A DNA stretch of 64,000 bases from a virus. The notes below the pieces were generated by a model that saw nothing but the letters and a program-made list of their open reading frames with translations, was not told the origin of the DNA and ran no database searches. The position numbers and the translations under genes are program-made. This document shows positions 1 to 64,000 of the stretch, piece by piece (within the stretch, counting starts at the first letter, position 1; every line of letters begins with the position of its first letter). The DNA lies in IMG/VR virus record IMGVR_UViG_3300044647_001247, positions 45,820 through 109,819 of that record; one strand, 5' to 3'.

Positions 1-264
1 ATATTTGATTTAGGTACAACTAATAAAACATTTGATATTACAATTGATGGTACATCTACTGATTTTGCAAATATTTATAAAATTGCAGTTTTTTATGGAA
101 AACCATGGTCTTCAAATGGTGTAGGTGCAGGTAGTAGTAGTCTTGTTTATGATTATACTTATCCTTCTACTTCAGGTTTAACTGTAACAATTAATTATAA
201 TTACACTTATAATAGCAGTGTTGGTCAATATTTATATGTTGTTGTTTATACAACTTGTACTTAA
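1..264 (+). CDS. C-terminal fragment of a beta-rich virion (fibre-like) protein, 5' end outside window
   Basis: An open frame enters from the left edge and gives 87 residues before TAA. The residues are rich in Ser, Thr, Tyr and Gly in alternating beta-strand patterns and end in YTTCT, with no charged or helical segment. This is typical of phage fibre or decoration proteins but I recognise no named family. It is followed after 14 AT-rich bases by another small beta-rich gene in the same direction, so it belongs to the surface-protein cluster at 1-5.4 kb. The function is inferred from composition and position only. Confidence 0.6.
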   Translation: MFDLGTTNKTFDITIDGTSTDFANIYKIAVFYGKPWSSNGVGAGSSSLVYDYTYPSTSGLTVTINYNYTYNSSVGQYLYVVVYTTCT

Positions 265-278
265 TTAAAATACTATTT

Positions 279-572
279 ATGGCAATACAGGTAAAAGTTA
301 CACCAGGTGCGTCAAGTTATGAATATGATTTTGATGATTCTGGTTATAGCACTGGTTCTCAAGCATGTACTAATTATGCAGCATTAACAAGTGTATATGC
401 TGCTGAGGCAACAGGTGACCTTGTCACTCAATTTTATACAAATTCTGGATTAACTACCACATTTTCTGGTACATCTTCAACTTTCTATGCTTGGACAAGA
501 GTAGGAGCAGGTACTACTTATCGTGGACAAGTGAATTCATCAGGAGTTACAAGTTTAATTAGCAATTGTTAA
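279..572 (+). CDS. Small beta-rich hypothetical protein, probable virion surface component
   Basis: The protein has 97 residues from ATG 279. A TTG at 255 lies in frame but would overlap the previous gene, and the ATG has the A/T-rich upstream sequence usual here. It is rich in Thr, Ser, Gly and Tyr. A segment around residues 45-75 (FYTNSGLTTTF followed by a FYAW strand) resembles short repeat domains seen in Bacteroidetes surface proteins, but this is only a visual likeness. There is no signal peptide, membrane segment or enzyme motif. It sits among fibre-like genes, so a structural role is inferred. Confidence 0.6.
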   Translation: MAIQVKVTPGASSYEYDFDDSGYSTGSQACTNYAALTSVYAAEATGDLVTQFYTNSGLTTTFSGTSSTFYAWTRVGAGTTYRGQVNSSGVTSLISNC

Positions 573-585
573 ATTCGTATTATTT

Positions 586-599
586 TTAACATATGTTAA
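586..599. promoter_or_regulatory. Perfect 14-bp palindrome
   Basis: TTAACATATGTTAA is exactly self-complementary and lies in the 85-bp gap before the gene at 658. It could be an operator or a chance AT-rich palindrome. No terminator-like T run follows it. Confidence 0.35.
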
Positions 600-657
600 T
601 AACTTTTACAACATTACATTACATCTATTAATATCTTTGAGTTACAAAACCACATTT

Positions 658-1152
658 ATGAAAAAAATTACATTAAAACTAGTTGAGTTCTACAATCTTG
701 ACGCAGAGCTGAATGGTATAGTTGATCAAACAACAGGTGCTAAAAAGTCTTTTGGTCTTCTAGGAGAGAAGCTTTCTCTTGTTACTAAGTATTGGCTTAC
801 TGATCTTGCTAAAAAAGTAGCTGCTGAAAAAGTTGCAATAGAAGAACTTAGAAACGAACTTATTAAAAAATATGGTAAAGAAGAAAATGGGAATATTACA
901 ATCCCCATGTTAATAGATGATGATTCTAATGATGAAGAAACAGCAAGTAAAAAATTAAATCCTGATTTTCAACAGTTTGAAAAAGAATTTAATGAGCTTT
1001 TACAAACAGAAAAAGAAGTTGAATATAAACCAATTAAGCTTTCTGAATTAGAAAAGGTTGAAACATCAGAAAACTATGCTACATTTTTCAAACTCTTAAA
1101 TGAAGGAATCTCAGAAAATCCTGATAATGTTGTACCAATGACGCCTAGATAA
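658..1152 (+). CDS. Conserved-looking phage hypothetical protein, helical and acidic
   Basis: The protein has 164 residues from ATG 658. The frame is open from a TTG at 637, but the ATG after an A-rich stretch is the better start. It is predominantly helical and charged: the N-terminal half has Lys/Glu-rich helices (KKVAAEKVAIEELRNELIKK), the middle has an acidic linker (IDDDSNDEE), and the C-terminal half has more amphipathic helices. This is unlike its beta-rich neighbours and suggests an assembly or scaffold-type role rather than a fibre. I cannot assign a family. A strong terminator follows directly, so it ends its transcription unit. Confidence 0.75.
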   Translation: MKKITLKLVEFYNLDAELNGIVDQTTGAKKSFGLLGEKLSLVTKYWLTDLAKKVAAEKVAIEELRNELIKKYGKEENGNITIPMLIDDDSNDEETASKKLNPDFQQFEKEFNELLQTEKEVEYKPIKLSELEKVETSENYATFFKLLNEGISENPDNVVPMTPR

Positions 1153-1174
1153 TGTGTGGGTTTTAGTATTTATT

Positions 1175-1211
1175 AAAGCACTCTCTTAAAATGAGGGTGC
1201 TTTTTTATTTT
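1175..1211 (+). terminator. Rho-independent terminator
   Basis: The 5' arm AAAGCACTCTC (1175-1185) pairs with GAGGGTGCTTT (1193-1203), with one G-T wobble and a 7-base loop. The 3' arm runs into TTTTTTATTTT. It closes the unit ending with the gene at 658-1152 and lies just before the promoter-like element at 1227. Confidence 0.85.
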
Positions 1212-1226
1212 GGTACTATCTGTAAA

Positions 1227-1247
1227 ATTTTGTATATTATAGTGTAG
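1227..1247 (+). promoter_or_regulatory. Promoter-like element, copy 1 (nearly identical at 60722)
   Basis: ATTTTGTATATTATA, then G, then TGTAG. The same 21 bases with a single change (T for G) occur at 60722-60742. In both places the element lies 26-47 bp before the first gene of a plus-strand unit and, here, directly after a terminator. The duplication in two non-coding gaps argues for a regulatory role, most simply a phage or host promoter. Which polymerase reads it is unknown. Confidence 0.6.
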
Positions 1248-1273
1248 AGTGATTCTAATTTAAACTATAATAT

Positions 1274-1576
1274 ATGATTTTATTTTCATTTATTTCAGAC
1301 AGGTATAAATATACATTTCCTCAAGCTATTGCTGAGGTTGTTTCTGTTACAAAATCAAAATATGTAATGGCAGTGCCTCCTGGCTCTCAGCAACCTATTG
1401 AAGGTCAAGTGAATTTATATGCAAATTTTAATATATATGCTAGCCTTAATTCAAAAAATCAAGGTGGACAACCTATAGAATCTATTTCTAAAAACTATTT
1501 GTGTGATGAATTTGATGAAGCATTTACTAAAGCAGAAGAACTGTTTTTAGATGAAGTGGGTGGTACATCTGTTTAA
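1274..1576 (+). CDS. Hypothetical protein, probably first gene of the fibre operon
   Basis: The protein has 100 residues from ATG 1274, which is preceded by ACTATAATAT, a start context also seen at 1597, 2825 and 4062. It begins with a hydrophobic stretch (MILFSFIS) too short for a membrane segment, has a central beta-rich part, and ends in an acidic helix (DEFDEAFTKAEELFLDE). No family recognised. It is the first gene after the terminator and promoter-like element and is followed after 20 bases by the large Cys-rich fibre-like gene, so co-transcription is likely. Confidence 0.65.
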   Translation: MILFSFISDRYKYTFPQAIAEVVSVTKSKYVMAVPPGSQQPIEGQVNLYANFNIYASLNSKNQGGQPIESISKNYLCDEFDEAFTKAEELFLDEVGGTSV

Positions 1577-1596
1577 TTTAATATATCTGATATAAT

Positions 1597-2823
1597 ATGT
1601 TACCTAAATCTAATGCTGCTAGTCAGGGTTGTATTCCTGTTTCTTCAAATTGTGTCGTATGGCAGGGACCTGATCTTTCCTGTCTTAACCTCTGCAACGG
1701 TGACACTGTTTCTGATGTAGTTTACAAGGTAGCTACAGACTTATGCACTATTAAGTCCACTCTGGATTTGACAAGCTTAGACCTCACTTGTTTGGTCTCT
1801 TTTTGCTCTTCTGTAAATCCGGCACCCACTACAAAAACCCTGTCAGCAGTATTAGATTTTATTATAGATAAGGTTTGCTGTTTACAAGCTACTATTCCTG
1901 GAAGTCCAGGATCTACTTATACAGAACCCACTCTCACTCTTCCTACATGTTTACAATATGTAGATGGTGGTACAGGACTTACAGTAACACAACTTGTTCA
2001 TAATCAATACACTCTGCGAATAGCTAATCAGTATTGCTCTTTAAAAGCCACTGTTGATTCTCAAACAACTACACTTACTAGTCACAACGCACGAATTACA
2101 GCATTAGAAAATGCTCCTGCAATAACTCTTCCTACTGTTACACCTAATTGCATTCTTCCTAGTGTTCCTACACAAATGAACGTTGTATTAGATAAGTTAG
2201 AAGAAGAATATTGTCTTCTTAGAACAGCTTTAGGATCTAACACTCAAATTACAGCAGCTGCTTCTCAGCAGTGTACCGCATTAAGTGCTGCATCAGCACT
2301 TAGCCAAGCTGGTGCAATGTCATCTATAACTGGTTGGAATTCAACTGTTGCTAACATGTCACAAGCTATGCAGAATCTTTGGATCACTGTATGTGATATG
2401 AGAGCTGTTATAGCTGATCTTAAAAACTGCTGTGGTCAAACAGATTGTTCTGGATTTATTCTTGAATACAGTGCTACAGCTAATGGTGCCCGTCAGGAAG
2501 TATATCTTGACTTTAACCCAACCACTATTATTCCTTCAGGCTTTATTCAGGCTGTTCAAAACACTACAGTTGTTATTTCTGATGGAACTAATAGTAAGTC
2601 TTTTGTAATTAACATTGTAACAGAAGCTGCTAATGTCAGTCCTTATACATTTATTGTAGCTGGTGGAAGTGTAGTGGGAACTCCTCTTAATAGCTCAATG
2701 CCATACACTGTTGTTGTTAATGCATTCATATCTAAGAGTAATAATGTATGTAATAAATCTGTAACTAAAAATATCACTGTACCTTGTCCAATTGTGACTA
2801 GTGTAAGTGCAACCTTAATATAA
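1597..2823 (+). CDS. Cys-rich repeat virion protein (fibre/head-fibre-like) with C-terminal beta domain
   Basis: A protein of 408 residues. The first ~300 residues contain about four copies of a loose module: a Cys-containing turn, then a hydrophobic helix ending in a Cys-Leu pair (DLCTIKSTL near residue 48, KVCCLQATI near 96, QYCSLKATV near 150, EYCLLRTAL near 205). Between copies are Pro/Thr-rich linkers. The opening GPDLSCLNLCNGDTVSDVVYK resembles GPNLPALGISNNDRLITIL in the protein at 3397. The last ~120 residues are beta-rich and end in CPIVTSVSATLI, which looks like the first strand of a fibronectin-III domain whose remainder starts the next gene. Pattern and position suggest a trimeric surface fibre; this is inference. 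Confidence 0.65.
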   Translation: MLPKSNAASQGCIPVSSNCVVWQGPDLSCLNLCNGDTVSDVVYKVATDLCTIKSTLDLTSLDLTCLVSFCSSVNPAPTTKTLSAVLDFIIDKVCCLQATIPGSPGSTYTEPTLTLPTCLQYVDGGTGLTVTQLVHNQYTLRIANQYCSLKATVDSQTTTLTSHNARITALENAPAITLPTVTPNCILPSVPTQMNVVLDKLEEEYCLLRTALGSNTQITAAASQQCTALSAASALSQAGAMSSITGWNSTVANMSQAMQNLWITVCDMRAVIADLKNCCGQTDCSGFILEYSATANGARQEVYLDFNPTTIIPSGFIQAVQNTTVVISDGTNSKSFVINIVTEAANVSPYTFIVAGGSVVGTPLNSSMPYTVVVNAFISKSNNVCNKSVTKNITVPCPIVTSVSATLI

Positions 2824-2824
2824 T

Positions 2825-3370
2825 ATGAATATTACATTAACATGGACTCCAGGTGCTGGTGCATCAAATCAAGATGTTCAGTATAAGTTATCTACTGAGC
2901 CAACTATTTGGACTACACATTCTAGTGTAGCTGCTGGTGTTGCTACAGCAACTATAAATGGTTTGTTAGATAATAGAATATATGATTTTAGAGTGGTTAC
3001 AAACTGTGCAGGAGGGATATCAACATCTGCTGCTACACAACAAATTAACATTATATGTCCAACTGTCACTACCAATCCATCAAGTACTACCATTGGTTTT
3101 AGCTTTCCTGAAATTGGTGGTTCTATAACAGGTTACACTGCTAAGATATTTGACACTACAGGAACTACATTAATATCTTCTCAAACACCAGCTGGTACCA
3201 CTACAAGAACAGGATCATTCACTAGTTTAACCGCTAGTACAAATTATAAGATACGTATAGAAATAGCTGCAGGGTCTTTTTCTAAAACAAACTGTTCTTT
3301 TATAAGTGTTACGACCACTGCAAGTCCCACTTGTAATCCACCCACTGGTGTTACAGCTACCCTAGTATAA
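2825..3370 (+). CDS. Fibronectin type III-like domain protein (two domains)
   Basis: A protein of 181 residues with two FN3-like beta sandwiches. The first has LTWTPG at residues 4-9, a VQYKL strand, and the YDFRVVTNC strand. The second has IGFSFPEIGGSITGYTAKIF and NYKIRIEIAAG. The first domain starts at its second strand: the missing first strand (CPIVTSVSATL) is the C-terminus of the preceding gene, one base upstream in another frame. The protein itself ends with a lone first strand (PPTGVTATLV). Stop and start are arranged TAATATG, which would allow reinitiation. Probably a virion decoration protein that binds carbohydrate or a host surface, as FN3 domains do in other phages. Confidence 0.7.
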   Translation: MNITLTWTPGAGASNQDVQYKLSTEPTIWTTHSSVAAGVATATINGLLDNRIYDFRVVTNCAGGISTSAATQQINIICPTVTTNPSSTTIGFSFPEIGGSITGYTAKIFDTTGTTLISSQTPAGTTTRTGSFTSLTASTNYKIRIEIAAGSFSKTNCSFISVTTTASPTCNPPTGVTATLV

Positions 3371-3396
3371 TTAAAAAACATTAAATAATACACACT

Positions 3397-4050
3397 ATGT
3401 CTTGCGGATGCACACATACACCTTGTGAACCTTGTTGCTCTAGTTACGGATCATCTGTAAGCTATGTTCTTCCAGATTGTCCTGGTGGAGAACCTTGTGA
3501 TGAAATAAGTGAAGCACCTTGTGTTTTATATAAGGGACCTAATCTTCCTGCTCTTGGTATAAGTAATAATGATAGACTCATCACTATATTAACAAAACTT
3601 CATAAAGTGCTGAATGGTGTCATAACACCAACTATTCCATTAACTACTTATACAGCAACAAACACTACAACGCTACCTTCTATTCCTACATTTAATATTA
3701 GTTATTTAGGACTTGGTCCTGTTTATACATCAACAGCAGGAGCAACAAGTTCTTCAACCACAATAACAGTGGGTTCTACAACTAACCTTGTAATAGGTAT
3801 GGTGGTAGAAGTTACTGCTGGTGTAGGTGCGTTTGCTACAAACACACTTGTTGTAACTATTCCTAGTGCAACTACATTTACAGTTTCTCAAGTTCCTAGT
3901 ACCCCTCTTTCTGGAGGAGCTACTGTTGTTACAGGAACGGGTTCTACACACACTATATTTAGTTTAAAAGTGGTAAAAAATATTCCTCAATCTTTTAAAG
4001 CGTTTACAGGTTCTGTAGTAACAGACTCTGGAACAGGAACAGTTGTATAA
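3397..4050 (+). CDS. Cys-rich N-terminus plus beta-rich tail-fibre-type domain
   Basis: A protein of 217 residues. Residues 1-45 hold about ten cysteines (CGCTHTPCEPCC...), suggesting metal binding or disulphide links. Residues 47-75 repeat the module of the gene at 1597 (CVLYKGPNLPAL...). Residues ~110-185 form a Thr/Val/Gly-rich domain with the VGSTTNLVIGMVVEVTAGVG pattern common in phage tail and head fibre proteins. It lies inside the surface-protein cluster. No enzyme motif. A virion surface role is inferred. Confidence 0.65.
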   Translation: MSCGCTHTPCEPCCSSYGSSVSYVLPDCPGGEPCDEISEAPCVLYKGPNLPALGISNNDRLITILTKLHKVLNGVITPTIPLTTYTATNTTTLPSIPTFNISYLGLGPVYTSTAGATSSSTTITVGSTTNLVIGMVVEVTAGVGAFATNTLVVTIPSATTFTVSQVPSTPLSGGATVVTGTGSTHTIFSLKVVKNIPQSFKAFTGSVVTDSGTGTVV

Positions 4051-4061
4051 AATTATAATAT

Positions 4062-4490
4062 ATGGCTTCTTTGTGCAATACATATAAAACCTTACAAGTT
4101 GCTTTTACAGCACCGGCAGTATCTCCTGCTAATGGATATTTAGTTAAATGGAGAATAGTTGGTGATACAAACTGGAATACAGTTACTCAAAATCAAAATC
4201 CCATCACTATAGCAGGTGTTCCTTCTTGTTATAATATTGAAGGTAGTATACAAGCTGATTGCGGTGGAGGAAACTTTGGTTCTCCTATAGTGTTTGCAAT
4301 ATCTTCAAGTTCTAATATTTGCAGACAAGTCACTCTATTACAGACAGCAGTTTATTATTATGTTGCTTGTAATAGTTCTGAACAAGTGCAAATTATAAAT
4401 AATGCTGCCACTCCACAAACAATCTGTATAAAAGATGGTACATTAAGTGGTGGAACATTCACTGATTTAAATACAAGTTGTAATATATAA
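4062..4490 (+). CDS. Small fibronectin type III-like protein
   Basis: A protein of 142 residues. Residues 10-90 show an FN3-like strand order: LQVAFTAPAVSPANGYLVKWR, then an NWNTVT turn, a YNIEGSIQADCGGG strand, and a FAISSSS end. The same ANGY and EADCGGG landmarks recur in the next gene, so the two are probably paralogues. The last 45 residues are a separate beta-rich piece with several cysteines. It begins 12 bases after the previous stop with an AATATATG context. Confidence 0.65.
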   Translation: MASLCNTYKTLQVAFTAPAVSPANGYLVKWRIVGDTNWNTVTQNQNPITIAGVPSCYNIEGSIQADCGGGNFGSPIVFAISSSSNICRQVTLLQTAVYYYVACNSSEQVQIINNAATPQTICIKDGTLSGGTFTDLNTSCNI

Positions 4491-4497
4491 TTAAGTT

Positions 4498-5421
4498 ATG
4501 GCCACATTAAGTGTATCGTTTACTCCTCCTGGAACACCCCCTGCAAATGGTTATAGGGTGCAATACTGGCTTGCATCAGATCCTTCTACTATATTTACAG
4601 TGTCACCCAATCCTACATCATCTCCTGTTACTATTACAGGTCTTACTGGAACTTTTTATCAAGGTACTATAGAAGCTGATTGTGGTGGGGGGTTATATTC
4701 TTCTTTAAATACTTTTTCAGCCAATACAATAACAGGAGATCCTTGTTTATCAGGAAATACACTTGCTAATGCAAACTGTTCTCTTACTGAAACTAAAACA
4801 TTTACACTATCTACAGGTTTTTCAACAACTGTAAATTTATATGGTTTTTATTATTCAGGAACAGGAATAAGAACTATATCAGGAAGACTGTTAAATAACA
4901 GTAATGCTTTAATCCAAGAGTTTACTTATACGCAAACAGGGGCTAGTGTAGGAACGACTAGTCCTAGTTTTTATACACTTACTAATATATCAGGATCTGC
5001 TGTAAGTTATAAACTTCAAATTGACACTGTAATTTGCACCAACGGTACAGGTGTTGGAGCCATGACTGCTAGTGGTTGCACATCTACAAGTCCTTCTGTA
5101 GTAGTTAATAACGCTACATTCTCTGGTTTAACTATATCAGCAGTAACTGTTAATAGTGTTGCTGTAACATATGAAACAGGTGTTAACTTACCTATTGCAT
5201 ATTCAGGTTTAGGTTATTTTAGAACTACACAAGTGGGAACATTTAATATAGCTGTTTCATATAGCAATCCTGCTGTTTCTAGTCCAAGAGCTATACGTGT
5301 AACAGGTAGTAATGGTGTTTCTCAAACACAAACTTCTCAAGCAACAAGTGCAACACTTACATTTAGTAACGTAGTGGTAAACACTTCACAATCTGTACAG
5401 ATAGCTATTGTGCAGAGTTAA
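4498..5421 (+). CDS. Fibronectin type III-like protein with additional beta domains
   Basis: A protein of 307 residues. Residues 3-75 are an FN3-like domain clearly paralogous to that of the previous gene (SVSFTPPGTPPANGYRVQYW and IEADCGGG). Residues ~95-190 are a Thr/Ser/Gly-rich beta domain, and ~195-307 a second beta sandwich with Val/Ile/Thr strands. No catalytic motif, signal peptide or membrane segment. It is the last gene of the surface cluster and is followed by a terminator, so the 1274-5421 genes form one unit. The likely role is fibre or decoration. Confidence 0.65.
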   Translation: MATLSVSFTPPGTPPANGYRVQYWLASDPSTIFTVSPNPTSSPVTITGLTGTFYQGTIEADCGGGLYSSLNTFSANTITGDPCLSGNTLANANCSLTETKTFTLSTGFSTTVNLYGFYYSGTGIRTISGRLLNNSNALIQEFTYTQTGASVGTTSPSFYTLTNISGSAVSYKLQIDTVICTNGTGVGAMTASGCTSTSPSVVVNNATFSGLTISAVTVNSVAVTYETGVNLPIAYSGLGYFRTTQVGTFNIAVSYSNPAVSSPRAIRVTGSNGVSQTQTSQATSATLTFSNVVVNTSQSVQIAIVQS

Positions 5422-5460
5422 AATATAAAGTCAGTGGTTTTGTTGGTTTACCCACACGAC

Positions 5461-5495
5461 AGGTCTCGGTGTTTCTACATTGAGACCTTAATTTT
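5461..5495 (+). terminator. Rho-independent terminator after the fibre cluster
   Basis: AGGTCTC (5461-5467) pairs perfectly with GAGACCT (5482-5488) around a 14-base loop, followed by TAATTTTATT. It lies 39 bases after the stop of the last FN3 gene. Confidence 0.75.
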
Positions 5496-5527
5496 ATTAA
5501 ACTGTTTATAAAATGTGCATAAAATAT

Positions 5528-5553
5528 GTTAGAGTTATATAATATAATCTAAC
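5528..5553. promoter_or_regulatory. 26-bp imperfect palindrome upstream of the metallophosphoesterase gene
   Basis: GTTAGA at 5528 is mirrored by TCTAAC at 5548, and the AT-rich centre is nearly self-complementary. It sits 30 bp before the chosen start at 5584. The preceding TGCATAAAATATGTTAGAG loosely resembles the ends of the promoter-like elements at 6910 and 20147. An operator or part of a promoter is possible. Confidence 0.4.
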
Positions 5554-5583
5554 TTTATGCACCATATACCAAATACTAAAATT

Positions 5584-6900
5584 ATGTCTTTAATTAATCA
5601 GGTGTATGGTTCTCTCAGATGGAAAAAAACTGATGAGTTCTGTGCGACAAAGTTAGGTGTTTCATTACAGAAATACCAAGAAATCAAAAAACAAATCTCA
5701 GAAACAAAACAACTGCTACAAGAAGAATTAGATTCTAGTCTTATAGAGTTTGTAGGTAAAAGAATGCTAGAACTTATTGATGACGAAGGAATTAAGAATG
5801 AGTATGTTTTAGATATGAAATACAATCTACAAGATGCTATACTTTCTGAGAAAGAAAAGGTGATAGAATTTAGAGAAAATTTAGATGACTGCACTGCTGA
5901 AATTAAAGGAATAGCTTTTGTAGAACCAAAAAGTCCTGAAGAAATAATAAGGATTTTAAAAATTGACACTACAAAATGGAAGCTTAGCTCCTATTGGAAT
6001 AAGCAACATAAAGACCATTGGCTTATTTCTGCCATGGTTACTCAAAAGACTTTAGAAGAAAAAGATTTTTTAAAGGAAGTGATTGAAAACTTCCAGCCAA
6101 GTTATACACCAGTTGCAGAGGTGCATTTGAATGACACATTCGTTTTACCTACAGTGGGGGTTTTGAGTATTCAAGACCTTCACTTTGGTAAAGAAGGTAA
6201 TGATGGAGTGGCTGATGACTTTAGAGAAGCTATTAGTAATTTAGTATTAAAGGCTTATAAAAGTCATAAACTTGATAAAATCATTTATGTATTTGGTGGT
6301 GATCTTTTAAACATGGATAGTTTTCATGGATCTACTACAAAGGGTACACCTGTAGATAATGATTTAAGAGCACAAGATGCTTATAAAATAGCATTTGATT
6401 CATTATACTGGAGTGTAAACTTTGTAAAACAATTTTGTAATAATCTCCATGTAGTGTATCTACCTGGTAATCATGATAGACTTAGTAGCTATCATATGGC
6501 TCATGCTCTTTCCAAATGTTTTAATACAGCTTCTAATATCATATTTGATGTTGAATATGCTGAAAGAAAAGTTATTACTTACGGTGATAACTTTTTTGCT
6601 TTTGAGCATGGTGATATTAGCTCAAAAAATACTCCTTTAGTATATGCAACAGAATTTCCAAAACAGTGGGGTGCAACAAATTATAGAACTTGTTACACCG
6701 GTCACTGGCACCATAAGAAAACAACTCAGTATATATCTGAAAATGAAATACACGGATTTGCCATTAAACATCTTCCTTCTCTCTCTAAACCTGACTACTG
6801 GCATTACCATAACAAATATACAGGTGCTAAACGCCAAGCTATTATTGAAATCCATGATCAGAGGAAAGGTAAAATATCTGAGTTTGTATATACAGCGTAA
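5584..6900 (+). CDS. Calcineurin-like metallophosphoesterase with helical N-terminal region
   Basis: A protein of 438 residues from ATG 5584; an in-frame ATG at 5557 would add nine residues, but 5584 has the A-rich context typical here. Residues 1-190 are helical with coiled-coil character. The C-terminal part has the full set of metallophosphoesterase motifs: D198-L-H200 (QDLHFG), G-G-D240, G-N296-H297-D298, EHGD near residue 347, and G-H374-W-H376-H377. These coordinate two metals and hydrolyse phosphomono- or diesters, in many phages acting on nucleic-acid ends or nucleotides. The placement between the fibre genes and the head-tail genes is unusual. The substrate cannot be told from sequence. 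Confidence 0.85.
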   Translation: MSLINQVYGSLRWKKTDEFCATKLGVSLQKYQEIKKQISETKQLLQEELDSSLIEFVGKRMLELIDDEGIKNEYVLDMKYNLQDAILSEKEKVIEFRENLDDCTAEIKGIAFVEPKSPEEIIRILKIDTTKWKLSSYWNKQHKDHWLISAMVTQKTLEEKDFLKEVIENFQPSYTPVAEVHLNDTFVLPTVGVLSIQDLHFGKEGNDGVADDFREAISNLVLKAYKSHKLDKIIYVFGGDLLNMDSFHGSTTKGTPVDNDLRAQDAYKIAFDSLYWSVNFVKQFCNNLHVVYLPGNHDRLSSYHMAHALSKCFNTASNIIFDVEYAERKVITYGDNFFAFEHGDISSKNTPLVYATEFPKQWGATNYRTCYTGHWHHKKTTQYISENEIHGFAIKHLPSLSKPDYWHYHNKYTGAKRQAIIEIHDQRKGKISEFVYTA

Positions 6901-6909
6901 ACCTGTAAG

Positions 6910-6955
6910 GTTTAGTTTTAAACTATAGAGATTTTTACGTAAATTATTAATGTAG
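6910..6955 (+). promoter_or_regulatory. Promoter-like element, long form, copy 1 (similar at 20147)
   Basis: Starts with the palindrome GTTTAGTTTTAAAC (6910-6923) and continues with ATTTTTACGTAAATTATTAATGTAG to 6955. The gap at 20147-20190 has the same order of blocks: GTTTAATTTTAAAC, a T run, TAAATT and a terminal GTAG. Both end just before a plus-strand start (7 bases here, 0 bases there). The final part resembles the motif at 1227 and 60722. Interpreted as a promoter or processing site for the virion-gene units. Confidence 0.55.
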
Positions 6956-6961
6956 ACAACT

Positions 6962-7570
6962 GTGAGTAAACCATATAAAAAACCAGATCTTAACGCTCCT
7001 AGGTATAGACCAAAGAAGTTAAATTTTACCAATGCTACTTTTTATGAGCAATTTGTAAAAGATAATCCTAAGTATTCAAGTCTCATCACTCTAGAAATGT
7101 TTAAGAATATAATTACCACGTTCAATGGTAAAATCTGGAAAACTGTGGTAGAAGACAGAGATGGTGTAGAACTTCCTGAGCAGCTTGGTTTTATTTTTAT
7201 AGGTACATGTCCTCGTAAAAAAAGTAATATAGATTTTAATAAATCAGAGAAATATGGAGTAACACTCCAGAATCAAAACTGGGAGTCTGATCAGTATATA
7301 GCTAAGATATTCTATACAAATTTTGAAACTAAGTATAGGTTTAAACATCATGAGATGTGGGGATTTTCTGGTGTTAGAGATTTCAAAAGAACAATAGGTC
7401 AAACCTATCCCAAAGAGTGGAAGAAGTATTTAATGGTTGATAACTTAGTGAGAATAAGTAGAATATTTAGAAAGCAAAGATTCAAACAACATAAACAAGA
7501 ATTAACTAAAGACCTTCTTGAAACATATGATGAATTTAATTTAGAAAATCCATGGGCAGAACTACAATAG
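6962..7570 (+). CDS. Virion assembly/head-tail region protein, function unassigned
   Basis: A protein of 202 residues. GTG 6962 is chosen as start because no ATG follows until residue 46 and the promoter-like element ends just upstream. It is basic and rich in Tyr, Lys and Phe, with KKPDLNAPRYRPKK at the N-terminus and a helical basic C-terminus. It overlaps the next gene by 19 bp, so the two are coupled. In crAss-like phages this position holds small proteins of the head-tail connector region, but I cannot assign it to a particular ring or hub protein. Confidence 0.7.
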   Translation: MSKPYKKPDLNAPRYRPKKLNFTNATFYEQFVKDNPKYSSLITLEMFKNIITTFNGKIWKTVVEDRDGVELPEQLGFIFIGTCPRKKSNIDFNKSEKYGVTLQNQNWESDQYIAKIFYTNFETKYRFKHHEMWGFSGVRDFKRTIGQTYPKEWKKYLMVDNLVRISRIFRKQRFKQHKQELTKDLLETYDEFNLENPWAELQ

Positions 7571-8226
7571 GAAACGTTATTTCAAGAATACGTACACAGG
7601 TTAAGGCTGTTAGGCAAGATGCTTTCTTGACTGATCGGGCCATTTATGCTTTTATATTAAAGCATAGTAAGTGGCTCATGAAAAGAGAAGATAGTAAAAA
7701 TAAACTTCTTGGTTATTCTGGTATTATACAAACCTTGGATTTTGTTGAATTAGAAGAAATTGATAAAGTGGAAGCTAAGTGTACAGGAGTATCTTCAGAT
7801 TGTGTTATTAAAAGAACTAAATCTGTAATGCCTGTATTTATGCAGGGATATTATGGTCCACTAATTAGAAGTGTAACTTCTTTAGATGCATCTGAAGAAC
7901 TTCAAATTACCAATCCTAGTACGTATTTGGTAATGAGTAGAAGCAAAAACTTCAAATATAATAAAACTAAATACTATTGGTATTTAAATGATTATTTATA
8001 TTTTCCTAATTTAGAATGGGATGCTATTCGTGTAGAAGGAATATTTGAAGATGATATTTCTAATTTTACTTGTGCACAAGATAGTTGTGTTCAGAAAGTT
8101 GATCAACCTTTTAATGTACCTGATTATCTTTCTGGTGAGATAGAAAATAATGTATTTAAAGATCTTGTAGGAATGCTTCAACTACCCTCAGATGTAAGTG
8201 CAGATAAGCAAAATATAAGTAGATGA
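7552..8226 (+). CDS. Putative head-tail connector (ring/adaptor) protein
   Basis: A protein of 224 residues. The N-terminus (IGNVISRIRTQVKAVRQDAF, residues 6-25, then LTDRAIYAFILKHSKWLMKRE) matches in pattern a conserved crAss-like family found directly before the next connector gene and the large tail protein. Four cysteines occur at residues 77, 84, 183 and 188. It overlaps the next gene by four bases (ATGA) and the previous by 19 bp. In solved crAss-like virions the equivalent genes build rings between portal and tail; that role is inferred from synteny. Confidence 0.65.
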   Translation: MGRTTIGNVISRIRTQVKAVRQDAFLTDRAIYAFILKHSKWLMKREDSKNKLLGYSGIIQTLDFVELEEIDKVEAKCTGVSSDCVIKRTKSVMPVFMQGYYGPLIRSVTSLDASEELQITNPSTYLVMSRSKNFKYNKTKYYWYLNDYLYFPNLEWDAIRVEGIFEDDISNFTCAQDSCVQKVDQPFNVPDYLSGEIENNVFKDLVGMLQLPSDVSADKQNISR

Positions 8227-9089
8227 AAACAGAACTTTCATATAAAACATTTGATGAACTTCTTAGTGAGGTGGCAACAGACTTTGCCACTTATAACAAT
8301 GAGGGGATGATTGAACCAGGTCAACTTATCAAGGTGGCTCAAAGAGTTAGTTATGATTTGGGTCTTAGAATACATGGTACAAAAGAAAAAGTTTTAGAGG
8401 TAACAAATAAAAAAACAAAGCTTCCTGATGATTTTTATGTTTTAAACTATGCTTATTTATGTGGTAAGTATAGTGTTACAAATGCTGTCCTATCAGGAAG
8501 ACAAACAGAAGATGTTATTTTAAATAGTTCTTATTGTTCTAAATGTGGAGAGCCCGATCCTACATGCACTTGTGAAAAAACATACACTATTGAATGTAAC
8601 ACAGGAGAGAAGATATTTGTACAGGTGGTTGAAAAAAGAAAATATGAAACCAGGGTGTATGATAGTTTTACACCTATCAGCATTGCAACATCTACTGGAA
8701 GAATAGATGCTCTAGATGATTCTAAACCAGCTGGTTATATTAAGAACAAGTTTATATACACTAATATAGAAGAGGGAAGTTTGTTTATATCTTATGAAGG
8801 TGCTCTAGAAGATGAACATGGAAACTTGTTAGTATTAGATCACCCTATGATTAATGAATATTATGAATATGCTTTTAAGCAAAGGATTCTTGAAAATCTA
8901 TACATTAATGGAGAAGATGTAATGCAAAAAATGCAACTTATAGAACAGCGTCTTAGAGCTGCTCGTAATAATGCTTTAACAATAGTGAACACTCCAAATT
9001 TTTCAGAAATGAAGAAATTATGGGAAACAAACCGTAAAGCTCAATATGGACGATATTATAATATGTTCAAATCAGGAGAAAGCTGGTAA
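8223..9089 (+). CDS. Putative head-tail connector/tail adaptor protein with Cys cluster
   Basis: A protein of 288 residues starting within the stop of the previous gene. Residues 1-70 are helical, like podovirus adaptor (gp4/gp11-like) proteins. A CSKCGEPDPTCTCE cluster near residues 106-119 looks like a small metal-binding or disulphide knuckle inserted in a beta region. The C-terminus is a long helix ending in QYGRYYNMFKSGESW. It overlaps the following gene by 44 bp. The connector role rests on gene order between the small ring-like gene and the large tail protein. Confidence 0.6.
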   Translation: MKTELSYKTFDELLSEVATDFATYNNEGMIEPGQLIKVAQRVSYDLGLRIHGTKEKVLEVTNKKTKLPDDFYVLNYAYLCGKYSVTNAVLSGRQTEDVILNSSYCSKCGEPDPTCTCEKTYTIECNTGEKIFVQVVEKRKYETRVYDSFTPISIATSTGRIDALDDSKPAGYIKNKFIYTNIEEGSLFISYEGALEDEHGNLLVLDHPMINEYYEYAFKQRILENLYINGEDVMQKMQLIEQRLRAARNNALTIVNTPNFSEMKKLWETNRKAQYGRYYNMFKSGESW

Positions 9090-9456
9090 CACCTTCAGAC
9101 GTTGCAGCACAACTATACAGTTTACAACTTATGGATGTAAGCTTGTTATTGCTGTAGTGGATAGTGTTAAAAAAGAGGTGGAGAAATTATATAAAAAATA
9201 CAAGATTGATGAGGAATTTGATGATGATGCAGAAGGGGCATTAGTAATGCCTGATATGAAAACTTATTATTTACTTCTAGGAAAGGCGTTCATCACTCAT
9301 AACACTATAGCTCATGAAGTGTTTCATGCATCTGTAAGAATTACAGAACATCGTGGAATAACTGATGAAGAAACTCAAGCTTGGATGGCAGGGCACATTA
9401 CAGAGATATTATATAAGTTTTTAGAAAAAAAGAAGTTAGAAGTAAAACATGGCTGA
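9046..9456 (+). CDS. Small zincin-like metallopeptidase (HEVFH)
   Basis: A protein of up to 136 residues from ATG 9046; the conserved-looking part starts near residue 22 (TTIQFTTYGCKLVIAVVDS). The motif AHEVFHASVRI gives an HExxH zinc site near residues 89-93, and DEETQAWMAGHITEI about 15 residues later provides acidic candidates for the third ligand. Small zincins of this shape are found beside tail genes of crAss-like phages and could process virion proteins or degrade host surface protein. The N-terminal 44 bp overlap the preceding gene, so the exact start is uncertain. Confidence 0.75.
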   Translation: MDDIIICSNQEKAGNTFRRCSTTIQFTTYGCKLVIAVVDSVKKEVEKLYKKYKIDEEFDDDAEGALVMPDMKTYYLLLGKAFITHNTIAHEVFHASVRITEHRGITDEETQAWMAGHITEILYKFLEKKKLEVKHG

Positions 9457-12400
9457 GCAACAACAAAATCCTGGAGTGATCACTAACACCTTTAGTAATG
9501 GTATGGTGAAAGACTACAATGAAACATTTGTAGGAGAAGGATTATATACTCATGCTCGCAATGTTGTAAGTAATTCACATGATGGTCAGCTTGGTGTAAA
9601 AGGTAATGAGCCAGCTAACTTAAGTTGCATCACTCTTCCTTATAGCTTAATAGGATGTATTCATCTTTCTGATGATCAATGGTCTGTATATACAACAGAT
9701 GATACTAATTCTGAGATAGGAATATTTGATGAAAGTCAATGCACTTATACAAAGGTGGTAAATGATCCATGTTTAGGATTTAAAAGATCTAACTTAATTA
9801 CAGGTGCTTCACGTAAACGTTATGATTGCGATAGACCTGTTTATTGGGTTGATGCACTGAATCCAGATAGATTTATGGATCTTAGTAATCCCCCTTTTAA
9901 ATATATAGAAACTATAGTTGATGGTTGTAAAGTAAAAACTATAACACAACCTTTACAGCTTGATTGTGAAAAGATAAGACTTGCATCTTTAATACAACAT
10001 CCTTGTTTAATCTTAAATAAAGGAAAAGTTGCAGGAACTTTACCTAATGGTTCTTATCAAGTTGCTATAGCTTACACTGAAGATGGTGTTAGATTAACCG
10101 GGTATATTGGAATATCAGAAGTACAATCATTATTTACACATGAAAATGTTAGTTCTTCTTTAGAACTATCAATTACTACTATAGATACAACATTTGACGA
10201 ATTTGAGTTAGTTGTAATTGGTCGTATTAATGGTACAACAGTAGTTAAAAAAATAGGAAACTACTCAACCTCACAAGGTAAAATATACATTGACAGGTGG
10301 GATCAAGAGTTTGAAACAGTGCCAATTAGTCAAGTGGTATTTAGAGGAGACTCTTCTGAAAAAAGTGATGCTATATACGAAGTGAATAATTATTTATTAA
10401 AAATTGGAGACTATTCAAAGTTTAAATTTAATTATCAAAAACAAGCTAATAATATAAATGTTAGTTGGACAGCTGTTCAATATCCTTCTAATTATTATTT
10501 TAAAGGTGGAAATAATACTGGTTATTTAAGAGATGAACAATATTCATTTTTTATAAGATGGGTATACAACACTGGTGAACGTTCTGAGTCCTATCATATA
10601 CCTGGAAGAGATGCTCTAGCTAGTGATAGAACTTTAGTAATGGGAGATGATGCTTTTGAAACATCTGGTATAGATTCTATTACAAGAGAAAGATGGCAGG
10701 TGTATAATACAGCCACTTTAGATAATCTAAATAGTTACACTCTTTCTGATGGAGGGCTTGTTATAGCATCAGGTAAAATGGGATTTTGGGAAAGCACTGA
10801 AAAATATCCAGATAACACTCCTGATATTTGGGGAACATTATGTGGAAAAAACATTAGACATCATAAGATGCCTGATGAAACTACAGCTCCATCCTTAAAT
10901 TTATTTTCAAATAATGGTAAATTTATTAATATTCTTGGAGTTAACTTTAGTAATATAACTCATCCTTTAGACAACCAAGGTAATCCTATACAGTCAATTG
11001 TAGGATATGAATTATTAAGAGGATCTAGAGAAGGTAATAAATCTATTATTGGAAAAGGACTGCTTAATAATATGAGGGAATATTCTATTCCTAATCAAAC
11101 AACTAAAGGGCTTTTTCAAAATTATCCATACAATGATTTAAGACCAGATCCTTATTTAACAGATTCTCCTAATTTAGATGGTCAATCTGCATTAAAAGGA
11201 CAAGCTAATGTTTCCACTTCAAAAATGAGTGGCTATAAAAAGAATATATTTTCATTTCATAGTCCTGATGTAACTTTTTCCAATCCTTTTTTAAATGCCA
11301 ATGAACTAACTATTTATCAGGAAGTGTATGGTGAATCTAATGGTAGATTTGTTAATTCTTGGAAACATCCTAAATTTAAAGTTTTAAGTAATTTTAGTTC
11401 AGTTTTCGGAGATGTAGCTTCTATAATAAGCACAGTTCAAACAGCTCTTGGAGCACTTGGAGGAGGTCTTGATTTAAAAATTGAAGCTGATAAAGATGCT
11501 CCTGTATCAACAGGACTAACTTTAAATCCAAACTATGCTGGAGATACAGTTACTGTTTTTGGTTCAGGTGCCTCACCTTTAACTATTGCACAGTTTATTG
11601 CAGCAGGTGTTGCAAATGGACTTTTAATAGGTGCGTTGATAGGAACAGGTATTCTACCAGCAATGTATAAACAACAGTATTTAAGACTTTTTATATATTT
11701 AATTCCTAAAAAACAATACTCAGCTCAATATAATTCACATGGTGTTTATGATGGAGGAGCCATACCAAAAAAAATAGGTAATAAAAGAAGAAAGATTAAA
11801 GAAGCATTATATATAGGAAGTGGAAATAGCCAGTTTAATTCTGACTATTTTGTTAATAACACAGCTAGAAGTAATGTAGTTGTTTTAGAAACTGAAAAAG
11901 ATTTGGATGATCCAACCACTACAGACAATAGTAGAGTGACATTAGGTGAAGCAAATAGTAATTTATATCAAAATATTAAAACAACTATATCAAGTCACTA
12001 TGGTGCTTTAAAAATTAGCATACCTTCTCAATATGGTCAATTAGGTGGAATAAAACAATTTCCTATAAATGGAGGTTGTATTTTTAACACTACACCTGAT
12101 AAGACTAAAAAGTTTAATACATCTTCTCCACTTTTTAACGGAGACACTTATATAAATAAATTTACTGAAAAAAACACAATGTTCTTTTTCACTGATTGGA
12201 TGATTGGTGAGCCTGATAGAACTGAATGGGATTACACTTTATATATGTATATTCCCTATCCAAGATTTTGGATAAATAATGTAGAAGAAAATGTAGCTTT
12301 TTTAGAAGCAGCTGATAATTATAGATCATTAGATAAAAGAACATCTGGTTTCTTACATGTAAGTTCTGGATATTTTTATTTATTTAATTCTGGTGTTAGA

Positions 12401-14047
12401 GAGTTTTTTGTTGAAAGTGAGGTTAATTTAGCATATAGAGATTGGGAAGAAGATCCATCTAAGCGTCATTATGATTCTGATAGATACACTGATCTTGATA
12501 GTATGTTTAGAAGTGACATTATAAAAAGTGGAAACTTTTATAAATATGATTATAACTTAAGTGTATCTAAATTATTTAATTCTCATATTACTTGGGGAAA
12601 TATATTAGGTCTTGATTATGATCCTACCACTGCAGAAAAATGTTACGTATATAGACCTAGTAGAGTTAGATATTCTCTTCCTCAATTTCAAGAATCAAAA
12701 AAAGATAACTGGAGAATATATTTAACTAACAATTATAAAGATTTTGACTCTCCTGTAACATCTATAAAATCTGTAAATAAAACAGGTGCTTTGTTTATGA
12801 TGTCAAGACAGAGTCCTATGCAGTTTATGGGTGTAGAAGAACTGAAGCTAGATGGAACGGGTGCTAAAATTACAATAGGTGATGGGGGGCTTTTTAATCA
12901 ACCTTTACAACAAATTGTAAATACCGAAAGTTCTTTTGAGTATGGTTCTTGCCAAAGTAAGTATTGTTCTATTAATACAATACACGGTGTTTTTTGGGTG
13001 AGTCAAAATCAGGGAAAGATATTTCAGTATGCTGGACAAATAAAAGAGATATCTAAAAATGGTCTTAAGTGGTGGTTTGCTAGATATTTACCTAGTGAAC
13101 TATTAGCAGCGTATCCCACCTATCCTTATTTTGATAACCCGGTAATTGGTGTAGGGGTACAAATAATGTATGACAATACTAATGAGATTGTATATATTAC
13201 TAAGAAAGACTATAAACCACTAAAAACCAATTTGTTATTTGACTCAAAAGGTTTTTATGAAATAAGTTCATCTAATGGTAAGGTGTACATTCCTTTAACT
13301 AACACTAGTTATTTTGAAGATGCTAGCTGGACTATATCATATGATCCAAACGGGAATGATGGTAAAGGTGCTTGGGTTAGTTTTCATGACTGGATACCTA
13401 GCTTTTTAATTCCTGGGAAAGCTCATTTTATGAGTGTCAATCAAAATTCTATATGGAAGCATAATGTAAGATGTGATAAGTTCTGTAATTTTTATGGTGT
13501 AGATTATCCTTTTGAAATTGAGTTTATATCATCTACGGGTCAGCAAGTTGTTTCTATGAGAAACGTAGAGTATATATTAGAAGCTTATAAAATTCACAAT
13601 GAATGCAGAGATGAGTTCCATGTATTAGATGCAAACTTTGATCAGGCTATTATATATAATTCAGAACAAGTATCTGGACTTTTAGAACTAGAACTTAAGA
13701 ATAAAACCAACCCGGTGGCAATGCTTAGTTATCCTCAGATAAGAGCACAATCTATAGGAATAAACTATTCTAAAGAAGAGCAAAAGATTAGATTTAATCA
13801 ATTTTGGGATATAACAAAAGAAAGAGGAGAGTTTGCCCCAAATACAAACATTCCAATGTTTATTACAGAGGCTAATGGATATAAGTTTAAAATCAATCCA
13901 GCTTATGTAAACTATCAAAAGTCACCATTAGAGCGTAAGAAGTTTCGTCACAATTTAAATAAAGTGTTCTTAAGAAAGTTTAAAAGTGATGATGTAAAGA
14001 TGTTATTTAAAATATCTAATCAGAAAATACAACTTAGTCAAAGGTAA
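9449..14047 (+). CDS. Large tail protein (muzzle / P22 gp10-like stabilisation protein family)
   Basis: A protein of 1532 residues, overlapping the preceding gene by eight bases. The N-terminus (SNGMVKDYNETFVGEGLYTH, residues 16-35, with HDGQLGVKGNEPAN shortly after) is the signature opening of the gp10-like tail proteins of crAss-like phages. The bulk is beta-rich with many Tyr, Asn and aromatic residues. A glycine/alanine-rich hydrophobic stretch at about residues 705-745 (TIAQFIAAGVANGLLIGALI) could cross or enter a membrane. In crAss-like virions the equivalent protein forms the distal tail. Gene order (connector genes before, cargo genes after) supports this. The next gene starts in the TAATG overlap. 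Confidence 0.75.
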   Translation: MAEQQQNPGVITNTFSNGMVKDYNETFVGEGLYTHARNVVSNSHDGQLGVKGNEPANLSCITLPYSLIGCIHLSDDQWSVYTTDDTNSEIGIFDESQCTYTKVVNDPCLGFKRSNLITGASRKRYDCDRPVYWVDALNPDRFMDLSNPPFKYIETIVDGCKVKTITQPLQLDCEKIRLASLIQHPCLILNKGKVAGTLPNGSYQVAIAYTEDGVRLTGYIGISEVQSLFTHENVSSSLELSITTIDTTFDEFELVVIGRINGTTVVKKIGNYSTSQGKIYIDRWDQEFETVPISQVVFRGDSSEKSDAIYEVNNYLLKIGDYSKFKFNYQKQANNINVSWTAVQYPSNYYFKGGNNTGYLRDEQYSFFIRWVYNTGERSESYHIPGRDALASDRTLVMGDDAFETSGIDSITRERWQVYNTATLDNLNSYTLSDGGLVIASGKMGFWESTEKYPDNTPDIWGTLCGKNIRHHKMPDETTAPSLNLFSNNGKFINILGVNFSNITHPLDNQGNPIQSIVGYELLRGSREGNKSIIGKGLLNNMREYSIPNQTTKGLFQNYPYNDLRPDPYLTDSPNLDGQSALKGQANVSTSKMSGYKKNIFSFHSPDVTFSNPFLNANELTIYQEVYGESNGRFVNSWKHPKFKVLSNFSSVFGDVASIISTVQTALGALGGGLDLKIEADKDAPVSTGLTLNPNYAGDTVTVFGSGASPLTIAQFIAAGVANGLLIGALIGTGILPAMYKQQYLRLFIYLIPKKQYSAQYNSHGVYDGGAIPKKIGNKRRKIKEALYIGSGNSQFNSDYFVNNTARSNVVVLETEKDLDDPTTTDNSRVTLGEANSNLYQNIKTTISSHYGALKISIPSQYGQLGGIKQFPINGGCIFNTTPDKTKKFNTSSPLFNGDTYINKFTEKNTMFFFTDWMIGEPDRTEWDYTLYMYIPYPRFWINNVEENVAFLEAADNYRSLDKRTSGFLHVSSGYFYLFNSGVREFFVESEVNLAYRDWEEDPSKRHYDSDRYTDLDSMFRSDIIKSGNFYKYDYNLSVSKLFNSHITWGNILGLDYDPTTAEKCYVYRPSRVRYSLPQFQESKKDNWRIYLTNNYKDFDSPVTSIKSVNKTGALFMMSRQSPMQFMGVEELKLDGTGAKITIGDGGLFNQPLQQIVNTESSFEYGSCQSKYCSINTIHGVFWVSQNQGKIFQYAGQIKEISKNGLKWWFARYLPSELLAAYPTYPYFDNPVIGVGVQIMYDNTNEIVYITKKDYKPLKTNLLFDSKGFYEISSSNGKVYIPLTNTSYFEDASWTISYDPNGNDGKGAWVSFHDWIPSFLIPGKAHFMSVNQNSIWKHNVRCDKFCNFYGVDYPFEIEFISSTGQQVVSMRNVEYILEAYKIHNECRDEFHVLDANFDQAIIYNSEQVSGLLELELKNKTNPVAMLSYPQIRAQSIGINYSKEEQKIRFNQFWDITKERGEFAPNTNIPMFITEANGYKFKINPAYVNYQKSPLERKKFRHNLNKVFLRKFKSDDVKMLFKISNQKIQLSQR

Positions 14048-16992
14048 TGAAACGGACAGATTCTATATTACAGCAGTTTTATATGTCTAGGCTTCCTAAA
14101 GCTCAGATGGGACTAGCCATATCTGATGGTACAAGGGTGGCACCAAGACCAAAAGCTTTAACTGAAGCTGAATATCAAGAAAATGAACGTGCTAGAAAAA
14201 TAACAAAAGAAGGCACTGAAAGACGAAATAAGCAAATTTTAGAAGAAAGACAAAAAGCAAGAAATACAAAAGGTACATTTAAGGAAAAGAACTTTAACAT
14301 AGGTGAGAAGTTTAGAATGTTTCCTGGTAGTGTAGGTGGTGCAGGAGAACTCTTTGATGACTATATCAATCCTTTAAAGTTTGTTGGAGACATGGCTTCA
14401 AATCTAGGTAATTCTAGAACACCCCAAGAAGCAGCTCTAAATGTAGCAATGACAGCAGGACTTGGTGCTCTTGGATTTGACCCATTAGGTAGTGGATTAA
14501 AATCTTCAGCTTTTAAAGAAGCACGTGCATCTTTTCCAAAATTTATAGATGAAGTTTCATATTCTATAAATAAACCTAAGTCTGTAGAACAAATAACTAA
14601 TAAGAATTTATATAAAGAATTAGGATCTCCTTTGAATATTTCAGAAGGATTAAATAATCAAGGTGTATTTAGTTTAAAAAGATTTCCTGACCATGTTGTA
14701 AAATTTGAGCCTGTTGAAACAGTAGGTAGAGGTATTGGTTATCCTGAATATACAAATTTTGATTTTGTAAGTGCTATGAAAAATATAAAAGATAAACCTA
14801 ACATAGCAAAGGTTAAAAATCAACTTAATGTAGAAAATAACAAGAGAGCTCTTATAATGAATAGGATTGATGATGGATACCGTCCTTTAGATCTTAATCC
14901 TATCAATTATAGAAAAATGCCAGATGACTCAGTTCGTAAAATGTACTATGACTTAAAAGATGTTATTAACAATGATTTAGGTTTTGATTTTATGGGTAAC
15001 AACTACCTATACAATCCTAAAACAAAAGATTTTTCATTATTTGATTTTTCTCCACAATTTAAAGCAGGTAATGATGGTAATTCACAATTCTGGATTAATG
15101 ATGTTTTAGGTAATACTAATAGTAATTTACTTGGTAAAGCTCAAGCTAATAAAAACTTAAAAACAGCAATTATATCTAAGCTTGTTAATGATCATAGAGT
15201 GGCTGGACAAAATTTATTTAAAGAGATTGGTACAGGATATACATTACGAAGTCATGCTGATATTTCAAAACTTCTTGATAAAGGTGATAAGTTTGCTTTT
15301 CAAAAATTTAATAATGCACTTAAAGATGTTGATATATATCAGCAAGGTGGTGTAATAAAAGATGACAGAGGACAATGGGCACATCCAGGTAAAGTAACTC
15401 GTATATCTAGTCCTAATATAACTATGAAGGGTGTACCCTATCCTGTACTAGGTGTAGGTTCTAATGGTGAAGAACAAATGATGTATCCAGGACAAGAATA
15501 TAATTTTGGTGGTGCATCTTATGTAGATGAATATCCTATGATGAAAAATGGTGGAGAAATGATTAAACGTAAAGATGGTAGTTATTCTAAAAGAGGACTC
15601 TGGGATAACATTAGAGCTAATAAAGGCTCAGGTAAAAAACCTAGTAAAGAAATGCTAGAACAAGAACGTAAAATAAAATCTAAAGAAATGAAATACGGAG
15701 GAACAAATAACTCAGGCTTTGAAGCTTTACCAGAATATGTACAAGCTAAAATATTAGCTAACATGGGATATGGTGGATATTATAATCCAATGATGGAAGA
15801 AGGTGGTGAACCTAATGGTGGCATGGCACTAGGTCAGATAATGGCTGTTTCAGATAAGATGAATAAGCTTCGTCAGTTTATATCTCCTGATAAAAACTTA
15901 GATCCATGGATTGCTTCTAAGCTTGCAGTTATGGATGATAGTGCAGATGCTATTGCTAATTATATGATGTACAATCCTGAAGCTCAGGGTGATGAAGAAG
16001 AAATCTCACAAATGAGTAGAGGAGGATATGTTGTAAGTAGAAGTAGTGCACGTAAGGGTAAGACACATAAAGTGACAGGTCCTGATGGAACTGTTAAATA
16101 CTTTGGTGATTCTAAGTTAGGACAGCATCCTGATGATCCTGAAAGAAAAAAAGCATTCTATGCTCGTCATAAAAAGAATTTAGATTCTAATCCATATTTT
16201 AGAGCCTTTGCTAAAGAAACATGGCAGCAGGGTGGACAACCTGGTTTATCATTTTGGAATGCTAGTAAAACTCCACAAGGTGCTGTTACACCTACAGGAA
16301 TGTCAAATTATTTTAATGATAATAAACAAGGTTTTGATCAAGCAAATTTTACTAAAAAGATGCAGGAGTTAAATCTTGATACATCAAGTAATGTATCATT
16401 ACAACAAGATATGATGAAAAAATATCCTGATCTTGTAAATCAAGTGATGTCTGAATATGGTGATACAAATGCAGGTAGATTTGATGATGGTATTATAGGA
16501 GCTAGAGTTATTAATGCTGCTAGTAAAATTCCTACTCAAACTAAACAAGTTCCTCCTCAAATACAACAATCAATGGCACCTCCTCCTGCTACATATAAAA
16601 ATCCAAATGCAGGATATGTAGTTAATGTAAGAGGAGATGATAATGACGGAGCTTATTATTTTCCTAGCTCTGAAAACTTTGACAAACTTAGTTCAGCAAT
16701 ACCTGGTGGTAAAGAATACAGAGATGGTTATAAAGGAGCAACAGTTAATATGACTAATGCAAACTTTATGAAACAATACGGAAACAACTACAAAGAAGCA
16801 CTAGGTCAAGCATACAAACGTAATCCACAAAATCCTGAGCAGTATATTCCAATGCAAAGAAATGGAGGATCTACTTGGTCTGGTAATAACTGGTATCAAA
16901 ATGGAGGTTTAGTAAATGGTGCAGAAATGGAAGTGACACCTGAACAAGCTGAGATGTTACGTCAACAAGGTTATGAATTTGAAATAATTTAA
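14047..16992 (+). CDS. Multidomain virion (cargo) protein with kinase-like core and Gly-Gly modules
   Basis: A protein of 981 residues. The N-terminal motif LPKAQ (residues 16-20) is shared with the next gene. Residues ~190-345 look like a protein-kinase fold: VVK219F (beta-3 Lys), ALIMNRIDDGYRPL hinge, D314-F-M-G-N-N319 with the D-x4-N spacing of a catalytic loop, then F-D333-F-S as a DFG equivalent 19 residues after D314. Further modules are separated by QQGG, KNGG, KYGG and EEGG motifs. Residues 669-727 (KTHKVTGPDGTVKYFGD, then DPERKKAFYARH) resemble the small basic DUF5754-type domain of some large DNA viruses. The C-terminus ends EVTPEQAEMLRQQGYEFEII. It follows the tail protein, where crAss-like cargo genes lie; a delivered effector or structural role is inferred. 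Confidence 0.7.
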   Translation: MKRTDSILQQFYMSRLPKAQMGLAISDGTRVAPRPKALTEAEYQENERARKITKEGTERRNKQILEERQKARNTKGTFKEKNFNIGEKFRMFPGSVGGAGELFDDYINPLKFVGDMASNLGNSRTPQEAALNVAMTAGLGALGFDPLGSGLKSSAFKEARASFPKFIDEVSYSINKPKSVEQITNKNLYKELGSPLNISEGLNNQGVFSLKRFPDHVVKFEPVETVGRGIGYPEYTNFDFVSAMKNIKDKPNIAKVKNQLNVENNKRALIMNRIDDGYRPLDLNPINYRKMPDDSVRKMYYDLKDVINNDLGFDFMGNNYLYNPKTKDFSLFDFSPQFKAGNDGNSQFWINDVLGNTNSNLLGKAQANKNLKTAIISKLVNDHRVAGQNLFKEIGTGYTLRSHADISKLLDKGDKFAFQKFNNALKDVDIYQQGGVIKDDRGQWAHPGKVTRISSPNITMKGVPYPVLGVGSNGEEQMMYPGQEYNFGGASYVDEYPMMKNGGEMIKRKDGSYSKRGLWDNIRANKGSGKKPSKEMLEQERKIKSKEMKYGGTNNSGFEALPEYVQAKILANMGYGGYYNPMMEEGGEPNGGMALGQIMAVSDKMNKLRQFISPDKNLDPWIASKLAVMDDSADAIANYMMYNPEAQGDEEEISQMSRGGYVVSRSSARKGKTHKVTGPDGTVKYFGDSKLGQHPDDPERKKAFYARHKKNLDSNPYFRAFAKETWQQGGQPGLSFWNASKTPQGAVTPTGMSNYFNDNKQGFDQANFTKKMQELNLDTSSNVSLQQDMMKKYPDLVNQVMSEYGDTNAGRFDDGIIGARVINAASKIPTQTKQVPPQIQQSMAPPPATYKNPNAGYVVNVRGDDNDGAYYFPSSENFDKLSSAIPGGKEYRDGYKGATVNMTNANFMKQYGNNYKEALGQAYKRNPQNPEQYIPMQRNGGSTWSGNNWYQNGGLVNGAEMEVTPEQAEMLRQQGYEFEII

Positions 16993-16996
16993 TATT

Positions 16997-19900
16997 ATGA
17001 AAATACGCATTACAAAAAAAGGATTGCCTAAAGCACAATGGCAAAATAGTCAAATACCAGGAGGTCAAGCTATTAATCCAAGAAAAGTAGCAGGAAAGGA
17101 AAACTTGACCTCTTGGAATGTTTTTGATAATGCACCACAGCAAGGTGTTCCTACACAATTTATTGATCCTCAATCAGTTGTAAACACAGAACGTAATGTT
17201 TGGAATTATAGTCCCTATCGTAATAGTCAAGGTGAAAGTATAACAGGTGATGAGTATTATAATCAATTTTGGACTCCTCCTAACACTCCTGCAAAAACTG
17301 CTCCTAATATAAATAAAAAATCTACTTATAAAAAAACAAATAACTTTAATGATTATTTTGCTGCAGGAGCAATGACATTAAATGCTTTAGATAATAGACA
17401 AACTGATAAGGAGTTGGAAGCTTCTTGGCGGAATGGTCTTATTAGTCCTGGTATTATTGATTATTCTCAAAACAGAGGAGATTATGAAATGAACACTGGT
17501 ATGGTAGACCCTTATAATACAGGAGCAAAAAACAAAGGACAATTTACTAATTCTTTTTATACTTCACAGTTTCAAGAAGGTGGTATATTTACACTAAATG
17601 AGGTGCAACAAGCTATATTACCTAATATGTTATCGGTAGCTTATGAAAGAAACACACCTGCATCAACATATGTTAATCCACCTAATAATTCATTAAAAAT
17701 AGATTACACAGATGCTGCTGATTTTATTAAATCACAGGAAGGATTTATACCAAAAGCAAAATGGGACTATGCTCAATATAGTGTAGGATATGGCACAAAA
17801 GCTAAAAATAAGAATGAAGTTATTTCTAAAGAAGAAGCTGAAAATAGATTAAAATTAGAACTTGCTCCTGTAATGGAAAAAATACAGAGCAAGCTTAAAG
17901 TTCCTATTAATTCAGGTCAACTTATAGCTCTTGCTTCTATAAATTATAATACAGGTTCTTTAGCAAATAAATTAATTGATAGAATTAATAAGGGTGAAAG
18001 TCCTGACATTATAGCAAATACTATTAAAAGCATGGCATTAACTGGTGTGGGTAGTAATAAAATATTACCGGGATTAGTTAAACGTAGGAATGAAGAAGCT
18101 GGCTTATTTTTACGTGGTTATGAAAATGGTGGTGAAAATACAGAAATTATGAAAATACGTATTACAAATTCTCCTGAGAAAATGGAGTATGGTGGTCAAT
18201 CTAATTATGCATTAGATCTTGGAAGAAAGAATATGTACACTGATATGCCTACTTCTCCATATGAAAGTGTAAGTAAAACAATTCAGGAAGTTCCTGAAGA
18301 GTTTGCTACAATAGAAGCAGAAAAAGGAGAAACTATTCTTACTGATGTAGATGGTGATGGTATCAGAGAACATATGAATATTGAAGGTAAATATCATGAA
18401 TATGGTGGTACTAATCTTGCAGCTAATCCTGGTGATTTTGTTTTTTCTAATCATAAACCAAAGATGGCAATCAAAGATCCAACTGTTTTAAAACTATTTG
18501 ATAAGAAGTTTAAGAAAGGTGGTTACACTCCTGCTGAAATAGCAAAGCAGTATGACTTAAATAAATACAAAGCAGTGTTAGAAAATAAAGATGCTGATAA
18601 GTATGATAAAAATACAGCAGAATTAATGTCTAATAATATTAATAAAAAGTTAGGTATGTTGTCTTTTGTACAAGAAGCTATAAAAGGTTTTCCACAAGGA
18701 ATACCTGAAGTGGCTAAGTCAACAATGGGTCAAAATAATCAAGTTGCATATGGTGGGTATATTCCTGAAATGGCTTATGGTGGTTATCTGGAACAATATC
18801 AAGATAAGGGGCAAGTTACTCCTTCTTGGCTTAAACCATGGTTAAAATCTAATACACAAAAAGGTAGAACAAGTCCCACTGGAAAAATGACAACTTATAA
18901 TCCAGATGTAGATAATATATACAAAGAGCTTGACTATTGGCAGAAAAGAGCAGGAAGAAATTTTAAGAGTGCTGATGATATGCAATCTTTTATATATTCT
19001 TCAATAGAAAAGGAAGATCCTTCTATAATAGAAGATATGTGGAAGAAGTGGGGGAACACAGCAAAAAGTAAAAACACTGATCTAGCTAATTTTGCTGATA
19101 ATACAATAGGAGCAAGAACTGCTGATTTACTAAATACTTATAGAACAAAAAGAGGGCAACCTGTTTCTATACCTAGAAATGTTAAATCTAATTTTAATCT
19201 TCCTCCTTTAAATACAAATTCTATAGATTTGCCATTAACTGTTCCTAATCCATTTACACCACCTTCAGATAAAGTTCCTGATTTTAATGAATCAAAAGGT
19301 AATACTCCTTATGGTTGGACAAATCCTGATAAAAGAAATTTAGCTAATGCTCTTATAAATAGAAGCTATATTAAAAAATATCCTAGTGTAAGGTCAGATG
19401 TTAATCCTGCTATGTCTGATTTTAGAAATATGGATTGGAGAGGAAAGGCAGCGGAGCTTCAAGGAACTTATAATAGCCAACTTAATACATTAGGTAATTT
19501 TCAGTCACCCACCTCTTTAGCTGCAAATATGTCCTTTATGGCAGGACAGCAGGGTGAAAATTTAGTTAATCGTGCTATAGAACCTACAGAACAACAAAAT
19601 GTAAATATTTATAATCAAGTGGCTGGACAGAATGCAAACATTATGAATAACGCATTAGCTAATGCTGCACAAAATAAGTTCTTACGTTCTGGAGAGAGAG
19701 CAGTAGTAAATCAGAGGTATAATCAAGAAATGATTGATTTTAACAATGCATATACACAAGCACGAAATCAAGGAGAGAATAATGCTGCTGGTATATATAA
19801 TACTAATGTAACAGAAAGTCCTTATTATTATATAGATCCTGCTACACAAAGAATGAAGTTTAATTCTGATAATGCACGTGCTGCTTTTGAAGCAGCTAGA

Positions 19901-20134
19901 AGAAGTGCTGGCCCGTCTGATAATGATGTAGTAGCTAAGTATCTTCAAATACGTAGTTCTTTAACAGGTGTTCCTGATGATGAAAAGGATGATGTAACAA
20001 GAGCTATAATGGGTCTTGATAAATCAGCTAGAGGTAGAATGTCTCAGACAACATTTCCTTTTGATCAAATACGAAATAGAACTACAGTACAACAACCTGT
20101 TACAGGTAATTATTCACAAAATCCTAACGGATAA
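16997..20134 (+). CDS. Virion protein with internal GH24-type lysozyme domain (probable fusion)
   Basis: A protein of 1045 residues. It begins MKIRITKKGLPKAQ. Residues ~235-375 are a phage-lysozyme domain: E248 (SQEGF), D257, YS262VGYGT, ALASINYNTGSL and ILPGLVKRRNEEAGLF, matching the GH24 order Glu-(8)-Asp-Thr/Ser, for local peptidoglycan cleavage during entry. At residue 385 the sequence restarts MKIRIT, then a domain typical of crAss-like virion proteins (EAEKGETILTDVDGDG, YGGTNLAANPGDFVFSNHKP, TPAEIAKQYDLNKYK, FPQGIPEVAKS). The C-terminal third is Asn/Gln-rich and helical (residues 810-930). Gly-Gly motifs separate the parts. The internal restart suggests a lysozyme module was joined to an older gene. 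Confidence 0.8.
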   Translation: MKIRITKKGLPKAQWQNSQIPGGQAINPRKVAGKENLTSWNVFDNAPQQGVPTQFIDPQSVVNTERNVWNYSPYRNSQGESITGDEYYNQFWTPPNTPAKTAPNINKKSTYKKTNNFNDYFAAGAMTLNALDNRQTDKELEASWRNGLISPGIIDYSQNRGDYEMNTGMVDPYNTGAKNKGQFTNSFYTSQFQEGGIFTLNEVQQAILPNMLSVAYERNTPASTYVNPPNNSLKIDYTDAADFIKSQEGFIPKAKWDYAQYSVGYGTKAKNKNEVISKEEAENRLKLELAPVMEKIQSKLKVPINSGQLIALASINYNTGSLANKLIDRINKGESPDIIANTIKSMALTGVGSNKILPGLVKRRNEEAGLFLRGYENGGENTEIMKIRITNSPEKMEYGGQSNYALDLGRKNMYTDMPTSPYESVSKTIQEVPEEFATIEAEKGETILTDVDGDGIREHMNIEGKYHEYGGTNLAANPGDFVFSNHKPKMAIKDPTVLKLFDKKFKKGGYTPAEIAKQYDLNKYKAVLENKDADKYDKNTAELMSNNINKKLGMLSFVQEAIKGFPQGIPEVAKSTMGQNNQVAYGGYIPEMAYGGYLEQYQDKGQVTPSWLKPWLKSNTQKGRTSPTGKMTTYNPDVDNIYKELDYWQKRAGRNFKSADDMQSFIYSSIEKEDPSIIEDMWKKWGNTAKSKNTDLANFADNTIGARTADLLNTYRTKRGQPVSIPRNVKSNFNLPPLNTNSIDLPLTVPNPFTPPSDKVPDFNESKGNTPYGWTNPDKRNLANALINRSYIKKYPSVRSDVNPAMSDFRNMDWRGKAAELQGTYNSQLNTLGNFQSPTSLAANMSFMAGQQGENLVNRAIEPTEQQNVNIYNQVAGQNANIMNNALANAAQNKFLRSGERAVVNQRYNQEMIDFNNAYTQARNQGENNAAGIYNTNVTESPYYYIDPATQRMKFNSDNARAAFEAARRSAGPSDNDVVAKYLQIRSSLTGVPDDEKDDVTRAIMGLDKSARGRMSQTTFPFDQIRNRTTVQQPVTGNYSQNPNG

Positions 20135-20146
20135 TAAACTTAGCAA

Positions 20147-20190
20147 GTTTAATTTTAAACTTTAATAGTTTTTGCTTAAATTAATAGTAG
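20147..20190 (+). promoter_or_regulatory. Promoter-like element, long form, copy 2 (similar at 6910)
   Basis: The palindrome GTTTAATTTTAAAC (20147-20160) is followed by a T run and TTGCTTAAATTAATAGTAG, ending exactly at the ATG of the next gene. The block order matches 6910-6955 with a 2-base shorter spacer. If the RNA starts in the terminal TAG the message would be nearly leaderless. Confidence 0.55.
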
Positions 20191-23100
20191 ATGGCAACCT
20201 TTATACCAGGAGATCAACCCTTAAGAATGGATCCGGTGTTATACACTCCGGACTATAATTTTTTGCGATATGTATTGCAGAAGAAAGATGCACAATATGA
20301 ACAAGGTTTAAAATCAGTAAGTGGTACTATAGGTTCTTTGAAAAAAGAAATGTCAGACCCAACTAATGTACAAAGACGAGATGAGTATTTTAAACTTGCT
20401 GAAAGTCAACTTAAAAAAATCTCTTCTGCTGATTTATCTTTACAGCAAAATGTAAATAGTGCTAATGCAATATTTGATCCTATAGCTACAGATCCTGGTA
20501 TTGTATATGATATGTATCACACTGCTAATAATAGAAAGCAGTTAGCTGCAATGGAATCATGGGCCAGTTCAGATGATATGGCAACACGTAAAAAATTTAA
20601 TCCTGAAATATATAATTGGGTTAAAAAAGATTTAGATAGTTTGAAAAATGGTAATGGTGATATTAATAGTTATAAGGTTCAGGGTAGAAAAGCTTTTGCT
20701 TATATAGATGCCCAAGATATTATTAATGAAGCTGCAAAGCAACAAGGTTTTAAAACAGAAAAAGATGATAAAGGTAATCCTTACTTAATAACTACTACAG
20801 AAGGTCCTGATTTTGCACCTAATTACAAAGTGTTTGCAGAAAATGTTTTAGGTGCAAACTCTATTTATCAGCAACAACTAAGTATTCTAGGTCAAGCTGC
20901 TAACGAACGGGTACTAGATGAAGCTCGTTTTAATTCTGCATATGCAGATCTTTCACAGACTCAGATACTTAAAAAATACTTTACAGACAATTATGATAAA
21001 GATAGAAAGGAAAATGAAAGTTATTTATCTCAACTAACTGATGATTTTGCTACACAAAGAAAAGAGTTACTTGCTTATGGTGAAAGTAATAGAGATAAAC
21101 TTAATAGTGATTCAAAACTTGCTAATGCTTATGCTCAAAAAGTTTATTCATTAGAAAGTCAAGAAGCTCAGTTAGAAAATCAACGTCGTGCTTTTAATAC
21201 TCGTTTTGGTTCAGATAACACTGCTAAAATTGCTCTAAAAGAAAAGTATGTAACTGATGCTGTAAACAATCCAGAAGGATTTTTTGCTCAAAGATATAAG
21301 CTTAATGATATAATGCGTTTTAGTAATATGCGTTCAGCATCTTTTAGCCAGACTATAAAAGCTGATCAAGCTTATTTAGGTATATTAAATGCTAGAGATA
21401 AAAGTTTAAATACAATAAATAATATAAAAGATGATCAGTTTGATAATAAAATTGATGCTATTGGTTTAGGAATAAAAACTACTGAAACAGCTTATAAGTT
21501 ACAAGGTAAAGATAGTAAAGGTGAAAGAACAAAGAATAGTAGTGGTGAGAATAAAGAAGCTGATATTGAGTTTGCAGGAAATAGTCAAACTCAAGTAACT
21601 GTTCAAAGACATATTTCTAACTTAAATAACAGTATAGCTTTAAACACTGCTAGTGCTATTCAAGAGCTTACATCACCTGTTGGTGGATTAGCTATTTTAG
21701 AAAGCATGGGTGTTAAGCCAGAAGCAATAGGTTTTATCAGACAATATTATACAAGATCTATGATTGATCCTAAAACTAAAATTAGGCTTGATGAGTCTAA
21801 TGCTTTATCAGAAGCTTATAGATCTTTATTTGCTTTTGCTAAGAATAATAATAGTGCTGACGTCGTGGATAAAATGAGAGATCAAGTAAAAGAGGGAGTA
21901 ACAAAGGATAAAGTAGACATACCTAGTCTTTTACGTATGGCTGTAAAAAACTACACACCAAAGAATGAAAATGAAATTGCTTCTATTAGTGCGTTAATTG
22001 AATATGAAAAAAACCTGTCTCAGGTAAACAACTTATCTGGACAGCTTGAAGTTGCTACTAATAGTGTAATTTCAAATATAATTAAAGATCCAAAAAAAAC
22101 TAAGGAGTTTTCAAATGTCATTGTTAATGATAATGGAAAGAATAGAGTGGTAGATCCTAGTGATATTGTTAAGAAACTACCATCTAAAGGATGGATGATA
22201 AAAGGTATAATTGGAAATAATCCTACTACATTAACTGAAGAAGATAAAAAAATTATTTCTAATGGTATGTTTAGCGGTACATTAAATGTAGAAGTTAATG
22301 GTCGAGGTAACTCTGACTCAGGTGAATATTTTGAAACAACATTTGAATATAAAGGAGAAAGCTATAGACTTAGAACAGATGAGCCAATTATACCTGCAAC
22401 TAAAGAATTGAATAGTAAGTTAAATAAGTTAAATGAGATGGTTCCTATACCTGCATTATCTTCTGAAGAAGGTGTTATTGGAGCTGCCCGTTTTTATTTA
22501 CGTAATGATCTTAAAGAAAACATGCGTATTATAATAGCTGGTGACGCTACTACTACATCTTCTAATATTATAGATGGTGATACTGAAAAGCAAGTTGATC
22601 CTGAAATGCAAAAAAAAGTAAGAGCTGCTATTGGTGATAAAAAGATGATAGACTCAGGATCAATGTATATAATTAAAGGTTCACCCTTAAATAATGGTGG
22701 GCAAGTTGTTTCAATTACATTTCCTCAAGGTGAGTTAACATCTGACGGTAAACCTAAAAATGAAATAGCGGGGAAAACTTTTTATTTTCCTATTAATGTA
22801 GATAGTAAAAGTCCTGAAATAATAAAGGTGTTTGATCAGATGGATCAATTAGATGAATGGATGAATGTATCTAATAAAAATAAACCATATGTTATGGATC
22901 ACTTTGAAGGACTTGGTATAAAAGTTGAAGTGATACCTAGTCAACCAGGATCTAAAGTGGGAACTGTAAAAATGTATTCTAAATTTAATCCAGATAGCTC
23001 TAAATACGAGGATGAAATGCGTGTAGTTGATAATATTACTTTTGATTTAAATAAGATAACATTTTCTGAATTAAAACAAGAGATGTTTCAAAAATTTATT

Positions 23101-23193
23101 ATGCCTTCTGTAAAAGCACGTATGAGTTATAACAAACAAGTTAGTGTTCAAGGTTTTGGAGTAGAAAGTATAATTAATCGTCTTCGTAAATAA
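20191..23193 (+). CDS. Large internal virion protein, function unassigned
   Basis: A protein of 1000 residues from ATG 20191, immediately after the promoter-like element. Residues 1-480 are strongly helical and Gln/Asn/Lys-rich with heptad-like stretches (SQEAQLENQRRAFNTRF), while the C-terminal half is mixed alpha/beta. The N-terminus PGDQPLRMDPVLYTPDYNF has a pattern I associate with crAss-like virion proteins encoded next to the RNA polymerase. No membrane segment or catalytic motif found. Its place between the lysozyme protein and the giant polymerase genes suggests cargo that is packaged and ejected with the polymerase; this is inference. Confidence 0.65.
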   Translation: MATFIPGDQPLRMDPVLYTPDYNFLRYVLQKKDAQYEQGLKSVSGTIGSLKKEMSDPTNVQRRDEYFKLAESQLKKISSADLSLQQNVNSANAIFDPIATDPGIVYDMYHTANNRKQLAAMESWASSDDMATRKKFNPEIYNWVKKDLDSLKNGNGDINSYKVQGRKAFAYIDAQDIINEAAKQQGFKTEKDDKGNPYLITTTEGPDFAPNYKVFAENVLGANSIYQQQLSILGQAANERVLDEARFNSAYADLSQTQILKKYFTDNYDKDRKENESYLSQLTDDFATQRKELLAYGESNRDKLNSDSKLANAYAQKVYSLESQEAQLENQRRAFNTRFGSDNTAKIALKEKYVTDAVNNPEGFFAQRYKLNDIMRFSNMRSASFSQTIKADQAYLGILNARDKSLNTINNIKDDQFDNKIDAIGLGIKTTETAYKLQGKDSKGERTKNSSGENKEADIEFAGNSQTQVTVQRHISNLNNSIALNTASAIQELTSPVGGLAILESMGVKPEAIGFIRQYYTRSMIDPKTKIRLDESNALSEAYRSLFAFAKNNNSADVVDKMRDQVKEGVTKDKVDIPSLLRMAVKNYTPKNENEIASISALIEYEKNLSQVNNLSGQLEVATNSVISNIIKDPKKTKEFSNVIVNDNGKNRVVDPSDIVKKLPSKGWMIKGIIGNNPTTLTEEDKKIISNGMFSGTLNVEVNGRGNSDSGEYFETTFEYKGESYRLRTDEPIIPATKELNSKLNKLNEMVPIPALSSEEGVIGAARFYLRNDLKENMRIIIAGDATTTSSNIIDGDTEKQVDPEMQKKVRAAIGDKKMIDSGSMYIIKGSPLNNGGQVVSITFPQGELTSDGKPKNEIAGKTFYFPINVDSKSPEIIKVFDQMDQLDEWMNVSNKNKPYVMDHFEGLGIKVEVIPSQPGSKVGTVKMYSKFNPDSSKYEDEMRVVDNITFDLNKITFSELKQEMFQKFIMPSVKARMSYNKQVSVQGFGVESIINRLRK

Positions 23194-23206
23194 CTGACAT
23201 CCTTTT

Positions 23207-26200
23207 ATGGAAAACTTCAAAATAAATACAAATTTATATATACCTTCTACACCAAATGTTGAGCAACAGCTGAAAGAAACTCAAGCTAGTGAAAACTACA
23301 TTCAATCTGTAATACCTAGTTCTTCTGATATTGCAGCTAGTATATCAATGCCTGGAGATAGTATTGTAGATCTTATTAATCAGATAGAAAAGTATAATGC
23401 TGAGAGTGAAGCTTTACTAGCTCAATCCAACTCTGAAATATCAACTATCGGGTCATACCAATTTGATCAACGAGCTGCCATAAATGATATTGCTAAGAAA
23501 CTAAATCCTAAAGCACCTACATTAAAATCATCTGCTTCAGGTGCTTATTTAGGTACAGTTGGTGAACTAGAACGTTATTCTAGTTCAGATAATTTTAAAA
23601 TCTTTGGTTTTAATAGTGCTTTAGGAGAAGAACAAGAATATAAATATGGTCGTGCTATGACCTGGGGTGATACATTAGGTAAAGCTTTTGCTGGTGGTGG
23701 AGCTATTGCTGCTGATACTTTTATAGAAGGATGGAAAGGCTGGGGACGTATGGCTGAAGCTTTATATACATGGGATTCTTCTAAACTTATGGGTTCCAAA
23801 GAAGAACGTTATGAAATTGCTAAACAGCAAGAAGCAATCTTTAATAAGTATGCTATATATAATACAGCTGAATCAGAAGATTCTCTTTTAAATAGACAGT
23901 TCTTTGGTAACATGTTACAACAAGCTGGTTTTACAATTGGTGCATTTGGTCAAATGATTGTAGAAAACTATTTAACTGCAGGTATAGGAAAAGCCATTAG
24001 TGCATCAGTTGGTATGTTTGCAAAAGCTAAAGGGCTTAGCACAGCTATGAACGTAGGTGAGCTCATCAACGACACCCGTAAAGCTCAACAGGTTATTTCA
24101 AACACACAAAGAGTAAACAACGCTCTTAAGCAGATACCTCGTGCCTTAGTACCATTATTTGGTACAATAGAAGATGCAGTCAAAGCCGGTAAGGCTGGAG
24201 CTGGTACACTTCAGTTGGGTATGATTGGTCTAGGTGGTATCAAAAGAGAGCTTAGTATATTTAACATGGCTCGTTCAGAAGCCATCTTTGAAGCTGCTTC
24301 CACTTATAAAGAGATGGAAGATAAACTACTAAAAGAGTTTATAAATACAAACGGAAGACAACCTACTAATACAGAACTGGAAAACATCCGTAAAACAGCT
24401 GACGACGCTTCGTCTGATAACTTTGCTTCCAACTTGGGCATCCTGACACTGATGAATAGGATACAGTTTGGTAACATGTTCAAAAACTTTAACACCTCTA
24501 AGAAGATCTTTTCTAAGAACGCTGCTGCTTTTGCAGATGATGTATTTGAGGTGAGCGGTAAGGTAGGAGGTAAAATAGTAACCAAGGTTTATGAGAAAGG
24601 CTTTATAGGAAGACTTGGATCAGTTGGAGATATTGCTAAAACTTTTGGCAAGAAGAAAGCTGCCTGGGAAGCCAGTAAGTCCATGGGTCTTGGTCTAATG
24701 AAGTTTGAAGGATCTGAAGGAGCCCAGGAACTTATACAGGAAGCGTCTAATAAAGGATTGAGTCAGTATCATTATGACCTATATCATGGTAAGAAAGGAT
24801 ACGGTAGTAAACTAGACAATGTACTGGAAAGCATTCAAAACCCTATCACAGATATTGATGGGGCCAAAACCTTTTTGATGGGTGCTCTTACAGGACGTTT
24901 CATTGCTCCTGTATCATATGCCGGTGGTAAAATATTTGGTGGTAAACAAGCTCAAGAAATAGCTGCTCAGAAAAGACAGGCTATTGATGTCATCAACAGT
25001 TTCTACAGTGATCCTACACAATACACTAAAGAGTGGATTGCTAACGTGAAGGTTCAGAACAAAGCTGCTGAAACAATGGAACAAGCTGTTGCCAACGGTG
25101 ACAAGTATACATTCTATAATGCTAAAGATTCTGCTTTTGCAAAAGCTATATCATCAGCTATTAAACTTAATATGTATGAATCTTTAAAAGACACAATGAA
25201 TGAGTTGGGTAAAAACTTAAGTGATACAGAGTTTAAAGAAGCTTTTAATATGGATGCTAGTGAAACTAGTCGTCAAGGAGTATCAGAGTTTATGAATAAT
25301 GTTACTCAACAAATGGATGATTATTTTACTTTATATACCAACTTAAAAGATAAATATGGAGACAGGATTGTTCCTGAGCTATATCGTTATAATAAACCAG
25401 AAGAATATGAGAATGTAAAAATTTCTAAGATTGCATTAGACAATGCTATAGAAATGCTTACTACTAATGTATATAAAGCAAGACAGTCTACTAAAAGAGC
25501 AGTGCAATTGCAACGTGAGATGGCTGCTAATATAAATATAGGAGCTTCTTCTATAGAAGTTTTAAACAAACTAGGAAGTGAACAATCTATTAATGATCAT
25601 GTAGATATCCTTCAAAAAGAAGTTTCTTTTTATGAGAGTGTTGATACATTATCACCTGAGCAAAGAAAAGAATTTAATAGAAAGAAGCAAGAACTTAAAT
25701 TAGCTGAGGGTTGGAAAAACGCGTTTGAAGATGTAATGACTGGTCAGGGAGAAAGTTATTTTGATCCTAAGACAATTCGTGAAATATATGCTGCTTATGA
25801 AGAGTTAGTTAACTTTTATAATAAGTCTGAAGAAAAAAATGTTGCAGTTTCTATAGAAGATATAGAAGACAACTTTAGTAAGTTCTTAGATTATATACAG
25901 CTTAATAAAGATAATAAGGCTTATATAGATGCTATGAATATTTTGGCTGATCCTTATAATATAAGCTTGATTATAGAAGCTACAAAAAGCTCGCTTAAGG
26001 AAATAGGTACACGTAATCAAAAAGAACACATACAAGAAGTGCAGGCCATTACAGAAGATAAGATAGAAGAACCTGCTGAACTAATAGAACTTGTAGAAGA
26101 AGCTAAGTATCCTGATTTACCATCTATAAACAAACCTGAAGAACCTGCTCCATCTGCTCCTGAGCAATCACTTAATAAAGAACAAAAGGCTGCTTTAGAA

Positions 26201-26518
26201 AAAGCTTATCAGGAAGCATATGCTAAGTATAAACAAGATGCAGAAGCTGCAGGTAATAGTATTGCTAACTACGGACAATGGAAAGATTTTAGTGTTGCTG
26301 CTAAAGATATACGTAAAAAATTTGATTTAGGTGGTGTTTCTGAAAAAAAAGAACCTGAAACTTACGTAGAGAATTTTGATGTAGCTACAGTTAACACAGA
26401 AAATATTTCCACAGATGTTGTAGATGAGATTTTGAGTTCTAGAGAATCAAAAAAAAGTGATAACTTTGATAGTAATACGGATGAATTTTTCACTAACCTT
26501 ACTGTTTGTAATATCTAA
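23207..26518 (+). CDS. Large internal virion protein with hydrophobic helices
   Basis: A protein of 1103 residues. After a polar N-terminus, residues ~155-300 contain Gly/Ala-rich hydrophobic helices (GKAFAGGGAIAADTF, QQAGFTIGAFGQMIVENYL, IGKAISASVGMF) compatible with membrane insertion during DNA entry. The rest is helical and charged, ending in an acidic Pro/Glu-rich linker near residue 970 and a Ser/Asp-rich tail. No enzyme motif recognised. It lies eight bases before the polymerase gene. From about 24.05 to 25.1 kb the third codon positions are visibly richer in C and G than around it, which may mark recombination. Confidence 0.65.
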   Translation: MENFKINTNLYIPSTPNVEQQLKETQASENYIQSVIPSSSDIAASISMPGDSIVDLINQIEKYNAESEALLAQSNSEISTIGSYQFDQRAAINDIAKKLNPKAPTLKSSASGAYLGTVGELERYSSSDNFKIFGFNSALGEEQEYKYGRAMTWGDTLGKAFAGGGAIAADTFIEGWKGWGRMAEALYTWDSSKLMGSKEERYEIAKQQEAIFNKYAIYNTAESEDSLLNRQFFGNMLQQAGFTIGAFGQMIVENYLTAGIGKAISASVGMFAKAKGLSTAMNVGELINDTRKAQQVISNTQRVNNALKQIPRALVPLFGTIEDAVKAGKAGAGTLQLGMIGLGGIKRELSIFNMARSEAIFEAASTYKEMEDKLLKEFINTNGRQPTNTELENIRKTADDASSDNFASNLGILTLMNRIQFGNMFKNFNTSKKIFSKNAAAFADDVFEVSGKVGGKIVTKVYEKGFIGRLGSVGDIAKTFGKKKAAWEASKSMGLGLMKFEGSEGAQELIQEASNKGLSQYHYDLYHGKKGYGSKLDNVLESIQNPITDIDGAKTFLMGALTGRFIAPVSYAGGKIFGGKQAQEIAAQKRQAIDVINSFYSDPTQYTKEWIANVKVQNKAAETMEQAVANGDKYTFYNAKDSAFAKAISSAIKLNMYESLKDTMNELGKNLSDTEFKEAFNMDASETSRQGVSEFMNNVTQQMDDYFTLYTNLKDKYGDRIVPELYRYNKPEEYENVKISKIALDNAIEMLTTNVYKARQSTKRAVQLQREMAANINIGASSIEVLNKLGSEQSINDHVDILQKEVSFYESVDTLSPEQRKEFNRKKQELKLAEGWKNAFEDVMTGQGESYFDPKTIREIYAAYEELVNFYNKSEEKNVAVSIEDIEDNFSKFLDYIQLNKDNKAYIDAMNILADPYNISLIIEATKSSLKEIGTRNQKEHIQEVQAITEDKIEEPAELIELVEEAKYPDLPSINKPEEPAPSAPEQSLNKEQKAALEKAYQEAYAKYKQDAEAAGNSIANYGQWKDFSVAAKDIRKKFDLGGVSEKKEPETYVENFDVATVNTENISTDVVDEILSSRESKKSDNFDSNTDEFFTNLTVCNI

Positions 26519-26526
26519 TATATTCT

Positions 26527-29500
26527 ATGAATAAGTGTAGTATAAGTATACAGATTTTTGCCAATTTTACTAAGCAACTGTTAGCTCAAGATGCTAAGTA
26601 TAAAAACTTTGCTGAAGTTGCAACGTTTATTATCAAGCGTCCTGGACAACCTGATAGTGTAAAGATGGTTGCTCTTAAAGGACTTGCTAAGATATATGAT
26701 CAGCTGGCTAAAAAAGACCAGACCTTTAGCTTTTCTGCAGATGACAGCAAAATCATTGATGTAGATTTGGAAAAAGATGATTTAGAAACACAGTTTAAAA
26801 ACATTGCTGCTAACTACCAAGTACGTCCTTCAGCTCCTCTTTCTATAGATACTATCAAGAATGATATAAAAAATCTTTCTTCTCTTCCAGTTTTGCAATT
26901 GCAGGACGCTGTTACTAAAATCGTAAAAGACATAGCTGCTCTTGCCAAAACTAATTTTCGTAAGAGTGCAGACGACATGGTTAAAATCATTGGTGAGCTT
27001 TATGATAGAGCTATTACTGAGCTAGATAAAAATACAGCAGTGAGTCCTATTATTCGGAACTCACTTACACAGCTTCTTAATACCGAAAAGAATATTGCTA
27101 CAGAAGCTGCCAGTGATTATATTCCTTTAAAGAATACAATATACGGGGATACTAAAATCATAGTCAAGAAAGACGGTGGAATATTTGAAGTTTTAAGAGA
27201 CACTACTGGAAAATATATTGACATTAATTCATCAGATAGTTCAGAAGTAATATTTGATAGATCTGTTGGAGATCAGTTATTTAATCTTAGAGTGGACAGT
27301 TCACCTTTTGTAGGTGGTAACGATGGCACTCAATATATATTTTCTCACAATGAGTTGAGAAATGGTATGACCTTACGTGATCGTACCGGGAAAGTTATAA
27401 CTAACCAATTGCTTAGTTTTGATAATCCACTTTCTGCTCTTGAAGTGGTAGCTTCCCGTACAGAAATACAACGTAACCAAGACCGCATTAGTAGAATTCG
27501 TTCAGAAATACCTACACGTACTCTTGAAACACAAGAGGTAGTCTCACAACAAAAAGCTTTGCTAGCAGGTAATCCTGTGCTTAGTGTATTTTCTCCTTTA
27601 GAAGGTGCACAAATACAGTTTCGTATTCCAGGGCAGCAAGGAGCTATGATATTATATGGTATAGATAACTATGCTATTATCTATCCTGATAATCGTACAG
27701 TGGCTGTAGACTTTTCTGAGACTCAGAAACAACTTATTTTAAAGCTTGCCCGCAAGAATACTACTAATGAAAATGGAATAAATGTAACAGAACCTATTAC
27801 AGAAGAAGACTTTTATAATCTGAAAGCCAGTTATGAAAAATTTAAAGATTTTAAGAAAGCTGTACAAGAAATCCTTGATCAAAATAAAAACCAATCTGAA
27901 ATTATTTTACCACAAGCTTTAGTTACTGCTTATATTAATCTTGCCCGTACTGGTGAAGCTATTGCTGTTGCACCCAGTGCAGATCAACAAGCTAGTCTAA
28001 CTACATTGTTAAACAAAGAAGGAGGTCCTGGACAGATTAGTTTTAATGTAGTAGAAGCTTTAGATGATAATTCTTATTCTGAACCACGTCGTGTTACTAA
28101 ACCTATTATAGTAGCTAAACAAGGTGGTGTTTGGACATTTATATCAGACCTTAAGGGTAATGAGATGGTTGCTGTTGATCGTGATGATAGAAAAGAATAT
28201 ATGTCTTTTTCTGATTATATGCAAAATGAACTTAAAATATCTCCAGATATTAACATACAAAAGTTTCCAAGTTCTTTTGCATGGCTTTATCAGAAACCTA
28301 ATGGTAAATTACAACCTATTGCTCTTAAGTATATACCAGTAGAAAATAGTGCAGATATTGCACGACTTGCTATGGGGTTTGGTCAGTTACTAAAAAAAAT
28401 GAGTGATCCTCAAACAGAAGGACCAAAAGAACTCAGAAACTTTAACTTGAACGTCTTTGGTTTTTCTCCCTATAATCCAACAGGTGCTACAAGTTTTGCA
28501 GGTGACTTTGACGTATTTAAAGATCCAAGTGGTGAACGCAGTGTGTCTATTCAGATTCGTCCTATGACTATGAACTGGAGCCAAGTACCTCGGGATGTAA
28601 GAAAGGCTTTAACTGTATATATAGATGTTCCTGTTATGACTGCTTTTTTAAAAGTGGTACGTATAGCTGCAGAAATACCTGCATTTAAATCACAGAAAAA
28701 TGACCTTAATACAGCGGCTGGTAAAAATGCTTTGGTAAAATTTATAGATGAAGATCCCCAGCTTCGTAAACAACTTATGAGTGCTTATGAAGATATTAAT
28801 ACACACCTCTATCGTAAGTTTCAGTCTATAGGTGAAAAACTTACTAAGACTTCTTATAATGGCGAGTTTGATATACCTAAGATTTACACACTGATGGAAA
28901 ATGAAAAAAGTGATCTTAGTGGAAGATGGAAGCTTAAAATAAAAGATCGTCAAACTGGTAATGATGTAACTAACTTTAACAACTATCGTAGCATGACTAC
29001 GGAAGAAGTGTTTACATTTGGTGGTATTCAGGCTGTGTTTGCAGGACCAAACGTTTCTGCTATACAGACAGTTAATAAACCAGCTCCAGTAACACAAAAT
29101 CCTGCTAACAACACTACAGCAGATAATGTTCCTGGTACTGCTGGAACTATAGAGATAGATCTTAATTTTGAAGATGGTGCTTTTGAACTTGCTATGGATA
29201 CTGAACTTTTCCAAGCATATCAAGCAGGGCAGTTTCAGCAAGAACTAGATTGGATTAAAGCAAATCTACCAAAAGAAATCAGCGTAGAAGACCTAGCTGA
29301 TATTATGGATAATCTTAAAGCTGAAGGTCGTGTACTTGGTTATTTTAGAGACCGAGTTATCTATCTCAATGAACAGCTTTCTGGTAGAGGATCAGGATAT
29401 CATGAAGCATTCCATGGTGTGTTTAGAAAACTAATGGATGCTTCTACTCGTGATCGTTACTTAAAACTTACCAAAGAAAAAATAGGAGCTGTTTCTAAAG

Positions 29501-32500
29501 AGCAGATTCAAGAATTCCGTCAAAGACGTTCTCTTTATCATTTATCTAATGCTCAGGTTATAGATCGTATAGCAGAAGAATATTTAGCTGATAAATTTAA
29601 AGCATATAAGTTAGAAGGTCGTGGTGCTCAGGAAGGTTGGCTAAATAAGCTAATGAACTTAATAGATAGTATCATTCGTTTTTTTAACAAAAATTATAAA
29701 GAAATAGATAACCTGTTTCAAAGAATTGATACAGGATTCTATAAGAATGCAAAGATTGTAGGTGAGTTTAAGGAAGGTGCGTTTGAAATGCTATCTACCC
29801 GTAGTACACTAGTAACAGGTCCTACAGGAAAAGCTATACAAAGAAAGAACTTTCTTAATAAAATTGACCAAGCACAGTTGATAAATAGACTAGCTGAACT
29901 AACTTCTTTTTCAGTAGGTAAAAACTTTGAAGAAAAGTTTGCAGGAGCTCGTAAAGAGCTAATAGCAGAAATGAACATAGATAACCTAATTGCTCAAAAT
30001 CCTTCTGAAGAATTAGCTATTCGTACACGTTATGAATCCATTCTTCAGGATAAACTTTATACTCTAGGTGTACCTGTATCTATGATTAATGAAACAGGTA
30101 ATGTTACTATGGATCAGAACTTAAATTTAATACAAAAGGATCCTGTACAGCTAGCAGCTTATAATAAGCAGCAAGCTGATACATTAAAGTCTTTAAAGCA
30201 ACAAGTTAGTCAAAAGATAAACAACATTTCTATATCAAACATATACTTTGATCCCGACGCTATGCTGAATGAAGAAGAGTTTGATGAAGATGATCTAGGT
30301 GATGAAACAAATTATGAAGATAGCTTTGTAAACATAAATACTTTGGACGGCTTGAGCCGTCAGTTTCGTTCATTTTTTGGTCTAATTTCTTATATTCATA
30401 CAGACGATCTGGGAGTACAAACCACCCGTATGGTAGATGGAGCTACAGTTTTTGATACCATGATGAAAATCTTAGCTGACACACCTGTAGAAAAGATGAT
30501 GTCTCGTATGGAAGAAACTCTAGAAAAAATGCTAGAGTCTGATAACATGGTAGCATATGATCGTCTTAATGCAGTGTGGGATAAGATGAAAAAATACTTT
30601 GGTCTTAATGAAAATAATCAACCTACACGTAATACAAATCTTTATAATCAGTTTATTGATGTATTTAATGTAGCAGATCTATCTACAGATGTATACTATG
30701 TAAACACTCGTAATGATTCTTCTAGTCTTAGAGTTATTGATGCCACTATACAAAATGATATTAATCAGTATTATGAAAAGTTAAGAAGAAAGTATGAGAA
30801 TGGTTTTATGAAAAAGTCTACCAAAGATCGTGAAGATATTCTTCGTGTATCCAAAGCTATTCTTAAAACTGAAGTGACTGTACCAACAGACCTTGGTAGT
30901 CAAAGTTATAATTCAATAAAAGCTAAAGCAAAAAAAGTACACAAGGCTCTTAATGATATAGGTATTATATTACCTCTGCATACCGTTATTTACTCTTTAA
31001 TTGCAATTGATGTAAAAGAAAATAAAGTAGAGTTAAAACCTAAAAGTAAATCTTTAAAGCAATACATATTAGATCAAGAACTTATTAATACAGGAGCTTA
31101 TCTTGATAAAGATTTTTTTGATAAAATTGTTAGATATGTAGATGAAAATACAAATATTTTTGATAAGTCTGTAGATAAAGATGTTGCTACAGAAGGAACT
31201 CTTGGTCTTACTGACTTAGAAAAGAATCAGCTTCGTTTAAAGAAAAGAGGACTGGGTTTAATTAATTCTGTACTAAAAAAGACAGGACGTTATGTTGTTA
31301 AGTATGATCTTGATACTGTAGTGTCTGTATTTCGTAATGCAGAAGGTAAAAATGTTTATCGTTATGTACGTAAAAGTCCACCATTATTAATAGCACAGTC
31401 ATTGAGAGAAAAAGGATGGCAAGATACTTATTCTGATTTTTCAACTGTTGCTAAGTTCTTACAAGACAACCCACTTACAGCTAATAAGCCTGAAAATTTG
31501 CTCTACTTACAAAACATTGAGCTTAGAAGTTTTGGTGGAGCTCGTCAAACACTTAAAGGTGTAGAACGAGATGGTGTTACAGCTAAGACTATTGATACAG
31601 CAGGTTACTATCTAAGCTATGTCCTGATGTCTATGAACCGTAAAACAACTATAAATAATAACGCTGCTATTACAACTTTTTCTAGGATGCTTACTCAAAA
31701 TGAAGCTTCTAATACTATATATATGATACCAAATCTATATAAAAGAATGGTAACAAATAATGGATATATAGTTGAAAATAAAGAAAATATAGTGGTTAAA
31801 GGTTTTGTAGACGTTATCAAACAAGAATACCAGCGTATACAAAGAGAATGGACTACACGTAAAGATCAGAATAAAGAAAAATTTAATAATTATAATGCTG
31901 TTTTAAATCCTGATGGATCTGTAAACACAGAAGATCCATCTTTGCGTGCGTACAACTTTAATATGCTTGCTGATTTTTTTGAGTTTAATAATCTTGCATC
32001 TAAAACATCTAATCCACTACGTGCTGATATCCGCAATCAACTTATACAAAGTGCAAAAGATGGAATAAAGTTTGATAAGCTTGATATTGGTTTACTGCAG
32101 CGTGAACTTCTTAATTATGCAGAAGAAAAGTTTACTGCTCATTTAAACATACTAAAGTCTTACAAACTAGTTGAAGAAAATGAACAGACTAGTGAACTTA
32201 TGAGCCGTCTTATTCCTGATAGTTACACCGTTGATGGTACAACTGTAAGTATTGAATCAGAGGATTCTAATCTAGAGTCTTATCTAAAAGATGTCTATTT
32301 TAACGTATTTATAAACAACTTGCAGGTGTCACAGTTTTTTGATGGTGATATAGCAATGGGTGTTAAAAACTTTGCTGACTACTTTAAGCGTCAGAAAATG
32401 AACGTTGCTGCTGGACCTTCTATGAAGAGTGGTAATCATACTGTAGCATATGTAGATGAAATTACTGTTCTTATTAATGATAACAATCTTGAAGAAGGGC

Positions 32501-35500
32501 AGTATGACGAGAATGATGAAATGCCTGAAGGATTTATAAATCGTTCACAAAAAGTCAAAAGTTTTGATGGTCAGTCTGTTACAACAATAGAACATCGTAT
32601 TGAACAATATCGTAAACAGGGAAGACTTGTTGATAATGCAGAAGAGCAAAAATCTGTAGAAGAGATTCTTAAAGCTAGCCGTTACAGTAAACTTACTGAA
32701 GAAGAAGTAGACTTCTTGAGAAGTAACAAGGTAGTGCTTGGACCAAAGAAAACAGTAACGGGTGCTTTAGTATACTATCATAAACAAGCAGAACACGTTT
32801 TGTTTCGTACAGATAGTTCTTATATGGTTGTACCAGATGGAATGACGCGTGCTCAGGTTGAAAAAAGACTAGCAGAATTATATAATCAAACTGACATTCT
32901 CCGGTCCAAGCTTCGTAATGCAGATACATATGATATCACAGCAGAGGGAGGTGTGCAATTTATAGAAGATCAGCTTCGTGATGTTTACTCTCAAATCCAT
33001 AGATATTGGGAACCATTACCAAATCGTGCTGCTCATCACTATATGCTTAATTCTATGGAATTTAATGATATTGACCAGCTTATGGATCTCACTTCTTCTA
33101 AAAAAGCTACATTACTTCCTACAAAAGTTAACAGTGGTGCTATTACTGATCTCAGTAAATCTAAACTTTTAGTACCAAATATTTATAAGTTTGATCAGGT
33201 AGAAACTTCTAAAGTTTCTACAGATATTAGTTCTACTACACAGCTTCAACATCTGATAGATACAGATATTAATCTTGATGATAAAGAAGTTGACTCTAAT
33301 TTAAAAGATGCTATTCTGCAATATCGTAAGTTAACTGGTAGACTATCTCAAGTAGGTCTTGACAGACTAAATAACATCATTAAAGATGAAAATGGTAATG
33401 TAGAAGTACGTGAGATTATCCGTAGTATGAGAGATGGTCTTGAAACTCAGGGAGCTGATAGTAACACTTTAAAGTTCTTTGAGATAAGAGATGATCAGCC
33501 TGTACACAACATTAATCTTCCTTTGTTGAAGAAGATGTTTACTTATTACTACTTTGCTTTTTATTCTAATAATGTATTTAGTAAACGTCAAAGTGGTAGA
33601 AAAGATTATATAGTTACTAGCTGGGGATATAAACTTATTGAAAATCGTACTACTGGTGAAGTTATTAAAAGTGATGAGATTGCAAAAAATCCACAAAAGT
33701 ATAATGACACTTCTAAATATAAGCTTCGCTACCCTGGTGTAAAGTATGATAAAGTTAACAACCGTTACATTGTAGAAGTTATGGTTCCTCGTCCGTATTT
33801 TAAGAACCAGGAAGAGATTGAACTTTTTGAACGTAAACTTAGTGAGTTTTTATCTACACGTATTCCAACAGAAGATAAACGTTCTATGATTGTAGCTAAA
33901 GTTGTAGATTTTATTGATGGAGCTTACCAAAATACTATTGTTATACCACAGCTTATTCACGTACTTTCAGGTTCTGACCTTGACATTGACTCTTTATATT
34001 CTCATACGTTTGCTACTTATGAAGACTTTAACGGTAAGCAAAAAGTATATGGTGAGGCAAACACTCCTAAAGAACAGTTTGTAGAATATTTACAAAGTAT
34101 GATGCAAGATGAAACACTAGCCTCACTTATAAAAGTAGAATTAGATAAAGTGTATAAAGAAAAAATCACTGATGTTCCTGAATCTTTACAAGATTTAGCA
34201 GAAGATTTAAATTTACCTTTTTACAATTACACTAAAGAACAGTGGATGGCTGCTTTAGATGAACTCAGAATACAACGTAACAATATATATGAGCAGGTGC
34301 AGTCTACAAAAGAAAAGCGTAAGCAGACTCAAGAGATTTATGAAAAAGTAAAAGCTGAAAATGAACAAATGGTTCAGCAAATTACTGATAGTCTCAAAGC
34401 TTTTTTAAAAGAGCAAGACATAAAAACTACTCCAGATAAATTTGCTGAATTACTTTGGGAACAGACAGCTATAATGAAATCTAATTTCCGTGAGCAGGGT
34501 GATCTTCGTGTTTCTTTAGAAAAAATGAATAGCCGTATTAAAGATAGTTATGAAAATATAGCTACAGCTAATAAAAGAATTACTAATTCATCTAATGAAT
34601 TACAACGTATTAGTAGATTGATGAAAGTTTTAGCCACTTTGAACATACTTGCTCGAAAAAATATGCCTATTACAGCAAAACAGTATGCTAAAGAAGTTTC
34701 TAAAAAAGGATCACTTGTTCCTGAAACATTGCAAAATGATCTACTTCAGGTCAAGATAGATATACTTAGTAATCCTTATACATTTAAAAAATTATATATA
34801 CAAGAACGTTCTGATATATCTAGGTTTGAAAATATAGCAGTGGCTATGAAAAAAAGTATTAAAGATGTTATTAATAAAAATAATATTTTTTCACCAGATG
34901 GTATCATTGGATCTCGTGATATGGTTAAAAGTTCTGGTGCAGGTATTGGTATAGCAGCTAACGTTAATAAGTTTGCAGCTTTTGCTTCTAAGAAAGGCTT
35001 GAAGCTAAGTAATCCTATATGGAATGTTAACGGTAAAAACTATTCAGACTTTACAGCTGATAGTGAAAACCGGCCGATATCAGACATTGGTAATGCATTA
35101 GGTATGCAGGCAGATGCTAAAAGTAATCCTATTCCTGCTGTACTTAATCTTAATGAAGTTAGTTTACCTATCACACTAGTTATGATTGCACAAAAGCTTC
35201 CTTTAGAGATGGCTATTACAATCAATTCTGTACCACTTATATATAAAGTGATACAACGTGTTATGGAAGAAAAACGTGAAATACGTACAATAGCAGATTT
35301 GTTTAACAAACGTAGTCTTACAAGCATTGCTCGTGATGAGATGAGTGAGGCCATTGAAAAACTTAAAGAAGATGGTTTGCAGGCAGAGCTTTTTGAAGTA
35401 GATGATGAACAAAACATTATCTATGATATGGCTGGTAATCCTAAATTTAAAACTGATTTGTTTTTAGATTATGACTTTAATTATACTCCCACAGATAGAT

Positions 35501-38031
35501 CTTCCGCTGAAGACTTTGGTTTTAAACTTAACAACAAACTGGGTATTCCATTGTCAGATGATTCTACACAAGTTTATTTGCTGCATAAATATATTCAGAC
35601 AAGTAATCTAAACAATGATGTATTTGCTTTAGGTTCTATCTTAAACTTGTATAAAAAACTTAAACCAAGTTGGAAGTCTGTAGACCGGACATTAAAGAAT
35701 TATGCTTATCTAACTGGTGTACTTACAGAGAAGAGTCAGTTTGCTAATATTGAGGAGATTCTAAAAAACTCTCCAGAGTTTAAACCTTTAATACAAGGTT
35801 TAAAAGAACTTTCTGAAAATGCTGAAGTTATTCTTATAGAGCGTCATCCTGTAATGAAAGCTATTGATGATACTATTAAAGGAGGTTTACAAGCATTTAA
35901 TTTAGATGAACAAGTAGAACAAAGAATCACGGATCAAATTACTAAATACTTTATTATTAACAAGTTTCGTCAGCAAACAGAAACAGAGCTTAATGAAGAA
36001 TTACTTAAACCTACTCCTAATCTTCTTGTTGTACAGTCACTTAAAACTGCTCTTGAAATGTTTAATGCTGATTTTTGGAAAGGAGAACCTACAAATGCAG
36101 ATGTTACTTCTATAGAGCAGGACTTTCAATATCTTAAAGATAATCATGAGGGTAATCCTTTTGTAGACTATTTAAAAGAGCGTACACGTCAAGGAATAAG
36201 TTTTATTGAAGCTCTTAGTAGAATGAAACTTGAAAAGGAGTATGCAGAAAATGTTAATGATGGATTTTTACTATTGCAGAATTCACCTGATACTCGTAGT
36301 AAACTTATAGCTCGTAAACTATTTCACTATACACTTGTAAAAGATGGACTAGGGTATGGTTCAAATACTTTTATCAATTATATAAACCCGCAGGATCCAC
36401 AAACATTTGAGAAAATATCCAAGTATTTGAATGAGTTTCAAACAACTTTGGTTGAGTTTAACAAGAAGAATCGTGTTCTTATACAAAAAGGTAAAGCAGA
36501 AAGTTATTACAAAAAGTTCAATGATTTGCTTAATGACTTCTTTGGTAAGAAAGCTGATTTGAATGTATACATGAGTTCTATCATTAACCGTATAGGACTT
36601 TACGCTGGCAACAATGACATTATGGTTAAGAGTCGTATGGCACTTATCAAAAGTAAGAAAAGCCGATTTGCAGGTATAGAGCCTGCGTTGATAATGGAAG
36701 AGATGAAATACTTACTTCCTGATACACATGCTCTCACTCCTAAAGATGTTTATACAGAGCTGGAAGAGAATCCAGAGAATATTGAGTTTTGGTTGCCTAC
36801 TTCTAAAGAAACTGGTATAGGTAAACTTGTAATAGATACCGCTAAAACCTATTCTAATATTTCTAATATTATTCTTTCTCAAATGAATGTTCGCCAGGGT
36901 GCACAATTTAATGGCGATGATGGTAAAACTCAGACTTATGTGTTTCCACTGTTTGTAAAGAATAACTTTGGTCAAATACTACGTTTAACAGAAGTGGATG
37001 GTGCACGCCTTAGTGAGAAAGTTATTAACAATCTTACTTCAAAACTTCAGGGAAAATCTTATAATGACAGTGTATCTGGTGTTCGTGCTACTTATATAGT
37101 GGCTGAACAAGAAGGTACTGATAGTATTCTTAATCTTGGATTTAGTGAGCAAGAAGCTCGTGAACTTTACAAGTTTGCACAGGAAGATAACGACAATCAA
37201 TTTTTGGATATAAGTATTACTGCTAAATTTGATCAAGTACTTCAAAAACTACGTAATGTTTATAAGGTAGAGCCCAAACGTCTTAATTTATTAGCTCGTA
37301 TTGTTAAGAGTGAAGTGATGAATAGTGCTGCCATTACATTTGAAAAGCAAAAGAATAATTTGTTTTATATTGACTACACAGTAGATACAAAAGATCGTGG
37401 TCCTGTACAACGTAAACTTTATCTTCGTCCAAGTGTTACTGATCCTTTAAGTATTACTATAGAAATGAGGGAACGTGAAATAGTAACTGGAATAGAAACT
37501 TTGGTACAGCTTGAAGATAATATGCGTGAGTTTCCTGCAGTAGAGATTGAATTTGTAAAACGTGGTAAGCAATTCCGTGGACCTAGGGTTACAAAGCCAG
37601 CTAATCCTATCACTAAAGAAATGGTAGCTGAAGTGGTAAAAAATTATCAAGTTCCACAAGATAGAAAGCTTAAAACAAAATTAACATTTACTATATTTGC
37701 AGATACTCAGTGGAATCTTCTAAAAGAAAATCTTAATCTAGATAAACTTGTTCAGATATTTAATGATGTACATACTATTTCAGTAAATCAACAAGCTCCT
37801 ATACAAGAATCTTCTAGTGCTTTTTCTTCATTTACTATTCCAGCTGGTTTTGTATTACGTCCTAATGCTCCTGATATAAAAGCTTATATTTCTCAAATGC
37901 GTAAAGTTAGTGATAAGAGTGAAACTGAGCTTATAGAAATGTATAAGAAGATTAATCTTATTGCTACTTCTACTAGAGATATAAATGATGTAAGAAAGGA
38001 TAAAGATTCTGGTGATTGTATTATTTTATAA
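26527..38031 (+). CDS. Giant virion RNA polymerase polyprotein with zincin domain
   Basis: A protein of 3834 residues. At residues 2484-2488 it has D-L-D-I-D within VLSGSDLDIDSLY, the triple-aspartate metal loop of crAss-like virion RNA polymerases (related to multisubunit beta' and to the RNAi polymerase QDE-1). Upstream, residues 959-963 are H-E-A-F-H in YHEAFHGVFRKLM, with E1017/E1018 in AEEYLADKF as third-ligand candidates: a zincin, possibly self-processing. A long coiled coil lies near residues 2590-2700. The first ~900 residues match nothing I can name. In phage phi14:2 the homologous protein is injected and transcribes early genes. At 3834 residues this ORF is much larger than the ~2200-residue phi14:2 enzyme, so other domains are fused to it. 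Confidence 0.85.
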   Translation: MNKCSISIQIFANFTKQLLAQDAKYKNFAEVATFIIKRPGQPDSVKMVALKGLAKIYDQLAKKDQTFSFSADDSKIIDVDLEKDDLETQFKNIAANYQVRPSAPLSIDTIKNDIKNLSSLPVLQLQDAVTKIVKDIAALAKTNFRKSADDMVKIIGELYDRAITELDKNTAVSPIIRNSLTQLLNTEKNIATEAASDYIPLKNTIYGDTKIIVKKDGGIFEVLRDTTGKYIDINSSDSSEVIFDRSVGDQLFNLRVDSSPFVGGNDGTQYIFSHNELRNGMTLRDRTGKVITNQLLSFDNPLSALEVVASRTEIQRNQDRISRIRSEIPTRTLETQEVVSQQKALLAGNPVLSVFSPLEGAQIQFRIPGQQGAMILYGIDNYAIIYPDNRTVAVDFSETQKQLILKLARKNTTNENGINVTEPITEEDFYNLKASYEKFKDFKKAVQEILDQNKNQSEIILPQALVTAYINLARTGEAIAVAPSADQQASLTTLLNKEGGPGQISFNVVEALDDNSYSEPRRVTKPIIVAKQGGVWTFISDLKGNEMVAVDRDDRKEYMSFSDYMQNELKISPDINIQKFPSSFAWLYQKPNGKLQPIALKYIPVENSADIARLAMGFGQLLKKMSDPQTEGPKELRNFNLNVFGFSPYNPTGATSFAGDFDVFKDPSGERSVSIQIRPMTMNWSQVPRDVRKALTVYIDVPVMTAFLKVVRIAAEIPAFKSQKNDLNTAAGKNALVKFIDEDPQLRKQLMSAYEDINTHLYRKFQSIGEKLTKTSYNGEFDIPKIYTLMENEKSDLSGRWKLKIKDRQTGNDVTNFNNYRSMTTEEVFTFGGIQAVFAGPNVSAIQTVNKPAPVTQNPANNTTADNVPGTAGTIEIDLNFEDGAFELAMDTELFQAYQAGQFQQELDWIKANLPKEISVEDLADIMDNLKAEGRVLGYFRDRVIYLNEQLSGRGSGYHEAFHGVFRKLMDASTRDRYLKLTKEKIGAVSKEQIQEFRQRRSLYHLSNAQVIDRIAEEYLADKFKAYKLEGRGAQEGWLNKLMNLIDSIIRFFNKNYKEIDNLFQRIDTGFYKNAKIVGEFKEGAFEMLSTRSTLVTGPTGKAIQRKNFLNKIDQAQLINRLAELTSFSVGKNFEEKFAGARKELIAEMNIDNLIAQNPSEELAIRTRYESILQDKLYTLGVPVSMINETGNVTMDQNLNLIQKDPVQLAAYNKQQADTLKSLKQQVSQKINNISISNIYFDPDAMLNEEEFDEDDLGDETNYEDSFVNINTLDGLSRQFRSFFGLISYIHTDDLGVQTTRMVDGATVFDTMMKILADTPVEKMMSRMEETLEKMLESDNMVAYDRLNAVWDKMKKYFGLNENNQPTRNTNLYNQFIDVFNVADLSTDVYYVNTRNDSSSLRVIDATIQNDINQYYEKLRRKYENGFMKKSTKDREDILRVSKAILKTEVTVPTDLGSQSYNSIKAKAKKVHKALNDIGIILPLHTVIYSLIAIDVKENKVELKPKSKSLKQYILDQELINTGAYLDKDFFDKIVRYVDENTNIFDKSVDKDVATEGTLGLTDLEKNQLRLKKRGLGLINSVLKKTGRYVVKYDLDTVVSVFRNAEGKNVYRYVRKSPPLLIAQSLREKGWQDTYSDFSTVAKFLQDNPLTANKPENLLYLQNIELRSFGGARQTLKGVERDGVTAKTIDTAGYYLSYVLMSMNRKTTINNNAAITTFSRMLTQNEASNTIYMIPNLYKRMVTNNGYIVENKENIVVKGFVDVIKQEYQRIQREWTTRKDQNKEKFNNYNAVLNPDGSVNTEDPSLRAYNFNMLADFFEFNNLASKTSNPLRADIRNQLIQSAKDGIKFDKLDIGLLQRELLNYAEEKFTAHLNILKSYKLVEENEQTSELMSRLIPDSYTVDGTTVSIESEDSNLESYLKDVYFNVFINNLQVSQFFDGDIAMGVKNFADYFKRQKMNVAAGPSMKSGNHTVAYVDEITVLINDNNLEEGQYDENDEMPEGFINRSQKVKSFDGQSVTTIEHRIEQYRKQGRLVDNAEEQKSVEEILKASRYSKLTEEEVDFLRSNKVVLGPKKTVTGALVYYHKQAEHVLFRTDSSYMVVPDGMTRAQVEKRLAELYNQTDILRSKLRNADTYDITAEGGVQFIEDQLRDVYSQIHRYWEPLPNRAAHHYMLNSMEFNDIDQLMDLTSSKKATLLPTKVNSGAITDLSKSKLLVPNIYKFDQVETSKVSTDISSTTQLQHLIDTDINLDDKEVDSNLKDAILQYRKLTGRLSQVGLDRLNNIIKDENGNVEVREIIRSMRDGLETQGADSNTLKFFEIRDDQPVHNINLPLLKKMFTYYYFAFYSNNVFSKRQSGRKDYIVTSWGYKLIENRTTGEVIKSDEIAKNPQKYNDTSKYKLRYPGVKYDKVNNRYIVEVMVPRPYFKNQEEIELFERKLSEFLSTRIPTEDKRSMIVAKVVDFIDGAYQNTIVIPQLIHVLSGSDLDIDSLYSHTFATYEDFNGKQKVYGEANTPKEQFVEYLQSMMQDETLASLIKVELDKVYKEKITDVPESLQDLAEDLNLPFYNYTKEQWMAALDELRIQRNNIYEQVQSTKEKRKQTQEIYEKVKAENEQMVQQITDSLKAFLKEQDIKTTPDKFAELLWEQTAIMKSNFREQGDLRVSLEKMNSRIKDSYENIATANKRITNSSNELQRISRLMKVLATLNILARKNMPITAKQYAKEVSKKGSLVPETLQNDLLQVKIDILSNPYTFKKLYIQERSDISRFENIAVAMKKSIKDVINKNNIFSPDGIIGSRDMVKSSGAGIGIAANVNKFAAFASKKGLKLSNPIWNVNGKNYSDFTADSENRPISDIGNALGMQADAKSNPIPAVLNLNEVSLPITLVMIAQKLPLEMAITINSVPLIYKVIQRVMEEKREIRTIADLFNKRSLTSIARDEMSEAIEKLKEDGLQAELFEVDDEQNIIYDMAGNPKFKTDLFLDYDFNYTPTDRSSAEDFGFKLNNKLGIPLSDDSTQVYLLHKYIQTSNLNNDVFALGSILNLYKKLKPSWKSVDRTLKNYAYLTGVLTEKSQFANIEEILKNSPEFKPLIQGLKELSENAEVILIERHPVMKAIDDTIKGGLQAFNLDEQVEQRITDQITKYFIINKFRQQTETELNEELLKPTPNLLVVQSLKTALEMFNADFWKGEPTNADVTSIEQDFQYLKDNHEGNPFVDYLKERTRQGISFIEALSRMKLEKEYAENVNDGFLLLQNSPDTRSKLIARKLFHYTLVKDGLGYGSNTFINYINPQDPQTFEKISKYLNEFQTTLVEFNKKNRVLIQKGKAESYYKKFNDLLNDFFGKKADLNVYMSSIINRIGLYAGNNDIMVKSRMALIKSKKSRFAGIEPALIMEEMKYLLPDTHALTPKDVYTELEENPENIEFWLPTSKETGIGKLVIDTAKTYSNISNIILSQMNVRQGAQFNGDDGKTQTYVFPLFVKNNFGQILRLTEVDGARLSEKVINNLTSKLQGKSYNDSVSGVRATYIVAEQEGTDSILNLGFSEQEARELYKFAQEDNDNQFLDISITAKFDQVLQKLRNVYKVEPKRLNLLARIVKSEVMNSAAITFEKQKNNLFYIDYTVDTKDRGPVQRKLYLRPSVTDPLSITIEMREREIVTGIETLVQLEDNMREFPAVEIEFVKRGKQFRGPRVTKPANPITKEMVAEVVKNYQVPQDRKLKTKLTFTIFADTQWNLLKENLNLDKLVQIFNDVHTISVNQQAPIQESSSAFSSFTIPAGFVLRPNAPDIKAYISQMRKVSDKSETELIEMYKKINLIATSTRDINDVRKDKDSGDCIIL

Positions 38032-38048
38032 ACCTACCAAATATTAAT

Positions 38049-41000
38049 ATGCCCTGTCAAGTATTTAGAAATTCCAAACGTGAAATTGTTAAAGTGGTTG
38101 CACCTAATGGACAACCTTCCAAGTTATATAAAGACATTCTTGCTCGTCCTGAAATTGAGGGTAATAAAGAAGCTGCTCTTGATGTATGGTTGTCTGCCTA
38201 TACAGACGACTTTAAAAAGAAGTATGGTGACTGGGAGAATACTACAACGTCTACTACTGTTAATCAGTCATCCATAGTGGTAGATCAAAACGGAGAACCT
38301 TTAGCAAAGTATGTACTTCCTAATGCAACTTATAATCTTTCTGAAATTGCTGAGCAATTTAATTATCAGCAATCTGAGCTTCAAAGAAACTTTATGTTTA
38401 CTTCAGGTTTAACTTTAATGAGTCGTGACAAGGCCCAGAGAATAGTAGACTGGGTCGCTAAGAATAATAAGTATAACTCTATTGAAGTGAATATTCGTGG
38501 TGTCAATGACGGTTCTAAAATTATGTATACTGTAAACATATCTGAAAAACCTTTAAAACAACTTTATGAGCTGCAGTCTCAACAGTTGATTGAGCTTCAA
38601 AAATTTCAGATAAATCAAGTAATTAATAGATTAGCTATTAAGTTTCCAAAGCTGCAGACTAAATGGATTACAGCTGAAGATCTTATGCAGCAAGATCATC
38701 CTGTAGATGTATCTACTATACGTGGTTTTGTACGTGACGGTATAATATATCTTGTAGAAGGTAGAGCTACTGAGTCTATTGCTATAGAAGAAATTTTACA
38801 TCCTTTTATTGAATCACTTTTTCAAGATAATCGTGCTTTATTTACAGGATTATTTAACAAAGGAAAAGAGCGTTACCCGGAGTTATGGAAAAAGATCCAA
38901 GGAGCATATCTTGAAAGTCGTAGTTTTATTGAGGTTGATCGTAAAAAAGAACTAGTTACTCGTGTACTTCAGCAAGTATTACAGGAAGATATAAGTAATC
39001 CTGAGAAATCTTTTCAGGAACTAAAATCTCTTTTACAAAGATTCTTTAATTGGCTTAGTGAATTAATGCAGGAGGTTTTTGATATCCGTACGGATGGCAA
39101 TATTATGATACAGGCTTACAACCTTCCTACTAAGATTAGTTACGAAGAGCTGTCTGATATCATTAACACTAAAAATGTACAGCTTTCTACAGCTGTTGCA
39201 GATGCCAACTCTTATAACACAGACGGTGAAATGGACAACCAGGAATTAAACAATTCCAAGGACCGTAAACTTGCCCGTGTTGAAGAGCAAATGGACATCG
39301 TGCGTAGTGTAATTACAGACCTGAAAAAGGCTAAAGGAACTGACGCTAAGATTGCCACACTTGAAAAAGTGTTGATCAACCTTAATAAGTATCGTCAGAT
39401 TATACAAAATGATGAATACACTGTATCAGTTACCAATCTTACTGGTGGTGGCCAGATAGATAACCAGGAGACTTATAATGACTTTAAAGAGTTTGGAACA
39501 TTTATTCACTTTGTGCTGGAGAATGTACAGAAGATGAGTGTTGAATCTAATAAAAAAGTGACTACTATTCTTACTCGTGAAATGTTTGACATGCTGGCTG
39601 ATAACTATCCTGGTGAATTTAATATTGTAAACCTGGACAGAGATCAGATGTATGATATGAGCCAGGAGATGATTAGCTATTTGCAATACTATATTACTAG
39701 TGGGTACACGCTTCTTCCTGAAATATCAGTAGTTGGTAAGGATCGTAACGACCGTAACGTAGTAGGACGTGTGGACATCATGGCCATAGCCCCTAGTGGT
39801 GCTATAGAAATTGTGGACCTGAAAACCAAGAAAGTGTACACTAATGCACAAATCGGTTTAATGTTTAATAAACCATATCCTGTTGCTACAACTGAGCAAA
39901 CAGATACTGCATTTTCTAATACCAGGAGATCTGTATATGACAGTTGGGACACTCAGCTTGGTATATATGAAAGACTATATGCACAAGAAGGAATTCCGGT
40001 AGGTCGTAAAAGTGTACTGGTTTTAGTATACCGTGGTGACATGGTAGACGTTACAGATATTAATACTCCTGGTCAATTTCAGTTTGAATACTCAGGATAT
40101 GAATTTTTAAACTACAGCTCAGATCAACGTCAGAATGGAACTGATCTTGAAAAGCTTAACTATGCAAACACTGATCGTAAAGTTAAACGTGTTATTCCTG
40201 TAGCAGGAGAAGTTTTAGAAGATACAAAGACTTCTAAAGAGCCTATTATCTTTAACCTTAAAGATGAAGATTACAAACGTCTTTTAGCTAACCTGGAATC
40301 TATTGCTGCAGAAGAAATTAAAAAGATTGAAAAGTCTTTATCTGAACTGGATGAAAACAATGAGAACGATAAAAAGCTCAGGGATTATTATAAAGCACGC
40401 CGTGAGTCTATTCGTAAAATACAAGATAGTTTTAAGAAAGAAACTTGGGAACCTGCGTATAAGCTCACTGCTATTATGCAGTTTATGAGTGACAACACTG
40501 CTGCTATGAAGCAGACAGCACAGGACATTGCTAACATTAAAGATCCTGTAGAAAAAGCCCGTAAGCTGGACGACCTGAAGAACAAGGCTGTAGCCTTTAA
40601 CTATTTTCTTTCAGACATCCGTGAGTTGTTGATCAATCTTAATGATGAGCGTAATGATAAAGCTATCAACCTTCTTGATAATATCCAATCTAATATTGAT
40701 TACACTATAGGTATATTTAATGAGCTTGGTTTTAATTATCTAGTTGATATACTTAAAGATTCTATGAGTCCTGAGACTTTGCAAAAACTTAATGCGGAAA
40801 GATTTGAGAGTATAGATCCACTAATTACTCATCTTAAAAAGAAATTAGAAAAGCTTAAAAACCAAAAAGATCAAGGAGGTACTGGTACCACTATATCTTA
40901 TTCTATTTGGCAGGGTCTATCTAATATCGCCCGCAGTATTGCAAAGGTGCCTATTGATACCAAAAATGAAATAGAGGCTTTAGAAGTACGTATTAAATCT

Positions 41001-44000
41001 TTAGAGCTGCGTAAGCAGGGCATTAACCTGGATGATAAGTCTGTACGTCAATATATTCAGGGTATTTTAGATAAAAACTCTTTGTATTATATTGGATCAG
41101 ATACTACAGTGCTAACTGATTTTATAGCAGCATCATCAAATGCAGATTTAGGTGTTTCTGGTTTTGCCAATCATTTAAAGTTTATTGAGGTAAGAGCTAA
41201 ACAACTCTATGTAAACTTTATGGAAAAAAATAAATTTCAGAGTCTTTATGATAAATTCCGTAAAGGAAAAATGGACATTGATAAAATTAATGCTCCTATA
41301 TCAGAGATTAGAGAAGTTACTGAATATAATGCAGAAGGTCAACCTGTACTTAAAAGATTTCGTTCTTTTGTTGATCCTGTTACTGAAGAGTATAAAAATG
41401 TATTTAAAAAGTACTGGAATGACATGAGAATGCTAAATAAGCAGATTCGTGAAACTGGTGACGTAGATCAGAAAAAAGAACTTGCTCGTCAAAAAGCTGC
41501 TTTAGTACAGGCACAAAAAACATGGAGACTTGAAAACTCCCAGATGCCATACGTAGACGAGATCTATGAATTGGATAAGTTTTTGCCTGAAGAATTTAAG
41601 CAAAAAAGAGATGAGCTGTATGAAGAGCGTGAAGCTATAATGGCACAAGTAGGACTTAATGAAGAAGAGAAACTTTCTGAGGAAGACCTGGAAAGTCTTG
41701 CTGAAATAGAAATTCAGCTTAAAAAACTTAAGCAGGAAACCATTGAAAAAAACTCTTCTTACCAGGAGTATTTAGATAAGATGGAAAAATACTACAGCTA
41801 TGAACCTAATGTATTTTTCTTTGAGCGTATTAAAAGTTCCAAACAGATTGAGTATGCAGATGACCCGGTAGCTTTTAAAAAGTGGATGGAGCTGAATACA
41901 TACAAAACACCCAAGCAGGAATATTATGATACCCTTGCTGATCTGTATGATTCTTTATACAACTTACTTCCTAAGAATGAAGTTATCCAAGAGCTCAGAG
42001 AAAAACAGCGTTCTTTACTTAGAGCTTATAAACGTAATGGTTATGTTGATACACGTTTCTTATCGGCTGAAGACATTAAGCTTTATGAAGAAATAGAACA
42101 GCAGCTTTCAGAAATCCGTGAAGGCAGTGGAAGTATTATGGCAGGTCTTGGCAAAGAAGACAAAGATGCTGTACGTGAGATTTTTGATGAACTTAACTCT
42201 ATAACTGCAATATTTGTTAATCCTTATTATGATAGGGACTATTCTGCAAGAATGGAGGCGTTAGATCAAAAACTTTTTATATATAATGAAGCTAAACGTA
42301 AAAGTGAAGTGGCTACAGGTATAGATAAAATGCAGTTAGAGCGTGAAACTGTGCAAGCTCTTGAAAACTTTTATGAAGAAGAAAAAGAGTTTGAGACATG
42401 GTATAATATAAATCATGATAATGTATATGAGTCTAAGTTGTTAGGTAAATCTTTAAATCCTGTTGCTAAAGCATTTAACTTTGTAAGGCTTCCAAGTGAT
42501 CCTAATATGATGGAGGTAAAACCTTCACCAAAGTATAGTATCCGTAAGTTAAAAGAGGAAGCATTTAATAAGAACTACCAGGAAACAGTAGACGGGTTTC
42601 CAATGCCGCGTGGTATGAAATCTGTAGATGGTGTAGTAAAAATAGACAAGACATCTAAGTGGGTTAACTCCCGTTACGAGCAGCTCACTAAAGAAACAGA
42701 TAACTTTGATTTCTATACAAAGTTTGTTGGTCAATTTATTAAGATGCAAGACGAGACTTATGGTCGTAACCTAGGGTACTTCTTTCCTGGTTTTGAAGAG
42801 ACTTCCCTGCAGATCTATAAAGACAAAGGTTTTACAGAAGGTTTTAAAAAGAACTTTGAGATCTTCAAACAGAAGAACTTCTCTGCCAGCAGTATATTTG
42901 ATTACTCTGTTAATGAGATAGCTACTGGTAATGATACCATGGTAAGGATGAAGTTTAATCGTCCTATCAATCTTAATGAAGCACAAGCTACTGTAGATGG
43001 TATTGGCTCTGTGATTAGATGGTATGAAGAAGCATTTATTAATCAAGCTGTAGGAGAAGCTCAGCCTTTGGTAAGTTCTACGCTTTCTTATCTAAATAAT
43101 CTTTATAAACAGCTTGACCAGTCTAATATTGCTGATAAAGAAGTTCGTAAAACTAATTTAAAAAGAGTAATAGACTCTTACACTTTTGAATATGAAAAAA
43201 TAATTAAAGGTGAAACCAAGCTTAATCAGGGAAATATGAGTAAGTTAGGTGATACTTTATTAAAAACAATTGGTTTTACCCGTCTTGGTTTTGACCTGGC
43301 TAACCAGGTTGGTAACTACTTTTCAGGAAATGTTCAGACATTCCTGGGTGGTCACAAAACAGGACAGTATAACAATAAGAACCTGGCTGTAGCTAAAAAA
43401 CAATTCTATGGTTCAGATGGTTTGATGGCGTCATTACTGAGGGATTCTAATAAGATGTCAGGGTTTACCCACATGACCAAGATGTATCTTTTTTTTAATC
43501 CTGCTCAAGCTGATCTTAAAAATACATATGACAAAACTCGTTCTACTAGTCAGCGTATTGGTCAAGGAGCTATGGACTTACAACCTGCTTTTTGGATACA
43601 AGATAAAGGAGAAATAGAAATATCTTCTACTATATGGCTTGCTATGATGGATAACCGCAGGGTTAAACTGGTAGCTGAGCGTAATGCAGATGGTACTATT
43701 AAGACCTACCAGACTGAAGCTGATGGTACTGTAAAAACTATTTCTGCTTTTGAAGCATATGTTTCTAATGCTGAAGGAGAGATTGTTATACGTGATGATG
43801 TTGACTGGACAAAGAATGATGAAAAAAGTATTATGAGTGCTATATATTCTGAAATACGTAGAACTCAGGGTAACTATGCATCAGCAGATAAGACCAGAGC
43901 AGAACGTGGTATTCTTGGAAGGTTCTTGGTATTCTATCGTAAGTACTTAATGCCTTTTGTACTAAACCGTTTTGGTGCTAGAAGAGATAGTGCTGAATCT

Positions 44001-44597
44001 GGTGAGGTGGCAATGGGTTATTATAATGCTTTAATACGTGGTTTATACTACTATCGTTGGAAGCTTTTTGCAGGTATGATTGGTAAAGATGATTCTGTCT
44101 CTCCATTCTATGCAAAAAAAGCTTATTATGCTGTAAGAGAAATAGTAATGGCTTCTATGTTATATATTCTTGGTACTTTTTTACAAAGTATGGTAAAACG
44201 TATGGATGATGATGATGATGATAAAATAGCCAAGAATATTGCTTATCAACTCTTGGCTATTTATATCAAAACTGAGCGTGAAACTCGTTCAATGGTACCA
44301 GTTCCTGTTATTGGTTCTATAGATGAATATATTAATCAATTTACTTCTTTTACTAACTTTGGTAGAGACATCACTCGTGTAATTAAACTTACTGAGCATG
44401 GTCTTGCTTTAGGTGGAGCACAAGTTTTTGATTCTGAAATGATAGATAGAGCTGCTTACTACCAAAGAAAGACAGGTATATTTGATAAAGGAGATGCTAA
44501 AATTATGAAAGATATTTATGACGTTTCAGGTTTTATGAACTTTTATGAACTTTATAATCCTGAAGTGAGAGTAGAAGATGCTTTCAAAAGAAGATGA
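38049..44597 (+). CDS. Giant virion protein with RecB-like nuclease motif and degenerate zincin site
   Basis: About 2182 residues from ATG 38049; the frame is open from 38016 inside the previous gene, but 38049 has the AATATTAATATG context and begins the recognisable crAss-like N-terminus (MPCQVFRNSKREIVKVVAPN). Residues 247-251 are E-E-I-L-H where related proteins have HExxH, so this zincin looks inactive. Residues 576-592 (GRVD576 ... E587-I-V-D590-L-K592) followed by SWDTQLGIYERLY fit a PD-(D/E)XK nuclease of the RecB/Cas4 type. The middle is long charged coiled coil. Near residue 2050 a hydrophobic helix (REIVMASMLYILGTFLQSMV) precedes MDDDDDDK. Probably ejected with the polymerase. It ends the plus-strand virion block. 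Confidence 0.75.
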   Translation: MPCQVFRNSKREIVKVVAPNGQPSKLYKDILARPEIEGNKEAALDVWLSAYTDDFKKKYGDWENTTTSTTVNQSSIVVDQNGEPLAKYVLPNATYNLSEIAEQFNYQQSELQRNFMFTSGLTLMSRDKAQRIVDWVAKNNKYNSIEVNIRGVNDGSKIMYTVNISEKPLKQLYELQSQQLIELQKFQINQVINRLAIKFPKLQTKWITAEDLMQQDHPVDVSTIRGFVRDGIIYLVEGRATESIAIEEILHPFIESLFQDNRALFTGLFNKGKERYPELWKKIQGAYLESRSFIEVDRKKELVTRVLQQVLQEDISNPEKSFQELKSLLQRFFNWLSELMQEVFDIRTDGNIMIQAYNLPTKISYEELSDIINTKNVQLSTAVADANSYNTDGEMDNQELNNSKDRKLARVEEQMDIVRSVITDLKKAKGTDAKIATLEKVLINLNKYRQIIQNDEYTVSVTNLTGGGQIDNQETYNDFKEFGTFIHFVLENVQKMSVESNKKVTTILTREMFDMLADNYPGEFNIVNLDRDQMYDMSQEMISYLQYYITSGYTLLPEISVVGKDRNDRNVVGRVDIMAIAPSGAIEIVDLKTKKVYTNAQIGLMFNKPYPVATTEQTDTAFSNTRRSVYDSWDTQLGIYERLYAQEGIPVGRKSVLVLVYRGDMVDVTDINTPGQFQFEYSGYEFLNYSSDQRQNGTDLEKLNYANTDRKVKRVIPVAGEVLEDTKTSKEPIIFNLKDEDYKRLLANLESIAAEEIKKIEKSLSELDENNENDKKLRDYYKARRESIRKIQDSFKKETWEPAYKLTAIMQFMSDNTAAMKQTAQDIANIKDPVEKARKLDDLKNKAVAFNYFLSDIRELLINLNDERNDKAINLLDNIQSNIDYTIGIFNELGFNYLVDILKDSMSPETLQKLNAERFESIDPLITHLKKKLEKLKNQKDQGGTGTTISYSIWQGLSNIARSIAKVPIDTKNEIEALEVRIKSLELRKQGINLDDKSVRQYIQGILDKNSLYYIGSDTTVLTDFIAASSNADLGVSGFANHLKFIEVRAKQLYVNFMEKNKFQSLYDKFRKGKMDIDKINAPISEIREVTEYNAEGQPVLKRFRSFVDPVTEEYKNVFKKYWNDMRMLNKQIRETGDVDQKKELARQKAALVQAQKTWRLENSQMPYVDEIYELDKFLPEEFKQKRDELYEEREAIMAQVGLNEEEKLSEEDLESLAEIEIQLKKLKQETIEKNSSYQEYLDKMEKYYSYEPNVFFFERIKSSKQIEYADDPVAFKKWMELNTYKTPKQEYYDTLADLYDSLYNLLPKNEVIQELREKQRSLLRAYKRNGYVDTRFLSAEDIKLYEEIEQQLSEIREGSGSIMAGLGKEDKDAVREIFDELNSITAIFVNPYYDRDYSARMEALDQKLFIYNEAKRKSEVATGIDKMQLERETVQALENFYEEEKEFETWYNINHDNVYESKLLGKSLNPVAKAFNFVRLPSDPNMMEVKPSPKYSIRKLKEEAFNKNYQETVDGFPMPRGMKSVDGVVKIDKTSKWVNSRYEQLTKETDNFDFYTKFVGQFIKMQDETYGRNLGYFFPGFEETSLQIYKDKGFTEGFKKNFEIFKQKNFSASSIFDYSVNEIATGNDTMVRMKFNRPINLNEAQATVDGIGSVIRWYEEAFINQAVGEAQPLVSSTLSYLNNLYKQLDQSNIADKEVRKTNLKRVIDSYTFEYEKIIKGETKLNQGNMSKLGDTLLKTIGFTRLGFDLANQVGNYFSGNVQTFLGGHKTGQYNNKNLAVAKKQFYGSDGLMASLLRDSNKMSGFTHMTKMYLFFNPAQADLKNTYDKTRSTSQRIGQGAMDLQPAFWIQDKGEIEISSTIWLAMMDNRRVKLVAERNADGTIKTYQTEADGTVKTISAFEAYVSNAEGEIVIRDDVDWTKNDEKSIMSAIYSEIRRTQGNYASADKTRAERGILGRFLVFYRKYLMPFVLNRFGARRDSAESGEVAMGYYNALIRGLYYYRWKLFAGMIGKDDSVSPFYAKKAYYAVREIVMASMLYILGTFLQSMVKRMDDDDDDKIAKNIAYQLLAIYIKTERETRSMVPVPVIGSIDEYINQFTSFTNFGRDITRVIKLTEHGLALGGAQVFDSEMIDRAAYYQRKTGIFDKGDAKIMKDIYDVSGFMNFYELYNPEVRVEDAFKRR

Positions 44598-44600
44598 TAA

Positions 44601-44633
44601 AAAAAGGGGGGGTTAACTATTCCCTTTTTTATT
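44601..44633. terminator. Bidirectional terminator between convergent blocks
   Basis: AAAAAGGG (44601-44608) pairs with CCCTTTTT (44622-44629). T runs flank the hairpin on both strands, so it can end the plus-strand virion block and the minus-strand replication block, which meet here. Confidence 0.75.
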
Positions 44634-44798
44634 TAATATTGTTATACTAAATAACAATATTCCTATACCAACTTCTATGTCTACACCATCATAATATTTT
44701 TCTGTAGATGTTTCAAACGTTTGAATAACATTAACATTAATACCAATAAGTATTTGGTATTTAGGTAGAAATTTTAAACGGATATCCTGTATTCCCAT
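44613..44798 (-). CDS. Small hypothetical protein at the end of the minus-strand block
   Basis: A protein of 61 residues. It is the last frame of the minus block and starts two bases after the stop of the cREC gene, which fits the packing of its neighbours. It is beta-rich with a hydrophobic C-terminal stretch (VGIGILLFSITIL) that could be a short membrane segment or a strand. No family recognised. Its last codons overlap the terminator hairpin, which is unusual but possible. Confidence 0.5.
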   Translation of the reverse strand: MGIQDIRLKFLPKYQILIGINVNVIQTFETSTEKYYDGVDIEVGIGILLFSITILNKKGNS

Positions 44799-44800
44799 AT

Positions 44801-45262
44801 TTAATTTTTATTAGTTTCTATTATAAATGGATGACGGCCGAGATAGCAATCTTGCTCCCATCCCATGTGTTTTTTAAGACCGTTAATATAACTTTGTATG
44901 TTGGTAGCTCCCACTGGATTGTGTGAATGTACACATACAGAGTTTAACATTGCATTATTCTTTTGTACATATTCTCCTAACCACTGAGCACAATCAAGCC
45001 CTGTTTTTTCTTTATAGCTTTCATAATCAGGAATTTGATATCCTTGTGCAGTTGTTTGATTTATATAGTCTGTCATGTGTTCGTTTGCAAGATCATGATC
45101 AAAACTAATAAGATCTGGAATACCATTCTTACTAATCCAATCAACAAACTCTTTATAGTTTCTCACTACTACCCATTCTTTATATCCTGGAATGGTCGTT
45201 GTTGGTGTACGAATATCATCAAGATATAAGCTACGTTTAAGTTGTTTTGTTAGCATGTTCAT
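44801..45262 (-). CDS. Cyclic-phosphate-processing receiver-like (cREC) domain protein
   Basis: A protein of 153 residues. It shows the landmarks of the small receiver-fold family cREC: LYLDDIRTP (D15-D16), a WVVVRNYKEFVDWI strand-helix unit, LISFDHDLA (D55-H56-D57), and VHSHNPVGATNI (H112, N115, P116, G118). The family is predicted, not proven, to act on cyclic-phosphate or nucleotide ends and is common in phages. It overlaps the upstream minus-strand gene by 26 bp. In a phage it could help in nucleic-acid end repair or in removing a nucleotide signal of host defence; both are speculation. Confidence 0.7.
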   Translation of the reverse strand: MNMLTKQLKRSLYLDDIRTPTTTIPGYKEWVVVRNYKEFVDWISKNGIPDLISFDHDLANEHMTDYINQTTAQGYQIPDYESYKEKTGLDCAQWLGEYVQKNNAMLNSVCVHSHNPVGATNIQSYINGLKKHMGWEQDCYLGRHPFIIETNKN

Positions 45263-45620
45263 GGGTTATAAGTTCTTTTAGCATTTTATTATCATGTTGC
45301 AATATAAGTATTTCTTTCATACATGTTTCTACTACATTAGACATTGTTTGTAAAGCTTGTTCATATTGACGTAAATTTATACTCACTGTTGTATAACTAA
45401 GCTGTTCTCCATCCATTGAAATACCTGTTTGAATTACATATTCATTAGGTAAAGGAGCAGATAAATTAAGCTTGTTCTGTAATGGAGAATGTCCTTGTCC
45501 TTGAGTTATAGCATGACTATAAATTTTTAAGTTATCTTTCAACCATAGCTTCATTTCATCATGAAGAAAAAACCTGGGCTTATCCCCAGGTTTTCTTTCT
45601 TTTAGTATATCTTCTATCAT
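45237..45620 (-). CDS. Hypothetical protein, start uncertain
   Basis: A protein of 127 residues from ATG at 45620. An alternative start at residue 23 (MKLWLKDNLKIYSH) would exclude a strong terminator-like hairpin that occupies codons 10-17. The protein is mixed alpha/beta with a C-terminal helix (YEQALQTMSNVVETCMKEILIL) and no recognisable motif. It overlaps the downstream cREC gene by 26 bp. Confidence 0.6.
   Translation of the reverse strand: MIEDILKERKPGDKPRFFLHDEMKLWLKDNLKIYSHAITQGQGHSPLQNKLNLSAPLPNEYVIQTGISMDGEQLSYTTVSINLRQYEQALQTMSNVVETCMKEILILQHDNKMLKELITHEHANKTT
45571..45592 (-). terminator. Terminator-like hairpin inside the 5' end of the gene at 45237-45620
   Basis: AACCTGGG pairs with CCCAGGTT around a six-base loop, with T runs on either side, so it could work on both strands. 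It would be read about 60 bases after the stop of the coiled-coil gene and may attenuate transcription or show that the next gene starts later. Confidence 0.5.
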
Positions 45621-45629
45621 ATATGTTTA

Positions 45630-46316
45630 TTATTTTATAAGTTTACTAATCCAAGATTTACTAGTTTCTTTTTGTAACTTTTCTTCAAGATCTTTTATTT
45701 TCTCTTCAAGTTGCTTTTCACGAGTTTTAGTTTCTCTTTCATTTAAAAGATCGTCATACTTATTTTGAAGATCTTGTATTCGGGACTCATATGATTCTAT
45801 TTCAGAATGATGATTTTTAGTACGAGCTATAATTTCATCTTCATACTCTTTACTAAGTTCAGCAAGTTTTTGAACTTGTGTACTCACTTTATATTTTAAT
45901 GTACCTATCTCTTGTGATACAGCATCTTCAGCTTGTTGACGTATATCTGCCTGAACATCTTCAAAATTTATATATTCTTTGACTTCATTTATTACATCAG
46001 TACCTGTAGGTGTATATAAATTAATGGAATAGCTATATAATAGTTGATCAAGTCTACCTTCAAATTTATACATACTTTTTGCATCAATTCCTAGTTTATA
46101 TAAGTTTGACTTTAGTAAACTCCTTACTTTAGATATAATATCATACACTACATTATTACTTGTAGGGTAATTTTTAGTAATTTTTACAATACGTCTATCT
46201 GCTTTTTCTTTTGCAAGTTCTGCTTTTAGAGTTTTTATAATTTCTTCTTTTTTCTTTGTGTCATCTCTCATTTTATCTATATCTGAAAGACTCATTGTTA
46301 CTGTACCTGTTGTCAT
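45630..46316 (-). CDS. Coiled-coil protein, function unknown
   Basis: A protein of 228 residues. Residues 1-45 and 150-220 are long charged heptad helices (KKKEEIIKTLKAELAKEK; ETKTREKQLEEKIKDLEEKL), separated by a mixed domain at ~48-125 (NVVYDIISKVRSLLKSNLYKLG). No enzyme motif. It lies in the minus block between the deaminase gene and the small gene at 45237, with spacers of about ten bases. It could be an adaptor or structural organiser; nothing in the sequence decides. Confidence 0.7.
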   Translation of the reverse strand: MTTGTVTMSLSDIDKMRDDTKKKEEIIKTLKAELAKEKADRRIVKITKNYPTSNNVVYDIISKVRSLLKSNLYKLGIDAKSMYKFEGRLDQLLYSYSINLYTPTGTDVINEVKEYINFEDVQADIRQQAEDAVSQEIGTLKYKVSTQVQKLAELSKEYEDEIIARTKNHHSEIESYESRIQDLQNKYDDLLNERETKTREKQLEEKIKDLEEKLQKETSKSWISKLIK

Positions 46317-46326
46317 ATTTTATATT

Positions 46327-46860
46327 TTAATAGTTTTGATGATATTTTGATTCTTGTACACCTGTTTGACCATTGTATTTACTTCCAGACTTTTGATCAT
46401 ATGTCTCTAAGATTTCTCCTTCTACACGAGCAAATTCTATTTGACAAATCTTCATATTAGGATAGACTTTTACAGCACGTGTAGCTACTAATTCTAGAAC
46501 TAAACTTCCTTCAAAGCCTGTATCTATAAAGCCGGCCGTAACATGTACAAACAGGCCCAGACGTCCTAAAGAACTCTTTCCTTCCACCTTTGCACGTATA
46601 TTATTCTTCACTCCTATACGCTCATTACAAGCATATAAATACACTTCACCGGGATATAGTATTCTCCCTTCTTCAGGAATAGTGAGCTCAATAGTTTCAT
46701 TGGGTTTTTTAGGATCTAATACACCCTCTTTATAAACTTTAAACTGAGGTGCTAATGTAAGATCTACACTGTTTGGATTTACATGTGCAGGATTTAGTGG
46801 TTCTATCACTATACCACCTGTTTTGATTTCTTCTAAAATAACTTTGTCACTTAATATCAT
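46327..46860 (-). CDS. dcd: dCTP deaminase (dUTPase superfamily)
   Basis: A protein of 177 residues, close to the usual size. KSSLGRLGLFVHVTAGFID at residues 95-113 matches the core of bacterial dCTP deaminase, including R100 and the VTA loop. G-F-E-G-S-L-V-L-E123-L supplies the catalytic glutamate region, and SGSKYNGQTGVQESK near the C-terminus corresponds to the flexible lid. It converts dCTP to dUTP, feeding dTTP synthesis in the host cytoplasm. A bifunctional deaminase/dUTPase is possible. It clusters with the dNMP kinase gene, pointing to nucleotide supply for replication. Confidence 0.85.
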   Translation of the reverse strand: MILSDKVILEEIKTGGIVIEPLNPAHVNPNSVDLTLAPQFKVYKEGVLDPKKPNETIELTIPEEGRILYPGEVYLYACNERIGVKNNIRAKVEGKSSLGRLGLFVHVTAGFIDTGFEGSLVLELVATRAVKVYPNMKICQIEFARVEGEILETYDQKSGSKYNGQTGVQESKYHQNY

Positions 46861-46867
46861 ATTATTC

Positions 46868-47143
46868 TTATTTTAAAAACTTAGATCTACTTATTAAAAT
46901 TTGTTCTTTGTATTCTGGTTCCATTTTAGATAATCTACAAGCAACATCTTTTCCATATAAAGGAGAGTGCACTCTATTTTTACTTGCACATTTTTGCAAG
47001 ACAGTTTTAGCATCTATACCAAGTCTATTACTAGCTTTTGCATAACTAGGATAGATGCCTATTAACTTTTTTAACTCAGGATCAAAAACCTTAACACACG
47101 TATCTGAGTGAAGTGTGTTAAGGCCTTCTTTAGGATGCTTCAT
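46868..47143 (-). CDS. Small putative DNA-binding protein (NUMOD1-like helix-turn-helix)
   Basis: A protein of 91 residues. The centre (IGIYPSYAKASNRLGIDAKT, residues 28-47, followed by VLQKCA) has the strand then helix-turn-helix pattern of NUMOD1-type modules found with homing endonucleases, here without a nuclease domain. The basic C-terminus (KEQILISRSKFLK) fits nucleic-acid binding. It overlaps the upstream gene by four bases. The assignment is by pattern only. Confidence 0.6.
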   Translation of the reverse strand: MKHPKEGLNTLHSDTCVKVFDPELKKLIGIYPSYAKASNRLGIDAKTVLQKCASKNRVHSPLYGKDVACRLSKMEPEYKEQILISRSKFLK

Positions 47144-47358
47144 AAATTATTATATAACTTTCTAACTTTACTACCTAATTCCATATCATTAGGTGTGTTA
47201 ACTATTTGAGATACAGGCACTTGTACAGATTTTGTTGCTTTTTCATAGCAATCTATACATAGTTGACCAGCACCTTCAACATATCCATATCTGGAATCTA
47301 TATGATCAGTAACATCATATAAAGTGATTTTGTCACACATTATACATCTATCTTTCAT
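47140..47358 (-). CDS. Small zinc-ribbon protein
   Basis: A protein of 72 residues with C-I-M-C at residues 5-8 and C-I-D-C at 34-37, a two-knuckle zinc ribbon, followed by a polar C-terminal tail. It overlaps both neighbours by four bases (ATGA-type coupling). Such small phage zinc-ribbon proteins are usually of unknown function; DNA or protein binding is the likely activity. Confidence 0.65.
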   Translation of the reverse strand: MKDRCIMCDKITLYDVTDHIDSRYGYVEGAGQLCIDCYEKATKSVQVPVSQIVNTPNDMELGSKVRKLYNNL

Positions 47359-47600
47359 AAACTAGTTTTAGAATTAAATTGTTCTTCAAATCTTTTTTCT
47401 AAATCTTTCCAATAACCACTTTCATCATTAAAGCGGTTACAAATTGTAACCAACTCAGGAAAACCTAGAGCTATCTTAGTTCTGTTTGATCTATCTAATT
47501 TAAATATTGCATCTATAAGAGCAGTCATACCACTACCTAATATACCAAGTTTATAATGCATAAACTTGATTTCCATTTCTGTTAAGTTACTTGTTTTCAT
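47355..47600 (-). CDS. Hypothetical protein
   Basis: A protein of 81 residues, helical, with a hydrophobic centre (LGILGSGMTALIDAIFKLD) and a charged C-terminus. It overlaps the gene before by 14 bp and the gene after by four, so it is part of a tightly coupled operon. No family or motif recognised. Confidence 0.65.
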   Translation of the reverse strand: MKTSNLTEMEIKFMHYKLGILGSGMTALIDAIFKLDRSNRTKIALGFPELVTICNRFNDESGYWKDLEKRFEEQFNSKTSL

Positions 47601-47769
47601 TTGTTATATTTTCATCTGTTAAAAATTTGAATTCATCTTCAAGTTCTTCTATACTGAGCTTATGTGCTTCCCAATCATGCTCATGATAAATTCCTCTTTC
47701 ATAACATTCTAGTGCTCCTTTTAGGTCTGCGTATGCACACTTAATAGCTTGTTTCTGTAATAATGTCAT
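47587..47769 (-). CDS. Small helical hypothetical protein
   Basis: A protein of 60 residues, acidic and helical (AYADLKGALECYERGIYHE, then a second helix IEELEDEFKFL). It is coupled to the upstream kinase gene by a four-base overlap and to the downstream gene by 14 bp. The pair of helices suggests a small protein-protein interaction module. No family recognised. Confidence 0.65.
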   Translation of the reverse strand: MTLLQKQAIKCAYADLKGALECYERGIYHEHDWEAHKLSIEELEDEFKFLTDENITNENK

Positions 47770-48506
47770 TGTAGTATTTTTTCTTTTTTTAAAATATTAT
47801 GTACAGTGAACATCAAAGATACTAAATCTGAACCATTAAGAATCTTATAATCAAAATTGTAATCATCTAACTGTGTTTCAGATGGATGATCATTTACTGC
47901 AATAACTCCAGGACGGTCTACACGTATCATAATACCACCTGCATCTTTAACAACTTTAGCATCATTAGGAAATCTACTATCTGTAATAATCCAATTAGGG
48001 TATTGAGGAATTACTTCATTTTCTTCATCTGAATGCTGTTGACAATTATTAATAGGTTTATAATCAGCCATAAGAGCATTCACCCATGCAGTAGGATGCA
48101 GTCCATTTCTAATAGCATCAGTACCTAGTTTTTGTAAGAAGTCTCTTACAGTCATAGGAACAGATTCCATATCTACTTTTTTTGGAAATATTCCATTCTG
48201 ACGTTTACCTGGTTTCATTTTTAAAACATTCCACTCAGGGCCAAGATTGGTCTTTTTGAATTCTTGGTCTTCAAACTTCTTTTCATCTATGCCAGTTAAT
48301 ATACTAGCTATAGTTTTAAGCTTACCTGACCATTTTTTAATTTCCCAACCAGATTGTTCAGATAACCACCAATCATGATCATCTACATTTTTTAGTATTT
48401 CTTCTAATGTAAGTTTGCCTACATTAGCACATTGTAAGTATTGAATAATTCTACCTACAGTGTCTTTTCCTGATCCGGCATAGCCTGATATTCCAATTAT
48501 TGCCAT
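47766..48506 (-). CDS. Deoxynucleoside monophosphate kinase-like P-loop protein
   Basis: A protein of 246 residues. The P-loop is G8-Y-A-G-S-G-K-D at the N-terminus. FLQKLGTDAIRNGLHPTAWV near the middle and WIITDSRFPNDAKVVKDAGG later match phage T4 gp1-type dNMP kinases, as do the RVDRPGV and DHPSETQLD segments towards the C-terminus. The reaction is ATP-dependent phosphorylation of dNMPs to dNDPs. It stands in the nucleotide metabolism group with the dCTP deaminase. Confidence 0.8.
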   Translation of the reverse strand: MAIIGISGYAGSGKDTVGRIIQYLQCANVGKLTLEEILKNVDDHDWWLSEQSGWEIKKWSGKLKTIASILTGIDEKKFEDQEFKKTNLGPEWNVLKMKPGKRQNGIFPKKVDMESVPMTVRDFLQKLGTDAIRNGLHPTAWVNALMADYKPINNCQQHSDEENEVIPQYPNWIITDSRFPNDAKVVKDAGGIMIRVDRPGVIAVNDHPSETQLDDYNFDYKILNGSDLVSLMFTVHNILKKEKILQ

Positions 48507-48508
48507 AA

Positions 48509-48835
48509 TTATTCTATTTCTTTTGGATTTTTATATTCTTTAAGACAATTTACAACTTTATTATGACCTTCTAAAGCTTCATCCCATGTACAATATCTCC
48601 ACATCTCTCCATCATACTCTCCACCAAATATCATAGTTTCAAATAAAACTGGTTGACCGTTTGGATCCCAGTTATGATCTAATTGTAAAAAAACAGTAGA
48701 CACTTCTTGACCTAATATAACATCTAACCCCACTCTTCTTTTATCAAATGTTTCTTTTGTCAAAGAAGCTGGGAATTCACCTTCCGGTAACATTTCTGTT
48801 GTTTTATCTTCGTTTAATTTATACCAACCTATCAT
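48509..48835 (-). CDS. Conserved phage hypothetical protein
   Basis: A protein of 108 residues. It has a beta-rich core with FLQLDHNWDPNGQPVLFETM (residues 49-68), followed by IFGGEYDGEMWRYCTWDEALEGH, a pattern I have seen in many phage and plasmid hypotheticals. No catalytic role is known to me. It begins just after the terminator at 48861-48896, so it heads a transcription unit or is read by partial read-through, and is followed three bases later by the kinase gene. Confidence 0.7.
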   Translation of the reverse strand: MIGWYKLNEDKTTEMLPEGEFPASLTKETFDKRRVGLDVILGQEVSTVFLQLDHNWDPNGQPVLFETMIFGGEYDGEMWRYCTWDEALEGHNKVVNCLKEYKNPKEIE

Positions 48836-48860
48836 ATTTCTATTTTTAAAAATTAAAATA

Positions 48861-48896
48861 AATAGTTCTAGGAGATGTTATTCTCCCAGAACTATT
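48861..48896 (-). terminator. Rho-independent terminator downstream of the DUF932 gene
   Basis: A 15-bp stem with one A-C mismatch: AATAGTTCTaGGAGA at 48861-48875 pairs with 48882-48896. On the minus strand it is followed by ATTTATTTTAATTTTT. Confidence 0.85.
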
Positions 48897-48926
48897 TTGT
48901 TGCAAACTAAAAAAACTATATTTATA

Positions 48927-49775
48927 TTAGTTAAAACTAACACCAAATTCTTTAACAGTTGGTTCTTCTTCCATCATAACTAATTCTTCACTCTGATAAA
49001 CTACAGGTGTTCCATCATCACCATTATCTGTAGGTTCATTCAAATCTTGTAACTGGCCAAATTCATTTACAAAAAAGTTGTGCACTTTTTGATGATCTGA
49101 AAGATAAGTCATTGGATGTGAATCTTTTAGAGCAAGTGTTATATGATTGTACAAATCCCAAGCTGAATCTGGATTATTAGAATAAGTGTAAGCAGGTATT
49201 TCTATTTGACGATGTATCATACCTACTTGTGTAAGTGTAAGAACATCTTGTTCAATTAGAAGACGTCCTATAACACTTCCTTTTTGAGCTTGAGTAAGAT
49301 TCACTTGTTTTAACATTTCTTTATCTGCTACAAGATTAGTATAGTATACATTAGCGTGACTAATTTGATATTGTATAGATGAAACCATATCATTAAAGGC
49401 TGTTTTACCTAAGTGCTTTCTTTGAAAGTTAGAAAGATCTCCTGATACCATTCCATTGTCACAAACAAATACGTGTCCACCAATAGCACACTTAAATTTC
49501 ATTGTTTTATTATAACTGTTTGACCATGCAAACATTAGTCCCATATCTGCATCTCCACCATCATTATAGTTGAGATGATAAATTCCTTGAGCAACTTGAC
49601 CATCAAGGGTGGTCTTATATAATTCTTTATCAATAGTAAAGTTTCCATTACTTAATTCTTTACGTACAGTGTCTATAATTGTTCCATGACTAATTACAGA
49701 ATATTTTCCCCCATGTTGTGGGAGAGGTGTTGTTCTTAAATGTTGCTCTGTTACAAAGCTTGTTTTTGTAGGCAT
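48927..49775 (-). CDS. DUF932-type phage/plasmid protein
   Basis: A protein of 282 residues. The block GLMFAWSNSYNKTMKFKCAI (residues 79-98), followed by GGHVFVCDNGMVSGD, is the hallmark of the DUF932 (YfjQ-like) family widespread in phages and plasmids. The C-terminus is acidic (MMEEEPTVKEFGVSFN). The family has no established biochemical function; its repeated association with replication genes fits here, directly downstream of the DNA polymerase with a five-base gap and before a terminator. Confidence 0.7.
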   Translation of the reverse strand: MPTKTSFVTEQHLRTTPLPQHGGKYSVISHGTIIDTVRKELSNGNFTIDKELYKTTLDGQVAQGIYHLNYNDGGDADMGLMFAWSNSYNKTMKFKCAIGGHVFVCDNGMVSGDLSNFQRKHLGKTAFNDMVSSIQYQISHANVYYTNLVADKEMLKQVNLTQAQKGSVIGRLLIEQDVLTLTQVGMIHRQIEIPAYTYSNNPDSAWDLYNHITLALKDSHPMTYLSDHQKVHNFFVNEFGQLQDLNEPTDNGDDGTPVVYQSEELVMMEEEPTVKEFGVSFN

Positions 49776-49780
49776 AACTA

Positions 49781-51910
49781 TTATTTAAAAAGTGATAATT
49801 GAACTGAGGATTTATATTTAATTATTTCCATTTGTTCTATTTGTTTGTATATTTCATTTAAGTAGTATTTCATATTAATATCATACTCCTCAAATGGTTT
49901 TTGTTTATCTACATTGTTTACTACTGTTTGCATCCATTCTCCTGCCTCCACTTGAATTTGTCTACCATCAGGATGAGCTTTAACTAGCTTTACTCCACTA
50001 TTAGAGATAAAGTATCTAACAATCTTTTGTAAAGATTTAGATTGATAAACACCTTCTTTTTTAATAGTAAGATTAAAAGCTGTATCTAAATTACAACCTG
50101 CCCAGTCTATGTTGACTTTTGGATTATCTCTCCATTCATCTTTAACATAGCTGTCCTCACTCCATTGAGTACTCCATCCATTAGCTAAAACATACTCTCT
50201 TTTTTGTAATTGATTGTAATGCTTATACTTTTCAGGAATTGCTTGTACTATACTAACTTCATTAATCTTCCAGTTTCCTTTGGCTTTTACACCAGCACAA
50301 TAATCTAATACATTCTTATTAGCTGCTAAGAAATCTTCAGGTTTAATACCATTTACAAAATATGCATAAATAGCTTTAGGAATAATAAGAAAGCTTTTAT
50401 TTTTATGAAATACTGCTACTTTTTTCTTATCTAAGTCTTCCCACTCAAATGCACCTTTAGATTTAACCTTTCCTTCTTTATTAATAGCAATGTAATTATT
50501 TACATCTCTAATAATCATTTTTGTATATTCGTCATGCTCAAGAGCAAGTTTAGTTATTTGCTCCCATTTAGAGCATATATCCATATACAAACTTACACTA
50601 TGTGTTGGTATCATTGTTTCAAGACCATCCGTATTCTGCATAAGAGGAATAGCATCTGGTATTTCTTCACAAATCATCTCGTAAAGCATACTTAGACTAA
50701 GCTGACCGTTTACAGTAATTTGCATAGTCATTTTAGGATCGTATAGAAAACTATTTTCATCACCAGTTAAACCATACGTACTATTTAGAATAATCTTGTA
50801 TACATAGTTTTTAGGATCAGTTTTAGGAATCTTTTTACGTTCTTCAAATATCCATTCATACAGTTCAGAAAATTCTTTCTTAGGAAGATGTGCAGGATGA
50901 AATCCGTTCTTAATAGCTAAATTTGGATAGAAACTAACAACATCTGATGTCATTATAGTCCATCCTGGTTTGACTTTATAAATTCCAGGACTTGTTGCAC
51001 CATGTATACCACCTAGTCCATAATCAGTTTTAACTCCTTTATATTCAATAGTGTGTTTAAATCCTTCTTTTGTAGATGTGATCACCTTTGTACGGAAATA
51101 ATTTAATACATTTTGAAAAACGGATGTTTTAAAGTTTATGTAGGGTAGAATGCAATCTGCTAAAACTATATAATCTCTAGGTGTTCTGAGAGTTTTAATC
51201 TCAGACTTATTCCAACCAAGTTTCTTATGCAAGAAATAGAGAAATAACTCTTTAGATATTCTAGGTTCAGAGGCACTATAAAGATCAATACCATATTCAC
51301 CTGTTAATGTTTGTCTAAGAACTATTTGTTCTTTACTAAACATCATAATTTCTTTAGTAGAAAGTACATCATTTAAACAATAACTAACTATCTTTTTAAG
51401 CGTTTCAGAATCAATTACAGGTTCATAGTGAGGATGTGGCATCTCTTCTACATTAGTCCAATCCATGGAGTATTGTATCCATTTTAGTGAACTCATTTTA
51501 GCTTTGTTATCCCAGTGATTCATTTTAAATAAATCTATCTGTTTTATAGAAAGCTTATAAGGAGCAAAGTCTTGAAATTCTCCTTTATCAGACTTGCTTA
51601 TAACAGACTGAGCATACTTATACAAGTCACTGGCAAGATTGCTAGTGGATAGTGTTATAAGCCTGTCTGAGTTATTTAAAATATACTGAGTAATTTGGGC
51701 ATCAAATGCTAATCCATTATAGGATATATGCCACTCTTTACTTGTCACGCATGTTTGAAGAAAGTTGACAAGCTTTTTTATATCATTTCTATCGTTATTA
51801 ATTATAAAGACGTGCTTTACGTCATCGTTTTTATAATGAACAAATACACCTACAAAACAATTAAGTATTGTCTCATAGTCCATAACCCAATGGGTTTGTT
51901 GAGTGCTCAT
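49781..51910 (-). CDS. Family B DNA polymerase with 3'-5' exonuclease and C-terminal clamp motif
   Basis: A protein of 709 residues. Exonuclease motifs: D11-Y-E13 (MDYET), NGLAFDAQ (Exo II) and YCLNDVLSTKE (Exo III). Polymerase motif A is D323-V-V-S-F-Y-P; motif B is KIILNSTYG near residues 378-386; motif C is N426-T-D428-G, with Asn in place of the usual first Asp. The last residues include QLSLF, a consensus bacterial sliding-clamp binding motif. It replicates the phage genome in the host cytoplasm. The family-B type distinguishes this phage from crAss-like relatives that carry family-A enzymes. The 48-bp gap upstream has no clear terminator. Confidence 0.9.
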   Translation of the reverse strand: MSTQQTHWVMDYETILNCFVGVFVHYKNDDVKHVFIINNDRNDIKKLVNFLQTCVTSKEWHISYNGLAFDAQITQYILNNSDRLITLSTSNLASDLYKYAQSVISKSDKGEFQDFAPYKLSIKQIDLFKMNHWDNKAKMSSLKWIQYSMDWTNVEEMPHPHYEPVIDSETLKKIVSYCLNDVLSTKEIMMFSKEQIVLRQTLTGEYGIDLYSASEPRISKELFLYFLHKKLGWNKSEIKTLRTPRDYIVLADCILPYINFKTSVFQNVLNYFRTKVITSTKEGFKHTIEYKGVKTDYGLGGIHGATSPGIYKVKPGWTIMTSDVVSFYPNLAIKNGFHPAHLPKKEFSELYEWIFEERKKIPKTDPKNYVYKIILNSTYGLTGDENSFLYDPKMTMQITVNGQLSLSMLYEMICEEIPDAIPLMQNTDGLETMIPTHSVSLYMDICSKWEQITKLALEHDEYTKMIIRDVNNYIAINKEGKVKSKGAFEWEDLDKKKVAVFHKNKSFLIIPKAIYAYFVNGIKPEDFLAANKNVLDYCAGVKAKGNWKINEVSIVQAIPEKYKHYNQLQKREYVLANGWSTQWSEDSYVKDEWRDNPKVNIDWAGCNLDTAFNLTIKKEGVYQSKSLQKIVRYFISNSGVKLVKAHPDGRQIQVEAGEWMQTVVNNVDKQKPFEEYDINMKYYLNEIYKQIEQMEIIKYKSSVQLSLFK

Positions 51911-51958
51911 ATGTAATTTGTTGTTCAGTTGAGCTGTCCCCCCTCTTTTTTGTACAAA

Positions 51959-52369
51959 TTAATCTTTTGTAACTTCTTCCTGTGCTACCACTTCAGTTTT
52001 ATTATCTATATCAAGATATGATTGAAAATCAAAGTCATATGAATTAGCTGCTAAATAAGTAACCATTGCTTTAATTTCACTAGGCTCTTCAACATAATAC
52101 TCATAATAAGACTCAATTGTTTTTCTTTCTTCAGCATAGTCTTTACCATCTTGACGTCTTCCCATTTTTAGTTTTTTAACATCACCATTCTCGTCAAGTT
52201 TGGGAAACAAGTGCATGCTTTCTTTCTTATCTTTACCAATCAGTGCCATCACTTTACTGTCACGATCATAAATACCTTCTAAAAAAGGACACTCAGAAGA
52301 TGTAGGAATTAATTTAAATGTCTTAGTGTTACCCCAAGTACCGGTAACTAGCATCATAGAATTCATCAT
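51959..52369 (-). CDS. Conserved hypothetical protein upstream of DNA polymerase
   Basis: A protein of 136 residues. The start at 52369 is MMNSMML; the ATG at residue 2 or 5 is also possible. The first 75 residues are beta-rich (FKLIPTSSECPFLEGIYDRD, MHLFPKLDENGDVKKLKMGR), the rest helical and acidic. No motif recognised. A host-like -7 box lies about 21 bp upstream. Its fixed position before the polymerase suggests a replication accessory role, but this is only context. Confidence 0.7.
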   Translation of the reverse strand: MMNSMMLVTGTWGNTKTFKLIPTSSECPFLEGIYDRDSKVMALIGKDKKESMHLFPKLDENGDVKKLKMGRRQDGKDYAEERKTIESYYEYYVEEPSEIKAMVTYLAANSYDFDFQSYLDIDNKTEVVAQEEVTKD

Positions 52370-52389
52370 ATGTATATAATTTATTTTTA

Positions 52390-52397
52390 CAAATTTA
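52390..52397 (-). promoter_or_regulatory. Bacteroidetes-type -7 box (TAAATTTG)
   Basis: On the minus strand TAAATTTG matches the Bacteroidetes -7 consensus TAnnTTTG, 21 bp before the start at 52369. No convincing -33 TTG was found, so this is a weak call. Confidence 0.35.
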
Positions 52398-52406
52398 AAG
52401 AGTTTT

Positions 52407-52973
52407 CTACAACATCTCCAAATCTTCTTTAGGAATTTTTAATGTTTCTTTATCAATATCACAAGGATTACAAAGTTCTCCTACTGCTTTTATGCTGCTA
52501 GTTTCCACATCTAAAAGAGTAGCATATAAATCATAATACCTATCTGGGTATAAATATGTTTCTATGTAACGATATTCAACTGAAACTTCTCCAAAATAAT
52601 CTTTTATAGCTTTTTTTAATTTAGGATTCAATTTAGAATATTTACCCATAATTACATGAAACCAGTCACTTTCAAATGATTGATAATCAAATACATATAA
52701 GTTATAGTTTTTTACATCCATCATTTTACTAAATAATGGATTGTTTAATAACATTTTTTCTTCATAAGATTTAAATTCTGCACTTTCTTCTTTCTTGTAA
52801 GTACATATTAATTTACAATCTTCAATTTGTATTAAACCTTCTACTGCCATATATGTACCTGTAGGTGGGAAATCAGAGATCTTTTTTATACCTAATAAAG
52901 GATATAAAAAAGATCTAGATTTCTGAAAATACTTCCCGTATACATCAGTAATTTTTTGCAAGTCTTGTTTCAT
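52407..52973 (-). CDS. Hypothetical protein
   Basis: A protein of 188 residues of mixed alpha/beta composition, rich in Tyr and Lys (VEYRYIETYLYPDRYYDLYA at residues 130-149). No catalytic or membrane motif. It sits 14 bases after the exonuclease gene in the same direction and is probably co-transcribed. Partner of the exonuclease is one possibility; no sequence evidence supports a specific role. Confidence 0.65.
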   Translation of the reverse strand: MKQDLQKITDVYGKYFQKSRSFLYPLLGIKKISDFPPTGTYMAVEGLIQIEDCKLICTYKKEESAEFKSYEEKMLLNNPLFSKMMDVKNYNLYVFDYQSFESDWFHVIMGKYSKLNPKLKKAIKDYFGEVSVEYRYIETYLYPDRYYDLYATLLDVETSSIKAVGELCNPCDIDKETLKIPKEDLEML

Positions 52974-52987
52974 CTATAAAATAATTT

Positions 52988-54016
52988 TTATAAAATTACT
53001 AAATCATTTGCAAAATCATATGGAAGTTCATAATTTTTATTTTTATAATGCCATTCAGCTTTTTCAATAACTTCGTTAAATCTATCTAACCAGCTGTTTA
53101 ATGTATTTTCTGATACAGGAAATGCATAAGTCTGAAATGCTTTATCAATCACTACAAAATGAAACTTCACATTATAACCTTGGTCTATTAAATCACGGAA
53201 TAAAAAGTCTGCCATAATCATATACATTATAGCTTGTAACCAGTAAGAATAGTATTCTATAGATTCACTAAAATCTTTTAGTTCTTTACTAGTAGTTTTA
53301 ATATCATTGATATATATAATTTTTTCATCATGATTAATCACTATGTTATCAATAATACCTTTTAATCCATATGATTTACTAGAGAAGTCTATAGATGCTT
53401 CTAGCTCATTAATCACTTTTACATTATCAAAATCTGATATATTACAACCTATTAGCTTACATATCTTACTATTAGTTTTAACTATTTCTACAGCATCATA
53501 ACAATACTTATAGGTAGGTTCATCTACTAATGTTTTATCAGCTTTAAGTTTAAGAAATTTCCAATAACTTTTAGTATCATCTGTAATTATTTTATCTATT
53601 CTTTGGGCGTCTGTTTTCAAACTTTGATGATAATTAATATCTCTCATTACATCTAACAAAGCACCTTGAAATTCTTCTAATTCTGTACGCGTGTCACCAT
53701 TTCTAGCAAGTTCTGAATAATGACTGAAAACTCTATCTATTACAATTTTTACATTGTCTTTCGGTAAGTTATCTGGAATCATTAAAAACTTTTCTTTAAA
53801 CTTCTCAGGTTCTAGTAGAAGCAGGTGAATAAGTTTACCTTGTATTAAATGCTGTTCTACTTTTTCTTGTTTTAATCCAAGTACATACAAATGATAAAAT
53901 ATAGTAGGATTCCATAAAAGTTTATTTAAACTACTATATGAGTAGTAAAACTTCTTATTATAGAAACTTTCTTCTAAAATATTTATAGATTCTTCCATTA
54001 TACTTTCTAGTTCCAT
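52988..54016 (-). CDS. PD-(D/E)XK exonuclease of the RecE/phage type
   Basis: A protein of 342 residues. GKLIHLLLLEPEKFKE (residues ~60-75) is the N-terminal signature of RecE-like phage exonucleases, and GLKGIIDNIVI followed by IIYINDIKTTSKEL near residues 224-250 gives the nuclease core (D in IIDN, then D-I-K). YYSYWLQAIMYMIMAD supplies the Q-x3-Y-like helix. It would degrade or process DNA ends for recombination, together with the SSB-like protein and the Sak4-like ATPase encoded 3-4 kb upstream in the same block. Confidence 0.8.
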   Translation of the reverse strand: MELESIMEESINILEESFYNKKFYYSYSSLNKLLWNPTIFYHLYVLGLKQEKVEQHLIQGKLIHLLLLEPEKFKEKFLMIPDNLPKDNVKIVIDRVFSHYSELARNGDTRTELEEFQGALLDVMRDINYHQSLKTDAQRIDKIITDDTKSYWKFLKLKADKTLVDEPTYKYCYDAVEIVKTNSKICKLIGCNISDFDNVKVINELEASIDFSSKSYGLKGIIDNIVINHDEKIIYINDIKTTSKELKDFSESIEYYSYWLQAIMYMIMADFLFRDLIDQGYNVKFHFVVIDKAFQTYAFPVSENTLNSWLDRFNEVIEKAEWHYKNKNYELPYDFANDLVIL

Positions 54017-54033
54017 TGTTTATTTATTTTATG

Positions 54034-54351
54034 TTATTTATTCTTTTTCCACACCCCAAGTTCTTCAAGCTTAGTTCGTATACGTTTTTGACTTTTTGGA
54101 TCAACTGTATATCCTTCTTCATATTCTAAAAAACTTATTAAATCTATAACATCAATAAATTCTTTAGTTTCTTCTTCTTTTATCTTTTTGAAACTAGACC
54201 AGTCTTCTTCTGGTAAATATCCTATTAGATATTCTATAGGTATGAAGTTTAATAATTCTTCTAAAGCTTCATGATCATGAAAGTGAATATCTTCGCTCAC
54301 TTGTTCAATAACTTTTTGCATTAGTTCTTCTTTGTTCTTTTGGTTTGGCAT
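54034..54351 (-). CDS. Hypothetical acidic helical protein
   Basis: A protein of 105 residues, Glu-rich and helical (KEELMQKVIEQVSEDIHFHD; FKKIKEEETKEFIDVIDLI), ending in a basic KRIRTKLEELGVWKKNK helix. No family recognised. It lies between the exonuclease gene and another small helical gene with spacers of about 15 bases. Confidence 0.65.
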   Translation of the reverse strand: MPNQKNKEELMQKVIEQVSEDIHFHDHEALEELLNFIPIEYLIGYLPEEDWSSFKKIKEEETKEFIDVIDLISFLEYEEGYTVDPKSQKRIRTKLEELGVWKKNK

Positions 54352-54366
54352 ATCTATTTATTTATT

Positions 54367-54621
54367 CTAAACAGGTGAATTATTTTTAGTAATAATACCT
54401 AAAGTTTTATGCATTTCATCTAACACTTTTTTATGAAGACGATGTGTGCTTGTAGGATCTGCGTCTAATTCAGAAAGAGTTTTATATCTTTCTTTTAACC
54501 TTATTTCTTCTGCATTATTGTTTTTTAGTTCATCTGCAATTCTTTTAAGTTGAAGTGCAATTTCTGGTAGAGTATGTTCTATAAGCATACGTCCCAGCAT
54601 AGTTTCATGTAATTCAGGCAT
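54367..54621 (-). CDS. Hypothetical helical protein
   Basis: A protein of 84 residues, nearly all helix with a coiled-coil-like stretch (IALQLKRIADELKNNNAEE). No motif recognised. It sits in a run of four small genes (54034-55035) of similar size and character in the middle of the replication block; such runs in phages often carry host-takeover or anti-defence proteins, but nothing in the sequence proves this. Confidence 0.65.
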   Translation of the reverse strand: MPELHETMLGRMLIEHTLPEIALQLKRIADELKNNNAEEIRLKERYKTLSELDADPTSTHRLHKKVLDEMHKTLGIITKNNSPV

Positions 54622-54647
54622 ATTTTACTTTTTCTATGATTTTTAGT

Positions 54648-54794
54648 TTATTCTTCAAAAGGTGCTTCAACAATTGATATGATAGCTCCCAAGTCAAATA
54701 TTTGTAATACTCTTTCTACAGACTTTGCACCTATAAAAGTCCATTCTTCTTCCTTCTTACTGTGAGGAATATAAACCACTTTAAATCTTTTCAT
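54648..54794 (-). CDS. Small hypothetical protein (48 residues)
   Basis: ATG on the minus strand at 54794, TAA at 54648, giving 48 residues. It begins MKRFKVVYIPHSKKEEEWTF, then AKSVERVLQIFDLGAIISIV, and ends in an acidic APFEE. The start lies 14 bp inside the end of the preceding gene, as is common in this block, and it fills the only otherwise empty gap between 54621 and 54781. The compact alpha/beta composition (KVVYIPH strand, helix, IISIVEA strand) looks like a real protein. No family recognised. Confidence 0.6.
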   Translation of the reverse strand: MKRFKVVYIPHSKKEEEWTFIGAKSVERVLQIFDLGAIISIVEAPFEE

Positions 54795-55035
54795 TTTCTT
54801 CTTTTTTTTCTCTTTTATGAATAATTATACTTAATACTTCTAATAATTGTTTAACATCTTCTTCTGTATATTCGTGCATTTCAAACATATCAGGTGTTAT
54901 AGCATGTAAATCTTCTATATTTAAACTTTCTAAATAATCAAGAGGAATACTAGGCTGTGGGTTTATCTGATGCTGTATATAACAGTATATTATTTTAAGC
55001 CATTGTGTTTCAGTGATGTTTTCAAATAAATTCAT
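54781..55035 (-). CDS. Hypothetical helical protein
   Basis: A protein of 84 residues, helical, with an aromatic N-terminal half (ETQWLKIIYCYIQHQ), a leucine-rich centre (IPLDYLESLNIEDLHAI) and a charged tail (IIIHKREKKEENEKI). It follows the HNH gene by seven bases. Function unknown. Confidence 0.65.
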   Translation of the reverse strand: MNLFENITETQWLKIIYCYIQHQINPQPSIPLDYLESLNIEDLHAITPDMFEMHEYTEEDVKQLLEVLSIIIHKREKKEENEKI

Positions 55036-55042
55036 TTCTTTT

Positions 55043-55441
55043 CTAATTTTGTTTTAATCTTAACTTGTCATCTTTGCTTTTAGTGTCATGACATTGGATA
55101 CAAAGCACCTGCAGATTATCTATTTCACAGAACAGTCTTTCTACAAATCCAGGAAGATCTTGTGCACAGTTTAAGCTTCCAGCAGGTTGTATATGGTCTA
55201 CATTAATATGCTTTTCTGCAAACCAAAGTTTACATACATTACATTGATACTCAAACTTTTGTCTTTTGTTGGGTCCTTTGTATGTTCGTTTAGCTTTTAG
55301 CTTACACTGAGTGATGGGTTTCCACCATCTAGACTTCTGTCTAAGACCTGAACGTATAAAACTCCAGAAGGCAGCTTCTGTCATTGTACCTGCATTTTTA
55401 GTTTTAGGTACACGAGGTTTTCTTGTGGTCTTTTTAGCCAT
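55043..55441 (-). CDS. HNH endonuclease
   Basis: A protein of 132 residues. The N-terminal 55 residues are basic. The HNH core starts with C-N-V-C (near residue 68), then INVDHIQPAGS with the catalytic His, then N-L-Q-V-L-C-I-Q-C-H-D-T-K-S-K, giving four zinc cysteines and the final His. It nicks or cuts DNA. It could be a stand-alone homing-type nuclease or serve in recombination or host DNA breakdown. A TAAATTTG -7-like box lies 19 bp before the start. Confidence 0.85.
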   Translation of the reverse strand: MAKKTTRKPRVPKTKNAGTMTEAAFWSFIRSGLRQKSRWWKPITQCKLKAKRTYKGPNKRQKFEYQCNVCKLWFAEKHINVDHIQPAGSLNCAQDLPGFVERLFCEIDNLQVLCIQCHDTKSKDDKLRLKQN

Positions 55442-55459
55442 ATTATTCTATTTTCTATA

Positions 55460-55467
55460 CAAATTTA
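55460..55467 (-). promoter_or_regulatory. Bacteroidetes-type -7 box (TAAATTTG)
   Basis: On the minus strand TAAATTTG followed by TATAG lies 19 bp before the HNH start, matching TAnnTTTG. No clear -33 element was seen, as it would fall in the end of the primase gene. Confidence 0.35.
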
Positions 55468-55477
55468 GTTTAGAAAA

Positions 55478-56467
55478 TTATAAATCCTGTAATTTTTTAT
55501 CTAATAATGGAACTAGTGTTAATAATACTTTCTTTGCTCCATGGTCTTTTATGCTATCAGAAATATCTTTACTCATAGGTAAAACAGCTACAGCCACTTC
55601 TGGATAGGTGATTTTATACTTTGCCAGAGATTGTATACCTGCTTCGTCATAATCAAATAAAACTATCACTTTTTTATAGTTTTTAATGTATTCTAGCATT
55701 TGTTCTTTACGAATAAATGTATTTTCAGAATCAGGAGCAATTACATCCATATCCATTTTAAGGCTTCTTAAAGACATTACATCTTTAAGAGAACTTGTAA
55801 TAACTAAATATTTAGAATTATTTAATTGTTCAGTTCCTTGTATATAATCATTCACTTTAATAAATTTTTTATCTAGAGTTTTTGGTTGGTATATTTTATA
55901 AAGAGTTTCATCTTTTTTAAAATAACCATATAAGTAATTACCATGAATAGTAAGACTATTTAATTCTCCTTCAACTTCTTTTTCTAATGTGTAATATTCT
56001 AAAGGACGAACACAGTATTCATTTAGTAAACGTGAACCTATATTAAACTGAGTCCAATAATATTGATCAGAAGTGTTCCAAGAACGAAACATATATGATT
56101 TCACTTTATACTTACTAGCTTGTTTAAACTCTTTTAAGTCATACCCACCATTATTATGCAATATAAAGTCATTATATTTTTCTACTATTTGTTGGCAAGT
56201 TTTGTAATAAGAAAGCTGTTCAATATCTTTTACAAGATCTATAGCTGAGCCTCCTTTACCAGAAGAAAAATCTTTATATTTATATATTTTTCTTTTATCA
56301 TCTGCTACATAGATACACATTGAAGGTGTACGTTCTTTACTATTGAATAAACTTTTTATTTTTACATCTTGCCCTATTAGCTTTTCTTTAAGTTTACAAT
56401 AAGTTTCAAATATCCATGTAGTTGGTACATCTTTTACATCATGTACAAGATTCTTTGTTTTAAACAT
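55478..56467 (-). CDS. DNA primase-like protein with TOPRIM domain
   Basis: A protein of 329 residues. Residues ~35-85 (LFNSKERTPSMCIYV, KYKDFSSGKGGSAIDLVKDI) resemble the CHC2 zinc-domain fold of DnaG-type primases but without zinc cysteines. Residues ~225-310 form a TOPRIM domain: LVITSSLKDVMSLRSL (the usual Glu is Ser here), VIVLFDYDEAGIQSLAKY with the D-x-D pair, and MSKDISD. It would make RNA primers at the fork with the DnaB-like helicase encoded further upstream. A hairpin terminator separates it from the SSB-like gene. Confidence 0.8.
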   Translation of the reverse strand: MFKTKNLVHDVKDVPTTWIFETYCKLKEKLIGQDVKIKSLFNSKERTPSMCIYVADDKRKIYKYKDFSSGKGGSAIDLVKDIEQLSYYKTCQQIVEKYNDFILHNNGGYDLKEFKQASKYKVKSYMFRSWNTSDQYYWTQFNIGSRLLNEYCVRPLEYYTLEKEVEGELNSLTIHGNYLYGYFKKDETLYKIYQPKTLDKKFIKVNDYIQGTEQLNNSKYLVITSSLKDVMSLRSLKMDMDVIAPDSENTFIRKEQMLEYIKNYKKVIVLFDYDEAGIQSLAKYKITYPEVAVAVLPMSKDISDSIKDHGAKKVLLTLVPLLDKKLQDL

Positions 56468-56500
56468 ACTATTAGTTTATAAACATGTATAAAAAATATA

Positions 56501-56522
56501 GGGGGGTGTAGAAACACCCCCC
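56501..56522 (-). terminator. Rho-independent terminator between the SSB-like and primase genes
   Basis: GGGGGGTGT and ACACCCCCC form a nine-base perfect stem with a four-base loop; on the minus strand it is followed by TATATTTTTTATAC. It lies just after the SSB-like gene and may reduce primase transcription. Confidence 0.85.
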
Positions 56523-56549
56523 GCATTTTAGGATAGAAAGTATAAAGAA

Positions 56550-57173
56550 TTACATTTCAAAATCATTACTAGCTGGTTCAAAACTAGTTACATTAGATTT
56601 TGACAATGGTTTAAAATGATACTTATTTGTTTTATCAAACTTATCAAGTTTTGATTCATCAGTAGAGATAAATTTATACTTTGGTAAAGACAATTTAGTA
56701 ATTGTTTTATCATTGTATTCTTCTTCTGATCCTTTCAAAAACCAATAAGCATTATGTCCTTTTAGTATTTCTGTAGCAGCAGCTGCCCACTCTTCAATAC
56801 TTGTTATTGCTTTATTAGTAGAAAGAAGGTCAATTTCATCTCTAAGACCTAATTCTTTTGCAATAACAATAAACTTATTTAAGATGTCATTTTTATTAAC
56901 ATCATCCGTTTGAAATTGATCTGTCCAAATAGTAGCAGAAACACGAGAACATGGTCCTGTATACTTTGGTCCATCTGGATTGTCTTTGTCAAGAGGCCAT
57001 CCTTCAAAATCTGGATCTGTAGATTTTGCCACTAAGGTTAATTCAAGAATTTTCTTGTCTCCCTTACTAGATGTTCTAACTTGTGAACTATGGATTTTTG
57101 CATAAACTACACCAGGTTGTAATGATTTTGGTGTTCCACCTTGTTTTACTTCTTGTCCTTTTGTACTAAACAT
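56550..57173 (-). CDS. Putative single-stranded DNA-binding protein
   Basis: A protein of 207 residues. Residues 20-110 are beta-rich with an OB-fold-like character (GVVYAKIHSSQVRTSSKGDK, then ILELTLVAK). The C-terminus is acidic and ends in N-D-F-E-M, resembling the acidic tip by which bacterial SSBs recruit partners. Immediate neighbours are the Sak4-like ATPase and the primase, a usual place for a phage SSB. The assignment is by composition, tail and context; no strict family motif was recognised. It is probably highly expressed, as a strong terminator follows. Confidence 0.6.
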   Translation of the reverse strand: MFSTKGQEVKQGGTPKSLQPGVVYAKIHSSQVRTSSKGDKKILELTLVAKSTDPDFEGWPLDKDNPDGPKYTGPCSRVSATIWTDQFQTDDVNKNDILNKFIVIAKELGLRDEIDLLSTNKAITSIEEWAAAATEILKGHNAYWFLKGSEEEYNDKTITKLSLPKYKFISTDESKLDKFDKTNKYHFKPLSKSNVTSFEPASNDFEM

Positions 57174-57209
57174 AACGTTTTGTTTTTATTAAATTAAGAA
57201 TTAGAAAAA

Positions 57210-57893
57210 TTAGTTTTCAAAATCAGAAATAGCTTCATTAACATATGCTAAATCATTAGGTATTTCAAAATCTTTGAACATACCTTTTGGACTTTTGCAT
57301 GTATTATCACCAGTTGTTTGTGTTTCAAACACATATCTAGTTGCACCATTAGCATCTCTTTTAACTTTACCATATAGTACAATAGAAAATAAACCTTCTA
57401 ATGTAAGCTTTTCATCAACCATTTTACCAATGGTTTTAGCTTTATATCGTTTTTTACCTTCAATATCAGTTCCTTCTTCTGAATGTGTTAGATAATAAAC
57501 AGTAAGATCATCACGTAAATCTTTAGGAAGTCTACTTATACGAGCTAAGTGTCCACCAATTTCTGTAAATTTTTCATAACCTTTCTCACTTGCTCTATCA
57601 AAAAATTCAAAACTAGACATGTATTGAAAGTCATCTATCACTACTGTTTTAATCTCAGGACGTTTACTATTTACATATACTAACGCTGCTTCAATTTGTT
57701 CAGGTTTACTACCTGAATACAAATTTCCTGCTTGGTTATCTTTAGTCCAAATAGTGAATCTTTTCTTCCATCCTCTAAATGGAAGAGGTTTATTAGCTAC
57801 ATTAATAATAAATGTACTATCAGGATCTAAATTTTCAATAGATGTAGATTTACCTGTACCTGATTCTGCAATAATTAATACTCCTTTTCCCAT
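57210..57893 (-). CDS. AAA_24/Sak4-like RecA-fold ATPase
   Basis: A protein of 227 residues. Walker A is AESGTGKST (residues 9-17), Walker B is VVIDDFQYMSS near residue 87, and VYYLTHSEE is a sensor-like strand. This is the pattern of the small phage ATPases called AAA_24 or Sak4, which promote single-strand annealing with SSB. The C-terminus ends S-D-F-E-N, like the SSB-like protein next door. It overlaps neither neighbour but is only two bases from the following upstream gene, so both are in one unit. Confidence 0.75.
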   Translation of the reverse strand: MGKGVLIIAESGTGKSTSIENLDPDSTFIINVANKPLPFRGWKKRFTIWTKDNQAGNLYSGSKPEQIEAALVYVNSKRPEIKTVVIDDFQYMSSFEFFDRASEKGYEKFTEIGGHLARISRLPKDLRDDLTVYYLTHSEEGTDIEGKKRYKAKTIGKMVDEKLTLEGLFSIVLYGKVKRDANGATRYVFETQTTGDNTCKSPKGMFKDFEIPNDLAYVNEAISDFEN

Positions 57894-57894
57894 A

Positions 57895-58539
57895 TTATTT
57901 GTTTGTTGTTGACTTAATTAAATTATTTAACCAATCTTTAGAACTAACAGGAATACCTTTTTGTATAGCGTAATAATCTCTAATAGTCATATCTGAGAAT
58001 AAACAATCATCTAAAAATGGACTATCTGCTTTATTAATAACTGATTGTTTTGGCTCAACTTTACTTGGTTTTTTTTCAACATCTAATAATGCTGAACTTC
58101 CACTAATAGATACACTATATTTATTAATTATTCTAAGCTCATCTACAGGTACTAAATATGCAGTATGATTTTTATTTAATAAGTTTACTTCATATTCTTC
58201 TCCATAATTTAAATTATGAGGAACATTATAAATTGTTTTTTCTTCATCTGTAGGATTAAATGCATTATCATACATTTCAAAGAAAAGACCTCTTTCTTTT
58301 AAAAACTCATTATCAAAAATTGATACTACATGTTTTCCTTTAGGACTATAAAAAGGTGTTTTGTATTGAAAATCATTTCTTTTTACACCTAAATTATCAG
58401 CAAGAGGTTGATGATAACTTCTAAGTTCTTCTAAAATAGCTGCTTTGTAAGTTGATGAGTCTTTTGGATCAAGAGCTTTGTATTCTGCATAAGATAAGCG
58501 TTTGATCATTCCGTTGTTGTCTTTTGTAATTTTAAACAT
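57895..58539 (-). CDS. Conserved phage hypothetical protein
   Basis: A protein of 214 residues. The N-terminal two thirds are mixed; near residue 170 starts a short C-terminal module FLDDCLFSDMTIRDYYAIQK that recurs at the end of various phage proteins of unknown function (family likeness from memory). No catalytic motif. It lies between the helicase and the Sak4-like gene, and may be a replisome accessory protein. Confidence 0.65.
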   Translation of the reverse strand: MFKITKDNNGMIKRLSYAEYKALDPKDSSTYKAAILEELRSYHQPLADNLGVKRNDFQYKTPFYSPKGKHVVSIFDNEFLKERGLFFEMYDNAFNPTDEEKTIYNVPHNLNYGEEYEVNLLNKNHTAYLVPVDELRIINKYSVSISGSSALLDVEKKPSKVEPKQSVINKADSPFLDDCLFSDMTIRDYYAIQKGIPVSSKDWLNNLIKSTTNK

Positions 58540-58551
58540 ATTTGTTGATTT

Positions 58552-59607
58552 TTAAATTTCTGTTCCTATTGGGCATTGTGGTTGAGAATTTCCTTCTGCT
58601 CTTTGTGAATATCTTGGTCTAACACCAAGCTGTCTCTGAGGAGTTGGTGTCGCCACTTCAACCATTCTTTGATTTTTACCATCCATCTTCATAAATATCA
58701 TGGTTTTTTTATCATCGTTATTTCTCACTTTAATTAAGTGCATAATAACATCATCAGTTTCTACATTATAAGCTTCTGGACCATATGATTTGATATCTAA
58801 TTTGAACGGACGTGATAAAACTATTACCATATCAGATCCTTGCATAAGAGCGTCACCTCCAAATATATCTCCTGATGTAGGATAGTTATTTACAGAGGAA
58901 GCCACTCTTCTTCCTGCTTCTTCTATTGATCTATTTAATTGTGTAAGCATAATTACAATAATAGGTAGTTGATTCTTTAGTTTCATTAACATTTCTGTTA
59001 CATTGTATAAGACATCAAATTTATCTTTATCTTTTGAACTTTTCTTAATCAACCAACTATGATCTATTGTTATTAAAAGTGGTTTACTACCACCTCTTAT
59101 ATATGCTAATTCTATTTCTTTTTTTATTTGATGTTCTGTTAAAGATTCATTTATAATGTCTCTTCTAAGTCCTATTTTTTCAAGTTCTTTTGTTTCAGCT
59201 GTAAATTCAATAATTTTATTCATTGTAAATTGATCAAGCTCTCTTTCAGTACTTAATATTACACCGTAATCTAAAGCCATTTCTGCAGCAAATTGACGAG
59301 ATGCATATTGATCAACTCCCATTTCAAACTGAAACTCAAGAATATTAAACTTTTGTGTAGGATTTAAACGATATGCTTCTCTTAATATTTGAGAACTAAT
59401 CATTGTTTTACCTGCACCTGGTCTAGCACCAATGGTTAACATGGATCCCCATTCTAAACCTGCAACACCTGCTTTATTAAAGCTTGGCCAAGGTGTTCTT
59501 AAACTTTTTATTTCTCCTGATTTTCTCTTCTGTACATATTTTAAACCTTTTTCTAAAACTTGAGAGAAAGGTTTAAACTTAGACGTGTATTCTTGTTCTT
59601 CGCTCAT
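58552..59607 (-). CDS. DnaB-like replicative DNA helicase
   Basis: A protein of 351 residues from ATG 59607; the frame is open 15 codons further, but those encode a hydrophobic AT-rich leader that is not conserved-looking, and MSEEQEYTSKFKPFS fits a cytoplasmic start. Walker A is G60-A-R-P-G-A-G-K-T68, Walker B is PLLITIDHS, followed by VIMLTQLNRSIEEAGRR (motif H3) and VRNNDDKKTMIFMKMDG (finger region). It lacks the N-terminal domain of full-length DnaB, as in several phage helicases. It unwinds DNA ahead of the family-B polymerase. Confidence 0.85.
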   Translation of the reverse strand: MSEEQEYTSKFKPFSQVLEKGLKYVQKRKSGEIKSLRTPWPSFNKAGVAGLEWGSMLTIGARPGAGKTMISSQILREAYRLNPTQKFNILEFQFEMGVDQYASRQFAAEMALDYGVILSTERELDQFTMNKIIEFTAETKELEKIGLRRDIINESLTEHQIKKEIELAYIRGGSKPLLITIDHSWLIKKSSKDKDKFDVLYNVTEMLMKLKNQLPIIVIMLTQLNRSIEEAGRRVASSVNNYPTSGDIFGGDALMQGSDMVIVLSRPFKLDIKSYGPEAYNVETDDVIMHLIKVRNNDDKKTMIFMKMDGKNQRMVEVATPTPQRQLGVRPRYSQRAEGNSQPQCPIGTEI

Positions 59608-59665
59608 ATTAATAATATGTTTGTAAAAATACAAAATAAAATTTAAAATCAAATAATTTTATAAA

Positions 59666-60244
59666 TTAATTTTGAGATAAAATCTCAGGATTATCTAGAA
59701 TCATTTGGCAATGATCTGCCAAGAGTGACCTATTTATTCTTGTACTTGCATCAGTTCTCTGAATAAAATAACTACTGGTAGTTATATATTCCATATTCTC
59801 CTTTTGTTTCATATAAATGTAATAGTCAGTTGCATCTAATACTAAGGTCCAGTCATATTCTGGATAAGTTTTAAAGAACCAAACAAACTTATCTTTTAAT
59901 TCTTGTACAGTTTGTCTAAGCAATCCCACCTTACCTATTCTTATAGCAGGAAACATTTCTCTATAAGTATTTATATTTTTTACTGAATCTTCGCCTAATA
60001 CTTCTGAGGACACTTTCTTTTTTGATTTTACAAGATAAGTTTGAAACTCATCAAGTATAAATAAAGCTCCGTGACTTAGATTATTTTTTTCATCTAAATG
60101 ACCTCTTTTTATTGCAATTTCTTTTTCTTTTTCATCATCTATAATACTACATGTTTTTATTTTATGTCTACGGCAGTCAAGGAAATAAAGTTGATTAGGG
60201 CTTATATTATACTTGATCAGTGAGTTCCAAAGTTGCTGGCTCAT
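59666..60244 (-). CDS. Hypothetical protein between initiator and helicase genes
   Basis: A protein of 192 residues, mixed alpha/beta with many aromatic residues (ELKDKFVWFFKTYPEYDWTL at residues 116-135). No P-loop or nuclease motif. It overlaps the DnaA-like gene by 38 bp and precedes the helicase gene, the place where phages often encode a helicase loader or initiator partner. That role is suggested by context only. Confidence 0.65.
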   Translation of the reverse strand: MSQQLWNSLIKYNISPNQLYFLDCRRHKIKTCSIIDDEKEKEIAIKRGHLDEKNNLSHGALFILDEFQTYLVKSKKKVSSEVLGEDSVKNINTYREMFPAIRIGKVGLLRQTVQELKDKFVWFFKTYPEYDWTLVLDATDYYIYMKQKENMEYITTSSYFIQRTDASTRINRSLLADHCQMILDNPEILSQN

Positions 60245-60677
60245 AAGTTTCTTTTATTAATTTAATTATTTTTTTATATGTTTCTTGAAAAGGAGCATTA
60301 TTCTCTAAAAGAATCTTACATGTTTTAATGTTGTGTATCACTGTTGTATGATCTCTTTTTCCTAAATATTGTCCTATTTTATCAAGAGTGTAACCCATTG
60401 TTTTTGCCATAAGACAAAACATATTTCTAAGTTCTACCACTTCTCTAAATCTTCTTTTTACTTTTAAACTAATAGTAGTGTGTCCTCGTTGTGGTAAAAA
60501 AGGAGTGAATACGTTTTCAAGATCTTCAAGTGATAGTATAGGAATGGTGTTTCCATTAGCATCTGTGGTTACATTAGTCACTACAATAGGATAGTAACCT
60601 AGTTTTTCACAGAATTTCTCTTTAAATTCAGTAGTTAACTTTTTTTCTAACATAAAAGCATAAGTTTTAGTATTCAT
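60207..60677 (-). CDS. DnaA domain IV-like replication initiator
   Basis: A protein of 156 residues. The C-terminal half matches DnaA domain IV, the part that binds DnaA boxes: helix RNMFCLMAKTMGYTLDKIGQ at residues 84-103, the turn YLGKRDH, then R108-D-H-T-T-V113 with IHNIKTCKILL. The ATPase domain of DnaA is absent. It is the first gene of the minus block, next to the divergent intergenic region at 60.68-60.79 kb. It could recognise the phage origin or divert host initiation factors, or act as a repressor at DnaA-like boxes. Confidence 0.8.
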   Translation of the reverse strand: MNTKTYAFMLEKKLTTEFKEKFCEKLGYYPIVVTNVTTDANGNTIPILSLEDLENVFTPFLPQRGHTTISLKVKRRFREVVELRNMFCLMAKTMGYTLDKIGQYLGKRDHTTVIHNIKTCKILLENNAPFQETYKKIIKLIKETYEPATLELTDQV

Positions 60678-60698
60678 ATATTTTTAAAATTTTGCTTA

Positions 60699-60706
60699 CA
60701 AATATA
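60699..60706 (-). promoter_or_regulatory. Bacteroidetes-type -7 box (TATATTTG) before the replication block
   Basis: On the minus strand TATATTTG followed by TAAGC matches TAnnTTTG, 22 bp before the start of the DnaA-like gene. It would drive the whole replication block. No clear -33 TTG was found. Confidence 0.45.
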
Positions 60707-60721
60707 GGTTTCTTCTGGAAT

Positions 60722-60742
60722 ATTTTGTATATTATATTGTAG
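60722..60742 (+). promoter_or_regulatory. Promoter-like element, copy 2 (nearly identical at 1227)
   Basis: ATTTTGTATATTATA, then T, then TGTAG, one change from the copy at 1227-1247; the 13 bases before also show similarity (CTG and AA in the same places). It lies 47 bp before the first gene of the lysis block, in the divergent region between it and the replication block. Confidence 0.6.
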
Positions 60743-60789
60743 GGATTATTTTATTCTTACATATTTTAAATTTATTAAAATATTTTAAC

Positions 60790-61053
60790 ATGTCTAATCC
60801 TATTAGTAAGTATTATGCTCAGAAAGACTCAAATGGTTGGCCTATTCCAGGAACCATGATGGGTATTAATTTTAGTAACACAATACCTCCAAATACAATT
60901 GAGATTCCAACAACCACTGGAAATACTAACAATCGTAATGGTTTTAGGTATTTTGTTAGACTTGATCATCAAAATAAGATTATACCTAACTCATTGATGA
61001 TTACACTACATAGACCTTCTGATGGTCGCGTATTAGAGTTTAAACTACCTTAA
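60790..61053 (+). CDS. Small hypothetical protein heading the lysis block
   Basis: A protein of 87 residues, polar and beta-rich, with a Pro/Thr/Asn-rich middle (SNTIPPNTIEIPTTTGNTNN) and a basic C-terminal strand pair (NSLMITLHRPSDGRVLEFKL). No signal peptide. It follows the promoter-like element and precedes the coiled-coil membrane protein. It may be a virion or regulatory protein; no family recognised. Confidence 0.65.
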   Translation: MSNPISKYYAQKDSNGWPIPGTMMGINFSNTIPPNTIEIPTTTGNTNNRNGFRYFVRLDHQNKIIPNSLMITLHRPSDGRVLEFKLP

Positions 61054-61075
61054 TATATTAAAATAGTTTAATATC

Positions 61076-61423
61076 ATGGAACCAACACATTTTGAAGAAC
61101 AAGTAAAAGATGAACTTAAAAGTATGGACCAACGTCTTACAGATATGGAGGAAAAACTCACTTCCATGGATACAAAGCTTACACAAGTGGTCGATGCTAT
61201 TTTAGGTAATGCTTTGACAAAACAGGGTGGATTTGTTAAACTTTTAGAATCTTTTGATGAAAAGATTACACATATTGAAAAGACTAGAATTCATGTTCTT
61301 GATAAAAAGGTGGCAGAACTTGAAGAATTTAAGAAGAAAGTGTACTGGGGGCTTGCTCTTTTAGGATTTATTGTAATGGCAGCCGAGTTTATTTTGAGAG
61401 TGTATACAACAATTAAGAAATAA
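61076..61423 (+). CDS. Coiled-coil protein with C-terminal membrane segment (lysis cassette)
   Basis: A protein of 115 residues. Residues 5-45 are a heptad coiled coil (KDELKSMDQRLTDMEEKLTS), residues 70-90 another, and residues 91-110 a single membrane helix (VYWGLALLGFIVMAAEFILRV) with a basic tail. This is the architecture of XhlA-like lysis accessory proteins or tail-anchored holin partners. It is separated by one base from the spanin-like gene. A role in the lysis cassette is inferred from topology and neighbours. Confidence 0.65.
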   Translation: MEPTHFEEQVKDELKSMDQRLTDMEEKLTSMDTKLTQVVDAILGNALTKQGGFVKLLESFDEKITHIEKTRIHVLDKKVAELEEFKKKVYWGLALLGFIVMAAEFILRVYTTIKK

Positions 61424-61424
61424 T

Positions 61425-62042
61425 ATGGATTTTATAAAATCTAACGTTCTCAATTTCATTGTTCTTATTTTATTAGCAGTGATTTTGTTACAGAGATGTG
61501 GGGGTGGTAAGCAAGATACAATCCCTCCTTCTATTAAAAGAGATACAATATGGGTTGTCAAGGATTCCTTGATAGCTAGTAAGCCAAGATTGACTAATAC
61601 AATACAGATAACATCACATGACACTATTATAAACCACTACATACCAGATACCAATTACAATAAATTAGTAAGACAGTATCAGGAGATTGTAAAAGAACTG
61701 TTAGCAAAGAACATACATTCAGATTCCATACGTATTGATACAAACGGATACGTAAAAATAACTGATACAGTTCAAAAGAACCTAATTATAGGTAGAACCA
61801 CAGAGGTGAAGCTTAAATATCCTGTTATAAAAGAAACTATAACAATTCACCAACAGCCTAAAAATCAGCTTTATATAGGTGGTGGAATAGGTGCTAGTCA
61901 AAATGCTGCAGTTAATCAAGTTAGAATAGGTGCTTTATTTAAAACAAAGAAAGATCAGCTTTTTGGAGCTAATATAGGAATATCCACACAAGGAACAGTA
62001 GTTTACGGAATAGACTCTTATTGGAAACTTAAAATTAAATAA
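61425..62042 (+). CDS. Membrane-anchored spanin-like protein
   Basis: A protein of 205 residues. Residues 8-24 are an N-terminal membrane helix (LNFIVLILLAVILLQ) followed by C-G-G-G; the cysteine might be lipidated but the lipobox is poor. A long periplasmic part follows, with a helix (NKLVRQYQEIVKELLAKN), and a beta-rich Gly-containing end (YIGGGIGASQ, LFGANIGIST) like an outer-membrane-directed domain. Position before holin and amidase suggests it disrupts the outer membrane, as spanins do. The assignment is by topology. Confidence 0.6.
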   Translation: MDFIKSNVLNFIVLILLAVILLQRCGGGKQDTIPPSIKRDTIWVVKDSLIASKPRLTNTIQITSHDTIINHYIPDTNYNKLVRQYQEIVKELLAKNIHSDSIRIDTNGYVKITDTVQKNLIIGRTTEVKLKYPVIKETITIHQQPKNQLYIGGGIGASQNAAVNQVRIGALFKTKKDQLFGANIGISTQGTVVYGIDSYWKLKIK

Positions 62043-62043
62043 T

Positions 62044-62250
62044 ATGGAATTTGGTTGGAAACACTATTTTGAACCCACTCCTAAGAGACTTAGAGTGTTG
62101 GGTGATAGTTTAGCTGCTGCAGGAACATTTGGCGGCACTATAATTGTACTCAATGGACATCCTGTTGCAGGAACTATTGTAATGATTGTTGCTATAGTTG
62201 GTAAGTTTATTTCTAACTTCTTTAGTGAAACTCCTGAAGACAATGGCTAG
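62044..62250 (+). CDS. Putative holin
   Basis: A protein of 68 residues with two short hydrophobic segments (LGDSLAAAGTFGGTIIVLNG and VAGTIVMIVAIVGKFISNFF) separated by a tight turn, a short N-terminus and an acidic C-terminus. This is the shape of class II holins that open the inner membrane at the time of lysis. Its last eight bases overlap the amidase start, which supports coupled expression. No single family motif. Confidence 0.7.
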   Translation: MEFGWKHYFEPTPKRLRVLGDSLAAAGTFGGTIIVLNGHPVAGTIVMIVAIVGKFISNFFSETPEDNG

Positions 62251-62779
62251 AAAAATCATCATATCTGCTGGACACGGTGGTGTAGATCCTGGAGCTTCAG
62301 GAAATGGCTACATTGAACGTGACCTAGCAATAGAACTCAGAAACTTAATTGTAGCTGAGCTTAAAATCTTGGGAATCAATGCTTTAGTAGATGATGATAA
62401 GAATGCTCTTAAACAAACTCTTTTATGGCTCAGAGGTAAATTCACCACAGGTGATATTCTTTTAGACATACATTGGAACAGTGCAACACCAGATGCAAAA
62501 GGAACAGAAGTATTCATTCCTGACCAGTCTTCTAGCTTTGAACAAACATTAGCATTAGAAATTCTTAAATGCTTTACAATATTTGGTTTTAAAAGTAGAG
62601 GTGTAAAACCTGAATCTCAGAGTGCAAGAAAAACTCTTGGTTGGATGAGACCTGGAGCTGAAAATATTCTTCTTGAAGCATGTTTTTTATCAAATGTAAT
62701 AGATATGAAACTCTATCAAGCTAATAAACAAGGAATTGCTCGTAAAATAGCTTTAACATTAAATCAATATAGCAAATGA
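62243..62779 (+). CDS. N-acetylmuramoyl-L-alanine amidase (endolysin, Amidase_3)
   Basis: A protein of 178 residues from ATG 62243, inside the end of the holin gene; an upstream in-frame start would add an unlikely 15-residue leader. Motifs: SAGHGGVDPGA with H11, E25 in YIERDLA, DIHWNS with H77, and ILLEACFLSN with E144, giving the zinc ligands and catalytic glutamate of Amidase_3. It cuts the bond between MurNAc and the stem peptide. No signal peptide, so export depends on the holin. The stop overlaps the next start by four bases (ATGA). Confidence 0.9.
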   Translation: MARKIIISAGHGGVDPGASGNGYIERDLAIELRNLIVAELKILGINALVDDDKNALKQTLLWLRGKFTTGDILLDIHWNSATPDAKGTEVFIPDQSSSFEQTLALEILKCFTIFGFKSRGVKPESQSARKTLGWMRPGAENILLEACFLSNVIDMKLYQANKQGIARKIALTLNQYSK

Positions 62780-62898
62780 AAAAAGGAAGTAGTGACTCTC
62801 GTAAAGTAATTTTTGGAAAACGTAAAGGACGTAGAGCTCGTAAAACAAAAGGACCTAAAGATAAAGCTGTCTCTAAATATAGAGGACAAGGAAAGTAA
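62776..62898 (+). CDS. Small very basic protein (40 residues)
   Basis: ATG 62776 overlaps the amidase stop (ATGA). The 40 residues are about one third Lys or Arg: KKGSSDSRKVIFGKRKGRRA is followed by RKTKGPKDKAVSKYRGQGK. It resembles small basic proteins often found at the end of lysis or structural operons of Bacteroidetes phages (pattern recalled, not searched). Nucleic-acid or membrane binding is plausible. It ends right at the terminator. Confidence 0.75.
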   Translation: MKKGSSDSRKVIFGKRKGRRARKTKGPKDKAVSKYRGQGK

Positions 62899-62927
62899 AA
62901 CCGGTGTACATAAAATACACCGGTTTT
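62897..62927. terminator. Bidirectional terminator
   Basis: AAAACCGGTGTA and TACACCGGTTTT form a perfect 12-bp stem with a seven-base loop, followed by TTT ATTT on the plus strand and a T-rich run on the minus strand. It separates the convergent lysis block and VWA gene and overlaps the stop codon of the 40-residue gene by two bases. Confidence 0.9.
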
Positions 62928-62932
62928 TTTAT

Positions 62933-64000
62933 TTAGCTTACATATCCTTTTTCATTTACTTTTGATATTTTTTGACCATCAAATAGAATAACTTGTTCAT
63001 TTTGTGCATATTGTTTCATAACATCATTTGAAAATCTATGAAAAGAAGAACCTTTTACACCAATAAAAAAGGCTTTTTTACTATAAATCTGACATCCATC
63101 TTCAGCATCTGTTACAATTATTGCATTTTTATCACCTTTTTCTATATGTTTTACCACTTGATTAAGGTCTGTTCCTCCATTAGCTTGTAATGTAGCAATA
63201 CTTATAATATCAGTTTTAATTCCTCCACTTTTAACATGATTGGTAAAAGGATAAATCTGGTTCAAAATACCCATTTCTTTTAACTTAGCCATCATAGATT
63301 TTCCAAAATCCATTCGTGATATAGTATCTCCTTTTTCATTAACAACACCACAACTATGACCCATTGATCCTGATACATCTATATAAATATTAATTTTACC
63401 AACATTTATATGATCTTTCACTTGAACATCTTCAGCAAATATCTTACGAAGATTTGGATGTAAAAGCTCATAATCTTCTAATCCTGATATATCTTGAGCA
63501 TTGAATAAATCATCATACACTGGCACTTTTCTTGCTGAAAAATAACTAATACTTTTATCAAGTATTTTTTTAAGACTATTTTTAAGTGAACCCATTGATA
63601 ATTTTATATTATCAATTTGAGCAGTAACTGCAGCAATAAAATCAGTTGTCATCTTTCCTGCAGACATGTTTGTTCTCTGATCTGGATTTGCGTAAATATC
63701 TTCTTGAATATCTTCACTTACATTCTCATCAAGATTTTTACAAATCTCTTGTGCATCTTTCATTTGTTTTTCATAATGCTGTTTAGAATTATCAAACATA
63801 TCTTTAAGAATTTCTTCTAATTTATTTTGATTACCAGCTTCAGAACCAGCATCACTTAAAGACTTTTTAAGTTCTCTAGCTTTATCAGGATCTACAAATT
63901 CTAAACGAGCCATTTCAAAAAGAAAGTATCCAATTGTATTTCTTGTGTATATAGCTGATTTAAGATGACTTCCTTCAGACATGATTTTACCTACAGGATT
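62933..64000 (-). CDS. VWA-domain protein (MIDAS motif), probably continues past the right edge
   Basis: At least 349 residues from an ATG at 63982, but the frame stays open to the window edge with coding-like codons, so the true start is probably outside. The C-terminal half is a von Willebrand A domain: D-V-S-G-S-M-G (metal-ion site, IYIDVSGSMG), NGGTDLNQVV, and VTDAEDG as the third loop. The N-terminal part is charged helices. Such proteins often act with a MoxR-type AAA ATPase; none is in the window, but it could lie just upstream, outside. It is convergent with the lysis block. Confidence 0.75.
   Translation of the reverse strand, partial: NPVGKIMSEGSHLKSAIYTRNTIGYFLFEMARLEFVDPDKARELKKSLSDAGSEAGNQNKLEEILKDMFDNSKQHYEKQMKDAQEICKNLDENVSEDIQEDIYANPDQRTNMSAGKMTTDFIAAVTAQIDNIKLSMGSLKNSLKKILDKSISYFSARKVPVYDDLFNAQDISGLEDYELLHPNLRKIFAEDVQVKDHINVGKINIYIDVSGSMGHSCGVVNEKGDTISRMDFGKSMMAKLKEMGILNQIYPFTNHVKSGGIKTDIISIATLQANGGTDLNQVVKHIEKGDKNAIIVTDAEDGCQIYSKKAFFIGVKGSSFHRFSNDVMKQYAQNEQVILFDGQKISKVNEKGYVS

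Follow-up and report, generated by a model that had tools for sequence, protein, structure and literature searches.

The 981-aa product of a late gene in a crassvirus relative is, as we consider reasonably probable, a virion-delivered modular protein with a swappable cassette that carries a divergent minimal protein-kinase-like domain. The window analyzed here covers 64,000 of the 109,819 bases in a virus record, and the gene sits in it among late virion genes, between the crassvirus tail-ring genes and the RNAP-related cargo genes, in a gene order that matches the Crassvirales structural block known from phiCrAss001. The features of this region are as follows.

7552..9089, + strand: Crassvirales tail ring proteins 2 and 1 (PF25702, E 9.8e-23; PF24228, E 4.2e-13)
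9449..14047, + strand: preceding gene, a 1532-aa virion structural protein at the place of the muzzle gene (phrog_37948, E 2.7e-63)
14047..16992, + strand: ORF of the 981-aa modular cargo-type protein, which contains the cassette
16997..20134, + strand: next gene, 1045 aa, with a phage lysozyme domain (PF00959, E 8.7e-17)
26527..44597, + strand: large RNAP-related cargo proteins of 3834 and 2193 aa (blastp to crAss001 gp47, 6e-10; gp50, 1e-7; gp49, 2e-6)

The 1532-aa protein matched structural proteins of csAssE-Sib, Cellulophaga phi17:2, and others by tblastn, whereas blastp against crAss001 gp44 gave nothing at E 0.05. The lysozyme-domain protein is followed by proteins of 1000 and 1103 aa and then by two giant proteins. 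The 981-aa protein had no Pfam family above the cut-off. According to the portions of the phiCrAss001 report cited here (PMC10172136), gp45, gp46, gp47, gp49, and gp50 were detected in the virions, and gp45 and gp46, which like the 981-aa protein are encoded in the interval between the muzzle and the RNAP subunits, are expected to help form a transmembrane channel. However, the 981-aa protein differs from these two in sequence, with nothing significant in the comparison (best phmmer E 0.08, 0.5 bits), so that its cargo label follows from gene position, from which we also infer that it is probably packaged in the virion.

To map breakpoints, we compared window positions 13001-18000 by blastn with two related loci, L011 and L006. 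L011 shared both flanks of the cassette (13001-14127 at 85% identity and 15346-16235 at 89%), and L006 shared the linker and the C-terminal module (14125-14523 at 90.7% and 15336-15554 at 74%); in each case there was no match between the two shared stretches, where another insert is present. These breakpoints delimit 14128-15345 as the exchangeable unit, its first third being a linker, and by this nucleotide comparison its nature as an exchangeable cassette is nearly certain. The parts of the cassette and its constant side are the following.

14128..15345, + strand: exchangeable cassette, made up of the linker and the kinase-like domain (blastn breakpoints)
14128..14523, + strand: pre-effector linker, residues 28-159, recurring ahead of other domains (phmmer)
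14599..15336, + strand: kinase-like domain, about residues 185-430 (motif order; the sole relative found is an identical contig)
15340..15600, + strand: C-terminal frame module (C-module), IKDDRGQWAHPG...GVPYPVLG, constant side of the slot (relatives in viral contigs)

Copies of the linker were found in L218/L006, L077, and L044/L045/L059, with weaker ones in L037, L160, L167, L213, and others. An ART-PolyVal domain lies downstream of it in L045 and L059 (E 9.3e-14 and 7e-14), and another stretch between the two looks ART-like by eye; the weaker versions precede a PF03496 domain in L037 (E 1.5e-12) and HExxH domains in L167 and L213, and the domains after the linker in L218 and L077 had no Pfam match. 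The C-module had relatives in 120 viral-contig stretches with the window query and in 161 with the L063 version, and none in the GTDB species genomes. From the best 80 of the 120 and the best 80 of the 161, dereplicated at 90%, we obtained 99 segments adjoining C-modules. An HExxH motif was present in 27 of these 99, some of them mutually related, versus 0.4 expected from shuffles; since each of the four loci with two C-module matches contributed a single segment, the motif follows the first C-module copy in 3 of the 27 (L221, L049, and L055). A Pfam scan of 91 of the 99 segments at E 0.01 identified ADP-ribosyltransferases (PF03496 twice and PF18760 once), SLT, phage lysozyme, and a histidine-phosphatase family, together with weak and doubtful matches to Zn_ribbon_4, TraV, UTP15_C, and OMP_b-brl, and most of the scanned segments had no Pfam match. 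Among the 423 pairs whose C-modules were at least 85% identical in DNA, drawn from 93 usable representatives by a dereplication that favors non-matching pairs, 360 had no protein match in the 290 residues ahead of the C-module.

In its sequences, the slot resembles the variable region of polymorphic or polyvalent effectors, and the case for an effector cassette is strong. It has in common with polymorphic toxins and polyvalent effectors a constant frame and exchangeable effector domains that are replaced by recombination, but it is placed among crassvirus tail and cargo genes, and its variable part lies within the protein, with a flank on either side. The preliminary description of this DNA had proposed an effector ejected from the particle. 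The swappable cassette, the enzymes borne by the slot in relatives, and the position between tail-ring and RNAP genes all favor the effector part of that proposal, whereas ejection is the step that we infer; because of the place of the gene and the repertoire of the slot, delivery with the genome is the most likely use.

The same description had placed a kinase-like core at 14611-15081, corresponding to residues 189-345 of the 981-aa protein. All of the four catalytic residues that it listed were found in the ORF with the spacings that it gave, and so was the hinge-like segment that it reported between K219 and D314. The candidate motifs are listed below.

14647..14676, + strand: glycine-loop-like GLNNQGVFSL, residues 201-210 (by eye)
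14701..14703, + strand: K219, candidate for the beta-3 lysine, in VVKF (PDHVVKFEPVE)
14746..14748, + strand: E234, a weak candidate for the alpha-C glutamate (by position only)
14854..14877, + strand: hinge-like IMNRIDDG, residues 270-277
14986..15003, + strand: candidate catalytic loop D314-N319 (NDLGFDFMGNN), with no preceding histidine
15043..15051, + strand: D333-F-S, candidate for the DFG motif (DFSLFDFSPQF)

D314 is at base 14986 and N318/N319 at 15001. The spacings are 95 residues from K219 to D314, 5 from D314 to N319, and 19 from D314 to D333; in PKA the corresponding distances among K72, D166, N171, and D184 are 94, 5, and 18. Thus, the lysine, the catalytic aspartate, the asparagine at D+5, and the aspartate of the DFx motif are all filled, in kinase order and spacing. 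Further landmarks are also in kinase order, namely GLNNQGVF, a KPNIAKV at residues 250-256 that resembles HPNI by eye (cf. HPNIVKL), IMNRIDDG, and an alpha-E-like helix near 294-310, the last accompanied by NYLYN and FSLF strands assigned by eye. E234 lies at K+15, immediately ahead of a weakly predicted helix at 241-248, and about 95 residues separate the DFS from the C-module. The histidine of an HRD-type motif is absent ahead of D314, residues 312-314 being G-F-D; some kinase-fold families lack this histidine.

The bare three-site pattern, K-x(60-140)-D-x4-N-x(8-25)-DF[SG], is weak evidence beyond chance: when the whole 981-aa protein was shuffled 2000 times, 66 of the shuffles contained it. 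A stricter pattern tried alongside it is not matched by the 981-aa protein itself. A longer kinase grammar, which is post hoc because it was composed once the sequence was known, was matched by the core and by none of 1966 other ORFs (761,593 aa). Its loose form appeared in 8 of 20,000 shuffles of the core and its tight form in none of 20,000, and among 13 real kinases 8 passed the loose form and 3 the tight form.

Profile tests gave the kinase-like domain no family match in Pfam, and the PF00069 and PF01636 profiles did not match its own record. The truncated kinase group of Iyer et al. 2017 is presumably Pfam PF18762 (Kinase-PolyVal); this profile matched 0 of 32 records, the window's own included, at E up to 10, in a search that had no known member as a positive control, and hmmscan of the domain did not report it either. 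We also built a profile of canonical kinases, fetching 14 kinase loci and using 13 of them; L244 was left out because its frame had no HxD motif. In local searches the core scored 0.2 bits, inside the background; of the sequences that the search reported, this score was reached by 216 of 4607 segments from the background and by 48 of 1394 shuffles. In the glocal mode, in which the whole stretch from the N-lobe to the DFG motif is aligned, the core scored -16.1 bits versus at least 153.7 for the kinases of the profile, and a score at least as high was obtained for 25 of 6508 segments from the background and for 5 of 2000 shuffles. When the domain was divided, the background segments scoring as high (of 6508) numbered 2333 for the N-lobe, 100 for alpha-E to DFG, and 434 for the catalytic loop to DFG. 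We inspected the six top background segments: one (L070) was a ring protein by Pfam, one (L028) was weakly DNA-binding-like, and the other four had by eye no kinase landmarks save chance fragments of the pattern, which indicates that the profile does not discriminate at this score level. A search of the domain against sequences of solved structures found no match.

Two AlphaFold models made without homologues were unusable as overall folds (pLDDT 33.6 and 30.8). Both had a helix at 294-309/310 and strands at 320-323 and 328-331, and in these low-confidence models the helix and hairpin may resemble alpha-E, beta-7, and beta-8, being placed around D314, N319, and D333 as for a kinase. A Foldseek search with the second model returned 8 PDB rows at E up to 10, of which 7 were protein kinases, with OspG first (E 2.8); the rows spanned E 2.8 to 9.7 and none was significant. 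The first model gave a mixed list in which OspG was ninth of 11 (E 9.3). With VIA-align and a poor model, the best rows were Pol Mu and TdT chains aligned on the helix-hairpin fragment (Z up to 2.5), and the 28 rows obtained from 134 chains included no kinase, while the viral structure library gave one kinase-named row among 34 insignificant ones. We rejected the mostly-kinase Foldseek list as proof, as its E values were 2.8 or higher, its related rows are not independent, and the other fold lists were mixed or free of kinases. OspG and NleH-type proteins are small kinase-fold effectors with a reduced C-lobe that enter eukaryotic cells by type III secretion. The window domain may be likened to them as a small kinase-fold effector, compared here by description, and OspG appeared in both Foldseek lists, although at insignificant E values from poor models; the proposed route of delivery differs. 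Taken together, the profile and structure tests are suggestive of a kinase fold, which is unproven by them. The kinase claim of the preliminary description therefore stands in part: the ordered motifs and some weak hints speak for it, whereas the kinase-family profile tests gave no significant match. We regard a kinase fold as likely for this domain, which is assigned to no named kinase family.

The domain was found in identical form in contig IMGVR_UViG_3300044627_002836, the only relative found across IMG/VR, the GTDB species genomes, and phage and plasmid records, so that K219, D314, N319, and D333 are known from a single sequence version. IMG/VR was scanned with the domain, the whole protein, GFDFxGNN, DFxGNN...DF[SG], and GYPEYxNFD. 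These scans with a single protein or exact short motifs reach close relatives only, and more distant relatives may thus exist. There was no relative in the GTDB species genomes, none in 31 related records, and no tblastn match in phages at E 1. Several weaker candidates were set aside: four Erwinia phage records at E 9, of which the one inspected contained no such protein, and the only plasmid tblastn match (E 0.3), in a gene that appears TolC-like by eye. A phmmer search of 1969 ORFs from the collected loci returned the domain's own copies, the TolC-like gene (E 6e-4), a 111-aa ORF of L009 (E 0.013), and weaker rows; apart from the own copies, none of these carries the motif set.

An unlikely alternative is that the cassette encodes an effector of another fold, the kinase motif order being a coincidence picked by eye. 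The absence of profile support for a kinase and the occurrence of the bare motif in shuffled sequences are both in keeping with this, as is the fact that the slot domains that can be named are zincin-like, ART, or lytic, many others having no Pfam match. However, such a coincidence would have to account for several kinase landmarks in order, at spacings near the PKA values, for the post hoc grammar being absent from the background ORFs, and for the helix-loop-hairpin seen in both low-confidence AlphaFold models (pLDDT 31-34).

Kinase-fold proteins that transfer AMP or phosphorylate small molecules exist, and a domain of this fold delivered in the same way could act other than as a protein kinase, either as a pseudokinase or by one of these reactions. 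The missing HRD histidine would fit such an activity, but the positions of the lysine, the aspartate, the asparagine, and the DFx aspartate are all occupied, and we consider this improbable. It is more improbable still that the protein serves the particle in structure or ejection and has no enzymatic role. Its location between the muzzle place and the RNAP genes is that of crAss001 gp45 and gp46, for which the cited portions of PMC10172136 expect a role as channel helpers; on the other hand, a required part could hardly tolerate wholesale replacement of a segment between close relatives, and the slot holds recognizable enzymes in relatives. The protein-kinase-like cassette effector is thus the reading that we develop below.

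Injected phage proteins of related design have been described. In the portions of Iyer et al. 2017 cited here (PMC5512222), polyvalent proteins injected by phages, with cassette-like loci, include a group of truncated kinases from Bacteroidetes and Verrucomicrobia-Chlamydia (pro)phages; kinase domains in Bacteroidetes (pro)phage polyvalent proteins thought to be packaged and injected are thus already in print. Kinase-PolyVal is likewise a truncated kinase domain in a multidomain phage protein of this kind, with Bacteroidetes (pro)phages among its carriers, but the window domain has no PF18762 match and occupies an exchange slot in a phage of the crassvirus type. Two features given there for Kinase-PolyVal, an insert between the catalytic histidine and aspartate and a glutamine in the last N-lobe strand, are not evident here: no histidine precedes D314, and, within the limits of the strand assignment, RALIMNRI contains no glutamine. 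Because of these missing features and the absent PF18762 match, we did not file the domain as Kinase-PolyVal. Other phage protein kinases that act on the host or on other phages are the T7 kinase, early in infection, 933W Stk, in lysogeny, and the HipA-like kinase of Gratiaviridae, encoded among late genes, none of which is described as a swappable virion cassette in the cited portions of that source (PMC8008677). In the part of Yutin et al. 2021 cited here (PMC7886860), the word kinase occurs once, for a nucleotide kinase, and no word begins with toxin, zincin, or effector. A search of the crAss-like and Crassvirales literature, conducted mainly at the title level and with subscription journals and bioRxiv largely outside its reach, found nothing describing the slot, in agreement with the earlier remark that no phosphotransferase had been described at this position in crAss-like phages.

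We propose that the exchangeable cassette is held between an N-terminal stub and the constant C-terminal frame, and that its kinase-like domain would consist of an N-lobe with K219, the hinge at 270-277, the catalytic loop with D314 and N319, the DFS at 333, and the residues that follow it up to the frame. The 981-aa protein would exit the particle either together with the DNA or ahead of it, after which its domain would phosphorylate a host component early in infection. The injected T4 Alt and the T7 kinase are cited, in the portions of PMC5512222 used here, as examples of modifying host proteins at once, and a kinase in the slot would presumably do likewise. A wider proposal, which we advance tentatively, is that many crassvirus-type phages have a polymorphic-toxin-like locus for virion-delivered effectors, and that the window holds the founder of a new family of minimal kinases without the HRD histidine, injected and phosphorylating host proteins at the start of infection. 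With the same reserve, this locus would lie between the tail and RNAP cargo genes and have a shared linker and C-terminal frame, with zincin-like proteases, ADP-ribosyltransferases, lytic enzymes, and others swapped by homologous recombination.

If this is true, crassvirus-type phages would own an exchangeable protein arsenal that is delivered together with the genome, and the variety of the slot suggests that these viruses swap injected weapons. As the slot is easily recognized by its C-module (IKDDRGQW...GVPYPVLG), many candidate enzymes for host takeover or counter-defense could be listed together, and the window domain would contribute a minimal kinase family that is highly divergent and acts early in infection.

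The slot of L011, the compared locus closest to the window by its cassette flanks, contains a domain of about 300 aa, with a DUF3597-like stretch further downstream (E 3.6e-5, under the family cut-off), both within 6975-10553. In two other related loci, L045 (6759-9845) and L059 (7275-9845), one protein each was found to carry the shared linker followed by two ART-like stretches. The second of these is ART-PolyVal (Pfam), and the first, YRGLGKEGMEDAV, appears ART-like by eye.

Both [QNKYE]GG and KAQ motifs are repeated in the 981- and 1045-aa proteins (window 14047-20134), some of them close to module borders, in the 981-aa protein at residues 18 and 433. These motifs might be processing sites. 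GG was only mildly enriched (13 versus 9.2 expected, and 8 versus 5.1). A nuclease domain was found in a large cargo protein:

38016-44597, 2193-aa RNAP-related protein, PDDEXK_1 nuclease domain at residues 488-608 (E 7.4e-5)

The gene following the slot differs in its domain among loci:

window 16997-20134, + strand, 1045-aa protein, phage lysozyme domain
L004 10233-12041, different domain with a SDHNSGDALDIG motif
L005 10168-11871, different domain with a SDHNSGDALDIG motif

By eye, the SDHNSGDALDIG-motif domain resembles an M15 peptidase; a Pfam scan of L004 gave no family match. Since the window has a lysozyme where L004 and L005 have this domain, a second exchangeable slot, for lytic domains, may exist at the gene after the effector slot.

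Follow-up and report, generated by a model that had tools for sequence, protein, structure and literature searches.

The open reading frame (ORF) at positions 26,527-38,031 of the window, by which we mean the whole 64,000-nucleotide stretch of viral DNA analyzed here, raised the question of why an RNA polymerase and a zincin-type metallopeptidase site should be carried by a single chain, and what the zincin does there. An earlier note on this DNA had claimed that the two motifs share one uninterrupted frame, and had offered two hypotheses, self-cleavage of a polyprotein or co-delivery of a protease with the polymerase. The ORF starts with ATG on the plus strand and encodes 3834 residues with no internal stop codon, making it one giant ORF, and the motifs were located in this frame exactly as claimed (HEAFH at residues 959-963, Glu1018, and DLDID at residues 2484-2488). 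The estimate of about 1.7 times the length of the phi14:2 enzyme also held, as the ratio to phi14:2 gp66 was 3834/2180 = 1.76. Assembly error was excluded as the cause of the frame, because a second, independent contig (87-90% identical) carried the same uninterrupted ORF of 3837 residues and the collection of fused ORFs comprised 49 non-redundant members. The crassvirus ring protein, the crass-type block order and the RNA polymerase identified the source virus, by sequence, as a crassvirus; its record is a contig of 109,819 bases. The ORF, its two neighbors and its domains, with the subunits designated A, B (the polymerase) and C, were as follows.

23207..26518, plus strand: upstream link, 1103-residue ORF, N-terminal half of subunit A, matching a relative in which A and B are wholly fused
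26527..38031, plus strand: fused zincin and virion RNA polymerase ORF, 3834 residues, C-terminal half of A joined to B
29176..29766, plus strand: zincin domain, residues 884-1080, from alignments and an AlphaFold2 core model (mean pLDDT 82)
29401..29415, plus strand: HEAFH, residues 959-963, predicted to supply two zinc ligands and the catalytic Glu; all but the alanine invariant
29575..29580, plus strand: Glu1017-Glu1018, of which the invariant Glu1018 is the predicted third zinc ligand
31720..35019, plus strand: RNA polymerase core, residues 1732-2831, homologous to phi14:2 gp66 (6vr4)
33976..33990, plus strand: residues 2484-2488 (DLDID), the metal-binding catalytic loop in the beta-prime-like barrel
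38049..44597, plus strand: downstream link, 2182-residue ORF, subunit C, starting at ATG 38049 and not at TTG 38016

The 1103-residue ORF was assigned as the N-terminal half of A because it matched the N-terminus of the wholly A+B-fused relative (E = 9e-14). Subunit C contained a PD-(D/E)XK nuclease domain at approximately 39,477-39,839 (E = 7.4e-5). Elsewhere in the window, a 1045-residue cargo-block protein free of cysteine (16997-20134, plus strand) carried a phage lysozyme domain (PF00959, E = 8.7e-17) and is a candidate peptidoglycan-cutting ejection protein, and a small NUMOD1-domain ORF adjoining the dCTP deaminase gene (46868-47143, minus strand) is likely a homing-endonuclease remnant.

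Searches of the whole protein against Pfam and PHROGs, and of the single sequence against PDB, gave no significant match. The profile built from the 49 relatives matched PDB 6vr4 with E = 1.4e-141, covering 6vr4 residues 561-1727, the greater part of the core of that enzyme. The DxDxD motif is expected 1.3 times by chance in a protein of such composition and proves nothing alone, so that the polymerase assignment was carried by the homology. The region of this motif, in the context RIPTE...GSDxDxD, was aligned in 12 rows, which were the window protein and eleven other crassvirus RNA polymerases. Invariant columns, either in all 49 relatives or in a 28-member clade, comprised Lys2075, Lys2086, Lys2192, Arg2445, Pro2447, Ser2453, Gly2482 and the three aspartates. 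On this homology, the polymerase part is a true virion RNA polymerase of the phi14:2 type, predicted to hold two double-psi beta-barrels in a single chain. For the phi14:2 enzyme itself, packaging in the virion and transcription of early genes have reportedly been established. An identity as an N4-type zincin-polymerase, with a T7-like polymerase domain, was rejected as the polymerase part is homologous to 6vr4.

The HExxH motif is no chance occurrence, being expected only 0.012 times in a protein of such composition. Gly955, His959, Glu960, Phe962, His963 and Glu1018 showed no variation across the 49 fused relatives, and the five residues of H-E-x-F-H...E remained invariant in 67 rows of fused and separate forms with a mean column identity of about 22%. 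The AlphaFold2 core model presented an N-terminal helix, three strands, the HExxH helix and the Glu helix in this order, which fits the element order described for the phage metallopeptidase core (PMC5512222). Foldseek searches of PDB with both zincin models matched no zincin structure, and Pfam gave no peptidase above the cut-off for the window protein. Among the predicted viral proteins of BFVD, the model matched giant proteins of crassviruses, with weak matches to polyvalent and IrrE-like proteins. The zincin fold is therefore a prediction from motif, conservation and element order, with no solved structure matching it. A weak match to Peptidase_U32, below the cut-off and in only two members, was rejected. 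In phiCrAss001-like phages, residues 904-1076 matched the terminal part of the large 'RNA-polymerase subunit'. Divergent zincins escape the zincin profile, which gave no match in the p-crAssphage or phi14:2 records; in a local comparison it matched the end of p-crAssphage gp45 (E = 2.4e-5, control windows at least 0.17), while in a whole-length profile-profile comparison the zincin of gp45 was not convincingly found. Taken as a whole, the sequence data supported the view that the window protein is one polypeptide in which an RNA polymerase core is combined with an intact zincin-type site.

A census anchored on the polymerase, and not on the zincin, covered 58 non-redundant viral contigs. Zincin and polymerase shared one ORF in 37 of them and the zincin lay in the preceding ORF in 14, while four loci were truncated and three were motif-free. 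With 37 of 51 non-redundant zincin-bearing loci fused, the fusion is ordinary in crassviruses and the commonest arrangement among the relatives sampled; the window ORF is a fresh member of an already known, common arrangement. In the polymerase tree, the separate forms (Intestiviridae; phiCrAss001, Dulem and cr106; phi14:2) were nested among the fused ones, requiring at least three changes. On this unrooted tree, whose fused rows were a selected set, the nesting makes a splitting of the chain in the cultured phages no less likely than a joining in the window virus. In Dulem virus 41, A ended 147 residues past HExxH and the next gene was B. The fused form of cr50_1 is named 'DNA helicase' in GenBank and that of cr118_1 'exonuclease V', and other names given to fused or catalytic polymerase proteins include nuclear pore complex-like protein and DprA-like protein. 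The polymerase gene of cr116_1 (10985-21850 of its sequence) was split by an HNH-type ORF, probably an intron.

If the protein were a self-cleaving polyprotein, the zincin would cut the fused chain at the A/B junction, freeing the polymerase before or after injection. Its location just N-terminal of the gene boundary seen in related phages agrees with such a role, as do the self-processing proposed for polyvalent-protein zincins and the processing of P1 DdrB (PMC5512222). An intact zincin was, however, retained in phages with A and B as separate genes, where there is nothing to cut, and its active site was invariant in these homologues too. Furthermore, HExxH was absent from the block proteins of cr106_1, as determined by a direct scan of its genome stretches, and of DAC15, Kolpuevirus and cr111_1, for which A, B and C were scanned. 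The zincin was found elsewhere in phi14:2 (subunit C) and in Fpv3 (past the polymerase core, at residue 4065). The A/B junction itself (residues 1073-1137) lacked a conserved motif, with no column reaching 60% identity. The N4 virion polymerase bears a zincin and is yet packaged unprocessed (PMC5512222), and the virion bands of phiCrAss001, at 150, 270 and over 300 kDa (PMC6235969), likewise spoke against cleavage. Self-cleavage was thus not supported as a conserved role, and we regard it as quite improbable. Alternatively, the zincin might have no catalytic activity and instead play a part in encapsidation or have a structural role. The zincin-containing region of the N4 enzyme is indeed needed for its encapsidation (PMC5512222), but the invariant columns in crassviruses were almost exactly the metal-binding and catalytic residues while structural positions drifted, making an idle domain unlikely. 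The second hypothesis of the earlier note, co-delivery of a protease, is plausible and the better guess of its two: phiCrAss001 gp47, a homologue with this zincin, belongs to the cargo proteins of the virion (PMC10172136, PMC6235969). Delivery thus fits, and the protease activity stands as a prediction.

The orthologues of A lacking HExxH in cr106_1, cr111_1, Kolpuevirus and DAC15, the latter two being cultured, are natural zincin losses, and they kept the terminal cysteine described below. Zincin-like HExxH motifs were also observed in the N-terminal part of subunit C or past the polymerase core (phi14:2 gp76, cr53_1 gp56, cr125_1 and Fpv3), and the zincin seems to be mobile within the block.

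An unexpected finding, outside the original question, concerned cysteine. The 3834-residue protein contained exactly two cysteines, at residues 4 and 3831, and each neighboring ORF contained one.

26507..26509, plus strand: Cys1101, sole cysteine of the 1103-residue upstream ORF, three residues from its end
26536..26538, plus strand: Cys4, one of the two cysteines of the 3834-residue protein
38017..38019, plus strand: Cys3831, four residues from the end, invariant in a 28-sequence clade
38055..38057, plus strand: Cys3, sole cysteine of the downstream ORF (subunit C, counted from ATG 38049)

There were thus four cysteines among 7119 residues, one in each four-residue junction end, an arrangement with a chance probability of about 2e-12. 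In the conservation map along the protein, Cys3831 was the single invariant residue within the C-terminus, the least conserved stretch. The three cargo ORFs further upstream (starts at 14047, 16997 and 20191) had no cysteine at all. A scan of the window for thioredoxin-like genes that could serve disulfides found none; some such genes are present in p-crAssphage and others.

The pattern was then formulated as a rule, in which cysteine is expected among the C-terminal nine residues of a block protein that has another block protein after it, and among the N-terminal six of one that has another before it. At the upstream junction, the two sides agreed in 55 of 55 non-redundant viral contigs (cysteine on both in 41 and on neither in 14; Fisher p = 2e-13), and the 14 'neither' cases were phages with A fully fused to B, in which the polymerase ORF is the first of the chain. 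At the downstream junction, between the end of the polymerase ORF and the start of the next, cysteine was present on both sides in 42/42. The final C-termini carried it in only 1 of 21 subunits C and 0 of 15 B+C fusions, and the background frequency at ends was 1/68 for N-termini and 6/68 for C-termini. The rule also described ten phages fetched after it had been formed, with cysteine in all joining ends (16/16 C-terminal, 16/16 N-terminal) and in none of the free ones (0/10 first N-termini, 0/10 last C-termini). These counts leave out the C-terminal cysteine of cr116_1 B1, since B is interrupted there by the HNH-type gene. The rule still held in phiCrAss001, cr85_1, DAC15 and Kolpuevirus, in which A lies on the strand opposite to B+C, indicating that the pattern acts at the level of the proteins and is not an effect of gene junctions.

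Two apparent exceptions, crAss002 gp33 (16185) and cr110_1 gp40 (14488), lacked an N-terminal cysteine at the annotated start. An in-frame Met-Ser-Cys fitting the relatives was present 32 codons further in the former and 14 in the latter, and both starts appear, from these sequences, to be annotated too early. The break points differed by lineage: some lay past the zincin and others preceded it, by about 960-1150 or by about 600-800 residues. The N-terminal-cysteine state changed about eight times on the polymerase tree, a number obtained with crAss002 and cr110_1 both scored as bearing the cysteine from the revised starts. The varying boundaries together with these changes indicate that cysteine appears whenever a new boundary appears. 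Internal cysteines, also present in some B proteins, occurred at about 1 per 1000 residues in the chain, compared with about 8 in other ORFs. The co-occurrence of cysteines across the junctions is thereby shown; a literature search outside Yutin 2018 and Drobysheva 2021 found no report of such a pattern.

From these sequence patterns we propose, with moderate confidence, that the crassvirus transcription proteins form a reversible head-to-tail disulfide chain of up to about 7000 residues, which would be threaded through the tail in order and reduced in the host. The C-terminal cysteine of each protein would be disulfide-bonded to the N-terminal cysteine of the next in the order A-B-C, A, B and C would cross the narrow tail as a single covalent string, and the reducing cytoplasm of the host would break the disulfides so that the proteins separate. 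The 3834-residue ORF would be the middle link, joining the C-terminal part of A, which ends in the zincin, to the two-barrel polymerase B, with the rest of A supplied by the preceding ORF and the nuclease-domain subunit C by the following one. A gene fusion would substitute a peptide bond for the disulfide at a given link, and if the two are interchangeable, gene boundaries are free to move. The zincin would be a dispensable, mobile passenger with an intact site, probably cutting a host or phage protein in trans after injection. The combination of chain, middle link and trans-acting zincin is, in our judgment, probably the best explanation as a whole, in which the bond, its timing and its role, as well as the activity and target of the protease, are what we infer. 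Because assembly takes place in a reducing cytoplasm, such a bond could form only at a late stage or upon release.

Several properties of phiCrAss001 bear on this proposal. Inter-subunit disulfides were seen in its virion proteins by cryo-EM, and folded cargo would not fit through its tail constrictions, with N-to-C ejection proposed for gp45 (PMC10172136); the polymerase cargo was not resolved in the cryo-EM maps. The scarcity of internal cysteine fits a chain that is unfolded in the tail, because stray disulfides would jam its passage. The three polymerase-block proteins of phiCrAss001 were detected as high-molecular-weight virion proteins (PMC6235969, PMC10172136). Their masses are 262.5 kDa for gp47, 276.9 kDa for gp50 and 154.5 kDa for gp49, about 690 kDa in sum, and their joining ends read CNS (C-terminus of gp47), CITTNSTIEE (start of the N-terminal peptide of gp50), ICGANTLYEL (C-terminus of gp50) and CAIIPQVR (N-terminus of gp49). 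On a reducing gel, a virion band of over 300 kDa exceeded each of the three (PMC6235969), possibly an incompletely reduced linked chain or a product of anomalous migration.

The terminal cysteines might also be paired without a disulfide, as a metal site or a docking contact in a folded, non-covalent complex, and the data indeed consist of the co-occurrence of cysteines across each junction. One cysteine per side would provide two ligands only, the chain ends were variable apart from the cysteine, and internal cysteines were scarce, as expected if stray disulfides were harmful. We consider such pairing doubtful, if a possibility to be kept in view. Ends are inherited together among related phages, which could be taken to mean that the pattern is a functionless artefact of gene ends or shared ancestry. 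This is highly improbable, since the ends arose at places that differ between lineages, with cysteine every time, the first and last proteins of the chain lacked it at their free ends, and genes on opposite strands conformed, with about eight state changes on the tree. The reducible disulfide chain is the reading that we retain.

If true, a covalent reducible chain would explain how several proteins are ejected jointly in a fixed order and then released, and why the gene boundaries of the block wander between crassvirus families. Partial unfolding has been proposed for the passage of large folded RNA polymerases through the narrower tail (PMC10172136). Crassviruses are the most abundant viruses in the human gut; phiCrAss001, phi14:2 and DAC15 are among those in culture. 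The fusion of a zincin to a virion polymerase is widespread. That both N4-like and crass-like polymerases, which are unrelated types, have it suggests a common role for zincins in the delivery of virion polymerases.

Compared with known systems, the window polymerase shares with phi14:2 gp66 (6vr4) a homologous catalytic core with the GSDxDxD loop and the possession of exactly two cysteines, which in gp66 are residues 3 and 2179 of 2180; the three block proteins of phi14:2 have one, two and one cysteines, all at joining ends. Unlike in the window, the phi14:2 polymerase chain has no zincin, and a HEIMH motif is present in the neighboring subunit C. In prototype crAssphage, gp45, annotated as 'putative RNAP associated protein fused to zincin protease', similarly has the zincin near the end of A, directly preceding the polymerase gene (gp44), but there A stands alone and B and C form one fusion, whereas in the window the fusion is between part of A and B, with C on its own. 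The Suoliviridae (cr50_1, cr118_1 and cr53_1) also carry zincin and polymerase in one ORF, of 4.6-4.9 thousand residues, followed by a subunit C starting with MQC or MIC, and these giant ORFs are named helicase, exonuclease or hypothetical protein in GenBank. They differ from the window in that the entire A is part of the fusion, which accounts for the absence of cysteine from the N-terminus. Virion polymerases of the N4 type, like the window protein, are always fused to one or more zincin-like metallopeptidase domains, but they have a single-subunit polymerase of the T7-like kind, which bears no relation to the two-barrel fold, and carry the zincin C-terminal to the polymerase (PMC5512222). 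Finally, gp47, gp50 and gp49 of phiCrAss001 are homologues of A, B and C with terminal cysteine pairs, all detected in virions (PMC10172136, PMC6235969), although they are three separate proteins with A encoded on the other strand.
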